From assembly GCA_020161065.1 (NCBI GenBank), contig JAIUPH010000011.1, forward strand, positions 1-64,000: a stretch of DNA of 64,000 nucleotides. The letters are read 5' to 3'. Positions 1 to 64,000 of the stretch are shown piece after piece. Position 1 is the first letter of the stretch; the number at the start of each line of letters is the position of its first letter. The stretch comes from Pseudomonadota bacterium (lineage in GTDB: Bacteria; Pseudomonadota; Gammaproteobacteria; Burkholderiales; Burkholderiaceae_C). The notes under the pieces are model-generated. The model was not told the origin of the DNA and did not search any database. It saw only the letters and a program-made list of their open reading frames with translations. Made by a program: the position numbers and the translations under genes.

Positions 1-4
1 CTAG

Positions 5-826
5 GGCCTGTTAACACAAACGCAGCCCATCGGCGATCAACGAAAAGCTGATGAAGCCGATGAACAGTGCGTCGAGTTTGTCAAAGCGCGAGAAGATGCG
101 CCGGAAGCCCTTGAGGCGGCGGAACAATCGCTCGACCTCGTTGCGCCGCTTGTACATCTCGCGGTCATAGTCCCAGGGATCGAGCCGTGTCTTGGGCGGC
201 GGCACGACTGGGATGTAGCCGAAGTCCAGCGCGAGTTGAATCGTCTCGTTGCCCGCGTAGGCGCTGTCCATGAGCAAGTGCAGTGGCCGGTTCGGTGCGC
301 CCAGGTGGCTAAGCAGTTCTCGACCCATCGGCGCGTCGCCGGCTTGGCCCGGCGACAGCGCGAACGTTATGGCCGTTCGAGCATCCGCGGCAACCATATG
401 AACCTTGGTGGTCCATCCGCCGCGGGACTTGCCGATGGCCTGCGGGCCGTTTTTTTTAGCGCCCCCGTGCCGTCGGGATGCACCTTGATGATGGTGGAGT
501 CCAGCGACACGGCCTCGATGCGGATGCGCACGACCTGCGATTGCTGCAACTGCTCGAACACCCGATCGAGCACGCCCAGCTTGGACCAGCGGTTCATGCG
601 TGTGTAGATCGTGTGCCAGTTGCCGAAGCGCTTGGGCAGGCCGCGCCACTTGCAGCCGTGCTCGGCCACGTAGAGGATGGCGTTGAGCACGTTCAGGTTG
701 CTCATGCTCACGTTGCCGCGCTGCGTAGGCAGGCAATGCTCGATGCGAGCGAACTGTTCTGCGGTGATCTCCATCTCCGCAGTGTCGCCGCTCCTGCGGC
801 ATCGGCGCCAGTAGTGTTAACACGCC
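5..826 (-). mobile_element. IS5-family insertion sequence (IS427-like)
   Basis: A complete insertion sequence of about 822 bp. Its ends are imperfect inverted repeats: GGCCTGTTAACAC at the left and, read from the right end inward, GGCGTGTTAACAC (one mismatch). Both ends are flanked by CTAG (1-4 and 827-830), fitting the short TA/CTAG target duplication of this family. It carries one transposase split by a run of eight A, as in IS427-group elements. The right-hand CTAG contains the stop codon of the neighbouring permease, so the element landed exactly at the end of that gene. The window starts at the left CTAG, so nothing to its left can be seen. Confidence 0.88.
11..774 (-). CDS. IS5-family transposase, made by -1 frameshift
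   Basis: DDE transposase encoded in two overlapping frames. The first frame (774 down to 367) begins MEITAEQFARIEHCLP and carries the N-terminal DUF4096-like region and the first Asp (DSTIIKVHPD). The second frame carries the rest: GGWTTKVH, the second Asp in LLMDSAYAG, and the Glu in RRNEVERLFRRLKG. The frames meet at eight T on the plus strand (450-457), which read A-AAA-AAA-A in the transposase, a classic -1 slippery site. The joined protein would be about 250 residues, normal for the group. The TAA stop lies inside the left inverted repeat. It looks intact and could be active. A plain frameshift mutation is the alternative, but slippage at this site is common in the family. Confidence 0.85.
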
Positions 827-1519
827 CTAGGCCCTGGAAGGAATGGCATAGCGCTTGCGGAGCATCGCCACCAGTTGCGACGCCAGCGAGCAGATCACCA
901 TGTAGACGACGGCCACCGTCAGGTACATCTCGACCAGCCGGGCGTCGCGCTGCGCCACCTTGGACGCCGCCCCGAGCAGGTCGGTGATCGACAGCACGTA
1001 CACCAGCGACGTGTCCTGAAACAGGATGATGGTCTGCGTGAGCAGGATCGGGCTGACGGTACGGAACACCTGCGGCAGGATCACCAGCCGATAGGTCTTG
1101 GCCGTCGACATGGCCAGCGCCTTGCAGGCTTCGTATTGGCCCTTGGGGATTGCCTTCAAACCGGCCCGAATGATCTCCGCGTAGTAGGCTGCCTCGAACA
1201 GCGTGAAGGTGATGAACGCCGTCCACACCGGGCCGATCGGCACCGGCCGCGGCGCCCCGGTCACCCACATCAACACCAGCGGCACGAGGAAGAAGAACCA
1301 GAACAGCACCATGATCAACGGGATGGCGCGCATCAGCGTGATGTACCCGCCGGCGAGGCGCGCGGCGACCGGCACATCCAGGTGGCGCACCAGCGCGAGT
1401 GCTGTGCCAAGGATCAGGCCCCCGGCAAAGCCGACGGCCGTCAGTTGCAGCGAGAAGATCAGTCCTTGCAACAGGAACGGGAAGGCCTGCGCGACGACGG
1501 AGAAGTCGAGGGGTCCCAC
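827..1519 (-). CDS. gltK: Polar amino-acid ABC transporter permease (GltK-type)
   Basis: Inner-membrane permease of 230 residues, the normal length for the His/Glu/Asp family. Several hydrophobic segments are visible (about residues 14-40, 60-88, 100-116, 195-215). The EAA loop that contacts the ATPase is at about 113-148 (EIIRAGLKAIPKGQ ... LVILPQ). It follows the GltJ-like gene with one base between them, so the two permeases form a heterodimer in the same transcript as the binding protein. The TAG stop is part of the CTAG target site of the adjoining IS. The ATPase gene expected next (gltL) would lie beyond the IS and outside the window, so the insertion may uncouple its transcription. Confidence 0.85.
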   Translation of the reverse strand: MGPLDFSVVAQAFPFLLQGLIFSLQLTAVGFAGGLILGTALALVRHLDVPVAARLAGGYITLMRAIPLIMVLFWFFFLVPLVLMWVTGAPRPVPIGPVWTAFITFTLFEAAYYAEIIRAGLKAIPKGQYEACKALAMSTAKTYRLVILPQVFRTVSPILLTQTIILFQDTSLVYVLSITDLLGAASKVAQRDARLVEMYLTVAVVYMVICSLASQLVAMLRKRYAIPSRA

Positions 1520-1520
1520 C

Positions 1521-2276
1521 TCACGCCACCTGCTTGCGCGCGCCTGGAGTCGACGCCTTGGCGCCCTCCTGCCCCGGCGTGCGGAACCGTTCTTCCAGGA
1601 AGTGCATGCCGGCGTAGACGACCAGCGCCAGCACCAGGTACACCACCGTGGCCGACCCGAAGGCCTGAAACGTCTGGAAGGTGAACTCGTTGATCTGGCG
1701 CGCTTGCGCGGTCAGTTCCAGCAGGCCGATGGTCAGTGCGACCGAGGTGTTCTTGAAGATGCCCATCACCTCGCTGGTGAGGGTCGGCATGATGATGCGC
1801 AGGCACTGGGGCAGCAGCACCAATCGGTACACCTGCAGTTCCGTCATGCCGAGTGCCTGTGCCGCCGACCGCTGCCCGAGCGGCAGTGCTTCGATGCCCG
1901 AGCGAACCTGCTCGGCCACCCGCGCCGCGGTGTACAGCGACAGGCCGATCAAGGCCGGGATGAAACTGCCCCAGGGCGGCGCGATGTGCTTGTAGGCGTC
2001 GCCCAGTGACTTCGGCAGCAGTTCCGGGAACACGAAGTACCAGAGGAACATCTGCACGATGACCGGGATGTTGCGGAACACCTCGACGTACAGCCGTCCG
2101 GCGATCGCCAGCGACCGATGCTGCGACGTGCGCGCACTGCCGACGAGCACGCCGATCACGAAGGCGATGCACCAGCCGGTGATAGCAAGGGTCAGCGTCC
2201 ACCCCAGTCCGGAGAGGAGCCAGTCCAGGTAGCGCTCCTCGCCCTCCTGGACGGTTTCGAGCAAGACAAACGACAT
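1521..2276 (-). CDS. gltJ: Polar amino-acid ABC transporter permease (GltJ-type)
   Basis: 251-residue inner-membrane permease, first of two in the operon. Hydrophobic helices lie near residues 20-45, 65-88, 107-120 and 210-228. The family motif FRNIPVIVQMFLWYF and the EAA loop (EQVRSGIEALPLGQ ... LVLLPQ) are clear. About 20 C-terminal residues (PGQEGAKASTPGARK) are polar and probably a cytoplasmic tail. It lies 28 bp after the binding protein and one base before the second permease. By family, it imports glutamate/aspartate or another polar amino acid. The exact substrate cannot be read from the sequence. Confidence 0.85.
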   Translation of the reverse strand: MSFVLLETVQEGEERYLDWLLSGLGWTLTLAITGWCIAFVIGVLVGSARTSQHRSLAIAGRLYVEVFRNIPVIVQMFLWYFVFPELLPKSLGDAYKHIAPPWGSFIPALIGLSLYTAARVAEQVRSGIEALPLGQRSAAQALGMTELQVYRLVLLPQCLRIIMPTLTSEVMGIFKNTSVALTIGLLELTAQARQINEFTFQTFQAFGSATVVYLVLALVVYAGMHFLEERFRTPGQEGAKASTPGARKQVA

Positions 2277-2304
2277 GGATCTGGCTCCACCCCCGGCTGC
2301 GTGG

Positions 2305-3204
2305 TCAGCCGTCGATCTTGTCGCTCGGCGCCTTGACGCGTTCCTTCAGTTTGTCGCTCATCGGGAACGCCAAATTCATGTTGCGCGGCGGGATCGGCGA
2401 CTCGTACCACTTCTTGTAGAGCTTTTCGAATTCGCCGCTCTTCATCAGGCCGCCCAGCACCCCGTCGACCAGCGTCTTGAACTCCGGATCGTCCTTGCGG
2501 AACATCAGGCCGTAGTAGATGTTGTCGAGGTTCGTCGGCACCAGCGCGAAGGCGGCCGAGTTGCGAGCATTGGCCTTCTCGCCCGCCAGCAGGATGTCGT
2601 CCTCCATCCATGCGACGGCGCGACCGCTGTCCAGCGTCAGCATCGACTCGCCGTGGTCCTTGGCCTGGATGACGGTCAGTTCGAGCTTCTGCTCGTCGTT
2701 GATCTTGCGGGTGAAGCCGACGGCGTTGGACCCCTGCGTGACGACGGCCGTCTTGCCTTTCAGGCCGGCCGTCTGTTTGATGCCGGCATCGGCACGAACC
2801 AGCCACATCGGCTGGCTGACGAACGTAGCCACCGAGAACGCCACCTGCTTCTGCCGGGCCGCGTTGTTGGCCGTACCGCCGCACTCGATGTCGACGGTGC
2901 CGTTGACGACGAGCGGAATGCGGTTGGACGAGTTGACGGCGACGGTCTTGACCTCCAGCTTCGGCAGGTTCAGTTGCTGCTTCACCTTGGCGACGATCGC
3001 CTCACACAGGTCCATCGAGATGCCCACCGGCTTTTGCTGACCGTCGAGGTAGGAGAACGGGATCGAGGATTCACGGTAGCCGAGCGTGATCGCGCCGGTT
3101 TCCTTGATCTTCCTGAGGGTGTCGCCACCGGCTTGCGCCTGAGCCGGGTTGGCCAGCAGCGCGCCGGAAAGACAGACGACCGATACGAAGGTGCGGGTGT
3201 TCAT
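2305..3204 (-). CDS. gltI: Periplasmic amino-acid-binding protein (GltI-type)
   Basis: Family-3 solute-binding protein of 299 residues. The chosen ATG gives a signal peptide (MNTRTFVSVVCLSGALL, predicted cut after AQA) and has a GGAG ribosome site. The reading frame extends about 99 codons further upstream but without signal-peptide character. The mature part has the family pattern: LRKIKETGAITLGYRESSIPFSYLD, then GISMDLCEAI and VDIECGGTANNAARQKQVAFS. It matches the GltI/AatJ group closely, which suggests glutamate/aspartate or a related acid. It is the first gene of the binding protein-permease-permease operon and is 43 bp from the aminotransferase upstream. Confidence 0.85.
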   Translation of the reverse strand: MNTRTFVSVVCLSGALLANPAQAQAGGDTLRKIKETGAITLGYRESSIPFSYLDGQQKPVGISMDLCEAIVAKVKQQLNLPKLEVKTVAVNSSNRIPLVVNGTVDIECGGTANNAARQKQVAFSVATFVSQPMWLVRADAGIKQTAGLKGKTAVVTQGSNAVGFTRKINDEQKLELTVIQAKDHGESMLTLDSGRAVAWMEDDILLAGEKANARNSAAFALVPTNLDNIYYGLMFRKDDPEFKTLVDGVLGGLMKSGEFEKLYKKWYESPIPPRNMNLAFPMSDKLKERVKAPSDKIDG

Positions 3205-3247
3205 TCGGAACTCCGTGGTTGAAGTGAGTGTCGGCAGGCTGGGGAGG

Positions 3248-4429
3248 TCAGTCCATCTTCTCGACGGCTCGGCTCGCGCAAGCGGCGTCTGAATGACGGC
3301 GCAGGACGTCGCCCAGCCGCTCGACGTCGTCAAGGGTGTTGAACATCGCGAACGAGATCCGGATGCCGTCGCGTTCAGGCGAGACGCGAACTTGGTTGTC
3401 GGCAAGGTGCTGCGCCCAATCGGCCAGCCGGACGCCGAGCACGTAGATGTGCGCACGGTGCTCGCGCTTGCGCGGGCCGACGAGCGGAATTCGCAGTTCA
3501 TCCAGCAGTTCGATCAGCCGGTCACCCAGCGACAGCGTGTGACGCTCGACGTTTTCGACGCCAACCTTGGTGATCAGGTCGATGGCGGCGTTCAGGGCCT
3601 GGATGTCGGGCAGGTTGAGGTTGCCGGTTTCGAAGCGGGCGGCGTCGCTGCGTGTCTTCAGGTCATCGGGCCGGGCAATGTAGTCGGCCGGCGGATTGGC
3701 CAGGCTGGACATCGCCAAGTAGGCCGGTTGCAGTTCGTCGAGTCCGTCGCGCACGACCAGCACGCCCAGCCCCTGCGGCACCAGCAGGCCCTTGTGCGTG
3801 CCGGCAGCCAGCACCGAGATGTTCATCGCCTGCACGTCGATGGGCAGTACGCCGACCGACTGCATGGCGTCCACCACCAGGTAGATGCCGCGCTCCTTGC
3901 AGAAGCGACCAATGTCCGCGATATCGTGGCGCTGGCCGGCATGGAAGCTCACGTGCGACAGGCAGATGGCCTTGGTGCGGGCGTCGACGGCGGCACGGAA
4001 TGTCTCGGCGTTGGCGACGTCGCTTTCAGCGTGCAGCTTGACGAAGCGAACCTCGACGCCCTTGCGACGCTGGTTCAGCCAGGCGTAGGCCGCGTTCGGA
4101 TGATCGCCCTCGATCAGGACGACGTTGTCGCCCGCCTTGAAAGGCACCGCGTTGGCCGCGATGTTGATGCCTTCGGACGTGTTCTTCGTGAAGGCGATTT
4201 CGCTGGGCGCGGCGTTGAAGAGTGCGGCAACCCGGGCCCGCGTCTCTTCCACACGGCGCAGCCAGACCGGCTTGGGCCCAGCCGTCTCGTGTCCTTCCGC
4301 AAGGAAATCGGCCAGTGCGTCGCGAATGCTGGTCGCCAGCGGCGTCTGGTGGGCCGAGTCGAGGTACAGCATGCGCTTGGTGACGGGGAACTCGCTGCGC
4401 ACGGAGGCAAGGTCGATGGTGTGGCTCAT
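3248..4429 (-). CDS. Class V aminotransferase / cysteine-desulfurase-like PLP enzyme
   Basis: 393-residue fold-type I PLP enzyme. Visible hallmarks are N-terminal YLDSAHQTPL, the PLP-ring Asp in LVVDAMQSVG (D187) and the Schiff-base lysine in AAGTHKGLL (K213), with NTSEGINIAA near 83. It resembles the isopenicillin-N epimerase/selenocysteine-lyase-like branch rather than true IscS, because no catalytic-Cys loop is evident. It probably acts on an amino acid or amino-acid derivative. The gene lies 43 bp upstream of the amino-acid ABC operon on the same strand, so cotranscription with a transporter for its substrate is likely. Specificity is unknown. Confidence 0.75.
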   Translation of the reverse strand: MSHTIDLASVRSEFPVTKRMLYLDSAHQTPLATSIRDALADFLAEGHETAGPKPVWLRRVEETRARVAALFNAAPSEIAFTKNTSEGINIAANAVPFKAGDNVVLIEGDHPNAAYAWLNQRRKGVEVRFVKLHAESDVANAETFRAAVDARTKAICLSHVSFHAGQRHDIADIGRFCKERGIYLVVDAMQSVGVLPIDVQAMNISVLAAGTHKGLLVPQGLGVLVVRDGLDELQPAYLAMSSLANPPADYIARPDDLKTRSDAARFETGNLNLPDIQALNAAIDLITKVGVENVERHTLSLGDRLIELLDELRIPLVGPRKREHRAHIYVLGVRLADWAQHLADNQVRVSPERDGIRISFAMFNTLDDVERLGDVLRRHSDAACASRAVEKMD

Positions 4430-4811
4430 GGATTTCGCTGGTGGTGACGAAGTCGCCCGCTTCGCTGTCAGGGCCCGCGCTGCCGGGCTGTGTTGGACGA
4501 AATCCTAGGTGCCGCGGTGAGCTACGGCGTCTCGACTTCCGAGACCTGAAGTCGAGTCACGAGCGTCCGAAAAATGAGCGTTTCCCCTTGATTTGCCTAC
4601 GGCACCCTCAAGGCAAGGTCGTCCGAAATTCGAGACTTAATTTTGTGATGCGCCGGCGTGGAGGCATCGAAACGGGCCGAACCAAGATGCGCCGCCAGCC
4701 TGGTGCCCTGCACATCGAATCCGAATTCCTCGGCGGCGCCGATATCCCATCGACCGCCTCTTGGAACGTCGCCACTTCCCTACCCACCTCGCGCAACGGC
4801 ACGGGCGCGCG
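4430..4811. other. 382-bp gap with no convincing gene
   Basis: Lies between the aminotransferase start and the toxin gene. The reading frames here (plus 4441-4821, minus 4608-4802) have no recognisable motif or good start. A stretch near 4570-4650 is visibly richer in A/T than its surroundings and may hold the promoter for the aminotransferase-transporter operon, but no clear -35/-10 pair could be assigned. Confidence 0.5.
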
Positions 4812-5129
4812 TCAGTGGTAGTCGTCCTCGAGTTGGTGACGCACGGCCAGCACAGCGACGTTGGCGTCGTCCTCGATCTCGAACAAGGCCACGTAGCCCG
4901 ATCGTCCGAATGGAACGATCAGTTCGCGCAGGAACGGACTCTGCCCGGCCTTGCGACAGGTGAAGGGAGAAGCCGTCAGCGCTGCGATGCCGGACCGCAG
5001 TGCAGCGATGGCTTGCGTCGGCAGGCCCAAATCACCGCCGTCGCGCGAAAGCTCGCGTTCCAGCAGGAAGTCGAACAGCCGGTCCAGGTCGGCTGCAGCG
5101 CCCCGGGTCAGCCGCACCTTGAACGTCAC
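4812..5129 (-). CDS. parE: ParE/RelE-type toxin
   Basis: 105-residue protein of the RelE/ParE superfamily: MTFKVRLTRGAAADLDRLFDFL at the start, then the late strand pattern FLRELIVPFGRSGYVALFEI and VAVLAVRHQLEDDY. It should inhibit gyrase (ParE) or cleave mRNA (RelE). The ParE branch is favoured by the RLTRGAAADL start and the terminal RHQLEDDY. It begins with GTG and overlaps the antitoxin stop by four bases (GTGA), so translation is coupled with the antitoxin made first. An intact pair next to the catabolic island may help retain the region. Confidence 0.8.
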   Translation of the reverse strand: MTFKVRLTRGAAADLDRLFDFLLERELSRDGGDLGLPTQAIAALRSGIAALTASPFTCRKAGQSPFLRELIVPFGRSGYVALFEIEDDANVAVLAVRHQLEDDYH

Positions 5130-5407
5130 TTGCCCTTCTTCGCCAGGCGCGCGCGCGCGACGTCGAGCTTGCGTTGCAGGCCGTCGAGCACCACGCTGGC
5201 ATCAACATAGCCACCCGTGCGGCGCGCCTCGTCGCGCGAGCGCAGACCGCGTGCGATGAACTCGGCCTGCATGCGACGGCGCTCGACACTGGCGCGCACC
5301 GAGGCTTCGACGAACTGCGAAAGCGTCTCGCCCTCTACCAGCACCGCTTCGACCTCGGCACGAAAGTCGGGCTCGACACGGATGGACGGAATGGTGGTCG
5401 TCTTCAT
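5126..5407 (-). CDS. parD: ParD-like antitoxin
   Basis: 93-residue antitoxin. The N-terminus (MKTTTIPSIRVEPDFRAE) and the stretch VLVEGETLSQFVEASVRASV fit a ribbon-helix-helix DNA-binding domain. The C-terminal half (ARRTGGYVDASVVLDGL ... ARLAKKGK) should wrap the toxin. It is first in the operon and overlaps the toxin gene by four bases. The frame extends upstream to 5560, but the ATG at 5407 gives the normal RHH start and a normal length. A perfect 10-bp palindrome 13 bp upstream is a likely autoregulatory operator. Confidence 0.75.
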   Translation of the reverse strand: MKTTTIPSIRVEPDFRAEVEAVLVEGETLSQFVEASVRASVERRRMQAEFIARGLRSRDEARRTGGYVDASVVLDGLQRKLDVARARLAKKGK

Positions 5408-5420
5408 CGGCAGACTGTAT

Positions 5421-5430
5421 CGCAATTGCG
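5421..5430. promoter_or_regulatory. Candidate antitoxin operator palindrome
   Basis: CGCAATTGCG is a perfect 10-bp palindrome immediately upstream of the antitoxin start (5407). Ribbon-helix-helix antitoxins typically repress their own promoter at such sites. A possible -10 (TACAGT, minus strand, 5414-5419) lies next to it. No good -35 was found. Confidence 0.4.
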
Positions 5431-5589
5431 CCACAACATGGCCGCGCAGCCCGGCAGTGGGGTGGCGGGCGGGGAGGCCATGAGACCCGCGGACAAGTCC
5501 GGCGAGACCTTGAGGCAAGACAGCGGCCGCTCGGCGATCGACGATGCGGCCCGGCCCCAACGCGTCATCCGCCCCAAGGAGTTCACCGC

Positions 5590-6609
5590 ATGCCCGCCCT
5601 TCAACACCCGAAGCTGCGCGTCGCCGCCGTGCAGGCCGCGCCCGAGTTCCTGGACCTCGACGCGACGATCGACAAGGCGATCGCCTACATGGAACGCGCG
5701 GCCGCCGACGGCGTGCAGTTCATCGCCTTTCCCGAGACCTGGATCCCCGGCTATCCGTGGTGGATCTGGCTCGCGGCGCCGGCACTCGGCATGCAGCATG
5801 TGCAGCGCTACTTCGACCACTCGCTGGTGGTCGGTTCGCCCGAGTTCCAGCGCCTGTGCGACGCCGCCCGCCGGTGCAAGCTGTGGCTGGCCATCGGCTA
5901 CAGCGAACGCGCCGGCGGCAGCCTCTACATGGGGCAGGCCTTGATCGACGACACCGGCAAGCTGCTGCAGACGCGCCGCAAGCTGCGACCGACGCATGTC
6001 GAGCGCTCGGTGTTCGGCGACGGCGACGGCTCCGACCTGACCGTGATGCCCACGCCGATCGGCAACGTCGGCATGCTGAATTGCTGGGAGCACCTGCAGC
6101 CGCTCAGCAAGTACGCGATGTACGCGCAGAACGAACAGATCCACGTGGCCGCGTGGCCCAGCTTCTCGGTGTACCGCGGCGGCGCGCACGCGCTAGGCGC
6201 CGAGGTCAACAACGCCGCCAGCCGGATCTACGCGGTCGAAGGCGGCTGCTTCGTCATCGCGCCCTGCGCCACGGTGTCGGCCGCGATGCAGCAGATGCTG
6301 TGCGGCGACGACCTGCAGCGCCAGTTGCTGCTGCCCGGCGGCGGCTTCGCGCGCATCTATGCGCCCGACGGGCAGGAGATCGGCAACCGGCTGGAAGAGA
6401 CCGAGGAAGGCCTGGTCGTCGCCGACATCGACCTCGGCCTGATCGCCCTGGCCAAGGCCGCGGCCGACCCCGCCGGTCACTACGCCCGCCCCGACGCCAC
6501 GCGCTTGCTGCTCAACAAGACCCCAGGCAACCGCGTGGTCACGCAGATGCCCGAGGCTTCTGGCTTCCGCGAGGTCACAACGCCCATCGCCGCCGCTACG
6601 ATGGAGTGA
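5590..6609 (+). CDS. Nitrilase (arylacetonitrilase/aliphatic type)
   Basis: 339-residue carbon-nitrogen hydrolase converting a nitrile to the acid plus ammonia. The catalytic triad is complete: E49 in FPETWIPGYP, K131 in RRKLRPTHVERSVFGDGDG, C165 in LNCWEHLQPLSKYA. The long RKLRPTHVER motif and CWEHLQPL separate true nitrilases from amidases and beta-ureidopropionases. Overall it resembles arylacetonitrilases such as the Alcaligenes faecalis enzyme. It is followed at 40 bp by an AraC regulator, an arrangement known for other nitrilases. With the mandelate racemase and amidase nearby, mandelonitrile or another 2-substituted arylacetonitrile is a sensible substrate guess. Confidence 0.88.
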   Translation: MPALQHPKLRVAAVQAAPEFLDLDATIDKAIAYMERAAADGVQFIAFPETWIPGYPWWIWLAAPALGMQHVQRYFDHSLVVGSPEFQRLCDAARRCKLWLAIGYSERAGGSLYMGQALIDDTGKLLQTRRKLRPTHVERSVFGDGDGSDLTVMPTPIGNVGMLNCWEHLQPLSKYAMYAQNEQIHVAAWPSFSVYRGGAHALGAEVNNAASRIYAVEGGCFVIAPCATVSAAMQQMLCGDDLQRQLLLPGGGFARIYAPDGQEIGNRLEETEEGLVVADIDLGLIALAKAAADPAGHYARPDATRLLLNKTPGNRVVTQMPEASGFREVTTPIAAATME

Positions 6610-6649
6610 CACGTCCGTGGCCGGTGCGGGCGGCCCGAGGAGAAGCGCG

Positions 6650-7642
6650 ATGCGGCATGTCCTGACCACCGAAGCCGTCGGCTCCGGCGAACGCGTGTCC
6701 TACTGGGTCGACATGATCTGCTCGACCTACGTGAAGCTCGAGTGCGACCCCGCGCCCAGCGGGCGGCCGGGCTTCGAGGGCGCGATCGAGCACCACCGGC
6801 TGCCGGGGCTGGAACTGTCGGTGGTGCGATCGGGCCCGCAGACGGTGCTGCGCACCGCGTCGGCCATCGCGCGCGACCCTGAAGACTGCTTCCTCATCGC
6901 CACCCAGACCCGTGGCCACGGCATGGTCGAACAGGACGGCCGCGAAACGCTGATGTCGCCGGGCGAGTTCTCGATCTACGACAGCAAGCGCCCCTACACG
7001 CTGCGCTTCAGCGAGGATTTCGAGGAAATCGTTCTGAAGGTGCGCGGCGACACGCTGCGCGCGCTGGTGCGCGACGCCGAATCACTGACGGCGACCAAGG
7101 TCAGCGGCTCCAGCGGCCCCGGGCGCATCCTCCACGGCATGTTGCAGGCGCTGCGCGGCGACCTCGATTCGCTGCCCGCCGCGTCGGCCTCGCCGCTGGG
7201 CGACAGCCTGCTCAGCCTGGCGGCGGCCGGCCTGGGCACGCTGCAGGGGGCGCCGCGCGTCGAATCGAGCGCGCTCAAGGCCTACCACCTGGAGCGCATC
7301 CGCCGGCACATCGACGACCGCCTGCACGAGCCGAACCTCACCATCGAGGCGGTGGCCATGCAGCTGGGCATGTCGGTGAGCCACCTGCACCGGCTGTTCG
7401 CCGGCGAGCCGCAGTCGCCCGCGCAATACCTGTGGCAGCGCCGGATGGAACGCTGCTCGCGCGACCTGCTGGACCCGCGGCTGGCCGCGCGGCCCGTCTC
7501 GGAGATCGGCTACCGCTGGGGCTTCAACGACGCCGCCCACTTCAGCCGCGCGTTCCGCGAGCGCTTCGGCTGCCCGCCGCGTGAATGGCGGCAGCGCAAG
7601 CTCCAACGCGGCGCGAACGGCGCCGCCGCCGGCGTTCACTGA
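6650..7642 (+). CDS. AraC-family transcriptional regulator
   Basis: 330 residues. The N-terminal half is an AraC-binding-type sensor domain (ERVSYWVDMICSTYVKLEC, then SPGEFSIYDSKRPYTLRFSEDFEEIVLKV). The C-terminal 100 residues hold the double helix-turn-helix (TIEAVAMQLGMSVSHLHRLF and VSEIGYRWGFNDAAHFSRAF). The ATG at 6650 is chosen over an in-frame GTG at 6617 because GAGGAG sits about eight bases before it. It lies directly downstream of the nitrilase on the same strand, so it probably activates the nitrilase in response to the nitrile or its product. Confidence 0.88.
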   Translation: MRHVLTTEAVGSGERVSYWVDMICSTYVKLECDPAPSGRPGFEGAIEHHRLPGLELSVVRSGPQTVLRTASAIARDPEDCFLIATQTRGHGMVEQDGRETLMSPGEFSIYDSKRPYTLRFSEDFEEIVLKVRGDTLRALVRDAESLTATKVSGSSGPGRILHGMLQALRGDLDSLPAASASPLGDSLLSLAAAGLGTLQGAPRVESSALKAYHLERIRRHIDDRLHEPNLTIEAVAMQLGMSVSHLHRLFAGEPQSPAQYLWQRRMERCSRDLLDPRLAARPVSEIGYRWGFNDAAHFSRAFRERFGCPPREWRQRKLQRGANGAAAGVH

Positions 7643-7656
7643 CCGCGACCGAAGCC

Positions 7657-8748
7657 TCAAGCGGCGAAGCGCGCCACCGCCTCTTCGTTCCAATCGATGC
7701 CGGTCCCGGGCTCGTGCGGGCACACGGCCTTGCCATCGGCGAATGTCAGCGGCCGGGCCAGCACGGCGCCGGCGAGGTCCATGCGCTCCAGCCAGTGCGC
7801 GGTGGGCGTCACGGCCAGCAGGTGCACCGAGACCTCGGGGAAGATGTGGCTCGACATCGGCACGCCGGCCGCCTGCGCGATGGACGCCGCGCGCAGCCAG
7901 CCGGTGACGCCGCCGATCTTCATCGCGTCGGGCATGGCGAGGTCGCAGGCCCCGGCCTCGATGGCGCGTTGCATCTCCAGCGGCCCGCACCAGTTCTCGC
8001 CCATCTGGATGGGCAGGCCGTGCTGGCGCAACCTGGCGTGGCCGGCCAGATCCTCCTGCACGGTGGGCTCTTCGACCCAGGCGACCTGCTCCTCGCGCAG
8101 CGCCTGGATGCGGCGTTGCGCCTCCGGCACCGTCAGGCCCTGGTTGTAGTCGACCATGATCTGCACGTCAGGTCCGACCGCCGCGCGCAGTGCGCGCACG
8201 ATCGCCAGGTCTTGCTGCAGGCTGGGGTAGCCGATCTTGGTCTTGATCGCGCGATAGCCGGCTGCAGCGGCCGCCGCCGCGCGGCGCACGCCGAGGTCGA
8301 GCCCGTCCATGCTGTGGCTGTCGTAGGCCGGCAGCTCGCGCGGCGTGCCGCCCAGCAGCGTCACGAGCGGCACGCCCTGGTGCAAGGCCAGCGCATCCCA
8401 CACCGCCATGTCGATGCCGGCGCAAGCCATGATCGCCAGGCCCGGGCGACCGAGCAGGCGCAGGCGCGACGCAAACCACTGGTCGATGTCGAACGGCGCC
8501 AGCGGCTGCCCGACGATGGCGGCGCCGAACGATTCCAGCAGCGTCTTCGTGGCCTGCAGCGCCAGGGGCGTGTAGGTGAACACGTAGGAACGGCCGGTCA
8601 CGCCGGCGTCGGTGTGCAGGTCGACCAGCACCAGCGGCGAGGTGGCGACGATGCCGACGCTGGTGCGAACCGGAAATTCCAGCGGCACGTTCACGGCACG
8701 CGCCGCCAGCGCGGTGATCTTCGGCGCCATCATCGGTGCGCGCGCCAT
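7657..8748 (-). CDS. mdlA: Mandelate racemase
   Basis: 363-residue enolase-superfamily enzyme that interconverts (R)- and (S)-mandelate. It follows the Pseudomonas putida enzyme through its whole length, and all catalytic positions are kept: K169 and K171 in AIKTKIGYP, metal ligands D200 (MVDYNQ), E226 (WVEEPT) and E251 (QMGENW), the D274/H301 pair (MPDAMKIGG, SSHIFPE) and E321 (HWLERMDLAG). This is much closer than a generic muconate-cycloisomerase relative. Starts at M1, M6 or M7 are all possible. The gene is followed by nothing else on its strand until the nitrilase cluster and lies 15 bp after the LuxR-type gene, suggesting cotranscription. Confidence 0.85.
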   Translation of the reverse strand: MARAPMMAPKITALAARAVNVPLEFPVRTSVGIVATSPLVLVDLHTDAGVTGRSYVFTYTPLALQATKTLLESFGAAIVGQPLAPFDIDQWFASRLRLLGRPGLAIMACAGIDMAVWDALALHQGVPLVTLLGGTPRELPAYDSHSMDGLDLGVRRAAAAAAAGYRAIKTKIGYPSLQQDLAIVRALRAAVGPDVQIMVDYNQGLTVPEAQRRIQALREEQVAWVEEPTVQEDLAGHARLRQHGLPIQMGENWCGPLEMQRAIEAGACDLAMPDAMKIGGVTGWLRAASIAQAAGVPMSSHIFPEVSVHLLAVTPTAHWLERMDLAGAVLARPLTFADGKAVCPHEPGTGIDWNEEAVARFAA

Positions 8749-8763
8749 CGCGGGCCTGTGCCT

Positions 8764-9600
8764 TCAGTTGACGGCGGTTCGGCCCAGCGTCTGGCGACGC
8801 GCATCGACGAGTGCCTGCACGCGCGAAGCCAGGCCGGCGCGGTTGTCGGTCTGCAGCTTCCGGAACGCGTTGGCGAGGTGGAAGCGCACCGTCGGGTAGC
8901 CCACTTCCAGGCGGCGTGCAATCTGCTTGTCGGCGCAGCCGCAGGCCACCAGCCAGGCCACCTCGGCCTCGCGTTGGCTGAGGCGCGCGCAGCGCTGCAG
9001 CAGTTCTTCGGCGCGCTCGGTGGATTCACAGGCCGGCGCCGCCGTGCGGTCCCAGCACAGGCGGCCCAGCGCCGCGGCGATGGCCGGCTCGACCATGCGC
9101 ATCAGTTCGACATCGTTCGGCTCGAAGTTGCCGCGCTCGCGCTTGCGCCAGATGCGGAAGTCGCCGACCGCCGCCTCGCGCTCGAAGAAGTAGACGTTGA
9201 TGCCCCAGTGCATCTGCTCGGGGCGCAGGAAGTCGTTGAAGAACTCGGTCTTCGCGAGATCGGGCTGCCGCAGCACCTGGGTGGCCACGGTGGGGCGGCG
9301 GCGCTCCATCATCGGGAACGTCAGCGGGTCGATGAAGCGGAAGTGGTCGTCCCAGTGGCGCAGGCTGTCGGCCGACACGTTGACGGCGGTGAACCGCTCG
9401 AAGCGAGCCACCTCCGCATTCCACACCATCGACACGTACTGATCGGCCGCCAACAGTTCCAGCATCGGCAAGGCCAGGGCTTCGCGCAACGCATCGCCGT
9501 CGGTGGCCTCCGCCAACAGCCGCATGACATCACCGAGCGCTCGCGTCTGGGTCGTGGACAGGTGCATGGTGGGCCTTCGGCAAACTTCGTGCAAACGCAA
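8764..9600 (-). CDS. LuxR-type transcriptional regulator
   Basis: 278 residues (or 267 from the ATG at 9567, MHLSTTQ). The C-terminal LuxR helix-turn-helix is clear: LSQREAEVAWLVACGCADKQ, then LEVGYPTVRFHLANAFRKL. The N-terminal half resembles a GAF/PAS-like sensor, not a well-defined acyl-homoserine-lactone domain. It is upstream of the mandelate racemase on the same strand and divergent from the amidase-transporter operon, so it probably controls both. A lux-box-like inverted repeat lies in the intergenic region. Confidence 0.8.
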   Translation of the reverse strand: MRLHEVCRRPTMHLSTTQTRALGDVMRLLAEATDGDALREALALPMLELLAADQYVSMVWNAEVARFERFTAVNVSADSLRHWDDHFRFIDPLTFPMMERRRPTVATQVLRQPDLAKTEFFNDFLRPEQMHWGINVYFFEREAAVGDFRIWRKRERGNFEPNDVELMRMVEPAIAAALGRLCWDRTAAPACESTERAEELLQRCARLSQREAEVAWLVACGCADKQIARRLEVGYPTVRFHLANAFRKLQTDNRAGLASRVQALVDARRQTLGRTAVN

Positions 9601-9652
9601 CTCGTCGGATCGTAGGCAGGCCCCGTGGCGCCTGAATCGGTGCAGACCCCCA

Positions 9653-9672
9653 CCCTAGCGATCCTGATAGGT
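9653..9672. promoter_or_regulatory. Candidate LuxR-type operator
   Basis: The 20-bp stretch is an inverted repeat with the geometry CCTA-N10-TAGG (54-57 and 68-71 of 96xx), similar to the CTG-N10-CAG plan of lux boxes. It lies between the divergent LuxR-type gene and the amidase operon, about 54 bp upstream of the amidase start. Assignment to this regulator is inferred from position and spacing. Confidence 0.35.
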
Positions 9673-9725
9673 GTCCGCCGACCGCCCGGCTCCTAACCTG
9701 CGCGCTGCCGATTTTCGGAGACGCC

Positions 9726-11132
9726 ATGGACCTCATCGACTGCACCGCCACCGAGATTCTCAAGGCACTGGAACGCGGCTCCGCCAGCAGCACCGAACTG
9801 GCCGAGCAATGGATCGCGCGCACCGAGCAGGCGTCGGTGCTGAACGGCTACGTCAGCTTCGACGCCGCCGGTCTGCTGCAGCAAGCCGCACAGGCCGACG
9901 CGCGCCGGGCGGCGGGCGAGCGCCTGCCGCTGCTGGGCCTGCCGATCGCGCTGAAGGACAACATCGATGCGGTCGGCTTCCCTTGCGGCAACGGCACCGG
10001 CGCCCTGCACGGCCGCCATCCCGTCGGCGACGCCGAACTGGTGCGCCGGCTGCGCGCGGCCGGTGCGCTCATCGCCGGCAAGGTCGGCCTGCATGAGCTG
10101 GCCTTCGGCATCACGACGAACAATGCCGTCACCGGCGCGGTGCGCAACCCGTGGGACCTGTCGCGCATTCCCGGCGGCAGCAGCGGCGGCTCGGGCGCGG
10201 TGGTGGCCGCGCGCCTGGTGCCCGCGGCGATCGGCACCGACACCGGCGGCTCGGTGCGCGTGCCGGCGGCGCTGTGCGGCGTGGCCGGTCTTCGGCCCAG
10301 CGTCGGCCGGGTCAGCGCCGACGGCATCGCGCCGATCTCGGCGACGCGCGATACCGCCGGGCCGTTGGCGCGGAGCGTGGCCGACCTGAGCCTGCTGGAC
10401 GGCGTGCTCACCGGCGACGCGGCGGCGCCGCCCGACGTGTCGCTGCGCGGCCTTCGCCTGGGCCTGCCGCAGACGTACTTCTGGGAAGACCTGGAGCCCG
10501 GCGTGCGCGCGCAGGCGCAAGCCGCGGTGGCCGCGCTGCGGGCCGCCGGCGCCGAGATCGTTGCGGTCGATCTGCCGGGCATCGCGCAGCTCGATGGCGA
10601 GGTCAGCTTCGTCGTCGCGCTGTACGAATTCGTGCGCGACATGACGGCGTATCTGCGCGACCGCTCGCGCGGCATCGGCTTCGAGCAGCTCATCGCCGGC
10701 ATCGGCAGTGCCGACGTGAGGGCCATCGCCGGCCCGCTGCTCGGCGAAGGCGCCGTTCCGGAGGCCGCGTACCGCCAGGCGCTGGAAGCGCGCAAGCGCC
10801 TGCAGGCCTTGTATGCCGAGACGTTTGCCAAGTCCGGTGTCGCCGCGCTGGTCTTTCCCACCACGCCGAGCACGGCCGCGCGCATCGGCGACGACGAAAC
10901 CTTCGATTTCAGCGGCCGCGCCTGCCCGACCTTCGCCACCTTCATCCGCAATGCCGACCCCGGCAGCAATGCGGCGCTGCCGGGCCTCTCGCTGCCGATC
11001 GGCCTGAGCCACGGGTTGCCCGTCGGTCTGGCGCTCGACGGCCCGGCCGGCAGCGATCGCCGCTTGCTGGCCATCGGCGCGGCCGTCGAGGCGGCCCTGC
11101 CCCCGATGCCGCTGGCGCCCGTCCCGCGCTGA
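9726..11132 (+). CDS. Amidase-signature hydrolase (possible mandelamide hydrolase)
   Basis: 468-residue amidase-signature enzyme. The Ser-cisSer-Lys triad is intact with the family's exact spacing: K77 (IALKDNID), S152 in PGGSSGGSG and nucleophile S176 in TDTGGSVRVPAALCG. It hydrolyses a carboxamide to acid and ammonia. GatA is unlikely, since there is no gatB/gatC beside it. Its place next to mandelate racemase and a nitrilase suggests a role like MdlY, the mandelamide hydrolase of P. putida, or cleavage of an amide released from nitrile hydrolysis. It is first in an operon with a Liv-type transporter 45 bp downstream. Confidence 0.82.
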   Translation: MDLIDCTATEILKALERGSASSTELAEQWIARTEQASVLNGYVSFDAAGLLQQAAQADARRAAGERLPLLGLPIALKDNIDAVGFPCGNGTGALHGRHPVGDAELVRRLRAAGALIAGKVGLHELAFGITTNNAVTGAVRNPWDLSRIPGGSSGGSGAVVAARLVPAAIGTDTGGSVRVPAALCGVAGLRPSVGRVSADGIAPISATRDTAGPLARSVADLSLLDGVLTGDAAAPPDVSLRGLRLGLPQTYFWEDLEPGVRAQAQAAVAALRAAGAEIVAVDLPGIAQLDGEVSFVVALYEFVRDMTAYLRDRSRGIGFEQLIAGIGSADVRAIAGPLLGEGAVPEAAYRQALEARKRLQALYAETFAKSGVAALVFPTTPSTAARIGDDETFDFSGRACPTFATFIRNADPGSNAALPGLSLPIGLSHGLPVGLALDGPAGSDRRLLAIGAAVEAALPPMPLAPVPR

Positions 11133-11177
11133 CGAACCCTTTTCGCACGACCCCTTGCATCCACCCAGGAGAATCCC

Positions 11178-12329
11178 ATGGACCGTCGCCTGTTCCTGCA
11201 ATCGACCGCCGCGGCTTCGGTGCTCGGCGTTGCGCACCCCGTCTTCGCCGCAGACGCCGTCAAGGTCGCGGTGATGATTCCGCAAAGCGGCCCTGCCGGC
11301 CTGTTCGGCCCATCGGCCAAGGCCTGTGCCGAACTCGCCGCGGAGACCATCAATGCGCGCGGCGGCCTGCTCGGCCAGAAGATCGAGCTGCTGTTCGGCG
11401 ACGCCGGCCTGGCGCCGGCCGAAGCGTCGCAGGCCGCGCTCAAGCTCTGGAAGGGTTCCGGCGCCGCCGCCGTGATCGGCATGCACGACAGCGCCGTGCG
11501 CGGCGCGCTGGTCGGCCTGTTCAAGGGCCAGGTGCCGTACTTCTACACGCCCGTGTACGAAGGCGGCGAATGCGCCAAGGGCACCTACGTCAACGGCGAG
11601 ACCCCGCAGCAGCAACTGCAGCCGGTGATCCCCTGGATCGCCGCGGAACGCAAGCCGAAGAAGTGGTACCTGATCGGCAACGACTACATCTGGGGCCGCA
11701 ACACCAACGCCGCGGCCAAGGGCTACATCGAGAAGACCGGTGCCCAGGTGGTGGGCGACGAATACCTGCCGTTCACGGTGGACAACTTCGACGCCAGCCT
11801 CGCGCGCATCCGCGACAGCGGCGCCGATGCGGTGCTGGTCTCGCTGGTCGGCGGCGCGTCGGTCGGCTTCAACAAGGCCTTCGCGAGCTTCGGCCTGGCC
11901 GACAAGGCGCTGCGCCTGGGCACGCTGATCGAGGAGAACACGCTCGCCGGCATCGGCCTGGCCAACGCGAAGAACCTCTATTCCAGCGCCGGCTATTTCG
12001 CCAACATCGCAACGCCGGCGGCGCAGGCCTTCGCCGCGGCCTACGGCAAGCGCTTCGGCCCGCAGGCACCGGCGCTCAATGGCCTCGCGGAGTCCACCTA
12101 CGAGGGCTTTCTGATGCTCGAAGCCGTGGCCAGGAAGGCCGGCGCCCTGAGCGTGGCGAAGATGGACGCGGCTTGCGAAGGCGCTTCCTACAGCGGGCCC
12201 CGCGGCGCCGTCACCATGAAGGCCCGCCACGTCGAGCAGGACGTCTACGTCGCCGATGTCGCCGACAAGGGCTTCCGCGTCGTCAAGACCTTCTCGCACG
12301 TCAGCTCGGGCCAGACCTGCAAGGCGTGA
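11178..12329 (+). CDS. Branched-chain/amide-type ABC substrate-binding protein
   Basis: 383-residue periplasmic-binding protein of the Peripla_BP_6 (LivJ/AmiC/UrtA) type. The N-terminus MDRRLFLQSTAAASVLGVAH is a signal peptide with an RR pair, cut near VFAADA. Then come VKVAVMIPQSGPAGLFG, ETINARGGLLGQKIELLFGDA and GEYLPF-like strands typical of the fold. It resembles the urea/short-chain-amide branch (KKWYLIGNDYIWGRNTN) more than LivJ. With the amidase upstream, an amide or aromatic amide/acid ligand is a reasonable guess. Start chosen by the AGGAG about eight bases before. Confidence 0.82.
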   Translation: MDRRLFLQSTAAASVLGVAHPVFAADAVKVAVMIPQSGPAGLFGPSAKACAELAAETINARGGLLGQKIELLFGDAGLAPAEASQAALKLWKGSGAAAVIGMHDSAVRGALVGLFKGQVPYFYTPVYEGGECAKGTYVNGETPQQQLQPVIPWIAAERKPKKWYLIGNDYIWGRNTNAAAKGYIEKTGAQVVGDEYLPFTVDNFDASLARIRDSGADAVLVSLVGGASVGFNKAFASFGLADKALRLGTLIEENTLAGIGLANAKNLYSSAGYFANIATPAAQAFAAAYGKRFGPQAPALNGLAESTYEGFLMLEAVARKAGALSVAKMDAACEGASYSGPRGAVTMKARHVEQDVYVADVADKGFRVVKTFSHVSSGQTCKA

Positions 12330-12333
12330 CGAC

Positions 12334-13188
12334 ATGGACGGCGGCACGCTGCTGCACGCGCTGAACCTCGTCTACGAGCTGTCGACGCTGGCGCTGACCA
12401 CGCTCGGCCTGGCCGTGGTGTTCGGCCTGCTGGGCGTCATGAACATGGCGCACGGCGAGTTCGTGATGATCGGCGCGTACTCGGTCGTCGCCGTGCAGCA
12501 ATGGGGCCTGCCGACGCTGGCCGCCTTCCCGCTGGCGATCGCGGTCTGCGCGGCGCTCGGCTGGGTCGTCGAGCGCTGGCTGATCCGGCCGCTGTATCGG
12601 CGCCCGTTCGACACCTTGCTCGCGACCTGGGCGCTCGCGATGCTGATGCGCAAGGTCGTCGAGGCCATCTGGGGCAAGGGCTTCCGCAATGTCGACGACG
12701 CGCTGACCGTCGCGGTGCCGATCGGCAACACCTCGTACCCGGCCTACCGCCTGGGCCTCATCGCGCTGACGATCGTGCTGCTGGCGGCGCTGGTCTTCTG
12801 GTACCGGCGCAGCAGCGCAGGGCTGCGCGTGCGCGCGATGACCGGCAACCCGATGCTCGCGCAGGCGCTCGGCATCGACACGCAGCGGCTGGCCTCGCGC
12901 ACCTTCATCGTCGGCGTGGTGCTGGCCGGCGCGGCCGGGGTGATGCTGGCGCCGCTGATCCGCATCGAGCCCGGCATCGGCGTCGACTACCTGCTGGACG
13001 CGTTCTTCGTGCTCGTCGTCGGCGGGCTCGGCACGCTCGGCGGCCTGGCCGGCGGCGTCGGCGTCATCGGCGGCTCGCAGGCCCTCGTCAGCAGCCTCTT
13101 CGGGCAGACCAGCGGCTATGCCGTCGTCCTGGTCATCTCGATCCTCTTTCTCTGGCTGAAGCCCGATGGCATCTTCGCTCGCCGCTGA
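12334..13188 (+). CDS. LivH/UrtB-type ABC permease
   Basis: 284 residues, about eight hydrophobic helices. Family marks are LGLAVVFGLLGVMNMAHGEFVMIGAY near the start and VVGGLGTLGGLAGGVGVIGG near the end. The ATG at 12334 is four bases after the binding-protein stop; an in-frame upstream extension lies inside that gene and is rejected. Its 3' end overlaps the next gene by 23 bp. It forms the transmembrane channel with the next product. Confidence 0.85.
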   Translation: MDGGTLLHALNLVYELSTLALTTLGLAVVFGLLGVMNMAHGEFVMIGAYSVVAVQQWGLPTLAAFPLAIAVCAALGWVVERWLIRPLYRRPFDTLLATWALAMLMRKVVEAIWGKGFRNVDDALTVAVPIGNTSYPAYRLGLIALTIVLLAALVFWYRRSSAGLRVRAMTGNPMLAQALGIDTQRLASRTFIVGVVLAGAAGVMLAPLIRIEPGIGVDYLLDAFFVLVVGGLGTLGGLAGGVGVIGGSQALVSSLFGQTSGYAVVLVISILFLWLKPDGIFARR

Positions 13189-14971
13189 GTCGCGGGCCGC
13201 TTCATCGCGCGATCCCCGCCCGCGCGGCCGGTCGCTGTGGCCGGCCGCGACGCTGGCGGCGGCGCTGATCGCCCTGCCGTTCGCCGGCAACGACTTCATC
13301 GCCTACCAGGTCGCGCTGTTCCTCATCTACGGCATCGCGACGCAGGGCGTCGCGCTGTGCTGGGGCCGGCTCGGGTTTCTGCCGCTGGGCCACTCGCTGT
13401 TCTTCGGCCTGGGCGCCTACATCGCCGGCGGCGCGGCCAAGGCCGGCGCCGCGCAGCCGCTGTGGTGGCTGGCCTTTCCGCTGGCGCTGCTGCTGCCGGC
13501 ACTGCTGGCCTGGGTCGTCGCGCGCCTGATCTTCGCGCGCAGCATGCGCAGCGGCCCGTACTTCTCGCTGATCACGCTGGCGATGACCATGCTCGGCTTC
13601 CTCGCGGCCCAGCAATGGAGCAGCATAACCGGCGGATTCAACGGCATGGGCAACATCCCCGAGCCGCCCGGGCTGGAGCGCTACTCCACGCTTTACTGGC
13701 TGGTGGCCGCGGCCGCCGTGGCCAGCACCGCCACGCTGGGCGTGCTGGTGGGCCGTCCGCTCGGCGTCCTGTGGCGGGCGATCGCGCAGAACGAAGAGCG
13801 CATGCAGCTCTTCGGCTACGCCACCGACCACGTCAAGGCCAACGCCTACGCCTTCTCGGCCTTGCTCGCGGCGGGCGCGGGAGCGCTCTTCGCCACGCAC
13901 CAGGGCATCGTCACGCCGCAGGCGATGAGCTTCGTGCTGGCGACCGAGTTCGTCATCTGGGCCGCCGTGGGCGGCAAGGCCAGCCCGCTGGGGGCCTTGC
14001 TGGGCGCCGTCGTCGTCGGCTATGCGTCCGCCGAGCTGCGCGACCACTTCGCGATGTGGGAGGTCTTCGTCGGCCTGCTGTTCATCGCGGTGGTGCGCTT
14101 CCTGCCGGACGGCATCGCGGGGCTCGCGGGCCTTGCCGGGTTCGGCGGCAAGCCGGCGCGTCGCAACGCGAACGTGGCGATCACGCCTTTGCCGGCGCCG
14201 CCCAGCTCGGCGCCGAAACAGGTGCCGGCACTCGTCTTCGACGACGTCCGCTCGACGCAGGGCGGCGTGCGCATCCTCGACGGCTTGAGCTTCAGGCTCG
14301 CAGGGCCCGGCATTCGCGCGGTCATCGGCCCCAACGGCGCCGGCAAGACCTCGGCCTTCAACGTGCTGACGGGGCGGCTGCCGGTCACCGGCGGGCACAT
14401 CCAGGTGGGCGGTCGCGACGTGACCGGTTGGACCGCCTGGCGCGTTGCCCGCCTGGGCGTCGGCCGCAAGATGCAGGTGCCGTCGGTGTTTGCCGACCTG
14501 AGCGTCCGCGAGAACCTGTCGGTCGCCCTCTGGGCCGGGCGGCTGCACGGCAGGGCCGCGCTGCGCCGGGCGCCACAAGCCTGGTGCACGCCGCTGCTCG
14601 AAGAGATGCTCGGCTGCTTCCCGGAGCTGGCCGCTTCGCTCGATGTGCCGGCCAGCCGGCTCTCGCAAGGCCACCGGCAGGCGCTGGAGTTCGTGATGAC
14701 GGTCTTGCCCGAGCCGCACCTGCTGCTGCTGGACGAGCCCTGCGCCGGGCTCTCGCCGGCCGAGACGCAGCGGATGATCCAGGTGATCGTGCGCGCCGTG
14801 CGGCGCCTTGGCGCCGGCGCCTTGTTGATCGAACATGACCTGGCGGCGGTGGCGGCGCTCGACGGCGAGGTCTATGTGCTCCATCAGGGCCGGATGCTCG
14901 CGCAGGGATCGCTGCAAGACCTGCAAGCGGATCCGGCCGTGCGGGCCGTCTACGCCGGCGCCCGCAAATGA
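13166..14971 (+). CDS. LivM-LivG fusion: ABC permease joined to ATPase
   Basis: 601 residues. Residues 1-320 are a LivM/UrtC permease (MSFVLATEFVIWAAVGGKASPLGALLGA near 255). A Pro/Ala-rich linker (about 322-352) leads to a complete ABC ATPase. The ATPase has Walker A in GPNGAGKTSAFN, Walker B in HLLLLDEPCAGLSP and an H-loop in LLIEHDLAAV. The signature motif is LSQGHRQ rather than LSGGQ, like UrtD-type ATPases. The fusion replaces two genes normally separate (livM, livG). It overlaps the preceding gene by 23 bp and the LivF gene by four (ATGA). No frame break is visible in the linker. Confidence 0.85.
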   Translation: MASSLAAESRAASSRDPRPRGRSLWPAATLAAALIALPFAGNDFIAYQVALFLIYGIATQGVALCWGRLGFLPLGHSLFFGLGAYIAGGAAKAGAAQPLWWLAFPLALLLPALLAWVVARLIFARSMRSGPYFSLITLAMTMLGFLAAQQWSSITGGFNGMGNIPEPPGLERYSTLYWLVAAAAVASTATLGVLVGRPLGVLWRAIAQNEERMQLFGYATDHVKANAYAFSALLAAGAGALFATHQGIVTPQAMSFVLATEFVIWAAVGGKASPLGALLGAVVVGYASAELRDHFAMWEVFVGLLFIAVVRFLPDGIAGLAGLAGFGGKPARRNANVAITPLPAPPSSAPKQVPALVFDDVRSTQGGVRILDGLSFRLAGPGIRAVIGPNGAGKTSAFNVLTGRLPVTGGHIQVGGRDVTGWTAWRVARLGVGRKMQVPSVFADLSVRENLSVALWAGRLHGRAALRRAPQAWCTPLLEEMLGCFPELAASLDVPASRLSQGHRQALEFVMTVLPEPHLLLLDEPCAGLSPAETQRMIQVIVRAVRRLGAGALLIEHDLAAVAALDGEVYVLHQGRMLAQGSLQDLQADPAVRAVYAGARK

Positions 14972-15663
14972 CTGCGATCGCGCTGACGTTTGAAGACCTG
15001 GTGTGCGGCTACGGCGACACGATGGTCGTGAGAGGCGTGTCGGGCCGCGTGCAGGCCGGCAGCGTGCTCGGCATCGTCGGCCGCAACGGGGTCGGCAAGT
15101 CGACGCTGCTGAAATGCCTGGCCGGCTTTCTGCCGGTGTCCGGCGGCCAGGTGCGGTGGCGTGACCGCGACCTGAGCGGCGTTCCGGCACACGCCCGGCT
15201 GGCCCGCGGCATCGCCTACGCGCCGCAGGAGAACGTGGTGTTCGGCGAGCTCACGGTCGAAGAAAACCTGTGGCTGCACCTGCCGGACCGCAACGCGGCG
15301 CGCTACCACCCGCTGCTGCAGGCCTTTCCGCGAATCGGCGAGCGGCTGAAGCAGCGCGCCGGGCTGCTGAGCGGCGGCGAGCGCAAGCTGCTGTCCTTCA
15401 CGCGGACGATGGGCCTGCAAGCCACGCTGGCGATGCTGGACGAGCCGACCGAGGGCGTGCAGCCCGAGAACATCGACCGCATGGCCCAGGTGGTCGGCCG
15501 CCTGAAAGCAGCGGGGCACGGCTTCGTCGTCGTCGAGCAGAACCTGAGCTTCATCGAGCAGGTCGCCGACCATGTGCTGGTGCTCGATCACGGCGAGCGC
15601 GTGCTGGCCGGCACGCTGGCGGACCTCGGGCGCGCGGCGATCGAGAAGCACCTGATGGTCTAG
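14968..15663 (+). CDS. LivF/UrtE-type ABC ATPase
   Basis: 231-residue ATPase, normal LivF length. Walker [17 protein letters not shown] (about 34-49), signature [12 protein letters not shown], Walker [16 protein letters not shown] (with EGVQP as in UrtE), H-loop VVVEQNLSF. It is the partner of the fused ATPase domain, completing an asymmetric ATPase pair. The start overlaps the previous stop (ATGA). Its TAG stop lies in a CTAG whose complement is also the stop of the convergent amnD gene. Confidence 0.85.
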
Positions 15664-16073
15664 GGCTTGTAGGCCACCGCCTTGATCTCGATGCGCAGCT
15701 GCGGGTGCGGCAGCTGGTGAACGGCAACGGTCGTGCGCGCCGGCCCGTCGAAGCCGAAGAACTCGCCGTACACCGCGTTGTAGCCGCCGAAGTCGGCCAT
15801 GTCGACGAGGAAGGTCGTGACTTCGACGACGTCCTCGAGGCCGGCGCCGACGCTCTCGAGAATGTCGCGGATGTTCTCGATCACCGCGCGCGTCTGCTCG
15901 CGGATGTCGAGGCTCAGCGTGCCCATCGCATCGGCGCTCGCGCCGGCGATGCTGTTGTCCGGCCGGCGCGAGCTGGTGCCGGAGACGAACAGAAAATCGC
16001 CGGCCCGCTTCACGTGCGGGAAGCGGCCGCGCGGCGTGGCCTTGCCGGGCACGACGGTGGCATCTTTGCTCAT
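15660..16073 (-). CDS. amnD: 2-aminomuconate deaminase (RidA family)
   Basis: 137-residue RidA/YjgF-family protein. The pattern [21 protein letters not shown], then [32 protein letters not shown] and [13 protein letters not shown], matches the 2-aminomuconate deaminase branch (AmnD/NbaF) rather than housekeeping RidA. It removes the amino group of 2-aminomuconate to give 4-oxalocrotonate. It is last in the amn operon, overlapping the decarboxylase gene by four bases. The context amnB-A...C-F-E-D fixes the function better than sequence alone, since RidA proteins are hard to separate. Confidence 0.8.
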
Positions 16074-16855
16074 GCTGCAGGCTCCGCCGCGCTGACCCGA
16101 AAGCCGATCCGCCCCAGCCGCTGGAATTCGGCGCTGACCGCCGCGCCGGCTCGCAGTTCGACCGCGGCGGTCGCGCCGCCGGCCATCACGATGCTGCCGG
16201 GCTCCAGCCGCTCACCCGCCGCGGCCACCAGGCGCGCCGCCGCCACCAAAGAGCGCAGCGGATGACCGAGGATCGCCGCGGTGCTGCCGACCTGCGCCGC
16301 GCGGCCGTCGATCGCCAGCACGATGCCGAGGTTGGCGACGTCGACATCGGGCTTGTGCCACGCACCGAGCACCACGCCGGCGGACGACGCGTTGTCGGCG
16401 ATCACGTCGGCCAGCGAGAAGCGGAAGTCGCGGTAGCGCGAGTCGATCACCTCCAGCGCGGGCGCCACCGCCTCGACGGCGTCGAGCGCCTGCAGCGGCG
16501 TCACCACGCCTTCCAGCGGCTTGCTCAGCAGGTAGCAGACCTCGGGCTCCACGCGCGGGTGGATGTAGGCGTCGAACGGCAGCGGACCGCCTTCCTCGCA
16601 GACCATGTCGCTGGTCAGCCGGCCCCAGATCAGCTCCGACAGGCCCATCTGCTGCATCTTCGCGCGGCTGGTGAAGCCCATCTTCATGCCGATGCGTCGC
16701 GCCCCGCGCGCCAGGCGCTGCGCCACCAGCGCCGCCTGCACCGGGTAAGCCTCGGCCAGGGTCGGCGCGTCGGCACCCTCGGGCTGCGCGATGGCGTGCC
16801 GTTGCCGCGCCGCCTCGTCCAGCCGCCGTGCCAGCGATTCGATGCGTTCGCTCAT
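16070..16855 (-). CDS. amnE: 4-oxalocrotonate decarboxylase
   Basis: 261 residues, the length of DmpH/AmnE. Family marks: [66 protein letters not shown] and [13 protein letters not shown]. It decarboxylates 4-oxalocrotonate to 2-hydroxypenta-2,4-dienoate, and the family forms a complex with the hydratase encoded just upstream. The start at 16855 overlaps the hydratase stop by four bases; the frame's upstream extension is only a shadow of that gene. Confidence 0.87.
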
Positions 16856-17649
16856 CGTGCCTCCTGTACCGCGCCGAACGCGGCGCGCACGCTGCCCAGG
16901 CCTTCGATGCGGGCCTCGATCACGTCGCCGGGGCGGGCGACGACCATCGGGCCGAGCGCGCCGGTGAGCACGGTGTCGCCGGCTTTCAGCGGCTGGCCGA
17001 CGCGCACCATCGTGCGCGCCAGCCACAGCGCCGCATTCAGCGGGTGGCCGAGGCACGCGGCGCCGACGCCCACCGACACCGGCTCGCCTTGCAGTTCCAT
17101 CACCATGCCGGCCAGCCGCAGGTCGAGCCCGGCCAGCGCCACCGGCGTGTTGCCCAGCACGTACAGGCCCGACGAGGCGTTGTCCGCCACCGTGTCGACG
17201 ATGCGGATGTTCCAGTTCGCGATGCGGCTGCCGACGATCTCGATGGCCGGCAGCGCGAACGCGGTGGCGCGGATCACGTCGGCGATGGTCAGCCCCTCGC
17301 GGTCGAGATCGTGCTCGAGCACGAGCGCCACCTCGGCCTCGCACTTCGGCTGGTGCAGGCGCGACCAGGGCACGTCCTCGCCGTCGGCATAGGCCATGTC
17401 CGCGAACAGCATGCCGAAGTCGGGCTGGTCGACGCCGAGCTGCTTCTGCACGGCCAGCGAGGTCAGGCCGATCTTGCGACCGGCGATGCGCCGGCCCTCG
17501 GCGACCCAGCGGCGGGTGTTGGCGTCCTGCACCGCATAGGCCGCGGCAACGTCGTTCGCGGGCAGACGTTCGCGCACCGGGTCGATCGCGCCGCCGTGCA
17601 CATGCACGTGGAACAGGTCGTCGGCGACGCGCCGGATGTCGTCGTTCAT
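16852..17649 (-). CDS. amnF: 2-hydroxypenta-2,4-dienoate hydratase
   Basis: 265-residue hydratase (DmpE/MhpD/AmnF family). Seen are [65 protein letters not shown] and [11 protein letters not shown], the same fold as the decarboxylase next to it. It adds water to the dienoate to give 4-hydroxy-2-oxovalerate. The start at 17649 overlaps the dehydrogenase stop by four bases. The aldolase and acetaldehyde dehydrogenase that finish the pathway are not found in the window. Confidence 0.87.
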
Positions 17650-19121
17650 GCCAGGGCCTCCTGCGCTTCGATGCGGACGCACACGTTGGTCAGTTCGGAA
17701 TAGAAGTTGAGCGAATGGGCGCCGCCTTCGCGGCCGATGCCGGAGATGCCCGCACCACCGAACGGCGTGCGCAGGTCGCGCAGGAACCACGAGTTGACCC
17801 ACGCGAGGCCGACGCGCATTGCCGGCGCCACGCGGTGCGCCCGGTCGACGCTGCCCGTCCACACCGTCGCGGCCAGGCCGTAGTCGGAATCGTTGGCGCG
17901 CGCCACCGCCTCGGCCTCGGTGTCGAAGGGGCTGACGTGGCACACCGGGCCGAAGATCTCCTCGCGCATGCAGCGCGCGCCGTCGGGCAGGCCGGCCAGG
18001 ATCGTCGGCTCGATCCAGAAGCCGCCGTCACGGGCGTCACCGAAGGCCGGCACGCCGCCACCGGTGACGAGCGTCGCGCCTTCCTGCTGCGCGAGCCGGT
18101 AGTAGGCCAGCACCTTGCGGCGGTGCTCGGCGGAGATCAGCGGCCCCATCGACGTGCCCAGCTCACGCGGCCAGCCCAGCACCAGCTCACGCGCCTTGCG
18201 CGCCAGCGCGTCGACGAAGCGTTCGTAGATCGGCCGCTCGACCAGCACGCGCTCGGAGCAGAGGCAGACCTGGCCGGTGTTGAGGAAGCTGGCGCGCACG
18301 AGGCCGTCGACGGCCTTGTCGAAGTCGCAATCGGCGAAGACGATGCCGGCGTTCTTGCCGCCCAGCTCGAACGAGATCGGCTTCACGCCCTCCGCCGCGG
18401 CCCGCATGATCGCGCTGCCGGTGCGCGATTCGCCGGTGAAGGTGATCGCCGCGATGCCCGGGTGCGTGGTGATGAACTCGCCCGCCGAGTCGGGGCCGAA
18501 ACCGTGGACGAGGTTGAACACGCCCGGCGGCAGGCCCACCGCGTGCATCACCTCGGCAAGCAGCGTGGCGGTGCCGGGCGTCTCCTCCGATGGCTTGGCA
18601 ACGACCGCGTTGCCGCAGGCCAGCGCCGGCGCCACCTTCCAGGTCAGCAGCAGCAGCGGCAGGTTCCAAGGCGAGATCACGCCGACCACGCCGAGCGGCT
18701 TGCGCACGGTGTAGTTCAGCGCGTGCGCACCGCCGGGCAGGTCGAGCTGGAAGCTTTCGAGCGGCGCCGTCTTCAGGATGTCGGCGAAGACGCGGAAGTT
18801 CGCCGCGCCGCGCGGGATGTCGAGCGTCGACGCCAGCGCGCGCGGCTTGCCGGTGTCGGCGATCTCGGCATCGAGAAAGTCGTCGAAGCGGCGCTCGATC
18901 TCGTCGGCGATGCGGTACAGCATCGCGGCCCGCTCGGCCACCGGCGCGCGGCCCCAGGCGCCGCGCACGGCGGCGCGCCCGGACTCGACGGCGGCGTCGA
19001 CCATCGCGCGGTCGGCCTCGTGCACCTCGGCGATCGTGCGGCCGTCGGCCGGATCGATGTCGGGAAAGCGGCGAGCGCTCTCGACCCATTCCCCGGCGAT
19101 GTAGTTTCGGTACTGTCTCAT
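17646..19121 (-). CDS. amnC: 2-aminomuconic/2-hydroxymuconic semialdehyde dehydrogenase
   Basis: 491-residue NAD-dependent aldehyde dehydrogenase, close to DmpC/AmnC. Catalytic residues: N153 (PWNLP), E252 in [10 protein letters not shown]286 in [12 protein letters not shown], a loop typical of hydroxymuconic-semialdehyde dehydrogenases. It oxidises the ring-opened semialdehyde to 2-aminomuconate. Start at 19121 ([12 protein letters not shown]) has GGAAAGG ahead; the longer frame to 19298 enters the previous gene. It is 43 bp after the LivM-AmnA fusion gene, so it belongs to the same transcript, and overlaps amnF by four bases. Confidence 0.87.
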
Positions 19122-19164
19122 CGGATCCTTTCCGGAGTCGCAGGCTCTCGCGTGGCGCGCGCGG

Positions 19165-21204
19165 TCACGACAGGCGCACGACGGCCGCACCGCAGCCGAA
19201 TTGCGGGCCGTAGGCATACACCTCGCACGCGCCCAGGCGGCCGCCCAGCGCGCCGAGCGCAAAAGCGAAATGCTTGAATCCCATGTCGACCTTGGCATGG
19301 GCCAGGTAGTCGGGCAGCTGGCGCTGCAGTTCGTCGAGCTCGCGCGCGCCGATCAGCTTGAGGATGCGGCGGTTCCACTCGTCGTCGGTCGCCGTCGCGA
19401 CGGCGTCGTCGGCGAGCGCCCGCGTGTCGCGGAACTGGCTGCCCGAGAGCTCGCCGACCGCCAGGATCACCACCCGCTTGCCCTGCGCGGTGGCCTGCGC
19501 GGCAACGATCTCGCCGAGCGCCTGCGTGCGCGCGGCATCGTGGTAGAGGTTGTTGGCGACGATCAGCGACGGGAAGCTGCCTTCGGCGTTGGCCAGCGCC
19601 TGCGCCGTCAACGTGCCCGAGTCGAGCGGGAAGCCGGCGTAGTCGACCAGCTTGGAAGCGATGCCCGCATGCTGCGCGGCGCGCACGCAGGCGCGTGCGA
19701 GCGAGACATCGGTCGTGATGTCGTAGCGCATCTCGCCCAGCTCGTGCCAGTTGTCGTCGACGTGCAGGCCGGTCACGCGGGCGCGGCCCTGCCACAGCTG
19801 GTCGAGCACCGCGTACCAGCGCGTCGAGTAGATCACCAGCGTGTCGGGCTGCAGGTCCTGCAGGTCGCGCGCGACGCGCGCGTAGCCCCGGCGCAGCTCT
19901 TCGTACGCCGGCTCCTGGCGGGCCAGCGTGAGCAACGGGCTGCCGCTGACCAGGTAGGCGCCGACGACGCCGGGCTGGTCCGCCAGGCCGCCGCCGGCGC
20001 TGCGACCGTCGTCGCCGACCAGCACGGTGGCCATGCGCCGCCAGATCGACGGGCCGCTGCGGCGGCGCGCCGGCTGCCGCAGGTCATGCACGATTCCCAT
20101 GACGCCGCGCGGCAGCAGCAGCATCAGCAGGATCGACAGCACGCCCATCACCAGCATGCCTTGGCCGGCCGCCGCCGCGAGCACGCGGTCGACCAGGATG
20201 TAGAGCACGCCGCCGATCACCGGCCCGGCCACCGTTCCCATGCCGCCCGCCACGACGATGAAGACGAACGCCGACGCCCAGCCGAGCGAGAAGGCCGAGG
20301 GCGGCGTGATGATCACCACGTCCATGTAGTACAGCCCGGCGGCCAGGCCCGTGACCGTGGCGCTGAACAGGAACACCGCGGCCTTGACCTGGTTGACGTC
20401 GACCCCGCTGGAGCGGGCCGCGTCCTCGTCGTCGCGCACCGCCGTCAGCGCGAGGCCATAGCTCGAGCGCATCCAGCGCCAGATCACCGCCGTGGTGACC
20501 ACCAGCAGCGCCAGCGCGACGTAGTACATCTGCAGCGGCGTCACCGCCGACTTCAGCTGCATGCCGCCGCCGGCGCCGACGACGCGCCACTCGTTGAACA
20601 CGCTGGCCACCGCCTCGGCCACGAGCCAGGTCGCGACCGCGAAGTACGGGCCTTTCAGCCGCAGCAGCGGCAGCGCGCCGAGGAAGATCAGCAGCAGCAG
20701 CGCAACGCGCCGCACGTAGGCGCTGCCGAAGACGTCGGCCGCCGGCACGCGGGCGATCAGCCATTCGTAGAGCAGCCACAAGACGACCGCGACGACGACG
20801 CCGATCTTGACGCGCCGCCGGCTGCCGCCCTCGCGCAGCGGCAGGCACAGCAGCCAGGCGAACAGCAGCGAGGCGATGCCGGCCACCGGCCACGACGTCC
20901 AGATGGACGCCGGCGAGTAGTAGAAGACGATGGCCTGCGCGAAGCCGCCGATGCCGACGAACACTTGCTGGCCGAAGGTCAGCAGGCCCGCGTAGCCGGC
21001 CATCAGGTTCCAGGCGTGGCCAAGCGTGGCGAACACGAACACCGAGAACAGCAGGTGCAGCAGGTAGCTCTGCGGGCCGGTCATCGCCGGGACCAGCAGC
21101 GCAATCGCCAGCACCGCGGCCGCCCACGCCGCGCCGCGGCTGCCGTAGAAGGAGTCGGCCAGCAAGCGGCCGGCCGAATCGGGTTCGCGGCCGTGCGCGC
21201 TCAT
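19165..21204 (-). CDS. LivM permease fused to AmnA-like dioxygenase-subunit domain
   Basis: 679 residues in one unbroken frame. Residues 1-375 are a LivM-type permease (HLLFSVFVFATLGHAWNLMA, KGPYFAVATWLVAEA, FIVVAGGMGTVAGPVIGG, then RGVMGIVHDLR). Residues 376-410 form a polar linker (PARRRSGPSIWRRM ... GGGLADQP). Residues 411-679 are a class III extradiol dioxygenase (LigB-like) alpha-subunit domain that aligns throughout with the AmnA encoded 4.5 kb away: VVGAYLVSGSPL, VIYSTRWYAVLDQLW, GLHVDDNW, NNLYHDAA, LSGSQFR, DDEWNRRIL, MGFKHF and YGPQFGCGAAVV. An internal ATG at residue 391 (20034) could also start a free domain but lacks a strong ribosome site. Start overlaps the LivH stop (ATGA). Confidence 0.82.
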   Translation of the reverse strand: MSAHGREPDSAGRLLADSFYGSRGAAWAAAVLAIALLVPAMTGPQSYLLHLLFSVFVFATLGHAWNLMAGYAGLLTFGQQVFVGIGGFAQAIVFYYSPASIWTSWPVAGIASLLFAWLLCLPLREGGSRRRVKIGVVVAVVLWLLYEWLIARVPAADVFGSAYVRRVALLLLIFLGALPLLRLKGPYFAVATWLVAEAVASVFNEWRVVGAGGGMQLKSAVTPLQMYYVALALLVVTTAVIWRWMRSSYGLALTAVRDDEDAARSSGVDVNQVKAAVFLFSATVTGLAAGLYYMDVVIITPPSAFSLGWASAFVFIVVAGGMGTVAGPVIGGVLYILVDRVLAAAAGQGMLVMGVLSILLMLLLPRGVMGIVHDLRQPARRRSGPSIWRRMATVLVGDDGRSAGGGLADQPGVVGAYLVSGSPLLTLARQEPAYEELRRGYARVARDLQDLQPDTLVIYSTRWYAVLDQLWQGRARVTGLHVDDNWHELGEMRYDITTDVSLARACVRAAQHAGIASKLVDYAGFPLDSGTLTAQALANAEGSFPSLIVANNLYHDAARTQALGEIVAAQATAQGKRVVILAVGELSGSQFRDTRALADDAVATATDDEWNRRILKLIGARELDELQRQLPDYLAHAKVDMGFKHFAFALGALGGRLGACEVYAYGPQFGCGAAVVRLS

Positions 21205-22124
21205 CGGGCGAACAGCCCCTGCGGCCGCACCGCCAGCACGAACAGGATCAGCAGGTAGCCGGCGACCTGTTGCGCCGCCGGGCCGGCGTAGGTGCCGGCC
21301 AGCACCTGCACGACGCCGAGCAGCACGCCGCCGACGAAGCTGCCCCACAGCGAGCCCAGCCCGCCCAGCACGACGACGCCGAAGGCGGTCAGCAGGAACG
21401 GCGGGCCGTCGAAGGGCTGGAACGAGCGCGTCATGCCGACCATGAAGCCGGCGATCGACGCGCTGGCCAGCGCCACGCCGCTGGCCACGCCGTAGACGTG
21501 CGAGGTGCGCATGCCCATCAGCGCGGCGACCTCGGCATCGTCGCTGGCGGCGCGGATCGCGCGGCCGATGTGGGTGCTGCGCATCCACAGCGCGAGCGCC
21601 GCGAGCAGCACCGCGGCGGCGCAGAAGAAGCCGAAGCGCAACGTCGACAGGCTGAGGTCGGCGCTCAGGCGGATCGCGGAATAGGACAGCTCGTTGCGGA
21701 TGGTGGCGGCGTCGGAGCTGAACACCAGCAGCATGCCCTGGCTCAGCACGATCGACAGGCCGAAGGTGACGAGCAGCGGCAGCATCAGCCCGTACAGCGG
21801 CGACATGCCGCGCCGCTCGGCCGCCTGCACCGACACGTGGTTCAGCAGCACGCGCTGCACGAGATAGCCGACGCCGAACATCAGCGGCACCACGACGGCG
21901 AGCGCCCAGAACGGCGCGACGCCGGGGATCATCGTCAGCAGCGCCACGCAGAGGTAGGCGGCGACGATCAGCCAGTCGCCGTGCGAGAGGTTGACGAGCC
22001 GCATCACGCCGAAGTTGAGCGCGAGCCCGACGCTGATCAACGCGTACGAGCCGCCCAGCACGGCGCCGGACAGCACGCCGTTGGCGATCTCGACGCCGAG
22101 CCAGTAGAGATCGTCGTTGCTCAT
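21201..22124 (-). CDS. LivH-type ABC permease
   Basis: 307 residues, about eight membrane helices. Marks: GGSYALISVGLALNFGVMRLVNLSHGDWLI and FGVVVLGGLGSLWGSFVGGVLLG. It pairs with the LivM part of the fusion protein to form the channel. It overlaps the fusion gene by four bases (ATGA) and lies 13 bp after LivF. Substrate is presumably the aromatic compound degraded by the amn enzymes (inference from operon). Confidence 0.85.
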   Translation of the reverse strand: MSNDDLYWLGVEIANGVLSGAVLGGSYALISVGLALNFGVMRLVNLSHGDWLIVAAYLCVALLTMIPGVAPFWALAVVVPLMFGVGYLVQRVLLNHVSVQAAERRGMSPLYGLMLPLLVTFGLSIVLSQGMLLVFSSDAATIRNELSYSAIRLSADLSLSTLRFGFFCAAAVLLAALALWMRSTHIGRAIRAASDDAEVAALMGMRTSHVYGVASGVALASASIAGFMVGMTRSFQPFDGPPFLLTAFGVVVLGGLGSLWGSFVGGVLLGVVQVLAGTYAGPAAQQVAGYLLILFVLAVRPQGLFAR

Positions 22125-22137
22125 CGCTCGCTCGCCT

Positions 22138-22876
22138 TCATGCCTGCCGCGCCTCGCCGGCGCCGAAGTACGCGGCGGTGATCGCCTCCATCGGCACCTC
22201 GCCGGGCCGGCCTTCGAGAACGATGCTGCCTTCCAGCATCACGCAAAAGCGCGTGCTCGACGCCAGCGCGCGCTTGAGGTCCTGCTCGACGATCACGCAG
22301 CTGACGCCGCGCTCGATGATCTGCGCCAGCTTGCGGTAGATCTCGTCGACCATCACCGGCGCGAGGCCGAGCGACAGCTCGTCGAACAGGATCAGCTTGG
22401 GCCCGCTCATCAGCGCGCGGCCGATCGCGACCATCTGCTGCTCGCCGCCGCTCATCTCGCTGACGGTCTGGCGGCGCCGCTCGCGCAGCCGCGGGAACAG
22501 CTCGAACACCTCGGCCAGGCGCTGCGCCGCCTGCGGACGGCAACGCGCCAGGTAGGCGCCGGCAAGCAGGTTGTCTTCCACGCTCATGCGGTCGAACAAG
22601 CGCCGGCCCTCGGGCACCAGCGCGATGCCGGCATCGACGATCTCCTCCGGACCGAGCTTGTCGATGCGCCGGCCCTCGAACTCCACCAGGCCGCGAAGGT
22701 GCGAGCGCGCGCCGTGGTTCATCAGGCCGACGATCGACTTCAGCAGCGTGGACTTGCCGGCGCCGTTGGCGCCGATCACCGCCAGCACGTCGCCGCGCGC
22801 CAGTTCGAGCGAGCAGTCGTAGATCGCCCGCAGCTCGCCGTAGTAGGCCGACAGGCTGGCCACCCGCAGGACGGTC

Positions 22877-22896
<20 letters not shown>
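22138..22896 (-). CDS. LivF-type ABC ATPase
   Basis: 252 residues. Walker A GANGAGKSTLLKSIVGL (about 38-54), signature EMSGGEQQMVAIGRALM, Walker B LILFDELSLGLAP (DEL in place of DEP, common in LivF), H-loop CVIVEQDLKRAL. It begins with GTG and overlaps the LivG gene by 20 bp. One of two ATPases powering the transporter in the amn operon. Confidence 0.85.
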
Positions 22897-23593
<697 letters not shown>

Positions 23594-23597
23594 CGCC

Positions 23598-24461
23598 TCA
23601 GCGCCTCGCCGCCAGCGCGATCCATTGCGCGAGCGGGCTCTTCGGATCCTCGAAGCCGTAGATCGCGTCGAAGTGGTTGCGCCCCTCCTGCGGCAGCCGC
23701 CGCGCGCGGTTGCCCGCGGCCTGCCAGGCGGCGAGGAAGTCGTCGGACTGGCGGCGGAATTCGTCGGGCTCGTTGCCGCCCCAGCTCACCAGCGCCGGCG
23801 TCGCGCACGACCGCACGTGGAACAGCGGCGAGTTGCGCTGGATCACGCCGTCGTCCAGCTGCAGCATGGGCTGCATGTTCGACCAGCGCAGCGGGCGCAG
23901 GTCGAACAGCCCGCTGACCATCACCGCGCCGGCCAGCGGATCGGGCGGCAGGCCGTAGTCAGCGTCCCAGTCGGTCTGCAGGCACATGGCGGTCAGGTGG
24001 CCGCCCGCCGAATGGCCGCCGAGCACCACGCGCGACGGGTCGCCGCCGTGGCGGTCGATGCGCCGCAGCACCCAGGCGACGGCGGCGCGCATCTGGCGCG
24101 TGATCTCGTCGATCGTCACCTTCGGGCACAGCGCGTAGTTGACGACGACGGTGGTGATGCCCAGTTCGTGCAGGCCGAGCGCGACGCACGAGAACTCCTT
24201 GCTCGACAGCATCCGCCAATAGCCGCCGTGGATGAACACGAACACCGGCGCGCCGGGCATCGCGGCGGAGAAGATGTCGAGCGTTTCGTCGCGGGTGGGG
24301 CCGTAGGGCACGTCGAGCGTGCAGCGCAGGCGGTGGCGGGCCAGCCGGCTTTCGTCGATGTAGTGGCGGGCGTAGACGGTGAAGTCCGGCACCGACTGCT
24401 CGACGTCGTACTGCGCGTCGATCTCGGCTTGGGTCGCGAACTGTCGGTACAGGGGGCGCAT
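23598..24461 (-). CDS. Alpha/beta hydrolase, arylformamidase-like
   Basis: 287 residues. The oxyanion motif HGGYW (78-82) and nucleophile elbow GGHSAGGHL (S151) are those of kynurenine-formamidase-like (KynB/BNA7-type) esterases. The catalytic His is probably in EGRNHFDAI near the C-terminus. No signal peptide, so cytoplasmic. Placed between the binding protein and the ATPases of the amn operon, it probably releases the aminophenol from an N-formyl or other N-acyl/O-acyl precursor after import. It is absent from the classical amn operons. The reaction is inferred. Confidence 0.75.
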   Translation of the reverse strand: MRPLYRQFATQAEIDAQYDVEQSVPDFTVYARHYIDESRLARHRLRCTLDVPYGPTRDETLDIFSAAMPGAPVFVFIHGGYWRMLSSKEFSCVALGLHELGITTVVVNYALCPKVTIDEITRQMRAAVAWVLRRIDRHGGDPSRVVLGGHSAGGHLTAMCLQTDWDADYGLPPDPLAGAVMVSGLFDLRPLRWSNMQPMLQLDDGVIQRNSPLFHVRSCATPALVSWGGNEPDEFRRQSDDFLAAWQAAGNRARRLPQEGRNHFDAIYGFEDPKSPLAQWIALAARR

Positions 24462-24510
24462 GGGCGGGCCACGCCGGGCCCCAGCGAGGCCCGGCGTTGC
24501 GGACGGCTCG

Positions 24511-25746
24511 TCAGTGGTAGGTCTTCATGTCGCCGGTCTTCTTCACCGACGGGTAGACCGCGTTGTAGACGTTCTCCTTCACCAGCTTCTTGCGCTTGTC
24601 GTCGTAGCGCCACTGCGCGCCGCCGAGCGGCTGCACCGAGTAGTGCTGCTCGTTGAACTTCACCGTGCCGGCAACCGTGTCGAGGTTGGTCTCGGCCAGC
24701 GCCTTCAGCACGGCGGCGCGGTCGGTGGTGCCGGCACGCTGCAGCGCGTCGAACAGCACGTCGTAGGCCGCGTCGTCGTAGCCGAGCGGCGGGATGTACT
24801 GCTTGCCGGTCGCCTTTTCGTAGGTCTCGACCAACCCTTCACCGGTGTAGCCGCCGAACTTGCTCTTGCCCGGATAGGCCGGCGACCAGAAGTTCACCGA
24901 CAGGATGTTCTCGCCGGCCTTGCCGATGGCGTTCATCGGCTCCGGGTAGCCGGTGGCCTTGTCGATGATGTACATCTTCGGCTTGTAGCCTTGCTGTGCG
25001 GCCTGCTGCAGGTAGTTCTGCAGGTCCGGCGGGGCCAGCACCCCGGTGACGACCTCGACCCGGTTGCGCTTGAACTGGTTGATGATCGAGCTGAAGTCCG
25101 GCAGGCCCTGCTGGAAGCGGCCCGGATCGGTCGGCTTCCAGCCTTCCTTCTTGAAGGCCGGGTCGAACAGCGACGCGAACACCGTGCCGTCCGGATCGTT
25201 CGGATAGAGGTAGCCGATGTTGCCGTTGAAGCCGCCCGGCAGCGCCTTGATCATGCCGACGTGGTTGGTCACCAGGTCGGGCACGCCGAAGAAGAAGTGG
25301 AACGTGTGCTTGAAGGTCTTCGGCTTGCCGTCGGGGCCGAACAGCCAGGCCTCGACCGGCGTGTTGACGGTGATGCACGGCACCTGGTTGCGCTCGCACA
25401 GATCCGACGGCGCGTTGGTGGTGTCGGGCGTGCCCTGCGCCATCAGGAAGTCGACCTTGTCCTGCAGGATCGCGCGCGTCGCGGCGTCGGCGGAGCCGGC
25501 AACGGTGCTCTTGCTGTCGTAGATCTTGTACTCGACCTTGCACTGCTGGTTGCCGACCTTCAGGCCGCCGGCCTTGTTGATCGGGCCGACCTTGTGGTCG
25601 TCGACCCAGGGCGTGTCTTTGCCGACGTCGGCCAGCGGGCCGGTGACCGGCACGACGCGCCCGATCTTGATCGTGCACGACTGTGCCCAGGCGCTGCCCG
25701 AGAGGACGGCGAGCGCGACGCAAGTGAACACGTTGGTCATCTTCAT
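24511..25746 (-). CDS. ABC substrate-binding protein of the amn operon
   Basis: 411-residue Peripla_BP_6 protein. Signal peptide MKMTNVFTCVALAVLSGSAWA, cut before QSCTIKIG. The mature part contains VDDHKVGPINKAGGLKVG, FLMAQGTPDTTNAPSD and FHFFFGVPDLVTNHVGMIKAL, like binding proteins for aromatic acids and related compounds. It is longer than LivJ (about 370). It lies 29 bp after amnA and 49 bp before the hydrolase. A second ATG two codons on (25740) is possible. Ligand unknown; an aminophenol derivative is inferred from the operon. Confidence 0.83.
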   Translation of the reverse strand: MKMTNVFTCVALAVLSGSAWAQSCTIKIGRVVPVTGPLADVGKDTPWVDDHKVGPINKAGGLKVGNQQCKVEYKIYDSKSTVAGSADAATRAILQDKVDFLMAQGTPDTTNAPSDLCERNQVPCITVNTPVEAWLFGPDGKPKTFKHTFHFFFGVPDLVTNHVGMIKALPGGFNGNIGYLYPNDPDGTVFASLFDPAFKKEGWKPTDPGRFQQGLPDFSSIINQFKRNRVEVVTGVLAPPDLQNYLQQAAQQGYKPKMYIIDKATGYPEPMNAIGKAGENILSVNFWSPAYPGKSKFGGYTGEGLVETYEKATGKQYIPPLGYDDAAYDVLFDALQRAGTTDRAAVLKALAETNLDTVAGTVKFNEQHYSVQPLGGAQWRYDDKRKKLVKENVYNAVYPSVKKTGDMKTYH

Positions 25747-25775
25747 GGATGCAGGCTCCTGTGTGCCGGGGGTTG

Positions 25776-26591
25776 CTACAACGTGAACTCGACGACGGCC
25801 GCACCGCTGCCGTACGCCGGTCCGTATCCGTGAACGCGCGCTCCGGGGAAACGCCCCTTCAGCGCGCCGAGGATCCAATAGAAGTGCTTGAAGCCCATGT
25901 CCGCCCGCGCCTCGCGCGCGAAGTCGGGCACCAGCGCGCGCAGCTGCGCGACATCGCCCGACTCGACCAGTTGCAGGATGCGCTGGTTCCACTTGTCGTC
26001 GTCGGGGCTGGCGATGCGGTCGGTGCGCACGTCGATCTCGGTGCGGAACTGCGAGCCCGAGAGGCCGCCCACGCCGACCACCGCGACCCGCTTGCCCTGC
26101 TCGTCGGCGCAGGCCACCGCCATCGCGGCGAGCTTCTCGGTGGTGGCGGCATCGTGGTAGAGGTTGTTGGAGGCAACGACCAGCGGCCGCTCCGGCGTGC
26201 CCACCTCGAGCGCCTGGCTCGCGACGATCGTGCCGGTGTCGATCGGGAAGGCCTCGTAGTTGACGCCGCGCGCCTGGACGCCGATGCGCGGCGAAGCGGC
26301 CACGCAGGCGTGCGCGAGTTCGGTGTCGGCGTGCAGGTCGTACGGCAGGTCGCCGTGCTCGTACCAGTTCTCGTCGACGTGCACGCCGCGGCTGCGCCGG
26401 TGCGTGAGCCATTGCTGGTCGAGCACCGCGAACCACTGCGTCGAGTAGACGAGCACCGCATCGGGCCGCGACGCCGCGAGCGCGCGGCCGGCGCGCTGGC
26501 AGGCCGCCGCCAGCCGGCCCCAGGGCAGCACCTCGGGCTTCAGCCGCGGCAGCGGCGAGCCCGGAACGAGGAAGGCGCTGACGACCGGCAT
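25776..26591 (-). CDS. amnA: 2-aminophenol 1,6-dioxygenase alpha subunit
   Basis: 271 residues, full length for AmnA. It follows the known alpha subunits from the start (MPVVSAFLVPGSPLPRLKPE) through VLVYSTQWFAVLDQQWL, GVHVDENWYEHGDLPYDLHA, SNNLYHDAATTEKL and GYGPAYGSGAAVVEF. The alpha subunit shares the LigB fold of the beta subunit but is non-catalytic; it is structural or regulatory in the heterotetramer. Only ten bases separate it from amnB. A close relative of this whole protein is fused to the permease at 19165-20000. Confidence 0.87.
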   Translation of the reverse strand: MPVVSAFLVPGSPLPRLKPEVLPWGRLAAACQRAGRALAASRPDAVLVYSTQWFAVLDQQWLTHRRSRGVHVDENWYEHGDLPYDLHADTELAHACVAASPRIGVQARGVNYEAFPIDTGTIVASQALEVGTPERPLVVASNNLYHDAATTEKLAAMAVACADEQGKRVAVVGVGGLSGSQFRTEIDVRTDRIASPDDDKWNQRILQLVESGDVAQLRALVPDFAREARADMGFKHFYWILGALKGRFPGARVHGYGPAYGSGAAVVEFTL

Positions 26592-26601
26592 GCGGCGGCC
26601 G

Positions 26602-27852
<1,251 letters not shown>

Positions 27853-28413
27853 ATGGCCGCGCCTGAGACGGCGCGCCGCGGCCGGCGCCACGCCGCGGCG
27901 GCGCCGCAGGATGCCCGCGAACTGGTCACGGCCCCGGTGCGCGAGTTGCTCGATCGTTTCCGCCTGGAAGACGTGGGGTCGCATCTGCTGCGCCGCGCGC
28001 ACTTCCTGGCCGAGGAGCTGTTTTCGCAGGAGTTCGCCGCCCAGTCGATCACGCCGCGGCAGAAGGCCGCGCTCGTCACGCTCTACCAGCAGCCCGGACT
28101 CAGCCAGAACTCGCTGGCCGACCGCTTGTTCATGGACCGCAACACGGTGGCCGAGATGGTTCGCCGGCTCGCTGCCAACGGCCTGGTGCGACGCGTTCCC
28201 GCCAGCGACGATCAGCGCGCGTACGAGCTGTTTCTCGCGCCGGCCGGCGCCGACATGCTCAACCGCGTGATGCCGCGCGATGCCCGCGTCGAACACCAGG
28301 TGCTCGAGCGCTTGCCGGAAGAGTACCGGCCGCTGTTCGTCAAGTGCCTGCGCCTGATCGTCGAGCGGCCCGCGGCCGCCCCCGCCGAAACCCGACCATC
28401 GCCCAGCGAGTAG
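27853..28413 (+). CDS. MarR-family transcriptional regulator
   Basis: 186 residues. The winged helix is visible at about 75-130: RQKAALVTLYQQPGLSQNSL, then RNTVAEMVRRLAANGLVRRV and PASDDQRAYELFLAPAGADML. An Ala/Arg-rich 30-residue N-terminus precedes it. It is divergent from the amn operon, the usual place for a MarR repressor released by the aromatic substrate. It is followed after five bases by the flotillin gene, so the two are probably cotranscribed. Confidence 0.85.
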   Translation: MAAPETARRGRRHAAAAPQDARELVTAPVRELLDRFRLEDVGSHLLRRAHFLAEELFSQEFAAQSITPRQKAALVTLYQQPGLSQNSLADRLFMDRNTVAEMVRRLAANGLVRRVPASDDQRAYELFLAPAGADMLNRVMPRDARVEHQVLERLPEEYRPLFVKCLRLIVERPAAAPAETRPSPSE

Positions 28414-28418
28414 CGCCC

Positions 28419-30092
28419 ATGGAGATCAACTTCGGTTCCGTGCTGTTGACGATCATCGTCGTCGTCGTCGCGATCGGCATCGCCTGGTGGCTGCTCTCCA
28501 AGCTCTACCAGCGCTCGACGAGCGAGACCTCGTTCGTGCGCACCGGCTTTCTCGGGTTGCGCGTGTGCATCTCCGGCGGCGCGCTGGTCATCCCGGTGCT
28601 GCACGAGGTGACCCGCGTCAACATGAACACGATGCGCATCGGCGTCTCGCACCGCGACCACGATGCCTTGATCACGCAGGACCGGCTGCGCGTCAACGTC
28701 GATGCAGACTTCTACGTCCGCGTGGCGCCGACGACCGAGGCGGTGAACGCCGCCGCGCGCACGCTGGGCGGCCGCACGATGTCGATCGACGCGATGCGGC
28801 AGCTGCTGTCGGCGCGCTTCGACGATGCGCTGCGCACCGCCGCCGCGGAATCGACCATGGAGGCGCTGCACGAGCACCGCAGCGCGTTCGCGCAACGCGT
28901 GCGCGCGCTGGCATCGCAAGGCATCGACACCAGCGGCCTGGAGATCGACAGCGTCTCGATCAGCTCGCTGGACCAGGCGTCGCGCGAGTTCTTCAATCCG
29001 AACAACGCCTTCGACGCCGCCGGCCTGACGAAGCTGACCGAGGAAATCGAGCAGCGGCGCAAGCGCCGCAACGAGGTCGAACGCGAAGCGCAGGTGCAGA
29101 TCCAGCGGCAGAACCTCGCGGCCGAGCGGCAGATGCTCGAGCTGCAAAAGGAGGAGGAATATGCCCGCCTGATGCAGGAGCGCGACATCGCGATCCGCCG
29201 TGCGCAGGAGCAGGCGCAGATCAGCATCGAGAGCGCCGAGATGCAGCGCTCGTCGCAGGTGGCGGAAGTCACGTCCACCGAAGCGGTCGAGCGGGCCAAG
29301 CTCGTGTCCGAGCGCACCGTGCGCGAGGAGAAGCTGCGCGTCGAGCAACAAGTGCGCGAGATCGAGATTTCCAAGGCACTGACGGTGGAGGTGGCCGAGA
29401 CCAAGCGCCGCCGCGCGCTGGAGCTCGAGCAGCAGCGCAACGAGATCGAGATCGCCGAGCACTCGCGCTTGCGCAACGAGGCCCTGGTCGACGCCGAGCG
29501 CTCGCGCGCCGAGGCGGTCAAGGCCGAGGAATCGGTGGTCACGCTGCGTGAGCTGGAGCGGGCGCAGCGCGACAAGGCGCTGGTGCTGGTGGCCGCCCAG
29601 CGCGATGTCGAGGTCAAAGGCCTGGCCATCGTGCAGGCCGCCGAGGCGGAGCGCGAAGCCGCTGCGCGCCGTGCCGAAGCCATGCGAACCACCGCCCTGG
29701 CCGAGAGCGACGCCGAACGGATGCGCCAGGCAACGGCCGACCAGGGGCACGAGATCGAGGCCCGCGCCCGCCGCGCGCTGAACGAGGCGGAGAACGCGAT
29801 GTCGGCCGAGACCCTGCAGTTGCGCATCCGCCTCGCGACGCTGGAGCGCATCGAGGCCGTCGTCCGCGAAAGCGCGCGTCCGCTCGAGAAGATCAGCGAG
29901 ATCAAGATCGTGCACGTCGACGGCCTTTCGGCGCCGTCGCCCACCGGTGGCGGCGGCGAGCCGGCCGCGAGCGTGTCGGACCAGGTCATGTCCAGTGCGC
30001 TGAAGTACAAGCTGCAGGCGCCGCTGGTCGAGGCGCTGCTTGAATCGGCCGGCATCAATGCGGGCGACGCGCGGCGCGATCTCCTGCCCTGA
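28419..30092 (+). CDS. Flotillin-like membrane scaffold protein
   Basis: 557 residues of the flotillin/YqiK family. One N-terminal membrane anchor (about 6-27, VLLTIIVVVVAIGIAWWLL), an SPFH/PHB domain (about 30-200, TGFLGLRVCISGGALVIPVLHEV), then a long Glu/Ala/Arg-rich coiled coil (about 210-490). It organises membrane microdomains. The start at 28419 is five bases after the MarR stop; the frame upstream is part of that gene. No NfeD partner is seen. The 3' end overlaps the convergent cyclase gene by 38 bp. Its placement directly after the amn regulator might be chance. Confidence 0.85.
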   Translation: MEINFGSVLLTIIVVVVAIGIAWWLLSKLYQRSTSETSFVRTGFLGLRVCISGGALVIPVLHEVTRVNMNTMRIGVSHRDHDALITQDRLRVNVDADFYVRVAPTTEAVNAAARTLGGRTMSIDAMRQLLSARFDDALRTAAAESTMEALHEHRSAFAQRVRALASQGIDTSGLEIDSVSISSLDQASREFFNPNNAFDAAGLTKLTEEIEQRRKRRNEVEREAQVQIQRQNLAAERQMLELQKEEEYARLMQERDIAIRRAQEQAQISIESAEMQRSSQVAEVTSTEAVERAKLVSERTVREEKLRVEQQVREIEISKALTVEVAETKRRRALELEQQRNEIEIAEHSRLRNEALVDAERSRAEAVKAEESVVTLRELERAQRDKALVLVAAQRDVEVKGLAIVQAAEAEREAAARRAEAMRTTALAESDAERMRQATADQGHEIEARARRALNEAENAMSAETLQLRIRLATLERIEAVVRESARPLEKISEIKIVHVDGLSAPSPTGGGGEPAASVSDQVMSSALKYKLQAPLVEALLESAGINAGDARRDLLP

Positions 30093-33000
30093 CCAGCGCC
30101 TCCGCGCACTGCCCCATCAACGCCTCGATGCGCGCCGGCATCTGCGCGTCGATGTCCATCGCCACCTCCGACCGCAGCCGATCGAGCAGTTCCCTCGCCT
30201 CGCCGGCGCGGCCCTGATCCAGCAGGTGCTGCGCCAGGTCGAGCCGGGCGCGGGCTTCCCAGGCCAGGGCGCCCTGGCTCTGCGCCACTTCGATGGCGCG
30301 CTGGAAGCAGGCTTCGATGTCGGCGGCGGGGCGGCCGAGCTTGGCGAGCACGGTGCCGCGGTAGCGGTGCAATTCGGCTTCGCTCCAATGCTCGCGGGTG
30401 CTGTGGGTGCGCTCGAGCCACAGCGCCAATGCGGCTTCGGTGCCTTCGGTGTGGCCGGCGGCTGCGCGCGTGGCGGCAAGGTGGCCTTGCCAATGCGGCA
30501 GGAAGTGCCGCGCGCCGGTCATGCGGAACAGCTCGAGCCCGCTTTGCAGGCCCTGCAGCCCGGGCTCGGTCTGCCCGCGCAGGCCGGCGACCCAGGCCTT
30601 GATCATGTAGCCGTGGGCCAGGAAGATCAGGATGTGCTGTTCGCTGCAATAGGCGATCAGCTCTTCGCTGTAGGCCTGCGCGCCTTCATCGTCGCGGCAG
30701 AAGATGCAATGCCAGCCGGCAAAGGCCAGCGCAAAGGCGAACGACAGCGGATGCGCCAGCCGCCGCGCCAGCGCAACGGCCTGCTGCGAGGCCTGCAGCG
30801 CCTGCGGCTGCCGGCCCTGCAGCCAATAGATCCAGATCAGATAGACGTAGCACAGCACGCCCGGGTCGTGCCCGAACAGGAAGGCGTGGCCGCCATGCCG
30901 CTCGACGGTGTACATCTGCAGGCAATGCTCGAGCTGCTGGCGCGATGCAGTGAATTCGCCGCGGAAGAATTGCGTCAGGCCCAGCGTCACGTCGCCTTCG
31001 ATCAGCAGATCGTCGCCGGGCGTGTTCTGCGCAATCTCGCAGAACCGTTCCGACATCGCGAGCGCGGTGTCCAGATTGGCGCTGACGATGTTGTAGGCCA
31101 CCTGCTGGTACAGGGCCGCCGGCAACAGCGGCGTGTTGCCCACCAGCGTGCACAGCGCCGAGACGCGGTCGCACGAGGCCTTGACCTCGTCGGCGGCGTA
31201 GCCCTTCCACGTCATCAACGCGTGGCCCAGCACGATGCGGAAATCGAGTTCGCGCACGTCGCGCTCGGGCGAAGGCGGCGTCTCCTCCAGCAGCGCCAGG
31301 CCGCGGCTGAAATGCGCCACGGCCTCTTGCGCCGACGAACTTTTCATCGCCAGCCGGCCGGCCGCGTGCCAATAGCGCATCGCCGGATCGCGCTTCTTGC
31401 CGGCGGTGTAGTGCTGCGCCAGCACGTCGGGCTGGCGCGCCGCCAGTTCGGGGAAGCGGTTCTCCATCACCTCCGCGATGTGCGCGTGCAGCGCCTCGCA
31501 ATGGCGCTTGAGCAGCGAGTCGTAGGCCACGTCGCGGATCAGCGCGTGCTTGAAGCGGTATTGGCCGCGGCTGCGGTCGCTGCGCGTCTGCACCAGGTCG
31601 GCCTTTTCCAATTCGGCCAGGCCGCGTTCGAGTGCGGCGGGGCTGCCGGTCCATACCGCGTCGAGCAGTTGGCGGTCGAAGTCGCGGCCGAGGATCGCGG
31701 CCACCTGGGCGACGGATTTCGTCTCGCCCATGTGGTCCAGCCGCGCCATCAAGGCGTCTTGCAGGCTTTCGGGGATGGTGCTCGCGGGCTCTGCAGCGGC
31801 GCCTTCGGCCCGCGCCGGCGCGGGTTGCGGCTGCGCATGGTCGACGAAATGCCGGGTCAGCATTTCCAGGTACAGCGGAATGCAGTCGCTCTTGCGCAGC
31901 AGCTCCTGCTGCAGGCTGTCGCGCAGCGCCACTTCGCCGGCCGCCAGGCGCACCAGTTCCAGTGCCGGGGCGTCGGGCAGCCGGCCCAACTCCACCGCGG
32001 CGATGTTGTCCTGCGCGGCCCACGGCGGCACGAATTCGGCGCGCGAGGTCATCAGCGTGTGCGTGGTGCTGCCCGGCGAGCCGGCCAGCCACAGGCCGAT
32101 CAGCTCCAGCGTCGACGGGTCGGCCCAGTGCAGGTCTTCCACCACCAGCAGCACCAGCGGCAGCGGGTACAGTTGCTTCACCAGGTCGGCCAGGTATTGC
32201 AGCGTCAGGCGCTTCTGGCGATCGGCGGTGAGGTTCAGCGGCGCATAGCCGGGCGGCACCGGCAGCGACAGCAGCATCGCCAGGCAAGGCACGGCCTGCG
32301 CGGGGTCGATGGCGGTGCGGCCGACCAGCGTTTCGATCACCTTGCACTTTTCGGCGTCGCTCATCGCGCCATGCGCCAGAAAGATCGCCTGCCACCAGTC
32401 GAGCACCGGGAACAGCGCGCTCTGGTTGTGATACGGCGAGCATTGCAATTCGACCGGCAGGATGCCGTGCTGCGCGCAGATCTCCTCCACATGCGCGCGC
32501 ACCAGCCGCGATTTGCCGATGCCGGGCTCGCCCCGCACCAGCACCGCGTGGCCGTCGTGTTGCACCGCTTTGTCGGCGCATTGGCGCAGCAGTTGCAGTT
32601 CGCCGTCGCGGCCGACGATCGGCAGCGTCTCCAGGCCGTGCGCGGCGGCAAAGCGGCTCAGCCGCGCGCTCGGGCCGATGATCTGCCGCACCCGCATCGG
32701 CTCAGCAATGCCCTTGAGCGTGCGCACGCCCAGGTCCTTGAATTCGAAAGCCTGGCCCAGCAGGCGCCGCGTGTGCGGCGAGATCACAACCGTGTCCGGC
32801 TCGGCCAGCGCCTGCAGCCGCGCCGCCAGATTGGGCGTGCTGCCGACCGCCAGGCGTTCGGCGGGCCCGCCGGCGCCGACGTGCTCGCCGATCACGACCT
32901 TGCCGGTGGCGATGCCCACGCGCACCTGCAATTGCACGCCCGGCGCGGGCTGCAGCGCGCGCACGGCCTGCACGACCCCCAGACCCGCGTGCCCGGCACG

Positions 33001-33426
33001 CAACGCGTCGTCCTCGTGCGCGCGCGGGTAGCCGAAATAGATCAGCAGCCCGTCGCCCAGGTGCTGCGCCACCCAGCCGTCATAAGGCTCGATGGCCGCG
33101 ACGCACGCGTCCTGGAAGCGGCGGATGATTTCGCGCAGGTCCTCCGGATCGAAGCGCGTGGACAGCGGCGTGGAGTCGACGATGTCGCAGAACATCACCG
33201 TCAGTTGCCGGCGCTCGCCGCCGTTGGCCACATTGGCCACCGCGGGCGCATCCGGTGCGGTCGCGGGCGCGGGGGCTGCAGCAGTTGCCGTGGAAGCTGC
33301 CGTGGCGGTTGCCGCGGCGGTTGCGGCTGCCGTTGCGGCCGCCGCCACCGCCTGCAACGAGGTGCCGCAGGCCTGGCAAAAGCGGAAGGTGTCGCCGTTG
33401 TCGGCGTGACATTGCGGGCACTTCAT
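30055..33426 (-). CDS. Class III nucleotide cyclase-AAA ATPase-TPR signalling protein
   Basis: 1123 residues. A zinc ribbon (C3, C6, C17, C20) is followed by an Ala/Thr-rich linker (26-66). A class III adenylate/guanylate cyclase domain (about 72-250) has metal Asps D81 (MFCDIVDST) and D125 (HLGDGLLIYF). An AAA/STAND ATPase follows (Walker A GEPGIGKSRL, about 299-308; LLVVEDLHWADPSTLELIGLW for Walker B). The C-terminal half (about 560-1110) is TPR-like helices. It is the common cyclase-ATPase fusion of proteobacteria and presumably senses a signal via TPR. No linked partner. Overlaps flotillin convergently at 30055-30092. Confidence 0.87.
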   Translation of the reverse strand: MKCPQCHADNGDTFRFCQACGTSLQAVAAAATAAATAAATATAASTATAAAPAPATAPDAPAVANVANGGERRQLTVMFCDIVDSTPLSTRFDPEDLREIIRRFQDACVAAIEPYDGWVAQHLGDGLLIYFGYPRAHEDDALRAGHAGLGVVQAVRALQPAPGVQLQVRVGIATGKVVIGEHVGAGGPAERLAVGSTPNLAARLQALAEPDTVVISPHTRRLLGQAFEFKDLGVRTLKGIAEPMRVRQIIGPSARLSRFAAAHGLETLPIVGRDGELQLLRQCADKAVQHDGHAVLVRGEPGIGKSRLVRAHVEEICAQHGILPVELQCSPYHNQSALFPVLDWWQAIFLAHGAMSDAEKCKVIETLVGRTAIDPAQAVPCLAMLLSLPVPPGYAPLNLTADRQKRLTLQYLADLVKQLYPLPLVLLVVEDLHWADPSTLELIGLWLAGSPGSTTHTLMTSRAEFVPPWAAQDNIAAVELGRLPDAPALELVRLAAGEVALRDSLQQELLRKSDCIPLYLEMLTRHFVDHAQPQPAPARAEGAAAEPASTIPESLQDALMARLDHMGETKSVAQVAAILGRDFDRQLLDAVWTGSPAALERGLAELEKADLVQTRSDRSRGQYRFKHALIRDVAYDSLLKRHCEALHAHIAEVMENRFPELAARQPDVLAQHYTAGKKRDPAMRYWHAAGRLAMKSSSAQEAVAHFSRGLALLEETPPSPERDVRELDFRIVLGHALMTWKGYAADEVKASCDRVSALCTLVGNTPLLPAALYQQVAYNIVSANLDTALAMSERFCEIAQNTPGDDLLIEGDVTLGLTQFFRGEFTASRQQLEHCLQMYTVERHGGHAFLFGHDPGVLCYVYLIWIYWLQGRQPQALQASQQAVALARRLAHPLSFAFALAFAGWHCIFCRDDEGAQAYSEELIAYCSEQHILIFLAHGYMIKAWVAGLRGQTEPGLQGLQSGLELFRMTGARHFLPHWQGHLAATRAAAGHTEGTEAALALWLERTHSTREHWSEAELHRYRGTVLAKLGRPAADIEACFQRAIEVAQSQGALAWEARARLDLAQHLLDQGRAGEARELLDRLRSEVAMDIDAQMPARIEALMGQCAEALVRAGDRAARRPH

Positions 33427-33610
33427 GTCTCGACCTCAGGGTAGCCAGCCGCGCCGACCGACGTCCGGGAGCGACCCGAGTTTGCCCACCACCGGCGTTA
33501 CAAGGCTGCTGGGGTATTCCCGCAAATCTTGAAGGGACAACTGGACAAGCCGGCCCGCGCGCGGTTCAGCCGGCGGACGCGACGGCGGGCTTGGACCGCG
33601 AGGCCGCCCC

Positions 33611-35233
<1,623 letters not shown>

Positions 35234-35244
35234 GGCGATGAGGT

Positions 35245-36453
35245 TCAGGCCGGGGCGACGGCCGCGCCCGCGTGGCGGCGGAAATGGCGGATGGCGATGA
35301 AGGCGCCCAGCGCCTGCAGCGCCGCGCAGAAGAAGAACGGCAGCCCGATCCAGACGTCGCCCGGCGGCCGGTGCGAGACCACGCCCAGCAGCGTGGCGCT
35401 GACCAGCGGCGCCAGCACCGCCATCAGGCTGGTGAGCGAAGCCACCGAGCCCATCGCCTGGCCTTGCTCGTGCGAGGCGGCGGCGTTGGAGACCAGGCTT
35501 TGGATCGAGGCCTGCGCGCCGCCGCCGATGAGGTTGCCGACGATGATCACGGCGAACATCATCCAGCCCTGGCTGGCCAGCCCGAAGCCGGCGTAGGTGA
35601 GCGCCGAGCCGATCAGCCCCACGGTGGCCAACTGCCGCGCCGACCAGCGCGCCAGCAAATGCTTGAGCAGGAAGCCCTGCACCAGCACCGACATCACGCC
35701 CACCGCGAACAGCGACCAGCCGTTCTGCGCCGGCCCCCAGCCGAACTTGAACGTGGTGTACAGCACCCAGGCGTTATGCAGCGTGAATTGCGCCAGCGCG
35801 GCCAGCGCGATCACCGCCACCAGCGGCCCCACGCCGTGCAACTGCGCCAGCCCGCGGAAGGCGCCGATCGGGTTGGCGCGCCGCCACTCGAAAGGGCGGC
35901 GCTTGTCGGCCGGCAGCGATTCGGGCAGCACGAAGAAGCCGTACAGCCAGTTCAGGATGGCCATGCCGCCGGCCACGAAGAACGGCAGGTGCACGTCGAT
36001 CGAGCCGAGCAGCCCGCCCATCACCGGCCCCAGCGTGAAGCCCAGCCCGAACATCGCGCCGATCAGCCCGAAGCGGCGCGCCCGCTCGGCCGGCGGCGTG
36101 ATGTCGGCCACGTAGGCGTTGGCCACCGCAGCGTTGGCCTGCATCAGGCCGCTGACGCAGCGCACCGCGATCAGCATCCACAACGCGGTGGCCAGCCCGG
36201 TGACGATGAAGCTCAGGGCCAGGCCCGAGAAGCCGATCAGCAGCACCGGCCGCCGTCCATGGCGGTCCGACAGCGCGCCGAGGATGGGCGAGCCGAAGAA
36301 GTTGGCCACGCCGAAGCTGAAGCTGACGACGCCGAACCAGAAGGTCTGCTCGGCCGGCGACGCGGTGAAGGTGCCGACGATCAGCGGCAGCACCGGCACG
36401 ATCAGCCCGATGGCGATCATGTCGATCAGCACCGTGATCAAAATGAACGGCAT
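35245..36453 (-). CDS. MFS transporter (TetA/TCR-type)
   Basis: About 402 residues and 12 helices from the ATG at 36453 ([27 protein letters not shown]). Motif A is in [20 protein letters not shown] (about 60-80), typical of drug/H+ antiporters of the TCR/Tet group. The frame is open further to a GTG at 36582 that overlaps the guaB stop (GTGA). That would add 43 Gly/Pro-rich residues encoded by GC palindromes, so the shorter start is preferred. It sits between guaB and guaA; a role in nucleoside or purine-analogue export is only a guess. Confidence 0.8.
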
Positions 36454-36476
36454 CGCCGCGGTTCTTCGTGCCCCCC

Positions 36477-36510
36477 GCCCGGCGGGTCCGCCGGGCGACC
36501 CCCCGGGGGG
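36477..36510. repeat. Two adjacent perfect GC palindromes
   Basis: GCCCGGCGG-GT-CCGCCGGGC (36477-36496, 9-bp arms) followed by CCCCCCGGGGGG (36499-36510). They lie between the guaB stop and the first conserved codons of the MFS gene. They could be an intergenic repeat or attenuator-like hairpin. Read as coding they give a Gly/Pro-rich extension. Confidence 0.55.
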
Positions 36511-36578
36511 GTGCGGGCCGGCTTGGGGCGGCCCGGCGCTCGGCCCGCTGCCTGCAGCGCCCTCGTCACTGCGCATCG

Positions 36579-38054
36579 TCACTCCGCCCGGTAGTTGGGC
36601 GCTTCCTTCGTGATCTGCACGTCGTGCACGTGGCTCTCGCGGATGCCGGAGGAGGTGATCTCGACGAACTGCGCCTTGGTCTTCATCTCTTCGATCGAGG
36701 CGCAGCCGCAGTAGTGCATGGAGGCGCGCAGGCCGCCGGCCATCTGGAAGATGATGCCGACCACCGAGCCCTTGTACGGCACCTGGCCTTCGATGCCCTC
36801 GGGCACCAGCTTGGCCGAGGTCTCGCCGGCGCCGCCTTCCTGCCCTTCCTGGAAGTAGCGGTCGGCCGAGCCCTTCTGCATGGCGCCGATCGAGCCCATG
36901 CCGCGGTAGCTCTTGTAGCTGCGGCCCTGGTACAGGATCACCTCGCCCGGCGCCTCTTCGGTGCCGGCGAAGGCACCGCCCATCATCACGCTGTCGGCGC
37001 CGGCGGCAATGGCCTTGGCCAGGTCGCCCGAGAAGCGGATGCCGCCGTCGGCGATCAGCGGCACGCCGCTGCCCTTCAGCGCCTTGGCCACGCCGTCGAT
37101 GGCCATGATCTGCGGCACGCCGACGCCGGTGACGATGCGCGTGGTGCAGATGCTGCCGGGGCCGATGCCGACCTTCACCGCGTCGGCGCCCGCTTCCACC
37201 AGCGCCAGCGCGGCGTCGCCGGTGGCGATGTTGCCGCCAATCACGTCGACCTGTGGGAAGTGCTTCTTCACCCAGCGCACGCGGTCCAGCACGCCGGCCG
37301 AATGGCCGTGCGCGGTGTCGACCACCAGCGCGTCGACGCCGGCCTTCACCAGCAGTTCCACGCGCTCCTCGGTGCCATCGCCCACGCCCACCGCGGCGGC
37401 CACGCGCAGCTTGCCCTGGGCATCGCGCGCGGCGTTGGGAAAGCTGGTCTGCTTGGTGATGTCCTTCACCGTCATCAGGCCGCGCAGTTCGAAGGCATCG
37501 TTGACGACCAGCACGCGCTCCAGCCGGTGCTGGTGCATCAGCGCCTTGCCTTCGCCGGGCGAGGCGCCTTCGTGCACGTAGACCAGGCGCTCGCGCGGCG
37601 TCATCACCTCGCGCACCGGGGCGTCCAGGCGCGATTCGAAGCGCAGGTCGCGGTTGGTGACGATGCCCACCACCGTCTTGCCCTGCAGCACCGGAAAGCC
37701 CGAGAAGCCGTGCTGGCGCGACAGCTCCAGCACCTCGCGCACGGTGGTCTCGGGCGTCACCGTGATGGGGTCGCGCAGCAACCCCGATTCATAACGCTTG
37801 ACGCGCGCCACTTCGGCGGCCTGCTGGCGCGGCGTCAGGTTCTTGTGCATGACGCCGATGCCGCCCTCTTGCGCGATGGCGATCGCCAGGCGCGCTTCGG
37901 TCACCGTGTCCATCGCCGCCGAGACCAGCGGCAGGTTCAGTCGGATGTTGCGGGACAGTCGGGTGGCAAGGCTGGTGTCGCGCGGCAACACCTGGGAGTA
38001 GGCGGGGACCAGCAACACATCGTCGAAGGTCAGCGCTTTGCCGAGTAGGCGCAT
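36579..38054 (-). CDS. guaB: IMP dehydrogenase
   Basis: 491 residues, normal length. It has the TIM-barrel start [19 protein letters not shown], the paired CBS domains (about 95-215), the catalytic loop with Cys in [16 protein letters not shown] and the flap [12 protein letters not shown]. It makes XMP from IMP with NAD, the rate-limiting step to GMP. A perfect TATAAT lies 26 bp upstream of the start on its strand. It is the first gene of the guaB-MFS-guaA set. Confidence 0.97.
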
Positions 38055-38079
38055 GAAAAGGCTCCGGGCGCAAAAGCGG

Positions 38080-38085
38080 ATTATA
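38080..38085 (-). promoter_or_regulatory. Likely -10 element of the guaB promoter
   Basis: TATAAT on the minus strand, 26 bp upstream of the guaB start. No clear TTGACA-like -35 is found at 17 bp spacing, so a regulated promoter is possible. Confidence 0.45.
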
Positions 38086-38167
38086 GGGATGACCCTCGAT
38101 CCGCCCGGCTCCCCGTTACAGACCGGACACCCGTGCCCCCATGGCGGCGACTACACTGCGCGCCATC

Positions 38168-38704
38168 ATGCGTCGACCGCCCCTCTCCCCGCTTCACCGC
38201 CGGCGTCTGGTGGGCGTGCTCGCCGCCAGCCTGGCCCTGCTGCTGGCGCTGCCGGCGGCGGCGCAGTGGCGCTGGCGCGATGCCAATGGCCGCGTGACCG
38301 CGAGCGACCGGCCGCCGCCGCGCGAGATTCCCGACAAAGACATCCTGCAGCGCCCCGCCGCGGCCGCGCGCCCCACCGCCAACGCGGCGCCGGCCAACAC
38401 GGCCGCGTCGGCTGCGGTGGTGGCGGCATCGGGCCCCGCCTCGGCGCCGGTCGACAAAGACCTGCAGGCCCGCAAGAAGGCGGCCGAAGCCGAGCAGCAG
38501 GCCAAGGCCAAGGCCGAAGAGCAGCGCAACGCCGCGATCCGCGCCGACAACTGCGCCCGCGCGCGCAGCCACCTGGCCACGCTGGACAGCGGCCAGCGCC
38601 TGGCGCGCATCAACGACAAGGGCGAGCGCGAGGTGCTCGACGACGCCGCCCGCGCCGCCGAGGTGCGGCGCGCGCGCGACGTCATCGCGTCGGATTGCCG
38701 CTGA
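38168..38704 (+). CDS. DUF4124-domain exported protein
   Basis: 178 residues. A basic N-terminus and hydrophobic segment (RRRLVGVLAASLALLLALPAAAQ) form a signal peptide. The mature start QWRWRDANGRVTASDRPPPREIPDKDI is the DUF4124 pattern seen in many betaproteobacterial envelope proteins. An Ala-rich region and a Lys/Glu-rich helix (KDLQARKKAAEAEQQAKAKAE) follow. Function unknown. Its 3' end overlaps the convergent rnfH gene by 23 bp. The ATG at 38168 is preferred to the one at 38141 because it gives a compact signal peptide. Confidence 0.78.
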   Translation: MRRPPLSPLHRRRLVGVLAASLALLLALPAAAQWRWRDANGRVTASDRPPPREIPDKDILQRPAAAARPTANAAPANTAASAAVVAASGPASAPVDKDLQARKKAAEAEQQAKAKAEEQRNAAIRADNCARARSHLATLDSGQRLARINDKGEREVLDDAARAAEVRRARDVIASDCR

Positions 38705-38981
38705 GCGCCTTCTTGCCCTTGTAGCGCTGGCGCCGCGCTTCCTTGGGGTCGACCTGCAGCGGCCGGTAGATCTCCACCCGGTCGCGCTCGCGCAAGAGCT
38801 GGTCCAGGCCGCAGGCGCGGCCCCACACGCCCACCGCTACCGCCTGCAGGTCCAGCCCGGCGCGCGGCAGCACGCCGCTGGCGAGCAGCGCGTCGCGCAC
38901 CGTGGCGCCGGCCGGCAGTTGCAGCGGCGTCAGGTCGATGCGGTGCGGCGCCGCGCCGTAGGCCACCTCCACGGCGATCAT
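38682..38981 (-). CDS. rnfH: RnfH-family ubiquitin-like protein
   Basis: About 99 residues from MIAVEVAYGA; an in-frame upstream ATG at 38999 adds MAAAEA and would overlap ratA. The family pattern is clear: VAYGAAPHRIDLTPLQLPAGATVRDALLASG, then VGVWGRACGLDQLLRERDRVEIYRPLQVDPKEARRQR. It belongs to the UPF0125/RnfH family and sits beside ratA as in most beta- and gammaproteobacteria. Role is not firmly established. Confidence 0.85.
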   Translation of the reverse strand: MIAVEVAYGAAPHRIDLTPLQLPAGATVRDALLASGVLPRAGLDLQAVAVGVWGRACGLDQLLRERDRVEIYRPLQVDPKEARRQRYKGKKALSGNPTR

Positions 38982-38985
38982 GGCC

Positions 38986-39441
38986 TCAGCGGCGGCCATA
39001 CACGGCTTCGGCGCGCTTGACGAAAGAATCGACGAAGGTGTTGGCCACGCGGTCGAACACCGGGCTCACCACCGTCTCCAGCGCCGTGCTGGCGAAGGCG
39101 TAGCGCAGGTCGAACTCGATCTTGCAGGCCTGCGGCGCGCCGCCGGCGGCGGCGCCCAGCGGCAGGAACAGCCAGGTGCCGTCGAGCAGCGAGAACGGCC
39201 CGTCCACCAGGCTGATGGCCACGCGCTCGCCGGGCACGTTGGCGTTGCGCGTGGTGAAGCGGTGGCGCACGCCCATGTAGGCCAGGCCCAGGCGGGCGGT
39301 GACGCCGTCGTCGTGCTGCTCCAGCAGCTCGGCGCTCTCGCACCAGGGCAGGAACTCGGGATAACGCGCGAAGTCAGTCACCAGGGCGAACATTTCCTGC
39401 GGCGAGTACCACAGCAGGACCGACTTGCGCACATGCTTCAT
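38986..39441 (-). CDS. ratA: RatA / coenzyme-Q-binding START-like protein
   Basis: 151 residues of the SRPBCC (START) fold: [37 protein letters not shown] and [36 protein letters not shown]. In E. coli RatA blocks 70S formation, and homologues (Coq10) bind ubiquinone; both roles are known for the family. The start is at 39441; the longer frame upstream enters the smpB promoter. It is divergent from smpB, the conserved smpB-ratA-rnfH arrangement. Confidence 0.88.
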
Positions 39442-39487
39442 AGAATGGCGCGATTGTAAAAGTGCCCCGCGCCACCATCTGCCCGCC

Positions 39488-39958
39488 ATGGCCGCCATCG
39501 CCGAAAACCGCCGCGCCCGCCACGAGTACAGCATCGAAGAAACCTTCGAGGCCGGCATCGTGCTGTCGGGCTGGGAGATCAAGGCCATCCGCGCCGGCCA
39601 GGTGCAGTTGACCGACGGCTACGTGCACATCCGCAACGGCGAGCTGTTCATGATCGGCTGCCGCATCAACGCGCTGCGCAGCGCCAGCACGCACGTGGTG
39701 CCCGAGCCCGACCGCACCAAGAAGCTGCTGATGCACAAGGACGAGATCCGCCGCCTGGTCGGCAAGGTGGAGCAAAAGGGCTTCACCCTGGTGCCGCTGA
39801 ACCTGCACTACAAGGGCGGTCGCGTGAAGGCCGACATCGCGCTGGCCAAGGGCAAGGCCTTGCACGACAAGCGGCACGACGAGAAGAAGCGCGACTGGGA
39901 ACGCGAGAAAGGCCGGCTGATGAGACACAAGGTCTCGGGGCCGTCCAAGGAACACTGA
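39488..39958 (+). CDS. smpB: SsrA-binding protein SmpB
   Basis: 156 residues. Family marks: [41 protein letters not shown], and the basic C-tail [26 protein letters not shown]. It brings tmRNA to stalled ribosomes. The start at 39488 is normal; the frame is open 21 codons further. A TAGAAT at 39441-39446 is a possible -10. No tmRNA gene was recognised in the window. Confidence 0.95.
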
Positions 39959-39971
39959 GCGTGGCCTGGCG

Positions 39972-41138
39972 TCAGTCCAGCGCGCGCAGCGCCTGAACCA
40001 GGTCGGCGCGCAGCGCGGCTTCCGATTCCAGGCCGATGGCCAGCCGCACCAGCGTGCCCGGGTAGGGCGGGCGCCCACCGCGCATGCCGCTCAGGTCGTA
40101 AGGCACGGCCAGGCTCACCGGGCCGGCCCACGAATAGCCGATCTTGAAGAGCCGCAGCGCGTCGACGAAGGCATCGACCTGCGCCTGCGAATAGCGCTCG
40201 TCCACCATCACCGAGAACAGCCCGGCGGCGGCCGTGCATTGCGCCCGCCAATACGCGTGGCCGGGGCAGCCGGGCAGCGCCGGGTGCAGCACGCGGCTGA
40301 TCTCCGGCCGCGTGGCCAGCCACTCGGCCAGCGCGCGCGCCGTGGCGTCGTGCGCGTGGTAGCGCAAGGCCAGCGAGGGCAGCGAGCGCAACAGCAGCTC
40401 GGCATCGTTGCCGGCCACGCCGTAGCCCAGGTGCATGTGGGCGAGCTTGATGCGCTCGTGCAGCGCCGCGCTGCGCGTGGTGACCGAGCCCATCAGCACG
40501 TCGCCGCCGCCCGACGGAAACTTGGTCAGCGCCTGCATCACGATGTCGATGCCCAGCTCGAAAGGCCGCAGCGCAATGCCGGCGCCCCAGGTGTTGTCGA
40601 TCGCCGTGGTCACGCCGGCCGCGCGGGCCGCCTGCACCAGGCCGGCGAGATCGGGGAACTCCATCGTCACCGAGCCGGCGGCCTCCAGCCACAGCAGCTT
40701 GGTGTTGGGCGTGACCAGCGCGGCCAGGCCGGCGGCGTCCAGCGGGTCGTACAGCCGGTGCGTGATGCCCCAGCGCGCCAGGTCGGTGCGCGCCAGTTCG
40801 AGGCTGGGGCCGTAGACGTTGTCGGGCAGCAGCACCTCGTCGCCCGGCGACAGCAGCGCCAGGTCCACCAGCGCCACGGCCGCCAGCCCGCTGGGCACCA
40901 GCACGCACTGGCTGCCGCCTTCCAGCGTGGCGATGCGCTCTTCCAGCGCGAAGGTGGTCGGCGTGCCGTGCAGGCCGTAGGTGTAGCCGTCCTTGAACCG
41001 CCAGTCGCGCTGGCGCAGCGCGGCGACGTTGGGGAACATCACCGTCGAGGCCTTGTAGACGCCGAGCTGCGGCGCCGCGAAGCCGGCCGGCGCTTGATAA
41101 GGATGGTGAATCAGCTCGGTCGGATCGAAACGTGTCAT
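39972..41138 (-). CDS. metC: Cystathionine beta-lyase (Cys/Met-metabolism PLP enzyme)
   Basis: 388 residues from MTRFDPTELIHHPY (an upstream ATG at 41156 adds six). Fold-type I PLP enzyme: YGLHGTPTTFALEERIATLEGG, AIDNTWGAGIALRPFELGIDIVMQALTK (Schiff-base Lys), then RLAIGLESEAALRADL at the end. The usual K-Y-x-x-G-H-S-D after the Lys is here K-F-P-S-G-G-G-D, so His is replaced by Gly. It splits cystathionine to homocysteine; another gamma-family lyase is possible. Convergent with smpB, 13 bp apart. Confidence 0.85.
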   Translation of the reverse strand: MTRFDPTELIHHPYQAPAGFAAPQLGVYKASTVMFPNVAALRQRDWRFKDGYTYGLHGTPTTFALEERIATLEGGSQCVLVPSGLAAVALVDLALLSPGDEVLLPDNVYGPSLELARTDLARWGITHRLYDPLDAAGLAALVTPNTKLLWLEAAGSVTMEFPDLAGLVQAARAAGVTTAIDNTWGAGIALRPFELGIDIVMQALTKFPSGGGDVLMGSVTTRSAALHERIKLAHMHLGYGVAGNDAELLLRSLPSLALRYHAHDATARALAEWLATRPEISRVLHPALPGCPGHAYWRAQCTAAAGLFSVMVDERYSQAQVDAFVDALRLFKIGYSWAGPVSLAVPYDLSGMRGGRPPYPGTLVRLAIGLESEAALRADLVQALRALD

Positions 41139-41159
41139 GTCGGGCGTTGCCTCCAACGT

Positions 41160-42578
41160 TCAGACCGGCATGCCGACGAGATCGTGCCCCTCGGTGGCCA
41201 CGATGCGCGCACGCGCGAACTCGCCCGCCTTCAGCGTGCGCGAGGCCTTCTCGGGCGGCAGCAGGCGAACGGTGCCGTCGATCTCCGGCGCATCGGCATA
41301 ACTGCGCGCCCGCGCCCCCTTGCGGCCCAGCGCCGACGCGTGGTCCACCAGCACCTGCATGGTGGCGCCCACGCGGCGCTGCAGCCGGCGCGCCGAGACG
41401 TCCTCGGCCACCGCCATGAAGCGAGCGCGCCGCGCTTCGCGCTCTTCGGCCGGCAGCGCGCCGGGCAGGTCGTTGGCCGCCGCGCCGTCCACCGGCGAAT
41501 AGGCAAAGCAGCCGGCGCGGTCGATCTGCGCCTCGCGCATGAAGGCGAGCAGGTCCTCGAACTCGGCCTCGGTCTCGCCGGGAAAACCGGCGATGAAGGT
41601 CGAGCGCACCACCAGCTCGGGGCAGGCCTCGCGCCAGCGCGCCAGCCGCTCCAGGTTGCGCTCGCCGCTGGCCGGGCGCTTCATGCGGCGCAGCACCTCG
41701 GGGTGCGAATGCTGGAACGGCACGTCGAGATACGGCAGCACCTGGCCCGCGGCCATCAGCGGCAGCACCTCGTCGACGTGCGGATAGGGGTAGACGTAGT
41801 GCAGCCGCACCCAGGCGCCGTAGGGCTCGGCCAGCCGGCCCAGCGCCTCGCACAGCTCGTACAGCCGCGTCTTCACCGGCCGGCCGTCCCAGAAGCCGGT
41901 GCGGTACTTGACGTCCACGCCGTAGGCGCTGGTGTCCTGGCTGACGATCAGCAGCTCCTTGACGCCCGACTCGAACAGCGCCCTCGCCTCGCCCAGCACG
42001 TCGCCGATCGGCCGCGACACCAGGTCGCCGCGCAGCCCCGGAATGATGCAGAAGGTGCAGCGGTGGTTGCAGCCCTCGCTGATCTTCAGATAGGCGTAGT
42101 GGCGCGGCGTCAGCTTGATGCCGGCCGAACCGCGCGCTTCTGGGACCAGGTCGATGAAGGGATCGTGCGGCTTGGGCACGTGGCGGTGCACCGCGTCCAT
42201 CACCTCCTGCGTGGCATGCGGGCCGGTGACGGCCAGCACCTTGGGGTGGACGCCGCGCACCAGGTTGCCGCCGCCGGTGTCGGCCTTGGCGCCCAGGCAG
42301 CCGGTGACGACGACGCGGCCGTTCTCGGCCAGCGCCTCGCCGATGGTGTCCAGGCTTTCCTTGACCGCGTCGTCGATGAAGCCGCAGGTGTTGACGATCA
42401 CCAGGTCGGCGCCGGCGAAGGTCTTGCTGGTCTCGTAGCCTTCGGCGCGCAGCTGGGTCAGGATCAGCTCGGAATCGGTCAGCGCCTTGGGGCAGCCGAG
42501 CGAAACGAAAGCGACGGTCGGCACGCCGGCAGCGCCGGCGGAGGAAGTCTCTGGAACCATGCCGGCATTGTCGGTCAT
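41160..42578 (-). CDS. rimO: Ribosomal protein S12 methylthiotransferase RimO
   Basis: 472 residues. N-terminal MTTase domain with [29 protein letters not shown] and CLGAKAD holding three cluster cysteines. Radical-SAM CxxxCxxC in [12 protein letters not shown]-terminal TRAM domain ends near GHDLVGMPV. It adds methylthio to Asp of ribosomal protein S12. The start is followed by [20 protein letters not shown]; a Ser/Ala-rich leader of about 20 residues precedes the conserved part, a little longer than usual. It is close behind metC on the same strand. Confidence 0.94.
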
Positions 42579-42674
42579 TGGCCCGCACGCGAAGTTCGGG
42601 CGCCTGATCCGCGAGACGGGACTGCGCGCCGCGTGATCGGCCGCTGGCGGGCGCGCCGGCCTCCGGCGCCCGGC

Positions 42675-45600
42675 TCACGCCGACCGCCCGCCTTGCGCCT
42701 CCTGCGCCGTCGCGCTGGACCAGCGGCGCACCTGGCGGCGCAGCCATTCCAGCGCGTCGTCGACGTAGGTGAAGACCACCGGCACGACGAGCAGGCTCAG
42801 CGCGGTGGAGGTCAGCAGGCCGCCGATCACGACGATGGCCATCGGTTGGCGGAAGCTGGGCTCGGCGCCCAGGCCCAGCGCGTTGGGCAGCATGCCGGCG
42901 CCCATCGCGATGGTCGTCATCACGATCGGCCGCGCGCGCTTGTGGCAGGCGTCGACCAGCGCGTCCAGCCGCGGCAGTCCGCGCTCGCGGCGCGCCATGA
43001 TGGCGTACTCGACCAGCAGGATCGAGTTCTTGGTGACGATGCCCATCAGCATCAGCACGCCGATCACCGCCGGCATCGAGAAGGCCTGGCTCGTCATCCA
43101 CAGCGCCATCAGCGCGCCGCACAGCGCCAGCGGCAGCGCCGACAGGATGGTGGCCGGCTGCAGGAAGTCGTGGAACAGCAGCACCAGCACGGCGTAGATG
43201 CAGAACACGCCCACCGCCATGGCCAGGCCGAAGCTGCGGAACAGCTCGCCGGTGCGCTGGATTTCGCCCGATTCCACGGTGCGCACGCCAGCCGGCAGCT
43301 TGGCCAGCGCGGGCAGTTGCATCGCCTCGCGCTGCACCTCGCCGATGGCGCGGCCGGCCAGCTCCACGCTCAGCGTGACGTTGCGCGAGCGGTCGAGCCG
43401 GTCCACCTGCGAAGGGCCGCTGCCCAGCGACAGATCGGCCACCGCGGCCAGGTTGACCGAGCCCTGGCTGCCCGGCACGCGCAGCTGGCCGATGGCGTCG
43501 ATGTTGGTGCGCACGGCCGGGTCCATACGCACGCGGATGGCCACCTGGCGCTCGGGCAGGTTGAGCTTGGGCAGCGCCGTCGAATAGTCGCCGTAGGTCG
43601 CCATGCGCACGGCCTCGCCCAGCGCGTCGGAGGTCACGCCCAGCGCCGCGGCGCGCTCGAAGTTCGGCCGCACCTGCACCTCGGGCCGCTGCAGCGCCGC
43701 CGACGAGGTGACGTTGCCGATGCCCTTCAGGCCGCGCAGCTGGCCCTCGGCCTGCGCCGCGGTGCGGGCCAGCGCGTCGGCGTCGTCGGCGGCCAGCGTG
43801 ATGGTCAGCGTCTCGCCGCTGCCGCCGGAGCCCACCGCGACGCGCGTGGCCGGGATGGCGCGCAAGGCCTCGCGGATGCGGCTCTCGACGCCCGACTGCT
43901 TCAGCTCGCGCTGGCCGCGCGGCAGCAGGTCCACCGTCAGCGTGGCGCTGCTCACGTCGGTGGTGCTGCCGCCGCCGAAGCCGCCGCCGGTGCTGGCGGT
44001 GCCGGCGGCGATGAACACGCTGTCGACGCCGGGCACGCGCTTGATCAGCTCGGCGGCCTGCTGCGCGGTGACGGCCGTCTCCTGCAGCGTGCCGCCGGGC
44101 GGCAGCGTCAGCGTCACGCGGGTCTGCGACTGGTCCTGCGCCGGCATGAAGCCGGTGGGCAGCAGCGGGATCAGCGCCATCGAGATGCCGAAGAACACCA
44201 GCGTCGCCAGCACCGTGGTCTTGCGCCGCGTCAGCGCGCCGCGCACCCAGCGCAGATAACGCGTCATGATGGCGCCATCGGCCTGGCCCTGGCCGTCGCC
44301 CGGCGGCTTGGCCTTCAGCAGGTAGGCCGCCATCATCGGCGTGACCAGCCGCGCCACCAGCAGCGAGGCCAGCACCGCCACCGAGGCGACGATGCCGAAC
44401 TGGCGGAAGATGAGCCCCGGAATGCCGCTCATGAAGGCCGTCGGCAGGAACACCGCCACCAGCGTGAAGGTGGTGGCGATGACCGCCAGGCCGATCTCGT
44501 CGGCCGCCTCCATCGCCGCCTGGAACGGCTTCTTGCCCATGTGCAGGTGGCGCTCGATGTTCTCGATCTCGACGATGGCATCGTCGACCAGCATGCCCAC
44601 CACCAGCGACAGCGACAGCAGCGTGACCGTGTTCAGCGAGTAGCCCAGCAGGTACATCGCGCCGAAGGTCGGGATGATGGACAGCGGCAGCGCGGTGGCC
44701 GAGATCAGCGTGGCGCGCGTGTCGCGCAGGAACCACCAGACGACGGCAATCGCCAGCAGCGCGCCTTCGATCAACAGGTGCATCGAGCCTTCGTAGTTGT
44801 CCTCCACCGGCTCGACGGTGTTGCTGGCCTCGGTGATGCGCAGGTCGGCATGCTGGGCCGCGAAGCGCTTCACCGCGGCGCGCACGTCGTCGGCCACCTG
44901 CACGTCGGAGAAGCCTTTCGAGCGCGTGATCTGGAAGCCGATCACCGGCTTGCCGTCGCGGAAGGCCAGCGTCGTGCGCTCGGCATGGCTGTCGCTGATG
45001 CGGGCGATCTGGTCCAGCCGCACGTAGCGCCCGTCGGCCAGCGGCAGCGTGATCGCGCCCACTTCGGCGGGCGTGCCGACGGTGGCGATGGTGCGCGTGG
45101 ACTGGCGCTGCCCGCCGATCTGCCCTTCCCCGCCCGACGATTCGGTCTGCACCGCCTTCAGCCGCGTCGACACGTCGGCCGGCGTCACGCCGAGGCCGGC
45201 CATCAGCGTGGGGTCGAGGTCGACGTGCACCTCGCGGTCGATGCCGCCGACGCGCGCGAACGTGCCCACGCCCTTGACGGCGCGCATCGCCTTGGCGATG
45301 TCGTTGTCGACGAACCACGACAAGTCCTTCTCGTCGCGCTGCGCCGATTCGGCCGTGAAGGTGAGGATGGCCGAGCCCGTCGTCGTCACCTTCGAGACGG
45401 TGGGCGAGCTCATGCTCGACGGCAGCTCGGCGCGTGCGCTGTCCACCGCGTTGCGCACCTCGCTGAGCGCGGCCTCGCTGTCCTTGTCGAGCTCGAAGCT
45501 GACGCTGATCGTCACCGCGCCCTGCGTGATCGTCGTCGTGATGTGGTCCAGCAGCGTCAGCGAGGCGAGCTTGTCCTCGATCTTGCGCGCCACCTGCGTT

Positions 45601-45779
45601 TCCAGCTGCGCCGGCGCCGCGCCTTCGAGGCTGGCCGACACCGTGATGGTCGGCAGATCCATGTCCGGGAAGTCCTGGATCTGCAAGCGCTGGAAGCCGA
45701 TCAGCCCCAGCACGCCGAGCAGCAGGAACACCAGCACCGAAGGCACCGGGTTGCGGATCGACCATGACGAGACGTTCAT
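42675..45779 (-). CDS. RND efflux permease (HAE1/MdtC-type)
   Basis: 1034 residues, full length. Starts MNVSSWSIRNPVPSVLVFLLLGVLG. Proton-relay residues are kept: LVVGMLVDDAIVEIENIERH (paired Asp in TM4) and the Lys in VTKNSILLVEYA (TM10). Two large periplasmic loops are present. It pumps hydrophobic or drug-like compounds in a trimer. The start shares one base with the stop of the fusion-protein gene (TGATG). Last gene of the OMP-MFP-RND operon, an order reversed from acrAB-tolC but common for NodT-type systems. Confidence 0.92.
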   Translation of the reverse strand: MNVSSWSIRNPVPSVLVFLLLGVLGLIGFQRLQIQDFPDMDLPTITVSASLEGAAPAQLETQVARKIEDKLASLTLLDHITTTITQGAVTISVSFELDKDSEAALSEVRNAVDSARAELPSSMSSPTVSKVTTTGSAILTFTAESAQRDEKDLSWFVDNDIAKAMRAVKGVGTFARVGGIDREVHVDLDPTLMAGLGVTPADVSTRLKAVQTESSGGEGQIGGQRQSTRTIATVGTPAEVGAITLPLADGRYVRLDQIARISDSHAERTTLAFRDGKPVIGFQITRSKGFSDVQVADDVRAAVKRFAAQHADLRITEASNTVEPVEDNYEGSMHLLIEGALLAIAVVWWFLRDTRATLISATALPLSIIPTFGAMYLLGYSLNTVTLLSLSLVVGMLVDDAIVEIENIERHLHMGKKPFQAAMEAADEIGLAVIATTFTLVAVFLPTAFMSGIPGLIFRQFGIVASVAVLASLLVARLVTPMMAAYLLKAKPPGDGQGQADGAIMTRYLRWVRGALTRRKTTVLATLVFFGISMALIPLLPTGFMPAQDQSQTRVTLTLPPGGTLQETAVTAQQAAELIKRVPGVDSVFIAAGTASTGGGFGGGSTTDVSSATLTVDLLPRGQRELKQSGVESRIREALRAIPATRVAVGSGGSGETLTITLAADDADALARTAAQAEGQLRGLKGIGNVTSSAALQRPEVQVRPNFERAAALGVTSDALGEAVRMATYGDYSTALPKLNLPERQVAIRVRMDPAVRTNIDAIGQLRVPGSQGSVNLAAVADLSLGSGPSQVDRLDRSRNVTLSVELAGRAIGEVQREAMQLPALAKLPAGVRTVESGEIQRTGELFRSFGLAMAVGVFCIYAVLVLLFHDFLQPATILSALPLALCGALMALWMTSQAFSMPAVIGVLMLMGIVTKNSILLVEYAIMARRERGLPRLDALVDACHKRARPIVMTTIAMGAGMLPNALGLGAEPSFRQPMAIVVIGGLLTSTALSLLVVPVVFTYVDDALEWLRRQVRRWSSATAQEAQGGRSA

Positions 45780-46885
45780 CAATGCGCTCCCGCCAGCGTG
45801 ACCACCGCGCCATCGGACAGGAAGGCGCCGCCCTTGGCGACGACGCGCGTCGCGGCGTCGAGGCCGGCGGTGATTTCGACGCGGCCGTCGCGGCGGCGGC
45901 CGGTGGTCACCGCGCGGCTGGCCACCTTGCGCTCGGCGTCCACCAGGTGCACGTAGGAGCGGCCGTCGCGCAGCACGACGGCGGCCTCCGGCAGCGTCAG
46001 TCCGCGGCTCGCCGGCAGCTCGATCGTGCCGGCCGCGAACACGCCGGCGCGCGCCGGCGCATCGGCGCCCAGGCGCACGTAGGCGATGCCGCGGCCGGTG
46101 CTGGTGCTGAGCGTCGGCGAGACCAGGCGCACCTGGCCTTCGACGACGGCGCCGCCGGGGATCTCGACGCGCGCCGCCTGGCCTTCGCGCACGGCGGCCA
46201 GCTGCTGGGCGTCGAGCTCGGCGCGCCACTCGATGCGGCCCTGGCGGATCAGCCGGTACAGCTCGGTGCCCACGCTGGCCACGTTGCCGACGATGCCGCT
46301 CTTGGCGGACACGATGCCGGCGTCGGGCGCGACGATGCGCGTCTGCGCCAGCTTCAGCCGCGCGCTCTGCAGGTCGGCGCGCACCGAAGCCAGCGACGCG
46401 CGCGCGCTGGCCTCGGTGGCCTGGTACTCGTCGAGCTTCTGCGGCGCGATGGCGCCGGCCACGTCGATGGCCTGCGCGCGCTTTAGGTTGCCGGCCGCCT
46501 GCTGCAGGCTGGCCTCGGCCTGCGCCACCAGCGCTTCCTGCTTGGCCAGTTCGGCGCGCACGGTGTCGTCGGCCAGGCGCACCAGCAACTGGCCCTTGGC
46601 GACGCGCTGGCCGATGGTGGCGCTCAGCTCGGCGATGCGCAGCCCGCCCACCTCGGGGCTGATGACGATCTCTTCCCAGGCCGCCACGGCGCCGCTGGCG
46701 CGCAGGCTTTGCGGCCAGTCGCGCGGCTCGGGCGCCACCAGTTCGACGGTCAGCGCCGAGGCCGGCGTGGCCGCCGCCGCCGACGTTGCCGCGCTGCCCG
46801 ACGGCTTGCGCAGCAGCAGCGCGGCGGCGACGAGCGCCGCGGCCAGCAACGCGCCTAACAGGATATTTCGTTGGATCTTCGTCAT
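45779..46885 (-). CDS. RND membrane-fusion (periplasmic adaptor) protein
   Basis: 368 residues. N-terminal anchor (RNILLGALLAAALVAAALLL), an Ala/Ser-rich spacer, then the adaptor layout: AAWEEIVISPEVGGLRIAEL (lipoyl half), hairpin coiled coil (LAKQEALVAQAEASLQQAAGNLKRAQ), second lipoyl half (IVAPDAGIVSAKSGIVGN) and the beta-barrel region. It bridges the RND pump and the outer-membrane channel. Overlaps the NodT gene by four bases (ATGA). Confidence 0.9.
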   Translation of the reverse strand: MTKIQRNILLGALLAAALVAAALLLRKPSGSAATSAAAATPASALTVELVAPEPRDWPQSLRASGAVAAWEEIVISPEVGGLRIAELSATIGQRVAKGQLLVRLADDTVRAELAKQEALVAQAEASLQQAAGNLKRAQAIDVAGAIAPQKLDEYQATEASARASLASVRADLQSARLKLAQTRIVAPDAGIVSAKSGIVGNVASVGTELYRLIRQGRIEWRAELDAQQLAAVREGQAARVEIPGGAVVEGQVRLVSPTLSTSTGRGIAYVRLGADAPARAGVFAAGTIELPASRGLTLPEAAVVLRDGRSYVHLVDAERKVASRAVTTGRRRDGRVEITAGLDAATRVVAKGGAFLSDGAVVTLAGAH

Positions 46886-48396
46886 GTGCTCGGGGCGCTC
46901 GGGGCGCTCGGGGCGCTCGGGGCGGTGGCCGCGCGGCTGCGCGGCGGCGTGATGGGGGTCGGCGAGCCGCGGTCCCAGCCGCCGCCCAGGGCCTTGTAGA
47001 GCGCGATCCAGTCCGACACCTGGTCGCGCTGCAAGGCGATCAGGTCGAGCTGCGCCGACAGCGCCTGCCGCCGCGATTCCTCGAAGCTCAGCAGGCTGAT
47101 GGTGCCGGCGCGGCGCTCGGCCTCGGCGCCGGACAGGTAGCGGCGGTAGGCGTCGGCGGCGGCCTCGGCCTGCCCCACGCGGCGGCCGGCGGCGTCCAGC
47201 TGCACCAGCGCCTTCTCGACCTCGGTCACCGCATTGCGCACGGCCTGGCGCCACTGCGCGTAGGCCACCTCGTGGCTGGCGCGCGCGGCGTCCACCGCGG
47301 CGCGGCGCGAGCCGCCGTCGAACAAGGGAATCGAGATCGTCGGGCCGAACGACCAGTTGCTGCCCGACACGCCGGCCGTGGCCGAGAAGCCGATCGACCC
47401 GCCGAGCTGGATGCTCGGATAGAGGTCGGCCACGGCAACGCCGATGTTGGCGCTGGCCGCGGCCAGGTCGCGCTCTTTCGAGGCCACGTCGGGCCGCTGG
47501 CGCAGCGCCTCGGCCGGCACGCGGTCCACCGCGAAGCCGGGCGCCGCCGGCAGCGCGGCGCTGCCGCCGGCCAGCAACGCGCGCAACTCGGCATCCGCCA
47601 GGCCGCTGAGGTTGGCCAGCGACTGCACGAGCAGCTCGCACTGCGCGCGCTGCGCCAGCAAGGCCGAGGTGGTGCTGGCCTGCGTGGCCTGCGCCAGCGC
47701 GCCGTCGGTGGCCGGGCTGAGGCCGGCGCGCACCAGCGAATCGGTGGCGCGCGCCGTCTGCTCGACCGAGACCAGTTCCTGCCGGTAGATGTCCACCAGC
47801 AGGCCGCAGGCCCGGTACTCGACGTAGCTGGAGGCCACCTCGGCGGCCAGCGTGACGCGCGCGTCGTGCCAGTCGCCGCCGCGGGCATCGAGCTTGGCGG
47901 TGGCCGCTTCGACGTTGCGCCGCAGCTTGCCGAAGAGGTCCAGCTCCCAGCTGGCGTCGAGGCTGGCGGCGCGCGTGGTGGTCGTGACGCTGCCCGTGCC
48001 CGTGCCCTGCTGCCGCGCGCGGCTCACGCTGGCGCCGCCGCTGAGCGTGGGCCAGGCGCTGGCGCCGGTGCCGGCCAGCGTGGCGCGCGCCAGCGCCACG
48101 TTGCCCCAGGCGGTGGCCAGCGTCGGGCCATCGGCTTCGGCCGCCTGCTGCAGCCGCGCGAGCACGGGGTCGTTGAACTGCTGCCACCACTGGCCGAGAT
48201 CGCGCACGCTGCCGCCGTGCGGCAAGGGGCTTGCCCATTGCGCTTGCACCGCGGGCTCGGGCGGCCGGTGCTCGGGCCCGACGGCGGCGCAGCCGCCGAG
48301 CGTGATGGCCAGGGCCAGCGTCAACGACGACAGCGGATGAAGCGGCTGCAGCATGCATGCGCCGCGGGCGCGGCGCCGTTCGAAAGGTCTTGCCAT
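46882..48396 (-). CDS. NodT-family outer-membrane efflux lipoprotein
   Basis: 504 residues, or 490 from the ATG at 48354 (MLQPLHPLSSLTLALAITL), which directly precedes a lipobox LGGC and may be the true start. The OEP repeats are clear: WWQQFNDPVLARLQQAAEADGPTL, LDASWELDLFGKLRRNVEAA, LRQRPDVASKERDLAAASANIGVA and GSIGFSATAGVSGSNWSFG. It forms the outer-membrane duct of the pump. The C-terminal tail (TAPSAPSAPSAPST) is made by a 9-bp tandem repeat and is probably dispensable. Divergent from a two-component system. Confidence 0.9.
   Translation of the reverse strand: MARPFERRRARGACMLQPLHPLSSLTLALAITLGGCAAVGPEHRPPEPAVQAQWASPLPHGGSVRDLGQWWQQFNDPVLARLQQAAEADGPTLATAWGNVALARATLAGTGASAWPTLSGGASVSRARQQGTGTGSVTTTTRAASLDASWELDLFGKLRRNVEAATAKLDARGGDWHDARVTLAAEVASSYVEYRACGLLVDIYRQELVSVEQTARATDSLVRAGLSPATDGALAQATQASTTSALLAQRAQCELLVQSLANLSGLADAELRALLAGGSAALPAAPGFAVDRVPAEALRQRPDVASKERDLAAASANIGVAVADLYPSIQLGGSIGFSATAGVSGSNWSFGPTISIPLFDGGSRRAAVDAARASHEVAYAQWRQAVRNAVTEVEKALVQLDAAGRRVGQAEAAADAYRRYLSGAEAERRAGTISLLSFEESRRQALSAQLDLIALQRDQVSDWIALYKALGGGWDRGSPTPITPPRSRAATAPSAPSAPSAPST
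46891..46925. repeat. 9-bp tandem repeat (CGGGGCGCT), nearly four copies
   Basis: Three perfect copies and a partial fourth of CGGGGCGCT at the 3' end of the NodT gene. It encodes SAP repeats and preserves frame when copies change. It lies just before the adaptor-gene start and could vary between strains. Confidence 0.75.
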
Positions 48397-48456
48397 GATG
48401 GGTGCGAAAGGCTGGCCACGATGTTAGGAGGCAGCCTCGCGCGGCGCGGCGCACCG

Positions 48457-48473
48457 GGGTTAAGTTGGGTTAA
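48457..48473. promoter_or_regulatory. Direct repeat GGGTTAA-N3-GGGTTAA, likely response-regulator site
   Basis: Two GGGTTAA units ten bases apart (48457-48463 and 48467-48473), i.e. one helical turn, between the divergent RND operon and the two-component genes. OmpR/CpxR-type regulators bind such tandem direct repeats. It lies 52 bp upstream of the response-regulator start. Confidence 0.5.
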
Positions 48474-48524
48474 AACGCCCCGGCCGGCGCGCCGTGCGCG
48501 CGGCAGCGAACCGACACTTGCGCC

Positions 48525-49235
48525 ATGAACCCCCGCGTGCTGCTCGTCGACGACGACATGGAGTTGACGGCGATCCTCTCGCAATACCTGCAACGCGAAG
48601 GCTTCGAGGTGCACGCCGTGGCCGATGGCCTGGCCGGCGTGCAGGAAGCGACGACGGGCCGCTACGCCATCGTCGTGCTCGACGTGATGATGCCGCGCCT
48701 GTCCGGCATGGAGGCGCTGCGCCGCATCCGCGGCAGCAGCACGGTGCCGGTGTTGATGCTCACCGCGCGCGGCGACAACGTCGACCGCATCGTCGGCCTC
48801 GACATGGGCGCCGACGACTACGTGCCCAAGCCCTGCACGCCCGGCGAGCTGGTGGCGCGGCTGCGCGCCATCCTTCGCCGCACCGAGCGCCGCGGCGACG
48901 CGCCCGACGCCGCCGCCGATGCCCGCGGCCCGGCCGCCATCGAATGCGGCCCGCTGCTGCTGCTGCCCGGCGAGCGCTCGGCGCGCTGGCACGGCGCGGC
49001 GCTGGATCTGACCGGCACCGAGTTCAACCTGCTCGAAGTGCTGGCGCGGCAGGCCGGCCAACTGGTCAGCAAGGCCGACATCTCGCTGCAGGCCTTCGGC
49101 CAGCCGCTGGCGCGCTTTGATCGCCGCATCGACGTGCACATCAGCAGCATCCGCCAGAAGCTGGGCGCCAGGCCCGACGGCCGCCCCTGGATCCAGAGCG
49201 TGCGCGGCCAGGGCTATCAACTGCTCGATGGCTGA
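48525..49235 (+). CDS. OmpR-family response regulator
   Basis: 236 residues. Receiver domain with D9/D10/D11 acidic pocket, phospho-acceptor D53 (VLDVMMP), T80 and K102 (DYVPKPCTPGELV). C-terminal winged helix (LTGTEFNLLEVLARQAGQLVSKADISLQAFGQPLARFDRRIDVHISSIRQKLG). It is closest in style to CpxR. Partner kinase follows after 19 bp. Divergent from the RND operon, so regulation of the pump is likely. Confidence 0.92.
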   Translation: MNPRVLLVDDDMELTAILSQYLQREGFEVHAVADGLAGVQEATTGRYAIVVLDVMMPRLSGMEALRRIRGSSTVPVLMLTARGDNVDRIVGLDMGADDYVPKPCTPGELVARLRAILRRTERRGDAPDAAADARGPAAIECGPLLLLPGERSARWHGAALDLTGTEFNLLEVLARQAGQLVSKADISLQAFGQPLARFDRRIDVHISSIRQKLGARPDGRPWIQSVRGQGYQLLDG

Positions 49236-49254
49236 GCCCGCCGGGAGAGACGCC

Positions 49255-50313
49255 ATGTTGGAAGGTTATGCGGGCCGGCTGTTCTGGAAGCTGCTCCTCG
49301 CGCTGTGGGCGAGCATGCTGCTGTCGATCGTCGTCGCGGTGGCCTACCTGCGCTCGGTCGAGCTGGCGGCGGCACCGGCCAGCATGGCGCTGACGCCGCC
49401 GCCCTCGGTGCCGCTGTTGCCGCTGCTGCCGCTGGCGCCGGTGATCACCGGCATGGTGGCCATGTTCGCCGCCGGCGTCGGCGTGGCCTGGTACCTGGCG
49501 GTGCCGCTGCGCCAGTTGCGGCGCGGGCTGGCGCAGGTGGCCGAAGGCCGCTTCGACGTGCGCGTCAGGCCGGCGCTGGGCCGGCGCCGCGACGAGCTGG
49601 CCGAACTGGCCGACGACTTCGACCGCATGGCCGCGCAACTGCAGCAGCTGGCGCGCTCGCGGCAGGAGCTGCTGCACGACATCTCGCACGAGATGCGCTC
49701 GCCGCTGGCGCGCATGCAGGCCGCCATCGGCCTGCTGCGCCAGGACGCCACGCAGGCCGCGGCGATGATCGACCGCATCGAGCGCGAGAGCGAGCGCATG
49801 GACGCCCTCGTCGAGGAACTGCTGACGCTGCACCGGCTGGAGGCGGCGCCCGAGAGCTGGGCCGAGGGCACCGTCGACGTGCTCGACCTGCTGCACGCGG
49901 TGGCCGAAGACGCCGGCTTCGAGGCGCGCGCCGCTGGGCGCGAGCTGCGCATCGACGCGCCGGGCGAGTTCGTCGCGCGCGTGCGCGGCGAGCTGCTGCA
50001 CCGCGCCTTCGAGAACGTGGTGCGCAATGCCGTCAAGTACACGGCCGCCGGCACCGCGGTCGAGATCCAGGCGCGGGTGGATGGCGGCGAGCTGGTCGTC
50101 ACCGTGGCCGACCGCGGCCCCGGCGTGCCCGAGCACGCGCGCACGCTGATGTTCCAGCCCTTCACGCGGCTGGAAGGCGCGTCGTCGGTGCGCGGCATCG
50201 GCCTGGGGCTGGCGATCGCGCAGCGCGCGCTGCAGCTCAACGGCGGCAGCATCGAGGCCGGCGCGCGGCCCGGCGGCGGGCTGGTGATGACGCTGCGGCT
50301 GCGCGCAACATAA
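49255..50313 (+). CDS. Sensor histidine kinase (CpxA/EnvZ-like)
   Basis: 352 residues. Two membrane helices (about 10-32 and 60-82) enclose a short Pro-rich periplasmic loop. HAMP region (about 83-135), phospho-His H145 in LLHDISHEMRSPLARMQ, N box (ENVVRNAVKY) and G boxes (DRGPGVP, GIGLGLAIA). The small periplasmic part suggests sensing within the membrane or through partners. The ATG at 49255 has GGGAGAGA ahead; an overlapping in-frame start at 49228 is less likely. Confidence 0.9.
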   Translation: MLEGYAGRLFWKLLLALWASMLLSIVVAVAYLRSVELAAAPASMALTPPPSVPLLPLLPLAPVITGMVAMFAAGVGVAWYLAVPLRQLRRGLAQVAEGRFDVRVRPALGRRRDELAELADDFDRMAAQLQQLARSRQELLHDISHEMRSPLARMQAAIGLLRQDATQAAAMIDRIERESERMDALVEELLTLHRLEAAPESWAEGTVDVLDLLHAVAEDAGFEARAAGRELRIDAPGEFVARVRGELLHRAFENVVRNAVKYTAAGTAVEIQARVDGGELVVTVADRGPGVPEHARTLMFQPFTRLEGASSVRGIGLGLAIAQRALQLNGGSIEAGARPGGGLVMTLRLRAT

Positions 50314-50326
50314 GCACACGAAGTGC

Positions 50327-50350
50327 GCCGGCGCGCCGGCACGCCGGCAC
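50327..50350. repeat. 14-bp GC palindrome and tandem GCCGGCAC
   Basis: GCCGGCGCGCCGGC (50327-50340) is a perfect palindrome just after the kinase stop, running into two copies of GCCGGCAC (50335-50350). It lies between convergent genes and could form a stem, but there is no T-run for an intrinsic terminator. Confidence 0.45.
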
Positions 50351-50364
50351 GCCAGCGCGCCGCC

Positions 50365-50919
50365 CTACTTGTCGCTGGACGAGCCCGGCATGCCGGGGAA
50401 CAGCGAGCCCTTGCCCAACTGTTCCTGCAGGCGGTCGAACATGGCCTTGGACTGCTCCAGGTACGGCGTCATCAGCCCCTGCACGAAGGGCGATTGCGGG
50501 CCCAGGAACTGCGTCCAGATCTCGGGCGTGAAAGAGCGCCCCGACTCGGCCAGCCGCGCCTGCAGCTCGCCGAAGGCGCGCATGTTGTTCTCCATGAACG
50601 CGCCCATCAGCCCCTGAGAGGCGTGGCCGTAGAAACGGATGATCTGCTCCAGCGTCTGCGTGCTGAAGATGGGCACGCCGCCGGACTCTTCTTCCAGGAT
50701 GATCTGCAGCAGGATGCTGCGCGTGATGTCCTCGCCGGTCTTGGCGTCGCGCACGTCGAAATCTTCGCGCGCCAGCACCATGCGCTTGACGTCGGCCAGC
50801 GTGATGTAGCTGCTGGACTGGGTGTCGTACAGGCGCCGGTTGGGGTACTTCTTGAGCGTGCGCTTGCCGGCGGCGGAGGCGTCGCGGTCCGCAGCCGGGC
50901 TGCGGCGGGATGAAGGCAT
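50365..50919 (-). CDS. phaR: Polyhydroxyalkanoate synthesis repressor PhaR
   Basis: 184 residues. The N-terminal PHB/PHA-accumulation regulator DNA-binding motif (RTLKKYPNRRLYDTQSSSYITL, 20-41) and the following PHB_acc domain (DVRDAKTGEDITRSILLQIILEEE ... LEQIIRFYGHASQGLMGAFMENN) are clear. It represses phasin genes and senses PHB granules. No pha genes lie next to it, but 3-hydroxybutyrate dehydrogenase is 8 kb away. A TAGAAT (minus strand, 50964-50969) is a possible -10. Confidence 0.93.
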   Translation of the reverse strand: MPSSRRSPAADRDASAAGKRTLKKYPNRRLYDTQSSSYITLADVKRMVLAREDFDVRDAKTGEDITRSILLQIILEEESGGVPIFSTQTLEQIIRFYGHASQGLMGAFMENNMRAFGELQARLAESGRSFTPEIWTQFLGPQSPFVQGLMTPYLEQSKAMFDRLQEQLGKGSLFPGMPGSSSDK

Positions 50920-51041
50920 GCGCGGGCTCTCCTGGGGCGGCGGTGGGTCGACGGGAACGGCTCATTCTAGGAGCCGGTACCCCGCCCGCCGCTGGGGGGT
51001 TACCCCGCCGGGAATCACCATCGGCCGCCGCTGGACGGCGG

Positions 51042-52835
51042 TCAAAACCAGAGGTTGGCGCTCAGGTTGACGTAGCGCCGCCAGTAGCCGGTGCCGCCGC
51101 CGGCGCCGGCCAGGCCCAGGCTCTGGCCCGAGCCGCCGGCCGCCAGCCCGAGGCGCCAGCCGGGCGTCACGTCCCAGTCGATGCCCAGTTCCCACAGGTG
51201 CGGCTGGCCGCTGCTGGCGTTGCCGGCGGCGTCCACCTCGCGCGAGCGGCCCAGTCCGGCGCGGGCGCGCAGCTCGAAGGGCCGCATCTCGTGCTGCAAG
51301 GCCAGGTACAGCCGCGCCTGCGCATAACGCCGCGGGTTCCAGTACCCGCGGTCGATGGCGTCGCTGCCGTGCACGCGCTCGAAGCCGCTGGCCTCCAGGC
51401 CCAGCGCCAGCCGCGGGCGGTTGAGCAGCCGGTGCTCGACGCGGCCGCCGGCGCGCAGGCGCAGCGTGCCGTCGTCGAAGCGCAGCGCGGCGGCCTCGGC
51501 GGCCCACAGCCAGCGCGCGTCGGGCCGCTGCTCGACGCCGGCCGACAGCACGTCCACCGTCACCCGCGCGGCCAGCGCGCGCGGCGTTTCCACCAGTTCG
51601 CGCGTGGCTTCGGCGTCGACGCGCCAGCCGTCGTCGGGCACGCCGCGCAGGCGCAGGCTGGGCAGCAGCGTCGACCAGCCGCCCAGGCGCGAGGCCTTCA
51701 GCGCCGCGGTCGTCCACCAGGTGCCGAAGCGGCCGTCGGGCTCGCCGGCGCGCCAGCCCAGGCTGGCCTGCAACTGGCCGCCCTCGGGCTCGCCGGCGGG
51801 GTCTTGCAGTTGCAGGCGGCGCCACTGCAGGTCGGCCGTGGCGCCGGCCCAGGGGTGCCAGCCGGCGCCCAGCACCTGGGCGTCGGCGCGCAGGCGGTCG
51901 CGGTCGTCGGCGCGCTCGACGGTCAGGTAGGCGTAGCGCGTGCGCTCGCGCCAGACGCGCCAGTCGCGCAGCCAGGCCGAGTCGCGGTCGGTCGGGTCGG
52001 CCAGCAGCGGCCAGGCGCGCTCTTCGTAGCCGGCCCAGCGCCAGGCGCGCGCCAGGTCGGCACGCTCGCCGGGGTGCACCGGCGCGCTCAAGGCGTTGAA
52101 GCGGCGCAGCGCCAGCCGGTGCTGGCCGTTGAAGTTGTAGGCGTTGGCCAGCGCCCAGGCGAGGTCGCGGTCCTGCGGCTCGGCGGCCACCAGGGCCTGC
52201 AGCTCGGTGATGGCGGCGGCCTCCTGGCCGTTCCACAGCAGCGACATCGCGTAGCGCCGGTGCAGCCGCCGCTGCTGCGGCGCCAGCCCATGCGCTTGCG
52301 CGAAGGCGGCCAGCGCGCCGGCCTGGTCGCCGGCCAGCTGCCGCGCCTGGCCCAGGCCGTCCAGCGCCTCGACGCGGGCCTCGTTGCCGGCGGCCGCGGC
52401 CAGCCGCTCGGCGAACAGCGTTTGCGCCTCGGCCGCGGCGCCGCTCCACAGCGCCTGCCAGGCCAGCGAGGGCACGATGTCGGCGCGCCGCGCCGGCGCT
52501 GCCGCCAGCGCCTGGCGGTAGAGCGCGGCGGCCTCGGCGTTGCGGTCGGCATAACCGTTGACACGGGCGGCTTCGATCAGCAGGTCGGCGTCGTCGCCGT
52601 GGCGCTGCACGAGCAGCGCATAACGCGGCAGCGCAGCGGCCCAGTCGCGGCGGTCGGCGGCGGCGCGGGCCTCGGCGCGCAGGCTGGCGGTGGGGGCTTG
52701 CGCGTCGATGGCGGCAGCGGCAGCGGTCGCGGTGGCGGTGGCGGCAGTCTTGGCCGCCTCGTCGGCCCTCGCCAGCGGCGCGGCCACGGCCAGCGCGGCG
52801 GCCAGCGCGGCCGCCGCCAGGACGCTGCGCCTCAA
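51042..52835 (-). CDS. PgaA-like TPR/beta-barrel outer-membrane exporter
   Basis: 597 residues. TTG start (52835) overlaps the PgaC stop by four bases (TTGA) and gives a good signal peptide (RRSVLAAAALAAALAVAAPLARA). About residues 50-300 are TPR-like Ala-rich helices (AALYRQALAAAPARRADIVPSLAWQAL). The C-terminal half alternates in beta-strand style (YLTVERADDRDRLRADAQVLGAGWHPWAGATADLQWRR) and ends in Phe (NLSANLWF), as in outer-membrane barrels. Much shorter than E. coli PgaA (about 800), but TPR + barrel + pgaC/D context supports polysaccharide export. Confidence 0.72.
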   Translation of the reverse strand: MRRSVLAAAALAAALAVAAPLARADEAAKTAATATATAAAAAIDAQAPTASLRAEARAAADRRDWAAALPRYALLVQRHGDDADLLIEAARVNGYADRNAEAAALYRQALAAAPARRADIVPSLAWQALWSGAAAEAQTLFAERLAAAAGNEARVEALDGLGQARQLAGDQAGALAAFAQAHGLAPQQRRLHRRYAMSLLWNGQEAAAITELQALVAAEPQDRDLAWALANAYNFNGQHRLALRRFNALSAPVHPGERADLARAWRWAGYEERAWPLLADPTDRDSAWLRDWRVWRERTRYAYLTVERADDRDRLRADAQVLGAGWHPWAGATADLQWRRLQLQDPAGEPEGGQLQASLGWRAGEPDGRFGTWWTTAALKASRLGGWSTLLPSLRLRGVPDDGWRVDAEATRELVETPRALAARVTVDVLSAGVEQRPDARWLWAAEAAALRFDDGTLRLRAGGRVEHRLLNRPRLALGLEASGFERVHGSDAIDRGYWNPRRYAQARLYLALQHEMRPFELRARAGLGRSREVDAAGNASSGQPHLWELGIDWDVTPGWRLGLAAGGSGQSLGLAGAGGGTGYWRRYVNLSANLWF

Positions 52836-54100
52836 GACCCGCTCCCGGTGCGCGCCGTCGACCAGCGCACCGCCGTGCGCGACGGCCGCCGCAGCAGGTG
52901 CGGCAGCGCGCGCACCGTGGTCAGCGCCAGGAAGGCCCAGTAGACGATGGGGTACCACACGGCATAGGGCAGGAAGCGCACGATGCCTTCGTCGTAGCGG
53001 CGGTCGACCAGCACGCCGATCAGCAGCTGCAGCAGGCAAAGCGTGGCGATCGCCATGCCCCACAGGTTGGGGATCGGCGAGGCGCCGATCGGCGGCAGCC
53101 CGACGGCATACGACAAGGTCCACAGCGAGGCCAGCGCGACGAAGCACACCGACCACAGGATGGACAGCGACGACTCGATGAACACCGGCCACAGGCGGCG
53201 GCAGTTCCAGGTGGTCATCACGTCGGCGTGCTTGCGCAGCACCTGCGCCAGGCCGCGCGCCCAGCGCAGGCGCTGGCGCCACAGGCCGCGCCAGCCGGTG
53301 GGCACCGTCATCCAGCAGATGGCGCGCGGCTCGTAGCGCACGTCGTAGTGGCGCTTTTGCAGCTTCCAGGTCAGCTCGATGTCCTCGGTGGGCATGTTCG
53401 GGCTGTACAGGCCGACGTCGTACACCGCGCTGCGGCGCAGCGCCGCCACCACGCCGGAGACGGTGACGATGCGCCCCCACACGCGCTGCGCGCGGCGCAG
53501 CAGGCTGATGATGGACGAGAACTCCACCGCCTGCAGCCGCGCCAGGAAGCTGCCGGTGTTGCGCACGCGCGGGTTGCCGGTGACGGCGGCGACGCGCGGC
53601 GAATCGAAGTGCGGCACGATGTAGCGCAGCATCATCGGGTCGGGCTCGGCATCGGCGTCCAGACCCATCAGGATCTCGCCGCGGGCCAGCGGCAGCAGGT
53701 CGTTCAGCGCCATCGCCTTGCCTTCGTTGCGCGCCTTGCGCACCAGGCGCAGCCGCGGGTCGGCCAGCAGAGGCTGCAAGGCCTGCCAGGTGCCGTCGCG
53801 CGAGCCGTCGTCGATGACGATCACCTCGAACGCCGGGTAGTCCAGGCGCAGCATGGCCTGCACCGAGCGGGCGATCACCGCCTCTTCGTCGTGCGCCGGC
53901 ACCAGTACGCTGACGAAGGGCAGGCTGGCGTCGGGGCGCTCGCGGTCGGGCGGGCTGGCGTCTTCCCAGCGCCAGCGGAAGATCAGCGCCGTGACCATCC
54001 ACATGATGCTGGTGACGATCGGGTAGGCCGCGAAGAAGGCCAGCGCCAGCGTGTAAGGCCACGACAGCTGCAACTGCAGCAGCCACGATTCGAGCGTCAT
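52832..54100 (-). CDS. pgaC: Poly-beta-1,6-N-acetylglucosamine synthase
   Basis: 422-residue family-2 glycosyltransferase. N-terminal helices, then VSVLVPAHDEEAVIARSVQAML, IDDGSRDGTW, LDADAEPDP, the acceptor motif PTEDIELTWKL and QRLRWARGLAQVL (Q-x-x-R-W), and C-terminal helices. It polymerises GlcNAc at the inner membrane. The start at 54100 overlaps the PgaD stop (ATGA). The frame upstream is a shadow of pgaD. Confidence 0.88.
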   Translation of the reverse strand: MTLESWLLQLQLSWPYTLALAFFAAYPIVTSIMWMVTALIFRWRWEDASPPDRERPDASLPFVSVLVPAHDEEAVIARSVQAMLRLDYPAFEVIVIDDGSRDGTWQALQPLLADPRLRLVRKARNEGKAMALNDLLPLARGEILMGLDADAEPDPMMLRYIVPHFDSPRVAAVTGNPRVRNTGSFLARLQAVEFSSIISLLRRAQRVWGRIVTVSGVVAALRRSAVYDVGLYSPNMPTEDIELTWKLQKRHYDVRYEPRAICWMTVPTGWRGLWRQRLRWARGLAQVLRKHADVMTTWNCRRLWPVFIESSLSILWSVCFVALASLWTLSYAVGLPPIGASPIPNLWGMAIATLCLLQLLIGVLVDRRYDEGIVRFLPYAVWYPIVYWAFLALTTVRALPHLLRRPSRTAVRWSTARTGSGS

Positions 54101-54483
54101 GCCATGTCCTTCGCGACGAAGCGCTTGGCCTCGCCGTCGATCACGATCTCGATGCAACGCGCGCTGGCCAGCGCCGGCCAGTCGGCTTCGATGCGGCGGC
54201 CGTTGAAGTCGACATCGTGCTGCACGGCCACCGGCGTCACCGCGCGGCGCGGCCCCTTGCGGCGGTAGATGCCCACGTTGTGCGCCACCCACGACAGCGT
54301 GAGCACCGGCACCACCAGCAGCGCGGCCAGCATCAGCCACTTCAGCTCGCCCACGGCCGGCCGGTCGGCCGTCACGCGCAGCCAGCTCCAGGCGAAGAGC
54401 AGCCAGCCCAGCACGATCAGCAGCGCGTGCAGCAGGCGCCGCAAGGGCGGCAACGGCTGCGCGGGGCCGGGGCTGGCGGCCAC
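54097..54483 (-). CDS. pgaD: PgaD-like synthase partner
   Basis: About 128 residues from a GTG at 54483 (AASPGPAQPLPPLRRLLHALL); no ATG is available in the frame. Two hydrophobic helices (LLHALLIVLGWLLFAWSWL and LMLAALLVVPVLTLSWVAHNVG) and a basic C-tail match PgaD, which with PgaC forms the c-di-GMP-responsive synthase. The stop overlaps pgaC (ATGA). The start is uncertain; it could be further upstream with a non-ATG codon. Missed by ATG-based calling. Confidence 0.65.
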   Translation of the reverse strand: MAASPGPAQPLPPLRRLLHALLIVLGWLLFAWSWLRVTADRPAVGELKWLMLAALLVVPVLTLSWVAHNVGIYRRKGPRRAVTPVAVQHDVDFNGRRIEADWPALASARCIEIVIDGEAKRFVAKDMA

Positions 54484-54542
54484 CTCACCCGTGCCGTGGC
54501 GCCACCAGGGCCATGCCGTGCTGCCGCTGCGCCGCGGCGACC

Positions 54543-55436
54543 TCACGCCGCGGCCCGGCGCCGGCGCGCCGCCAGCGCCAGCAGGCCGAGGCCTGCCAGC
54601 GCCGCGACGCCGGGCTCGGGCACCGCGTCGGCGGGCAGCAGGTGTTCGGTGGGCACCAGCGTCCAGTCGCCATTGCCTTGCGACCAGCGCAGGTCGACCA
54701 CGCCGGCGCCCAGGCGGTTCCAGCTGCCCATCTCGAAGGCATACAAGCCTTCGCCGAGCAGCAGGTTGTCGGCGAAGCCTTCGCGGTCGCGCGGGTTCAG
54801 GTAGTCCTGGCCGATCTCCAGCGTCTGGCCGCCGGCGCCGGTCAGGCGCAGGAAGAAGCCGTCGTCGTACAGCACGCTGAAGTTGTATTCGCCGGCCTCG
54901 GTGATGCGGATGTAGCCGGTGAAGACGCTGATCCAGTTCTGCTGCTCGGCGGCGCCGGCTTCGGCGTCGGCGCAGTTGCCCAGCGCCGGGGCGCTGCTGA
55001 AGAACGGCAGCAGCGCCACGCTGCCCCAGGTGGCGGTGTAGCACTCGTTGTAGCGCGAGTTGCCGTAGTTGATGCTGCTGACCTGGCCGCTCCAGCCCTG
55101 CACCGGCTGCGGGCCGGGGCCGCCGCCAACGGCCGACATCACCTGGTTCCAGTCGGCCTGGCCCCACAGCCCGCTGCCCCAGGCGTAGCCGCCGATGGCC
55201 GAGCCGTTGCCGTAGGTGTGCGTGGCCTCGTTCCACAGCACGGTGCTGCCGTGCCATTGATTGTCGATGCGGTAGAACGCCGCGTCGGCGCCGGTGCCGG
55301 TGGCGTAGCTGCCGGCGAACTGCGGCGCCAGCGCCAGCGGCCCGGCCGCCGCGGCGGCGCTGAACAACGCGGGCGCCAGCCACCACAGCGGGCGCAGGCG
55401 GCAAACAGAAGTCGTGATCGAGGACAACACGGTCAT
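54543..55436 (-). CDS. PEP-CTERM sorted exported protein with PA14-like region
   Basis: 297 residues from the ATG at 55436. Signal peptide (MTVLSSITTSVCRLRPLWWL, cut near SAAAAA). The middle has PA14-like FTGYIRITEAGEYNFSVLYDDGFFLRLTGAGG. The end is a PEP-CTERM: VPEPGVAALAGLGLLALAARRRR, the signal for exosortase processing. PEP-CTERM proteins go with exopolysaccharide; it is 59 bp ahead of pgaD on the same strand, so it may be part of the biofilm operon. No exosortase is in the window. Confidence 0.82.
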   Translation of the reverse strand: MTVLSSITTSVCRLRPLWWLAPALFSAAAAAGPLALAPQFAGSYATGTGADAAFYRIDNQWHGSTVLWNEATHTYGNGSAIGGYAWGSGLWGQADWNQVMSAVGGGPGPQPVQGWSGQVSSINYGNSRYNECYTATWGSVALLPFFSSAPALGNCADAEAGAAEQQNWISVFTGYIRITEAGEYNFSVLYDDGFFLRLTGAGGQTLEIGQDYLNPRDREGFADNLLLGEGLYAFEMGSWNRLGAGVVDLRWSQGNGDWTLVPTEHLLPADAVPEPGVAALAGLGLLALAARRRRAAA

Positions 55437-55748
55437 GCTCCAGTCAAAAGACAAGGTCGGCAGGCGGCGCCCGGCGCGCGGGATGGCCTGCCATCGGTAT
55501 ATCGGCGCGGCGGGCGACGGGGCCAAGCCACGGTCCGCGGCCGGGCGTGACGGATGCACGCGGCGCGGGCCAGGGTGGCCACCGGGGGAAATTGCTCGCT
55601 GAACCATGGCGTCCAGCCTAGCCAGCGCGCCCTGGGGCCAGGCTCAGGGATTGGATGAAACCCCGCCCCGCGCCGGGCCGCCGCCACCCCCGCGTGAGAT
55701 GCTGACGCCCCGCTTTTGCGGGGGTGCGGCGGCGGCGGCGATGCCGTG
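55437..55748. other. 312-bp non-coding gap after relA
   Basis: Between the PEP-CTERM start and the relA stop. It contains a CCCCGC-TTTT-GCGGGG hairpin (55708-55723). Frames here (for example plus 55606-56001) are shadows. The PEP-CTERM promoter should lie near 55440-55520 but none could be assigned. Confidence 0.45.
55708..55723 (-). terminator. Candidate hairpin downstream of relA
   Basis: Perfect 6-bp GC stem with a four-base loop, 25 bp past the relA stop on the minus strand. There is no T-run afterwards, so if it ends transcription it would do so weakly or with Rho. Confidence 0.3.
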
Positions 55749-57995
55749 TCACCGCCGCCGCGCCTGGCGCACGCCGGCCACGCGCGCCACCGCGCGCAGC
55801 GCCTGCGCCAGGCGGCCGGCATCCTCGGCTTCCACCGTGAACACCATGCGCGCCAGCGCGCCGCCGCGCTGGCCGGGCTGGCGCGCTTGCGACTGCGTGT
55901 TGACGGCGATGACGTTCAAGCGCTCCTTGGCGAACACCTCGCTGATGTCGCGCAGCAGGCCCTGGCGGTCGTCGGCCTCGATCTGCACGTCCAGCGGGTA
56001 GACGGCGGCCTTGTCGCCGCCGCGGCCGCTGCCGCCCTGCGCGCCCCACTGCACCTCTATCTCGCGGCCCGGAAAGCGCTCGGCCATGTGGCGGAAGTTG
56101 ACGCAGTCGCGGCGGTGGATGGCCACGCCCTTGCCGCGCGTGACGAAGCCGCCGATGGCGTCCGGCGGCGCCGGCCGGCAGCAGCGCGCCAGCGCCGTCA
56201 TCAGCGAGCCCATGCCGACCACCAGCACGCCGCCGCTGGCGCCGCCGCTGCGCGAGCGCTTCAGCAGCGGCGCTTCGGCCTCGGCCGCCGGCGGCGGCGG
56301 CGGGCGCAGCAGGTTCTCGATGTTGCGCAGCGAGAACTCGTCCTTGCCGACCACCTCGAACAAGCCGTCGGCCGACTTGAAGCCCAGCTGCTCGGCCAGG
56401 TGCTCCAGCTTCAGCGCGGTGCGGCCTTCGCGCTGCAGCAGCTTTTCCACCAGCTCGCGGCCGCGGGCGATGGTGGCGTCCAGCGCCTGGGCGTTGAACC
56501 AGGCGCGCACCTTGGCGCGCGCGCGCGGGCTCTTCAGGTAGCCGAGCTCGGCATTGAGCCAGTCGAGCGAGGGCCCGCCGTCCTTGGCGGCGACCACCTC
56601 CACCGTCTGCCCATGCTTGAGCGGCGTGTTCAGCGGCACCATCGCGCCATCCACGCGCGCGCCGCGGCAGCGGTGGCCGAGGTCGGTGTGCAGGCTGTAG
56701 GCAAAGTCGACCGGCGTGCCGCCGGCCGGCACCTCGACGATGGTGGCCTGCGGCGTGAAGACGTAGATGCGGTCGTCGAAGCCGGCGCCGGCGCCGCCGG
56801 CCGTGGCCTCGCCGCTGAAGTCGCGCTCCCAGGCCAGCAGCTCGCGCAGCACGGCGCGGCGCGCCTCGGCCAGGCGCTGCTCGTAGTCGCCGCTGGCCGA
56901 CACGCCGGCATAGCCGCGCGCGCCGGCCTCCTTGTACAGCCAGTGCGCGGCCACGCCATGCTCGGCATGCTCGTGCATCGCGGCGGTGCGGATCTGCACC
57001 TCCAGCGGCCGGCCGTCGTCGCCCAGCACCACGGTGTGCAGGCTCTGGTAGCCGTTGGGCTTGGGGCGGGCGATGTAGTCGTCGAACTCGCCGTCCACCG
57101 GCGGCAAGGCCTCGTGCACGCGGGCCAGCGCCGCATAACACGCAGCCTTGTCGGCCACGATGACGCGCAGCGCGCGCACGTCGAACACGCGCTCGATGCT
57201 CAGGTGCTTGCCCTGCATCTTCTTCCAGATGCTGTACAGGTGCTTGGGCCGGCCCAGCACCTGCGCCGGCACGCGCGCGCGCTGCAGCAGGTCGGCCAGA
57301 CGGCGGCGCGCCTGCTCGACGACCTGCTCGCGTTCGACTCGCTTCTCGTCGAGCAGCCGCGCCACCTGGTGGTAGGCCTCGGGGTCGAGGAAGCGGAACG
57401 ACAGGTCTTCCAGCTCCCACTTGATCTGCCAGATGCCCAGCCGGTTGGCCAGCGGCGCGAAGACCTGCTGCGACTCTTGCGCCAGCGGCCGCGGGCAGGC
57501 CTGCCGCGCCGCGGCGAACCAGCGCAGCGACTGCAGCCGCGAGGCCAGGCGCAGCAGCACCACGCGCAGGTCGCGGCTGAAGGCCAGCAGCATCTTGCGC
57601 ACGCGCTCGGTCTGCAGCGCCTGCTGCTCCTCGCCCACCTGGGCGCCGCGCGCGGCGCGCTGGATCTGCACCAGCTTGCGCGTCAGCATCACCAGGCTGG
57701 CGTACGACGGCCCGAACGCGCGGTTGACCATCTCCTCGGGCCGCGCGAGGTAGTCGCCCGCGTACACCAGGTAGGCCGCGGCCTGCATCGACGGCGCGGC
57801 GCCGATGGCGCGCAGGATGCCGGCCACGCCCTCGGCATGGGCCCAGGCCGACTCGCCGGTGTCCAGCACCTGGCCGGCCAGCAGCGGCTCGGCAAAGGCG
57901 CGGGCGCGCTGCAGCGCGTCGCCGGCCTCGGCGGCGGTGTCGGCAAGCTGGACGATGGCGGCCGTGGCGCGCGAGGCCTCGGCAAGCGTCTTCAT
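55749..57995 (-). CDS. relA: (p)ppGpp synthetase RelA
   Basis: 748 residues. The N-terminal HD region is degenerate (AAAYLVYAGDYLAR in place of HDxxED), as in RelA rather than SpoT. Synthetase domain (about 240-370): RPKHLYSIWKKMQGKHLSIERVFDVRALRVIV and DYIARPKPNGYQSLHTVVLG. TGS domain (RIYVFTPQATIVEVPAGGTPVDFAY), a zinc-finger region and C-terminal ACT (YPLDVQIEADDRQGLLRDISEVF). It makes the stringent-response alarmone upon amino-acid starvation. Start overlaps the hydrolase stop (ATGA). Confidence 0.93.
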   Translation of the reverse strand: MKTLAEASRATAAIVQLADTAAEAGDALQRARAFAEPLLAGQVLDTGESAWAHAEGVAGILRAIGAAPSMQAAAYLVYAGDYLARPEEMVNRAFGPSYASLVMLTRKLVQIQRAARGAQVGEEQQALQTERVRKMLLAFSRDLRVVLLRLASRLQSLRWFAAARQACPRPLAQESQQVFAPLANRLGIWQIKWELEDLSFRFLDPEAYHQVARLLDEKRVEREQVVEQARRRLADLLQRARVPAQVLGRPKHLYSIWKKMQGKHLSIERVFDVRALRVIVADKAACYAALARVHEALPPVDGEFDDYIARPKPNGYQSLHTVVLGDDGRPLEVQIRTAAMHEHAEHGVAAHWLYKEAGARGYAGVSASGDYEQRLAEARRAVLRELLAWERDFSGEATAGGAGAGFDDRIYVFTPQATIVEVPAGGTPVDFAYSLHTDLGHRCRGARVDGAMVPLNTPLKHGQTVEVVAAKDGGPSLDWLNAELGYLKSPRARAKVRAWFNAQALDATIARGRELVEKLLQREGRTALKLEHLAEQLGFKSADGLFEVVGKDEFSLRNIENLLRPPPPPAAEAEAPLLKRSRSGGASGGVLVVGMGSLMTALARCCRPAPPDAIGGFVTRGKGVAIHRRDCVNFRHMAERFPGREIEVQWGAQGGSGRGGDKAAVYPLDVQIEADDRQGLLRDISEVFAKERLNVIAVNTQSQARQPGQRGGALARMVFTVEAEDAGRLAQALRAVARVAGVRQARRR

Positions 57996-58858
57996 GGCGC
58001 GGTCAGGAACTCCCGCACCGCCTGGCGCTGGTCGGCCTGCACCAGCGTGGGCGCGTGGCCGACGCCGGCAAACTCGACCAGCCGCGCCTTGGGGCCGCGC
58101 TCGGTCATCGCCCGCGCGGTGGCCGGCGACAGCAGGTCGGAATCGGCGCCGCGCAGCAGCAGCACCGGCAGCTTCAGCGAATCCCAGGCCTGCCACAGCA
58201 GCGCCTGGCCGGCGGCCGCCATCTCGGGCGTGATGGCGCGGAAGGGCACGGCAATGGCCGGGTCGTAGTGCGGCTTGAAGCCGTCGCCATCGGGCACGAG
58301 CTGCGGCCGCGTCAGCGCCAGCCACTGCTCGCGCGTGTGCGGGCCGAAGCCCTGGCTGATGGCCAGCAGCGCGTCGGCCGCCTCGTCCACGCTGCGCCAG
58401 CGCACCGGCTGGCCCAGGTAGGTGCCGATGCGCTGCAGCGACGAAGGCTCGATCACCGGCCCCACGTCGTTGAGCACCAGGCGGCGCAGCGGCGAGTGGG
58501 CCAGCGCCGCGACGCCCAGGCCGATGAGCCCGCCCATCGAGGTGCCGACCCAGTCGACCACCTCGGCATCGAGCCGCGCCAGCAGCGTCACCATGTCGGC
58601 CACGTAGGCCGGCACGGCGTAGCCCATGGGGTCGGCCAGCCAGTCGCTGCGGCCGCGTCCCACCACGTCGGGACAGACCACGCGATAGCGGCCGCAGAGG
58701 TCGGCGGCCAACGTGTCGAAGTCGCGCCCCTGGCGCGACAGGCCGTGCACGCACACCACCACGCGGCGGTTGGCGGGGTCGCCCCATTCCCAATAGGCCA
58801 TACGGTGCAGGCCGCGGCTGTCGAGACACTGGACGTGGCGCAAACGGGGCTCGGTCAT
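57992..58858 (-). CDS. Alpha/beta hydrolase
   Basis: 288 residues from the ATG at 58858. Fold marks: CVHGLSRQGRDFD (oxyanion), VVGRGRSDW, nucleophile S107 in GTSMGGLIG, D in LRGADSDLL and His in GVGHAPTL. Common in Burkholderiales, often annotated as an esterase/lipase; PHB-related hydrolysis is possible. Overlaps relA by four bases, so the two are cotranscribed. Divergent from the 3-hydroxybutyrate dehydrogenase gene. Confidence 0.82.
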   Translation of the reverse strand: MTEPRLRHVQCLDSRGLHRMAYWEWGDPANRRVVVCVHGLSRQGRDFDTLAADLCGRYRVVCPDVVGRGRSDWLADPMGYAVPAYVADMVTLLARLDAEVVDWVGTSMGGLIGLGVAALAHSPLRRLVLNDVGPVIEPSSLQRIGTYLGQPVRWRSVDEAADALLAISQGFGPHTREQWLALTRPQLVPDGDGFKPHYDPAIAVPFRAITPEMAAAGQALLWQAWDSLKLPVLLLRGADSDLLSPATARAMTERGPKARLVEFAGVGHAPTLVQADQRQAVREFLTAP

Positions 58859-58953
58859 GGCGATGCGTGGGCAGGGAGGGACGGGAAGCGCGGCGCTGGA
58901 ATCGGCGCGCGGCCGATAATGAAGCGATCGTAACCACAGCAGGAGCAACAAGC

Positions 58954-59724
58954 ATGTTGACAGGCAAGACCGCCCTGGTGACAGGGTCCACCAGCGGCAT
59001 CGGACTGGGCATTGCGCTGGCGATGGCGCGCCAGGGGGCGCGGGTCATGCTCAACGGCTTCGGCGACGTCGACGGCGCGCTGGCCGAGGTGCGCGCCTTC
59101 GACCCGCAGGCGCTGCACGACGGCGCCGACATGAGCAAGCCCGAGCAGATCGAGGCCATGGTGCAGCGCTGCGAGCGCGAACTGGGCCGGCTGGACATCC
59201 TGGTCAACAACGCCGGCATCCAGCACGTGGCGCCGATCGAGAAGTTTCCGGTCGAGCGCTGGGACGCCATCATCGCCATCAACCTCAGCTCGGCCTTCCA
59301 CGGCATGCGCGCCGCGCTGCCGGGCATGAAGCAGCGCAACTGGGGCCGCATCATCAACATGGCCTCGGTGCACGGCCTGGTGGCCTCCACCGAGAAGTGC
59401 GCCTACGTGGCCGCCAAGCACGGCATCGTGGGCCTGACCAAGGTGGCCGCGCTGGAGAACGCGACCACCGGCGTCACGGTCAACGCCATCTGCCCCGGCT
59501 GGGTGCTGACGCCGCTGGTGCAAAAGCAGGTGGACGCCCGCGCCGCGCAGGACGGCGTCGACCAGGCCGAAGCCAAGCGCCGCCTGCTGGGCGAAAAGCA
59601 GCCGTCGATGCAATTCACCACGCCCGAGCAACTGGCCGAACTGGCGCTCTTCCTGTGCTCGCCGGCGGCCGACAACGTGCGCGGCGTGGCGTGGCAGGTG
59701 GACGGGGGGTGGACGGCGCAGTAG
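58954..59724 (+). CDS. bdhA: 3-hydroxybutyrate dehydrogenase
   Basis: 256-residue short-chain dehydrogenase. NAD site TGSTSGIGLG (10-19), NNAGIQHVAPIEKF (85-98, typical of this enzyme), S138, Y151 and K155 of the catalytic set, and the family C-terminus NVRGVAWQVDGGWTAQ. It oxidises (R)-3-hydroxybutyrate to acetoacetate, the last step of PHB mobilisation. SD AGGAG is present. A GATAAT at 58915-58920 may be the -10. Confidence 0.92.
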   Translation: MLTGKTALVTGSTSGIGLGIALAMARQGARVMLNGFGDVDGALAEVRAFDPQALHDGADMSKPEQIEAMVQRCERELGRLDILVNNAGIQHVAPIEKFPVERWDAIIAINLSSAFHGMRAALPGMKQRNWGRIINMASVHGLVASTEKCAYVAAKHGIVGLTKVAALENATTGVTVNAICPGWVLTPLVQKQVDARAAQDGVDQAEAKRRLLGEKQPSMQFTTPEQLAELALFLCSPAADNVRGVAWQVDGGWTAQ

Positions 59725-59835
59725 CGACGGCCGCTGCGCGGCGGCGCTGGTCAGCGTTGGGACAGCACGCGGCAAGTGACGGCAAGTCGACGTTCAACGC
59801 TTGCTGCCCATCGCCATCGAGGATCAACTGGCGCC

Positions 59836-60198
59836 ATGGCTTCCGATCTCAAGACCGTGCTCTTCATCGCCGACCAGAGCGGCCTCGGGTCGCGGCTGAC
59901 CTACCGGCGCATGTTCGGCGAATATGCGCTGTACCTGAACTCGAAGGTCGTCGCCTTCGTGTGCGACAACAAGCTCTTCCTGAAGCCGACCGACGCCGGC
60001 CGCGCGCTGCTCGGCACGCCGACCGAGGCACCGGCCTACCCCGGCTCGAAGAACTACTTTCTGCTCGAAGAAGAGCTCGAATCGCCGGCGCTGCTGCGCG
60101 ACGCTTTCGAAACGACCGAAGCCGTGCTGCCGTTGCCCAAGCCCAAACCCAAACCCAAGCCCAAACGGCCGAACGCGAAGCCGGCGGCCCGACGATAG
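59836..60198 (+). CDS. TfoX/Sxy N-terminal-like domain protein
   Basis: 120 residues. The first 90 fit the TfoX_N fold (SRLTYRRMFGEYALYLNSKVVAFVCDNKLFLKPT). The tail is an alternating Pro-Lys run (KPKPKPKPKRP) from a 6-bp tandem repeat. TfoX proteins regulate competence, but single-domain versions like this are of unknown role. It lies 17 bp before the next small gene. Confidence 0.75.
   Translation: MASDLKTVLFIADQSGLGSRLTYRRMFGEYALYLNSKVVAFVCDNKLFLKPTDAGRALLGTPTEAPAYPGSKNYFLLEEELESPALLRDAFETTEAVLPLPKPKPKPKPKRPNAKPAARR
60136..60165. repeat. 6-bp tandem repeat (CCCAAR), five copies
   Basis: CCCAAG/CCCAAA five times in tandem, encoding (Pro-Lys)5 at the end of the TfoX-like gene. In-frame, so copy-number changes alter only the tail length. 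Confidence 0.75.
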
Positions 60199-60215
60199 CA
60201 AGCGACCCCCAACGC

Positions 60216-60461
60216 ATGACCTCGCCTGCCGCGCCGGCCGACCTCGGCTTCAGCTACCGCGTCCGCAAGAACGGCGACGTGGAGATTCTTCACCACGGCC
60301 GCCTGGCGTCCACGCTGCGCGGCCACGAGGCCGAAGACTTCCTGCACGACGCCGGCGATGCGGCGTCGCCGGCGGCGCAGCAGTTGATGGCGCGCGTCAC
60401 CGGCAACTACAAGCACGGCAACGAGCGCCAGGCCAGCCAGCACCCGCGCAACCGGCGCTGA
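60216..60461 (+). CDS. Small conserved-type hypothetical protein
   Basis: 81 residues from the ATG at 60216: MTSPAAPADLGFSYRVRKNG, then DVEILHHGRLASTLRGHEAEDFL. No domain name recognised; such short proteins with a DVxIxHxG-type strand pair occur in Burkholderiales. It ends 12 bp before the convergent gene's stop. Codon usage and spacing look real. Confidence 0.6.
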   Translation: MTSPAAPADLGFSYRVRKNGDVEILHHGRLASTLRGHEAEDFLHDAGDAASPAAQQLMARVTGNYKHGNERQASQHPRNRR

Positions 60462-60473
60462 CGAGGCCGTCGC

Positions 60474-60848
60474 TCAGGGCGACAGCACCAGCGGCTCGGC
60501 CAGGTCGCGGTTCTGGTCGCGGAACCACAGCCTGACGGTGCGGCGCGGCGCCGAGCCGATGCCCGACTTGCGCGCGCCCAGCACCACGGCGTACTGGCCA
60601 TGGTGCTCGAAAGCGAAGCGGCCGGCCGAATCGGTGACGGTGTCGGCCACCCGCTCGACCGCCGTCACCGTCTTGCGCGACAGCACCACCGTGGCGCCGG
60701 CCACGGGCGCGCCGTCGGCCGCGACGACACGGCCGCTCAGGTGCCCGTCGTCGTTGGCGGCCACGTACAGGTTCCAGGCCAGCGCGACCAGGCCGATGGC
60801 CGCGAAGGTCAGCGTGAAGCGGTTGAGCAAGAGGACCGATGGCTTCAT
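60474..60848 (-). CDS. Membrane-anchored carboxypeptidase-regulatory-like protein
   Basis: 124 residues. One N-terminal anchor (FTLTFAAIGLVALAWNLYVA), then a CarboxypepD_reg-like beta domain: LSGRVVAADGAPVAGATVVLSRK and VTDSAGRFAFEHHGQYAVVL. Probably periplasmic. It is 16 bp after the sugar permease gene, so is the last gene of that operon. Role unknown. Confidence 0.65.
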   Translation of the reverse strand: MKPSVLLLNRFTLTFAAIGLVALAWNLYVAANDDGHLSGRVVAADGAPVAGATVVLSRKTVTAVERVADTVTDSAGRFAFEHHGQYAVVLGARKSGIGSAPRRTVRLWFRDQNRDLAEPLVLSP

Positions 60849-60864
60849 CGTCGCGCCCCTGGCC

Positions 60865-61677
60865 TCAGCCCTTCGCCGCGCCAGAGGTCAGGCCGCGGAT
60901 GAAGTCGCGCTGCGCGAGCAGGAAGACCAGCAGGCCCGGAAGCACCACCAGCACGCAGAAGGCATAGAGCGCGCCGGTGGTGTCTTCGAACGACGCGAGA
61001 AACGCGACCAGCCCCAGCGGCATGGTCTGCTGCCCGGGGCTGCGCACCACCAGCAGCGGCCACAGGAATTCGTTCCACGACCAGATGAACGACAGGATGA
61101 CGTTGGTGGCGACGGCCGGCTTCGACAGGGGCAGCAGGATGCGCGTCAGGATCTGCCATTCCGACAGGCCGTCGATGCGCGCCGCGTGGATCAGCGATGC
61201 GGGAACGGCCTCGAAGTTGGACTTGAACAGGAAGATGCAGACGATGTGGCTCAGCGCCGGCAAGGCGATGCCGAGCTTGCTGTCCAGCAGCCCCAGCTGC
61301 GAGGTGAGCAGGTAGGCCGGGATGATGGTGGCGTGGAACGGAATCATCATCGAGGCCAGCAGAAAACCCAGCACCAGTGGCTTGCCGGGAAACTGCTTGG
61401 TCAGCGCGTAGCCGGCCATCGCGTTGAGCACGAGGTTGGCGGCCACGACGATCAGCGCCACCACCACGCTGTTGAAGAACAGCCGCAGGAACGACACCGA
61501 GTACCAGGCCTCGACGTAGTAGTAGAGGTTGGGGTCGACCGGCAGGATGGACGGCGGGTAGGTGAACAGGTTCTCGCCGGTGAGGCTGGTCTTCAGCACC
61601 CAGTAGATGGGCGTCAGCATGATCAGGCTGACGGTGATCAGCGCCGCGTGGACGAGCAGCTTGGAACGGGTCTTCAT
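60865..61677 (-). CDS. Sugar ABC transporter permease (MalG/UgpE-type)
   Basis: 270 residues with six helices. Marks: LMTPIYWVLKTSLTGENLFTYPP near the start and the EAA loop (SLIHAARIDGLSEWQILTRILLPLSKPAVA). Second permease of a CUT1 carbohydrate importer. Last helix region FCVLVVLPGLLVFLLAQRDFIRGLTSGAAKG is typical of the family. It is 19 bp after the first permease. Confidence 0.87.
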   Translation of the reverse strand: MKTRSKLLVHAALITVSLIMLTPIYWVLKTSLTGENLFTYPPSILPVDPNLYYYVEAWYSVSFLRLFFNSVVVALIVVAANLVLNAMAGYALTKQFPGKPLVLGFLLASMMIPFHATIIPAYLLTSQLGLLDSKLGIALPALSHIVCIFLFKSNFEAVPASLIHAARIDGLSEWQILTRILLPLSKPAVATNVILSFIWSWNEFLWPLLVVRSPGQQTMPLGLVAFLASFEDTTGALYAFCVLVVLPGLLVFLLAQRDFIRGLTSGAAKG

Positions 61678-61696
61678 GGCTTTGCCGGACGGCCGC

Positions 61697-62671
61697 TCAT
61701 TCGGCGATGTCGACCTTGCCGGCGTCGCCGCCCGACAGGCGGTTGGCCAGCAAGGCGATGGCGAGGAACAGCGCGAACATCACCGCCGTCATCGCGGCGG
61801 CGTAGTCGAAGCGCGTCAGCGTGAAGGCCTGCTTGTAGATGTAGGTCACCAGCAGTTCGGTGGCGCGGCCGGGTCCGCCGCCGGTCATGGAATAGATCAG
61901 GTCGAAGCTCGTGAACGAGGCGATGATGCCCAGGATCACGCAGAGAAACAGCGACGGCCGCAGCAGCGGCAGCGTGATGCGCCAGAAGCGGTGGATGGCC
62001 AGCGCGCCGTCGATGCGCGCCGCCTCATACAGGTGCGACGGGATGTTCTGCAGCCCGGTGAGCAGGATCACGACGAACAGCCCCAGCATCTGCCACACGG
62101 CCGCCACCATCACCGCCGCCAGCGCGAACTGCGTGCTCTCCAGAAAGGCGATGGGCCGCGAGATCAGCCCCATCGACTGCAGCGCGTAGTTCACCAGGCC
62201 GCCGCGGTCGTTGTACAGCCAGCGCCAGACGATGCCGACGGCCACCACCATCATCGGGTAGGGCAGGAAGATGATGCTGCGATAAAGGCCCTTGCCGACC
62301 ACCTTCTGGTCGACCAGCAGCGCCAGGCCGAGCGCCAGCGCGATGGACAGCGGCGTGGCCAGCATGAACAGCCCCGTGTTCTTCAGCGCCACCCAGAAGG
62401 TCTCGTCCTGGAACAGCATCTCCTCGTAGTGGGTGAGGCCGGCGAAGGCGATGGCCTTGCCGGGCGCCCAGTAGCTGAACGACAGCACCACGTTCCACAG
62501 CAGCGGCACCACGCGGTAGGCCAGGTAGATCAGCAACGCCGGCGCCAGCAGCAGCGCGATGAACAGCCATTCGCGGCTGCGCCGGCGGGCGAAGAAGCCG
62601 CGTCGCGCGGCGGTGGCGGCAGCGGCAACCGTGCCGCCGCCCGCCACCGGCTCAAGGACGGGCGAGCTCAC
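61697..62671 (-). CDS. Sugar ABC transporter permease (MalF/UgpA-type)
   Basis: 324 residues. Ala-rich N-terminus, then helices from WLFIALLLAPALLIYLAYRV. EAA loop SHLYEAARIDGALAIHRFWRITLPLLRP. Overlaps the binding-protein stop by 20 bp. It forms the channel with the MalG-type partner. No ATPase gene is in the window; it may lie elsewhere or a shared MsmK-type ATPase may serve. Confidence 0.87.
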   Translation of the reverse strand: MSSPVLEPVAGGGTVAAAATAARRGFFARRRSREWLFIALLLAPALLIYLAYRVVPLLWNVVLSFSYWAPGKAIAFAGLTHYEEMLFQDETFWVALKNTGLFMLATPLSIALALGLALLVDQKVVGKGLYRSIIFLPYPMMVVAVGIVWRWLYNDRGGLVNYALQSMGLISRPIAFLESTQFALAAVMVAAVWQMLGLFVVILLTGLQNIPSHLYEAARIDGALAIHRFWRITLPLLRPSLFLCVILGIIASFTSFDLIYSMTGGGPGRATELLVTYIYKQAFTLTRFDYAAAMTAVMFALFLAIALLANRLSGGDAGKVDIAE

Positions 62672-63911
62672 GGTCGATGCGCTCCTGCGCCTTGGCGAGC
62701 GCGGCCGCCGCGTCGCCCTTGCCCAGCAGCACCGGCTGCACCTCGGTCCAGAAGATGTCCTTGACGCGCGCGTCCTTCGGCGTCTTCAGGTAGCCGGTCA
62801 TCTTGTCGAGGTTGCGCGTCGTCAGCTCCAGCGCCTTGGCTTTCAGCGGGTTCTCGTCGCGCATCTTTTCGAGCAGCGCCTTGTCGACCGCGGTGTTGAG
62901 CGTGGCCACCGAGAAGTTCTCGGCGAACACCTTCTGCCATTTGTCGGAGGTGGCGATCTTGATCAGCTCGACCGCGGCGTCGGGGTACTTGCTCGACTTC
63001 GAAACGCCGAAGCCATGGTTGTTGGGCACTGCGTAGAGGCCGGCCAGCTCGACCACCTCGACGCCCTTCTCGTCGATCCAGTCGGCCTTGCTCGCCGCCC
63101 AGAACAGCGCCGAGGTCGGCGCCAGGTACATCGCCACGTTGCCCGAGGCGAAGGCGGTGTTGGGCTCGACCCAGCGGCCGGTCCACGAGATGTTGTTGAT
63201 GACGCCGTTGCGCGTGGCTTCCGACAGCTTGGCCAGCGTCGCCGCGCCGGCGGCGGTGTTGAAGGCAGCCTTGGTCAGCGTCGGGTTCAGCACGTCGACG
63301 CCGTTCATCTTGAACAGCGGCCAGTACAGCCAGTCGAAGTTGGTGGTGAGGAAGCCCGACTTGCCCGGCCCCTTGACCTTGGCCGAGGCCGCCATCAACT
63401 CGTCGAAGCTGCGCGGCATCGCGTCGATGCCCGAGGCCTTCATCAGCGCCTTGTTGCCGAACAGCAGCGTCTTGCTGAAATACCAGGGCAGCAGCCAGTT
63501 CTTGCCGTTGGCGCTCCAGATGTCCAGCGCGCCGGGCGCGAAGCGGGCCTTCAGCGCCGCGTCTTTCGCGAGGTAGGGCGTGAGGTCGAGCAGGCGGTCG
63601 TCGAGCGCGTACTCGGCCCACAGCGTGCCCTGGATGTTGACCACGTCGGGCGCCGTGCCGGCCGCCAGCTGCGCCTGGTAGAAGGTGGCCCACTCGGTGC
63701 CCTTCTTGTCGATCCACTCGACCTGGATGTCGGGGTACTTCTGGTTGAACTCCTTGGTCCAGGCGGCGATCTTCTCGCCGTAGACCGGCAGGTTCCAGGT
63801 CAGCAGCGTGATCTTCTTCTGCCCCTGGGCCTGCGCCGGCAGCGCGGCGGCAACGGTGCCCAGCAGCAGGGCGGCGGCGGCGCGCGTCAGTAAGGTCTTG
63901 CGGTTCAACAT
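62652..63911 (-). CDS. Sugar ABC substrate-binding protein
   Basis: 419-residue family-1 solute-binding protein. Signal peptide (MLNRKTLLTRAAAALLLGTV, cut after AQA). Mature: KKITLLTWNLPVYGEKIAAWTKEFNQKYPDIQVEW, PDVVNIQGTLWAEYALDD, GKNWLLPWYFSKTLLFGNKALM. Typical of CUT1 importers for oligosaccharides or glycerol-phosphate-like ligands. First gene of the operon; its promoter should lie in 63912-64000, where nothing else was recognised. Confidence 0.87.
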   Translation of the reverse strand: MLNRKTLLTRAAAALLLGTVAAALPAQAQGQKKITLLTWNLPVYGEKIAAWTKEFNQKYPDIQVEWIDKKGTEWATFYQAQLAAGTAPDVVNIQGTLWAEYALDDRLLDLTPYLAKDAALKARFAPGALDIWSANGKNWLLPWYFSKTLLFGNKALMKASGIDAMPRSFDELMAASAKVKGPGKSGFLTTNFDWLYWPLFKMNGVDVLNPTLTKAAFNTAAGAATLAKLSEATRNGVINNISWTGRWVEPNTAFASGNVAMYLAPTSALFWAASKADWIDEKGVEVVELAGLYAVPNNHGFGVSKSSKYPDAAVELIKIATSDKWQKVFAENFSVATLNTAVDKALLEKMRDENPLKAKALELTTRNLDKMTGYLKTPKDARVKDIFWTEVQPVLLGKGDAAAALAKAQERIDRELARP

Positions 63912-64000
63912 GGTGTCTCCTTGGTGTCGTTGGCGGGTCGGGAAACGGGAATCGGCAGCAGGCGAGTCAGCGGGTGGCAGGCTCAGGCGCGGCTCACGAT

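Follow-up and report, generated by a model that had tools for sequence, protein, structure and literature searches.

Why should a subunit of a ring-cleaving dioxygenase form the C-terminal end of an ABC permease? The question is raised by one gene on the minus strand at positions 19165-21204 of the window, the whole analysed stretch of 64,000 nucleotides. Its translation gives 679 residues and zero stops. The original prediction of a single frame, joining a permease to an AmnA-like domain through an unbroken linker, is borne out by the translation and by Pfam, which agree, and the strand is minus. The Pfam matches are BPD_transp_2 at residues 48-361 (E 1e-26) and LigB at residues 416-656 (E 2.5e-16). 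The alignment of this domain with the free AmnA, described beforehand as end to end, is nearly so (45% identity over query residues 412-677). The best matches of the C-terminal half within its own genome are the free AmnA (45%) and AmnB (28%); both are encoded in the same operon, as had been said. The order on the minus strand is amnB, amnA, binding protein, α/β-hydrolase, livG, livF, livH, livM-amnA', semialdehyde dehydrogenase, two FAA-hydrolase-family enzymes and RidA. These genes are given below, followed by the two plus-strand genes beyond amnB.

26602-27540, minus strand: AmnB, the catalytic β subunit of 2-aminophenol 1,6-dioxygenase (84% identity to CnbCb of pCNB; 3vsg_B, E 3e-179)
25776-26591, minus strand: free AmnA, the α subunit (Pfam, sequence match and tree)
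24511-25746, minus strand: periplasmic substrate-binding protein of the importer (Peripla_BP_6; start codon placed by eye)
23598-24461, minus strand: α/β-hydrolase (HGGYW and GHSAGG motifs; ortholog fused on in loci L013 and L015)
22877-23593, minus strand: LivG-type ATPase
22138-22896, minus strand: LivF-type ATPase
21201-22124, minus strand: LivH-type permease, its stop overlapping the start of the fusion gene
19165-21204, minus strand: fusion gene, with a LivM-type permease (about residues 1-370), a linker (about 371-410) and an AmnA-type LigB-fold domain (411-679), from Pfam and structure matches
17646-19121, minus strand: 2-hydroxymuconic/2-aminomuconic semialdehyde dehydrogenase, AmnC type (TIGR03216, 863 bits against a cut-off of 693)
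16852-17649, minus strand: FAA-hydrolase-family hydratase/decarboxylase (Pfam and cluster comparison)
16070-16855, minus strand: second FAA-hydrolase-family enzyme (named by similarity to other amn-cluster members, not by a Pfam scan of its own)
15660-16073, minus strand: RidA-family protein (relatives annotated RidA), which we take to be probably the 2-aminomuconate deaminase
27853-28413, plus strand: MarR-family regulator, divergent from the amn operon (profile/Pfam)
28419-30092, plus strand: flotillin (N-terminal hydrophobic stretch, Band_7 and Flot), its ATG 5 bases past the MarR stop

The nearest solved relative of the hydrolase is lipase 1 (9n8r, E 6e-33), followed by two other esterases; the kynurenine formamidase 4e11 (E 2e-16) is farther than these. 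Searches with the binding protein gave weak, general matches, mostly to Leu/Ile/Val-binding proteins. Between amnB and marR, repeated GTATACGT-type boxes and a tandem ATACGTACAGCC were seen at 27758-27792 and 27591-27607, which are possible operator sites.

The permease part shares its operon with LivH, LivG, LivF and the binding protein, which identifies it as a LivM-type ABC permease. The start ATG of the fusion gene at 21204 overlaps the stop of livH. The curated scores of this permease are below the cut-offs for LivM of branched-chain amino acid importers (97.7 against 366) and for UrtC of urea importers (84.4 against 296.2). The permease is modelled weakly in the prediction of the whole protein (mean pLDDT 70.4), and linker residues 376-406 have pLDDT below 50. 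The linker varies little in length among ten fused proteins, with 40 residues in four, 41 in two, 42 in three and 44 in one, as measured from the PRGxMG anchor at the LivM end to the PGVV anchor at the domain start; the protein of L090 is outside this set.

The fusion was looked for in other genomes, as had been proposed, and it is present in 11 including that of the window. The open frame of permease and AmnA domain is shared by L009-L015, the Ensifer plasmid locus L029, L052 (genome G788) and L090 (genome G1607). Besides the window, the hosts belong to the Comamonadaceae, other Burkholderiales, the Rhodospirillales, Ensifer and another member of the Hyphomicrobiales. A sequencing error at the junction had been named as one way in which the fusion might prove false; however, its recurrence in ten further genomes, with the identical fused frame in isolate genomes, MAGs and one complete plasmid, leaves an assembly or sequencing artefact virtually no chance. 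Another such way was an internal start, from which the AmnA-type domain would also or only be made separately. The linker of the window protein does have an ATG at residue 391 (position 20034). No Shine-Dalgarno-like motif lies in the 15 bases upstream of it, no matching ATG occurs in the linkers of the other nine fused proteins, and the linker-region starts flagged with such a motif are only GTG or TTG codons (in L009, L010 and L012). Separate production of the domain is thus very improbable. The permease-AmnA fusion is real and conserved. No description of it was found among the listed titles and abstract openings of open-licence PMC texts.

The fusion is also rare. In a scan with a single genome for each species, 14 loci were found: seven are fused (L009-L015), L016 has the same transporter cassette with an unfused LivM, and the six loci L017-L022 have amnB-amnA only. 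When the domain was used as the query, matches were found in 3 of 399 genomes of the family, 5 of 369 of the class and 4 of 398 of the phylum, and each time only the window's own was fused; in the order, 4 of 399 genomes matched and all four were fused; L011 and L012 come from two of these. A search of 22 genomes from the order to which the L013 genome belongs gave two matches, both already among the known cases, and no further example. Three stretches of viral contigs fit the search pattern, and none encodes a relative. The fused domain is absent from the five other listed genomes of the same genus, so the fusion has probably moved horizontally. The Ensifer adhaerens plasmid (L029) is predicted to be conjugative.

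AmnB and a free AmnA accompany the fusion in 10 of the 11 genomes. Only the MAG behind L010 departs from this, with no AmnB match; its assembly may be incomplete. About 14 kb separate amnBA from the fusion on the Ensifer plasmid. The Shinella genome with an unfused cassette gave neither an AmnB nor an AmnA-type match. On the Novosphingobium humi plasmid there are two amnB-amnA pairs about 6.5 kb apart (L091:2745-4516 and L091:11057-12801). Plasmids of Ensifer and Pseudomonas veronii carry AmnA and AmnB under the annotation 'tRNA U-34 5-methylaminomethyl-2-thiouridine biosynthesis protein' (L044, L092, L029), and the Ensifer fusion is entered as 'hypothetical protein'; with such annotations these genes may escape name searches.

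Two loci go one step further. In L013:7914-11027 (1038 residues) and L015:7914-11024 (1037 residues), both from Rhodospirillales MAGs, permease, AmnA domain and α/β-hydrolase are joined in one frame, and the third part is the ortholog of the hydrolase of the operon. Past the final conserved motif of the AmnA portion, the second linker has zero ATG, GTG or TTG codons in both loci, so a separate hydrolase could hardly be made there; no separate hydrolase copy was found in the L013 and L015 loci examined. The model of the L013 protein is weaker than that of the window protein (mean pLDDT 64.0); at most it hints at separate folded blocks, with low confidence over residues 705-782.

What kind of dioxygenase subunit is the fused domain (hereafter α')? 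It is closer to the solved α subunit 3vsg_A (E 4e-71) than to the β subunit 3vsg_B (E 9e-21). Its predicted fold superposes on 3vsg_A with a TM of 0.94 and an rmsd of 1.6 over 267 columns, and the TM values of the model are 0.92-0.94 to α chains against 0.81-0.83 to β chains. Residues H14, H63 and E252 of AmnB, which we take to be the iron (metal) ligands, align with G421, R462 and D640 of the fusion protein. The AmnA-type, non-catalytic nature that had been assigned to the domain agrees with this loss of the metal ligands of the β subunit. Thirty α-type columns were defined, with a conservation of 95% or more across 30 free AmnA rows and a different majority letter across 25 AmnB rows, duplicate AmnB rows being taken out. 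The window's α' keeps 26 of these 30 residues and the window's AmnB keeps 0; in nine other fused domains the counts are 30, 30, 29, 29, 29, 27, 27, 25 and 25. In the remaining 214 columns, the window domain has the majority letter of free AmnA in 41%. By its sequence, α' is α-type and non-catalytic, not β-type. The α-type residues that it retains may matter only for folding and not for contact with AmnB.

Pairwise dN/dS ratios point to purifying selection. The values for the fused domain are 0.33 (window/L009), 0.32 (window/L014) and 0.09 (L009/L014), and those for the free AmnA of the matching pairs are 0.33, 0.28 and 0.09 (the AmnA of the L014 genome being taken from L058), which indicates equal constraint on the two; the linker gave 0.79, 1.12 and 0.21 for the same pairs. 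In pairs that include L010, silent sites are saturated or nearly so. A neutral fusion, with the domain as a passenger of a horizontally moving operon, would suit the patchy distribution, including the five other listed genomes of the genus that lack the domain, the predicted conjugative plasmid of Ensifer and the degenerate copy in L090. It is nonetheless quite unlikely, considering that the constraint equals that of free AmnA, the linker varies little in length, and the fusion is retained in Alpha- and Betaproteobacteria.

The copy at L090:8071-11202 has lost most α-type residues (13 of 30 kept), and the fusion, AmnB, free AmnA and flotillin are still there. The fused domain of G1607 is therefore degenerate or differently employed, which argues against a strict requirement. 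Such divergence would be expected once an old partner was dropped, and it is one of the points that would suit a regulatory or sensing domain, whose vestigial pocket binds aminophenol or its product and throttles import, with no recruitment of AmnB. Others are that AmnB is already served by the free AmnA, that the window clade is on a long branch (0.86), and that α' of this clade differs from free AmnA at sites such as Q52 (R in α') and G176 (E in α'). We consider a sensing domain unlikely. The window protein keeps 26 of 30 α-type residues and five fused proteins keep 29-30, loss of the metal ligands is a trait that free AmnA already shows, and AmnB occurs in all but one of the fusion genomes.

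Phylogenetic trees bear on the age of the fusion. A tree of 35 domains, 10 fused and 25 free, has all the fused ones on one side of a branch (92/92), so α' would be an old paralogue rather than a recently made copy of the adjoining amnA. With L090 and five more free rows added, the fused rows split in the best tree into betaproteobacterial and alphaproteobacterial ones (two changes); the tree with all fused domains together was not rejected and had a slightly better score (p-AU 0.574). Given this value against the two-change best tree, two separate fusion events may have taken place. The unfused cassettes of Shinella and Rhizobium cluster with the window clade in two trees, of which the four-gene tree is unrooted, and a single clade of fused LivM was not rejected (p-AU 0.219); these cassettes either lost the domain or never gained it.

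A flotillin gene adjoins the fusion locus, which is context beyond the original prediction. The protein of the window has Band_7/SPFH and Flot above the curated cut-off and is thus a flotillin. Such a gene lies about 3 kb or less from amnB or the transporter cassette in 8 of 8 examinable cases (window, L009/L074, L011/L073, L013/L070, L014/L058, L015/L071, L029 and L090); the contigs of L010, L012/L054 and L052/L053 end too early and were left out. The L014 genome has the fusion on one contig and the flotillin on another, both contigs ending at the hydrolase gene. On the Ensifer plasmid the flotillin is by the transporter cassette, away from amnBA, and in the L090 locus, which was picked up by a LivM query, it is also beside the fusion. 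Within the stretches examined, flotillin was found in 0 of 19 AmnAB loci without the fusion (L017-L022, L056, L057, L060-L066, L069 and L091-L093) and in neither of the two unfused cassettes (L067, L068). Absence here means no blastp match above 60 bits to the window flotillin, and some control flanks are short (0.4 kb past amnA in L017, 2.2 kb ahead of amnB in L022). The figure of 4.5e-7 for this count ignores kinship, and the positives represent about four lineages. The background frequency is low, with a flotillin match (E 1e-40) in 8 of 120 genomes of the order, two of which are the window's genome and that of L011. Seven of the locus flotillins are on one side of a branch from eight others (82/82), which include the second flotillin of the window's genome; the L090 protein is outside this tree. 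The synteny of fusion, amn genes and flotillin can result from joint transfer.

The fusion in several lineages, with the flotillin alongside, suggests a physical coupling of uptake to ring-opening at the membrane. The context is stronger than the original prediction stated, and it is from this context that we infer a function. We hold it to be the probable arrangement, if with modest confidence, that the α'-bearing LivM docks AmnB at an importer for (acylated) aminophenol and that flotillin gathers the assembly. The C-terminal end of the fusion protein would be on the cytoplasmic side. There α' might replace free AmnA on AmnB, so that the dioxygenase is docked at the importer exit. PMC10470539 describes 2-aminophenol 1,6-dioxygenase as two α/β heterodimers joined through β. 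One β dimer could therefore hold one α' and one free α. Docking is consistent with the occurrence of AmnB in 10 of 11 fusion genomes, the kept α-type residues and the purifying selection. Free AmnA is present in every one of the ten AmnB-bearing genomes, so α' is not needed for basic activity. A decoy or inhibitor, which holds AmnB at idle transporters and lets go on import, would likewise retain α-type residues and lack catalytic ones; it is highly unlikely, as two genomes have the hydrolase attached as well, which speaks for a functional chain and not for an inhibitor.

The docking arrangement also bears on the earlier proposal that imported aminophenol is handed to the dioxygenase: the docking part fits the sequence evidence, whereas the cargo was probably too simple, given the hydrolase of the cassette. 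2-Aminophenol itself may cross membranes unaided. Because the cassette includes a lipase/formamidase-like hydrolase, which two genomes even have within the same protein, the importer more probably takes up an acylated precursor, possibly N- or O-acylated 2-aminophenol. According to PMC11213898, a Streptomyces enzyme is able to N-acetylate 2-aminophenol derivatives and a Fusarium N-malonyltransferase is needed for the detoxification of 2-benzoxazolinone, which makes acylated aminophenols plausible in nature. The hydrolase of the operon would free 2-aminophenol from the cargo, the docked AmnB would open its ring, and the AmnC-type dehydrogenase would clear the unstable semialdehyde before its conversion to picolinic acid. 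In strain LB400, according to PMC3790839, part of the 2-aminophenol becomes picolinic acid, which is proposed to form spontaneously from the ring-cleavage product and which inhibits growth. Flotillin may gather or enclose the assembly, so that less of the unstable product of ring cleavage escapes; this step is a guess.

SPFH proteins are described, in PMC11260169 and the preprint PMC12407830, as building membrane cages or domes, with stomatin domes around aquaporin-1 and a urea transporter; those proteins are human. It is conceivable but doubtful that a flotillin cage over the importer, with its docking α' and in some species the hydrolase, holds uptake, deacylation and ring cleavage in one closed membrane space. 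The ARO microcompartment of Actinobacteria, according to PMC10470539, is proposed to carry the same steps inside a compartment that holds unstable or toxic intermediates. Both systems would keep a ring-cleaving enzyme of this type, together with an aldehyde dehydrogenase, at a special site. The compartment has BMC shell proteins; the window has a transporter tether and flotillin, and the BMC domain is absent from the 29 window ORFs scanned, a subset of those in the window. As a tentative extension of the cage, proteobacteria might meet the same leak problem with a permease tether and a flotillin dome where Actinobacteria use a BMC shell.

Several known systems resemble parts of the locus. The AmnA/AmnB enzymes of Comamonas CNB-1 (3VSG) and Pseudomonas AP-3 (8IHG) are similar, as judged from the match of AmnB to CnbCb and the α fold of the fused domain, which is without the β metal ligands. 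However, the known α is a free subunit, whereas a second α here is the C-terminus of an ABC permease. Like LivFGHMK-type importers, the locus has a full set of binding protein, two permeases and two ATPases; its LivM differs in bearing a subunit of a ring-cleavage enzyme, and in two genomes a hydrolase too. The SulP-carbonic anhydrase is a natural transporter-enzyme fusion that also joins transport and metabolism in one chain, but its families are others, and the part fused here is non-catalytic, a putative docking part. The locus offers a case for testing, in which an importer and an enzyme-docking subunit, sometimes with a hydrolase, are joined in one chain and tied to a flotillin gene. To our knowledge, the clients of bacterial flotillins are poorly known; the importer complex is a specific candidate client, for which growth on aminophenols and escaping picolinic acid would give a simple read-out. 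If true, this would be a natural design coupling uptake to catabolism.

A second Liv-type importer with an amidase is encoded on the plus strand at 9726-15663 of the window, converging on the end of the amn operon. It contains another fusion, of a permease domain to an ATPase domain (13166-14971), and this importer may feed the same pathway.
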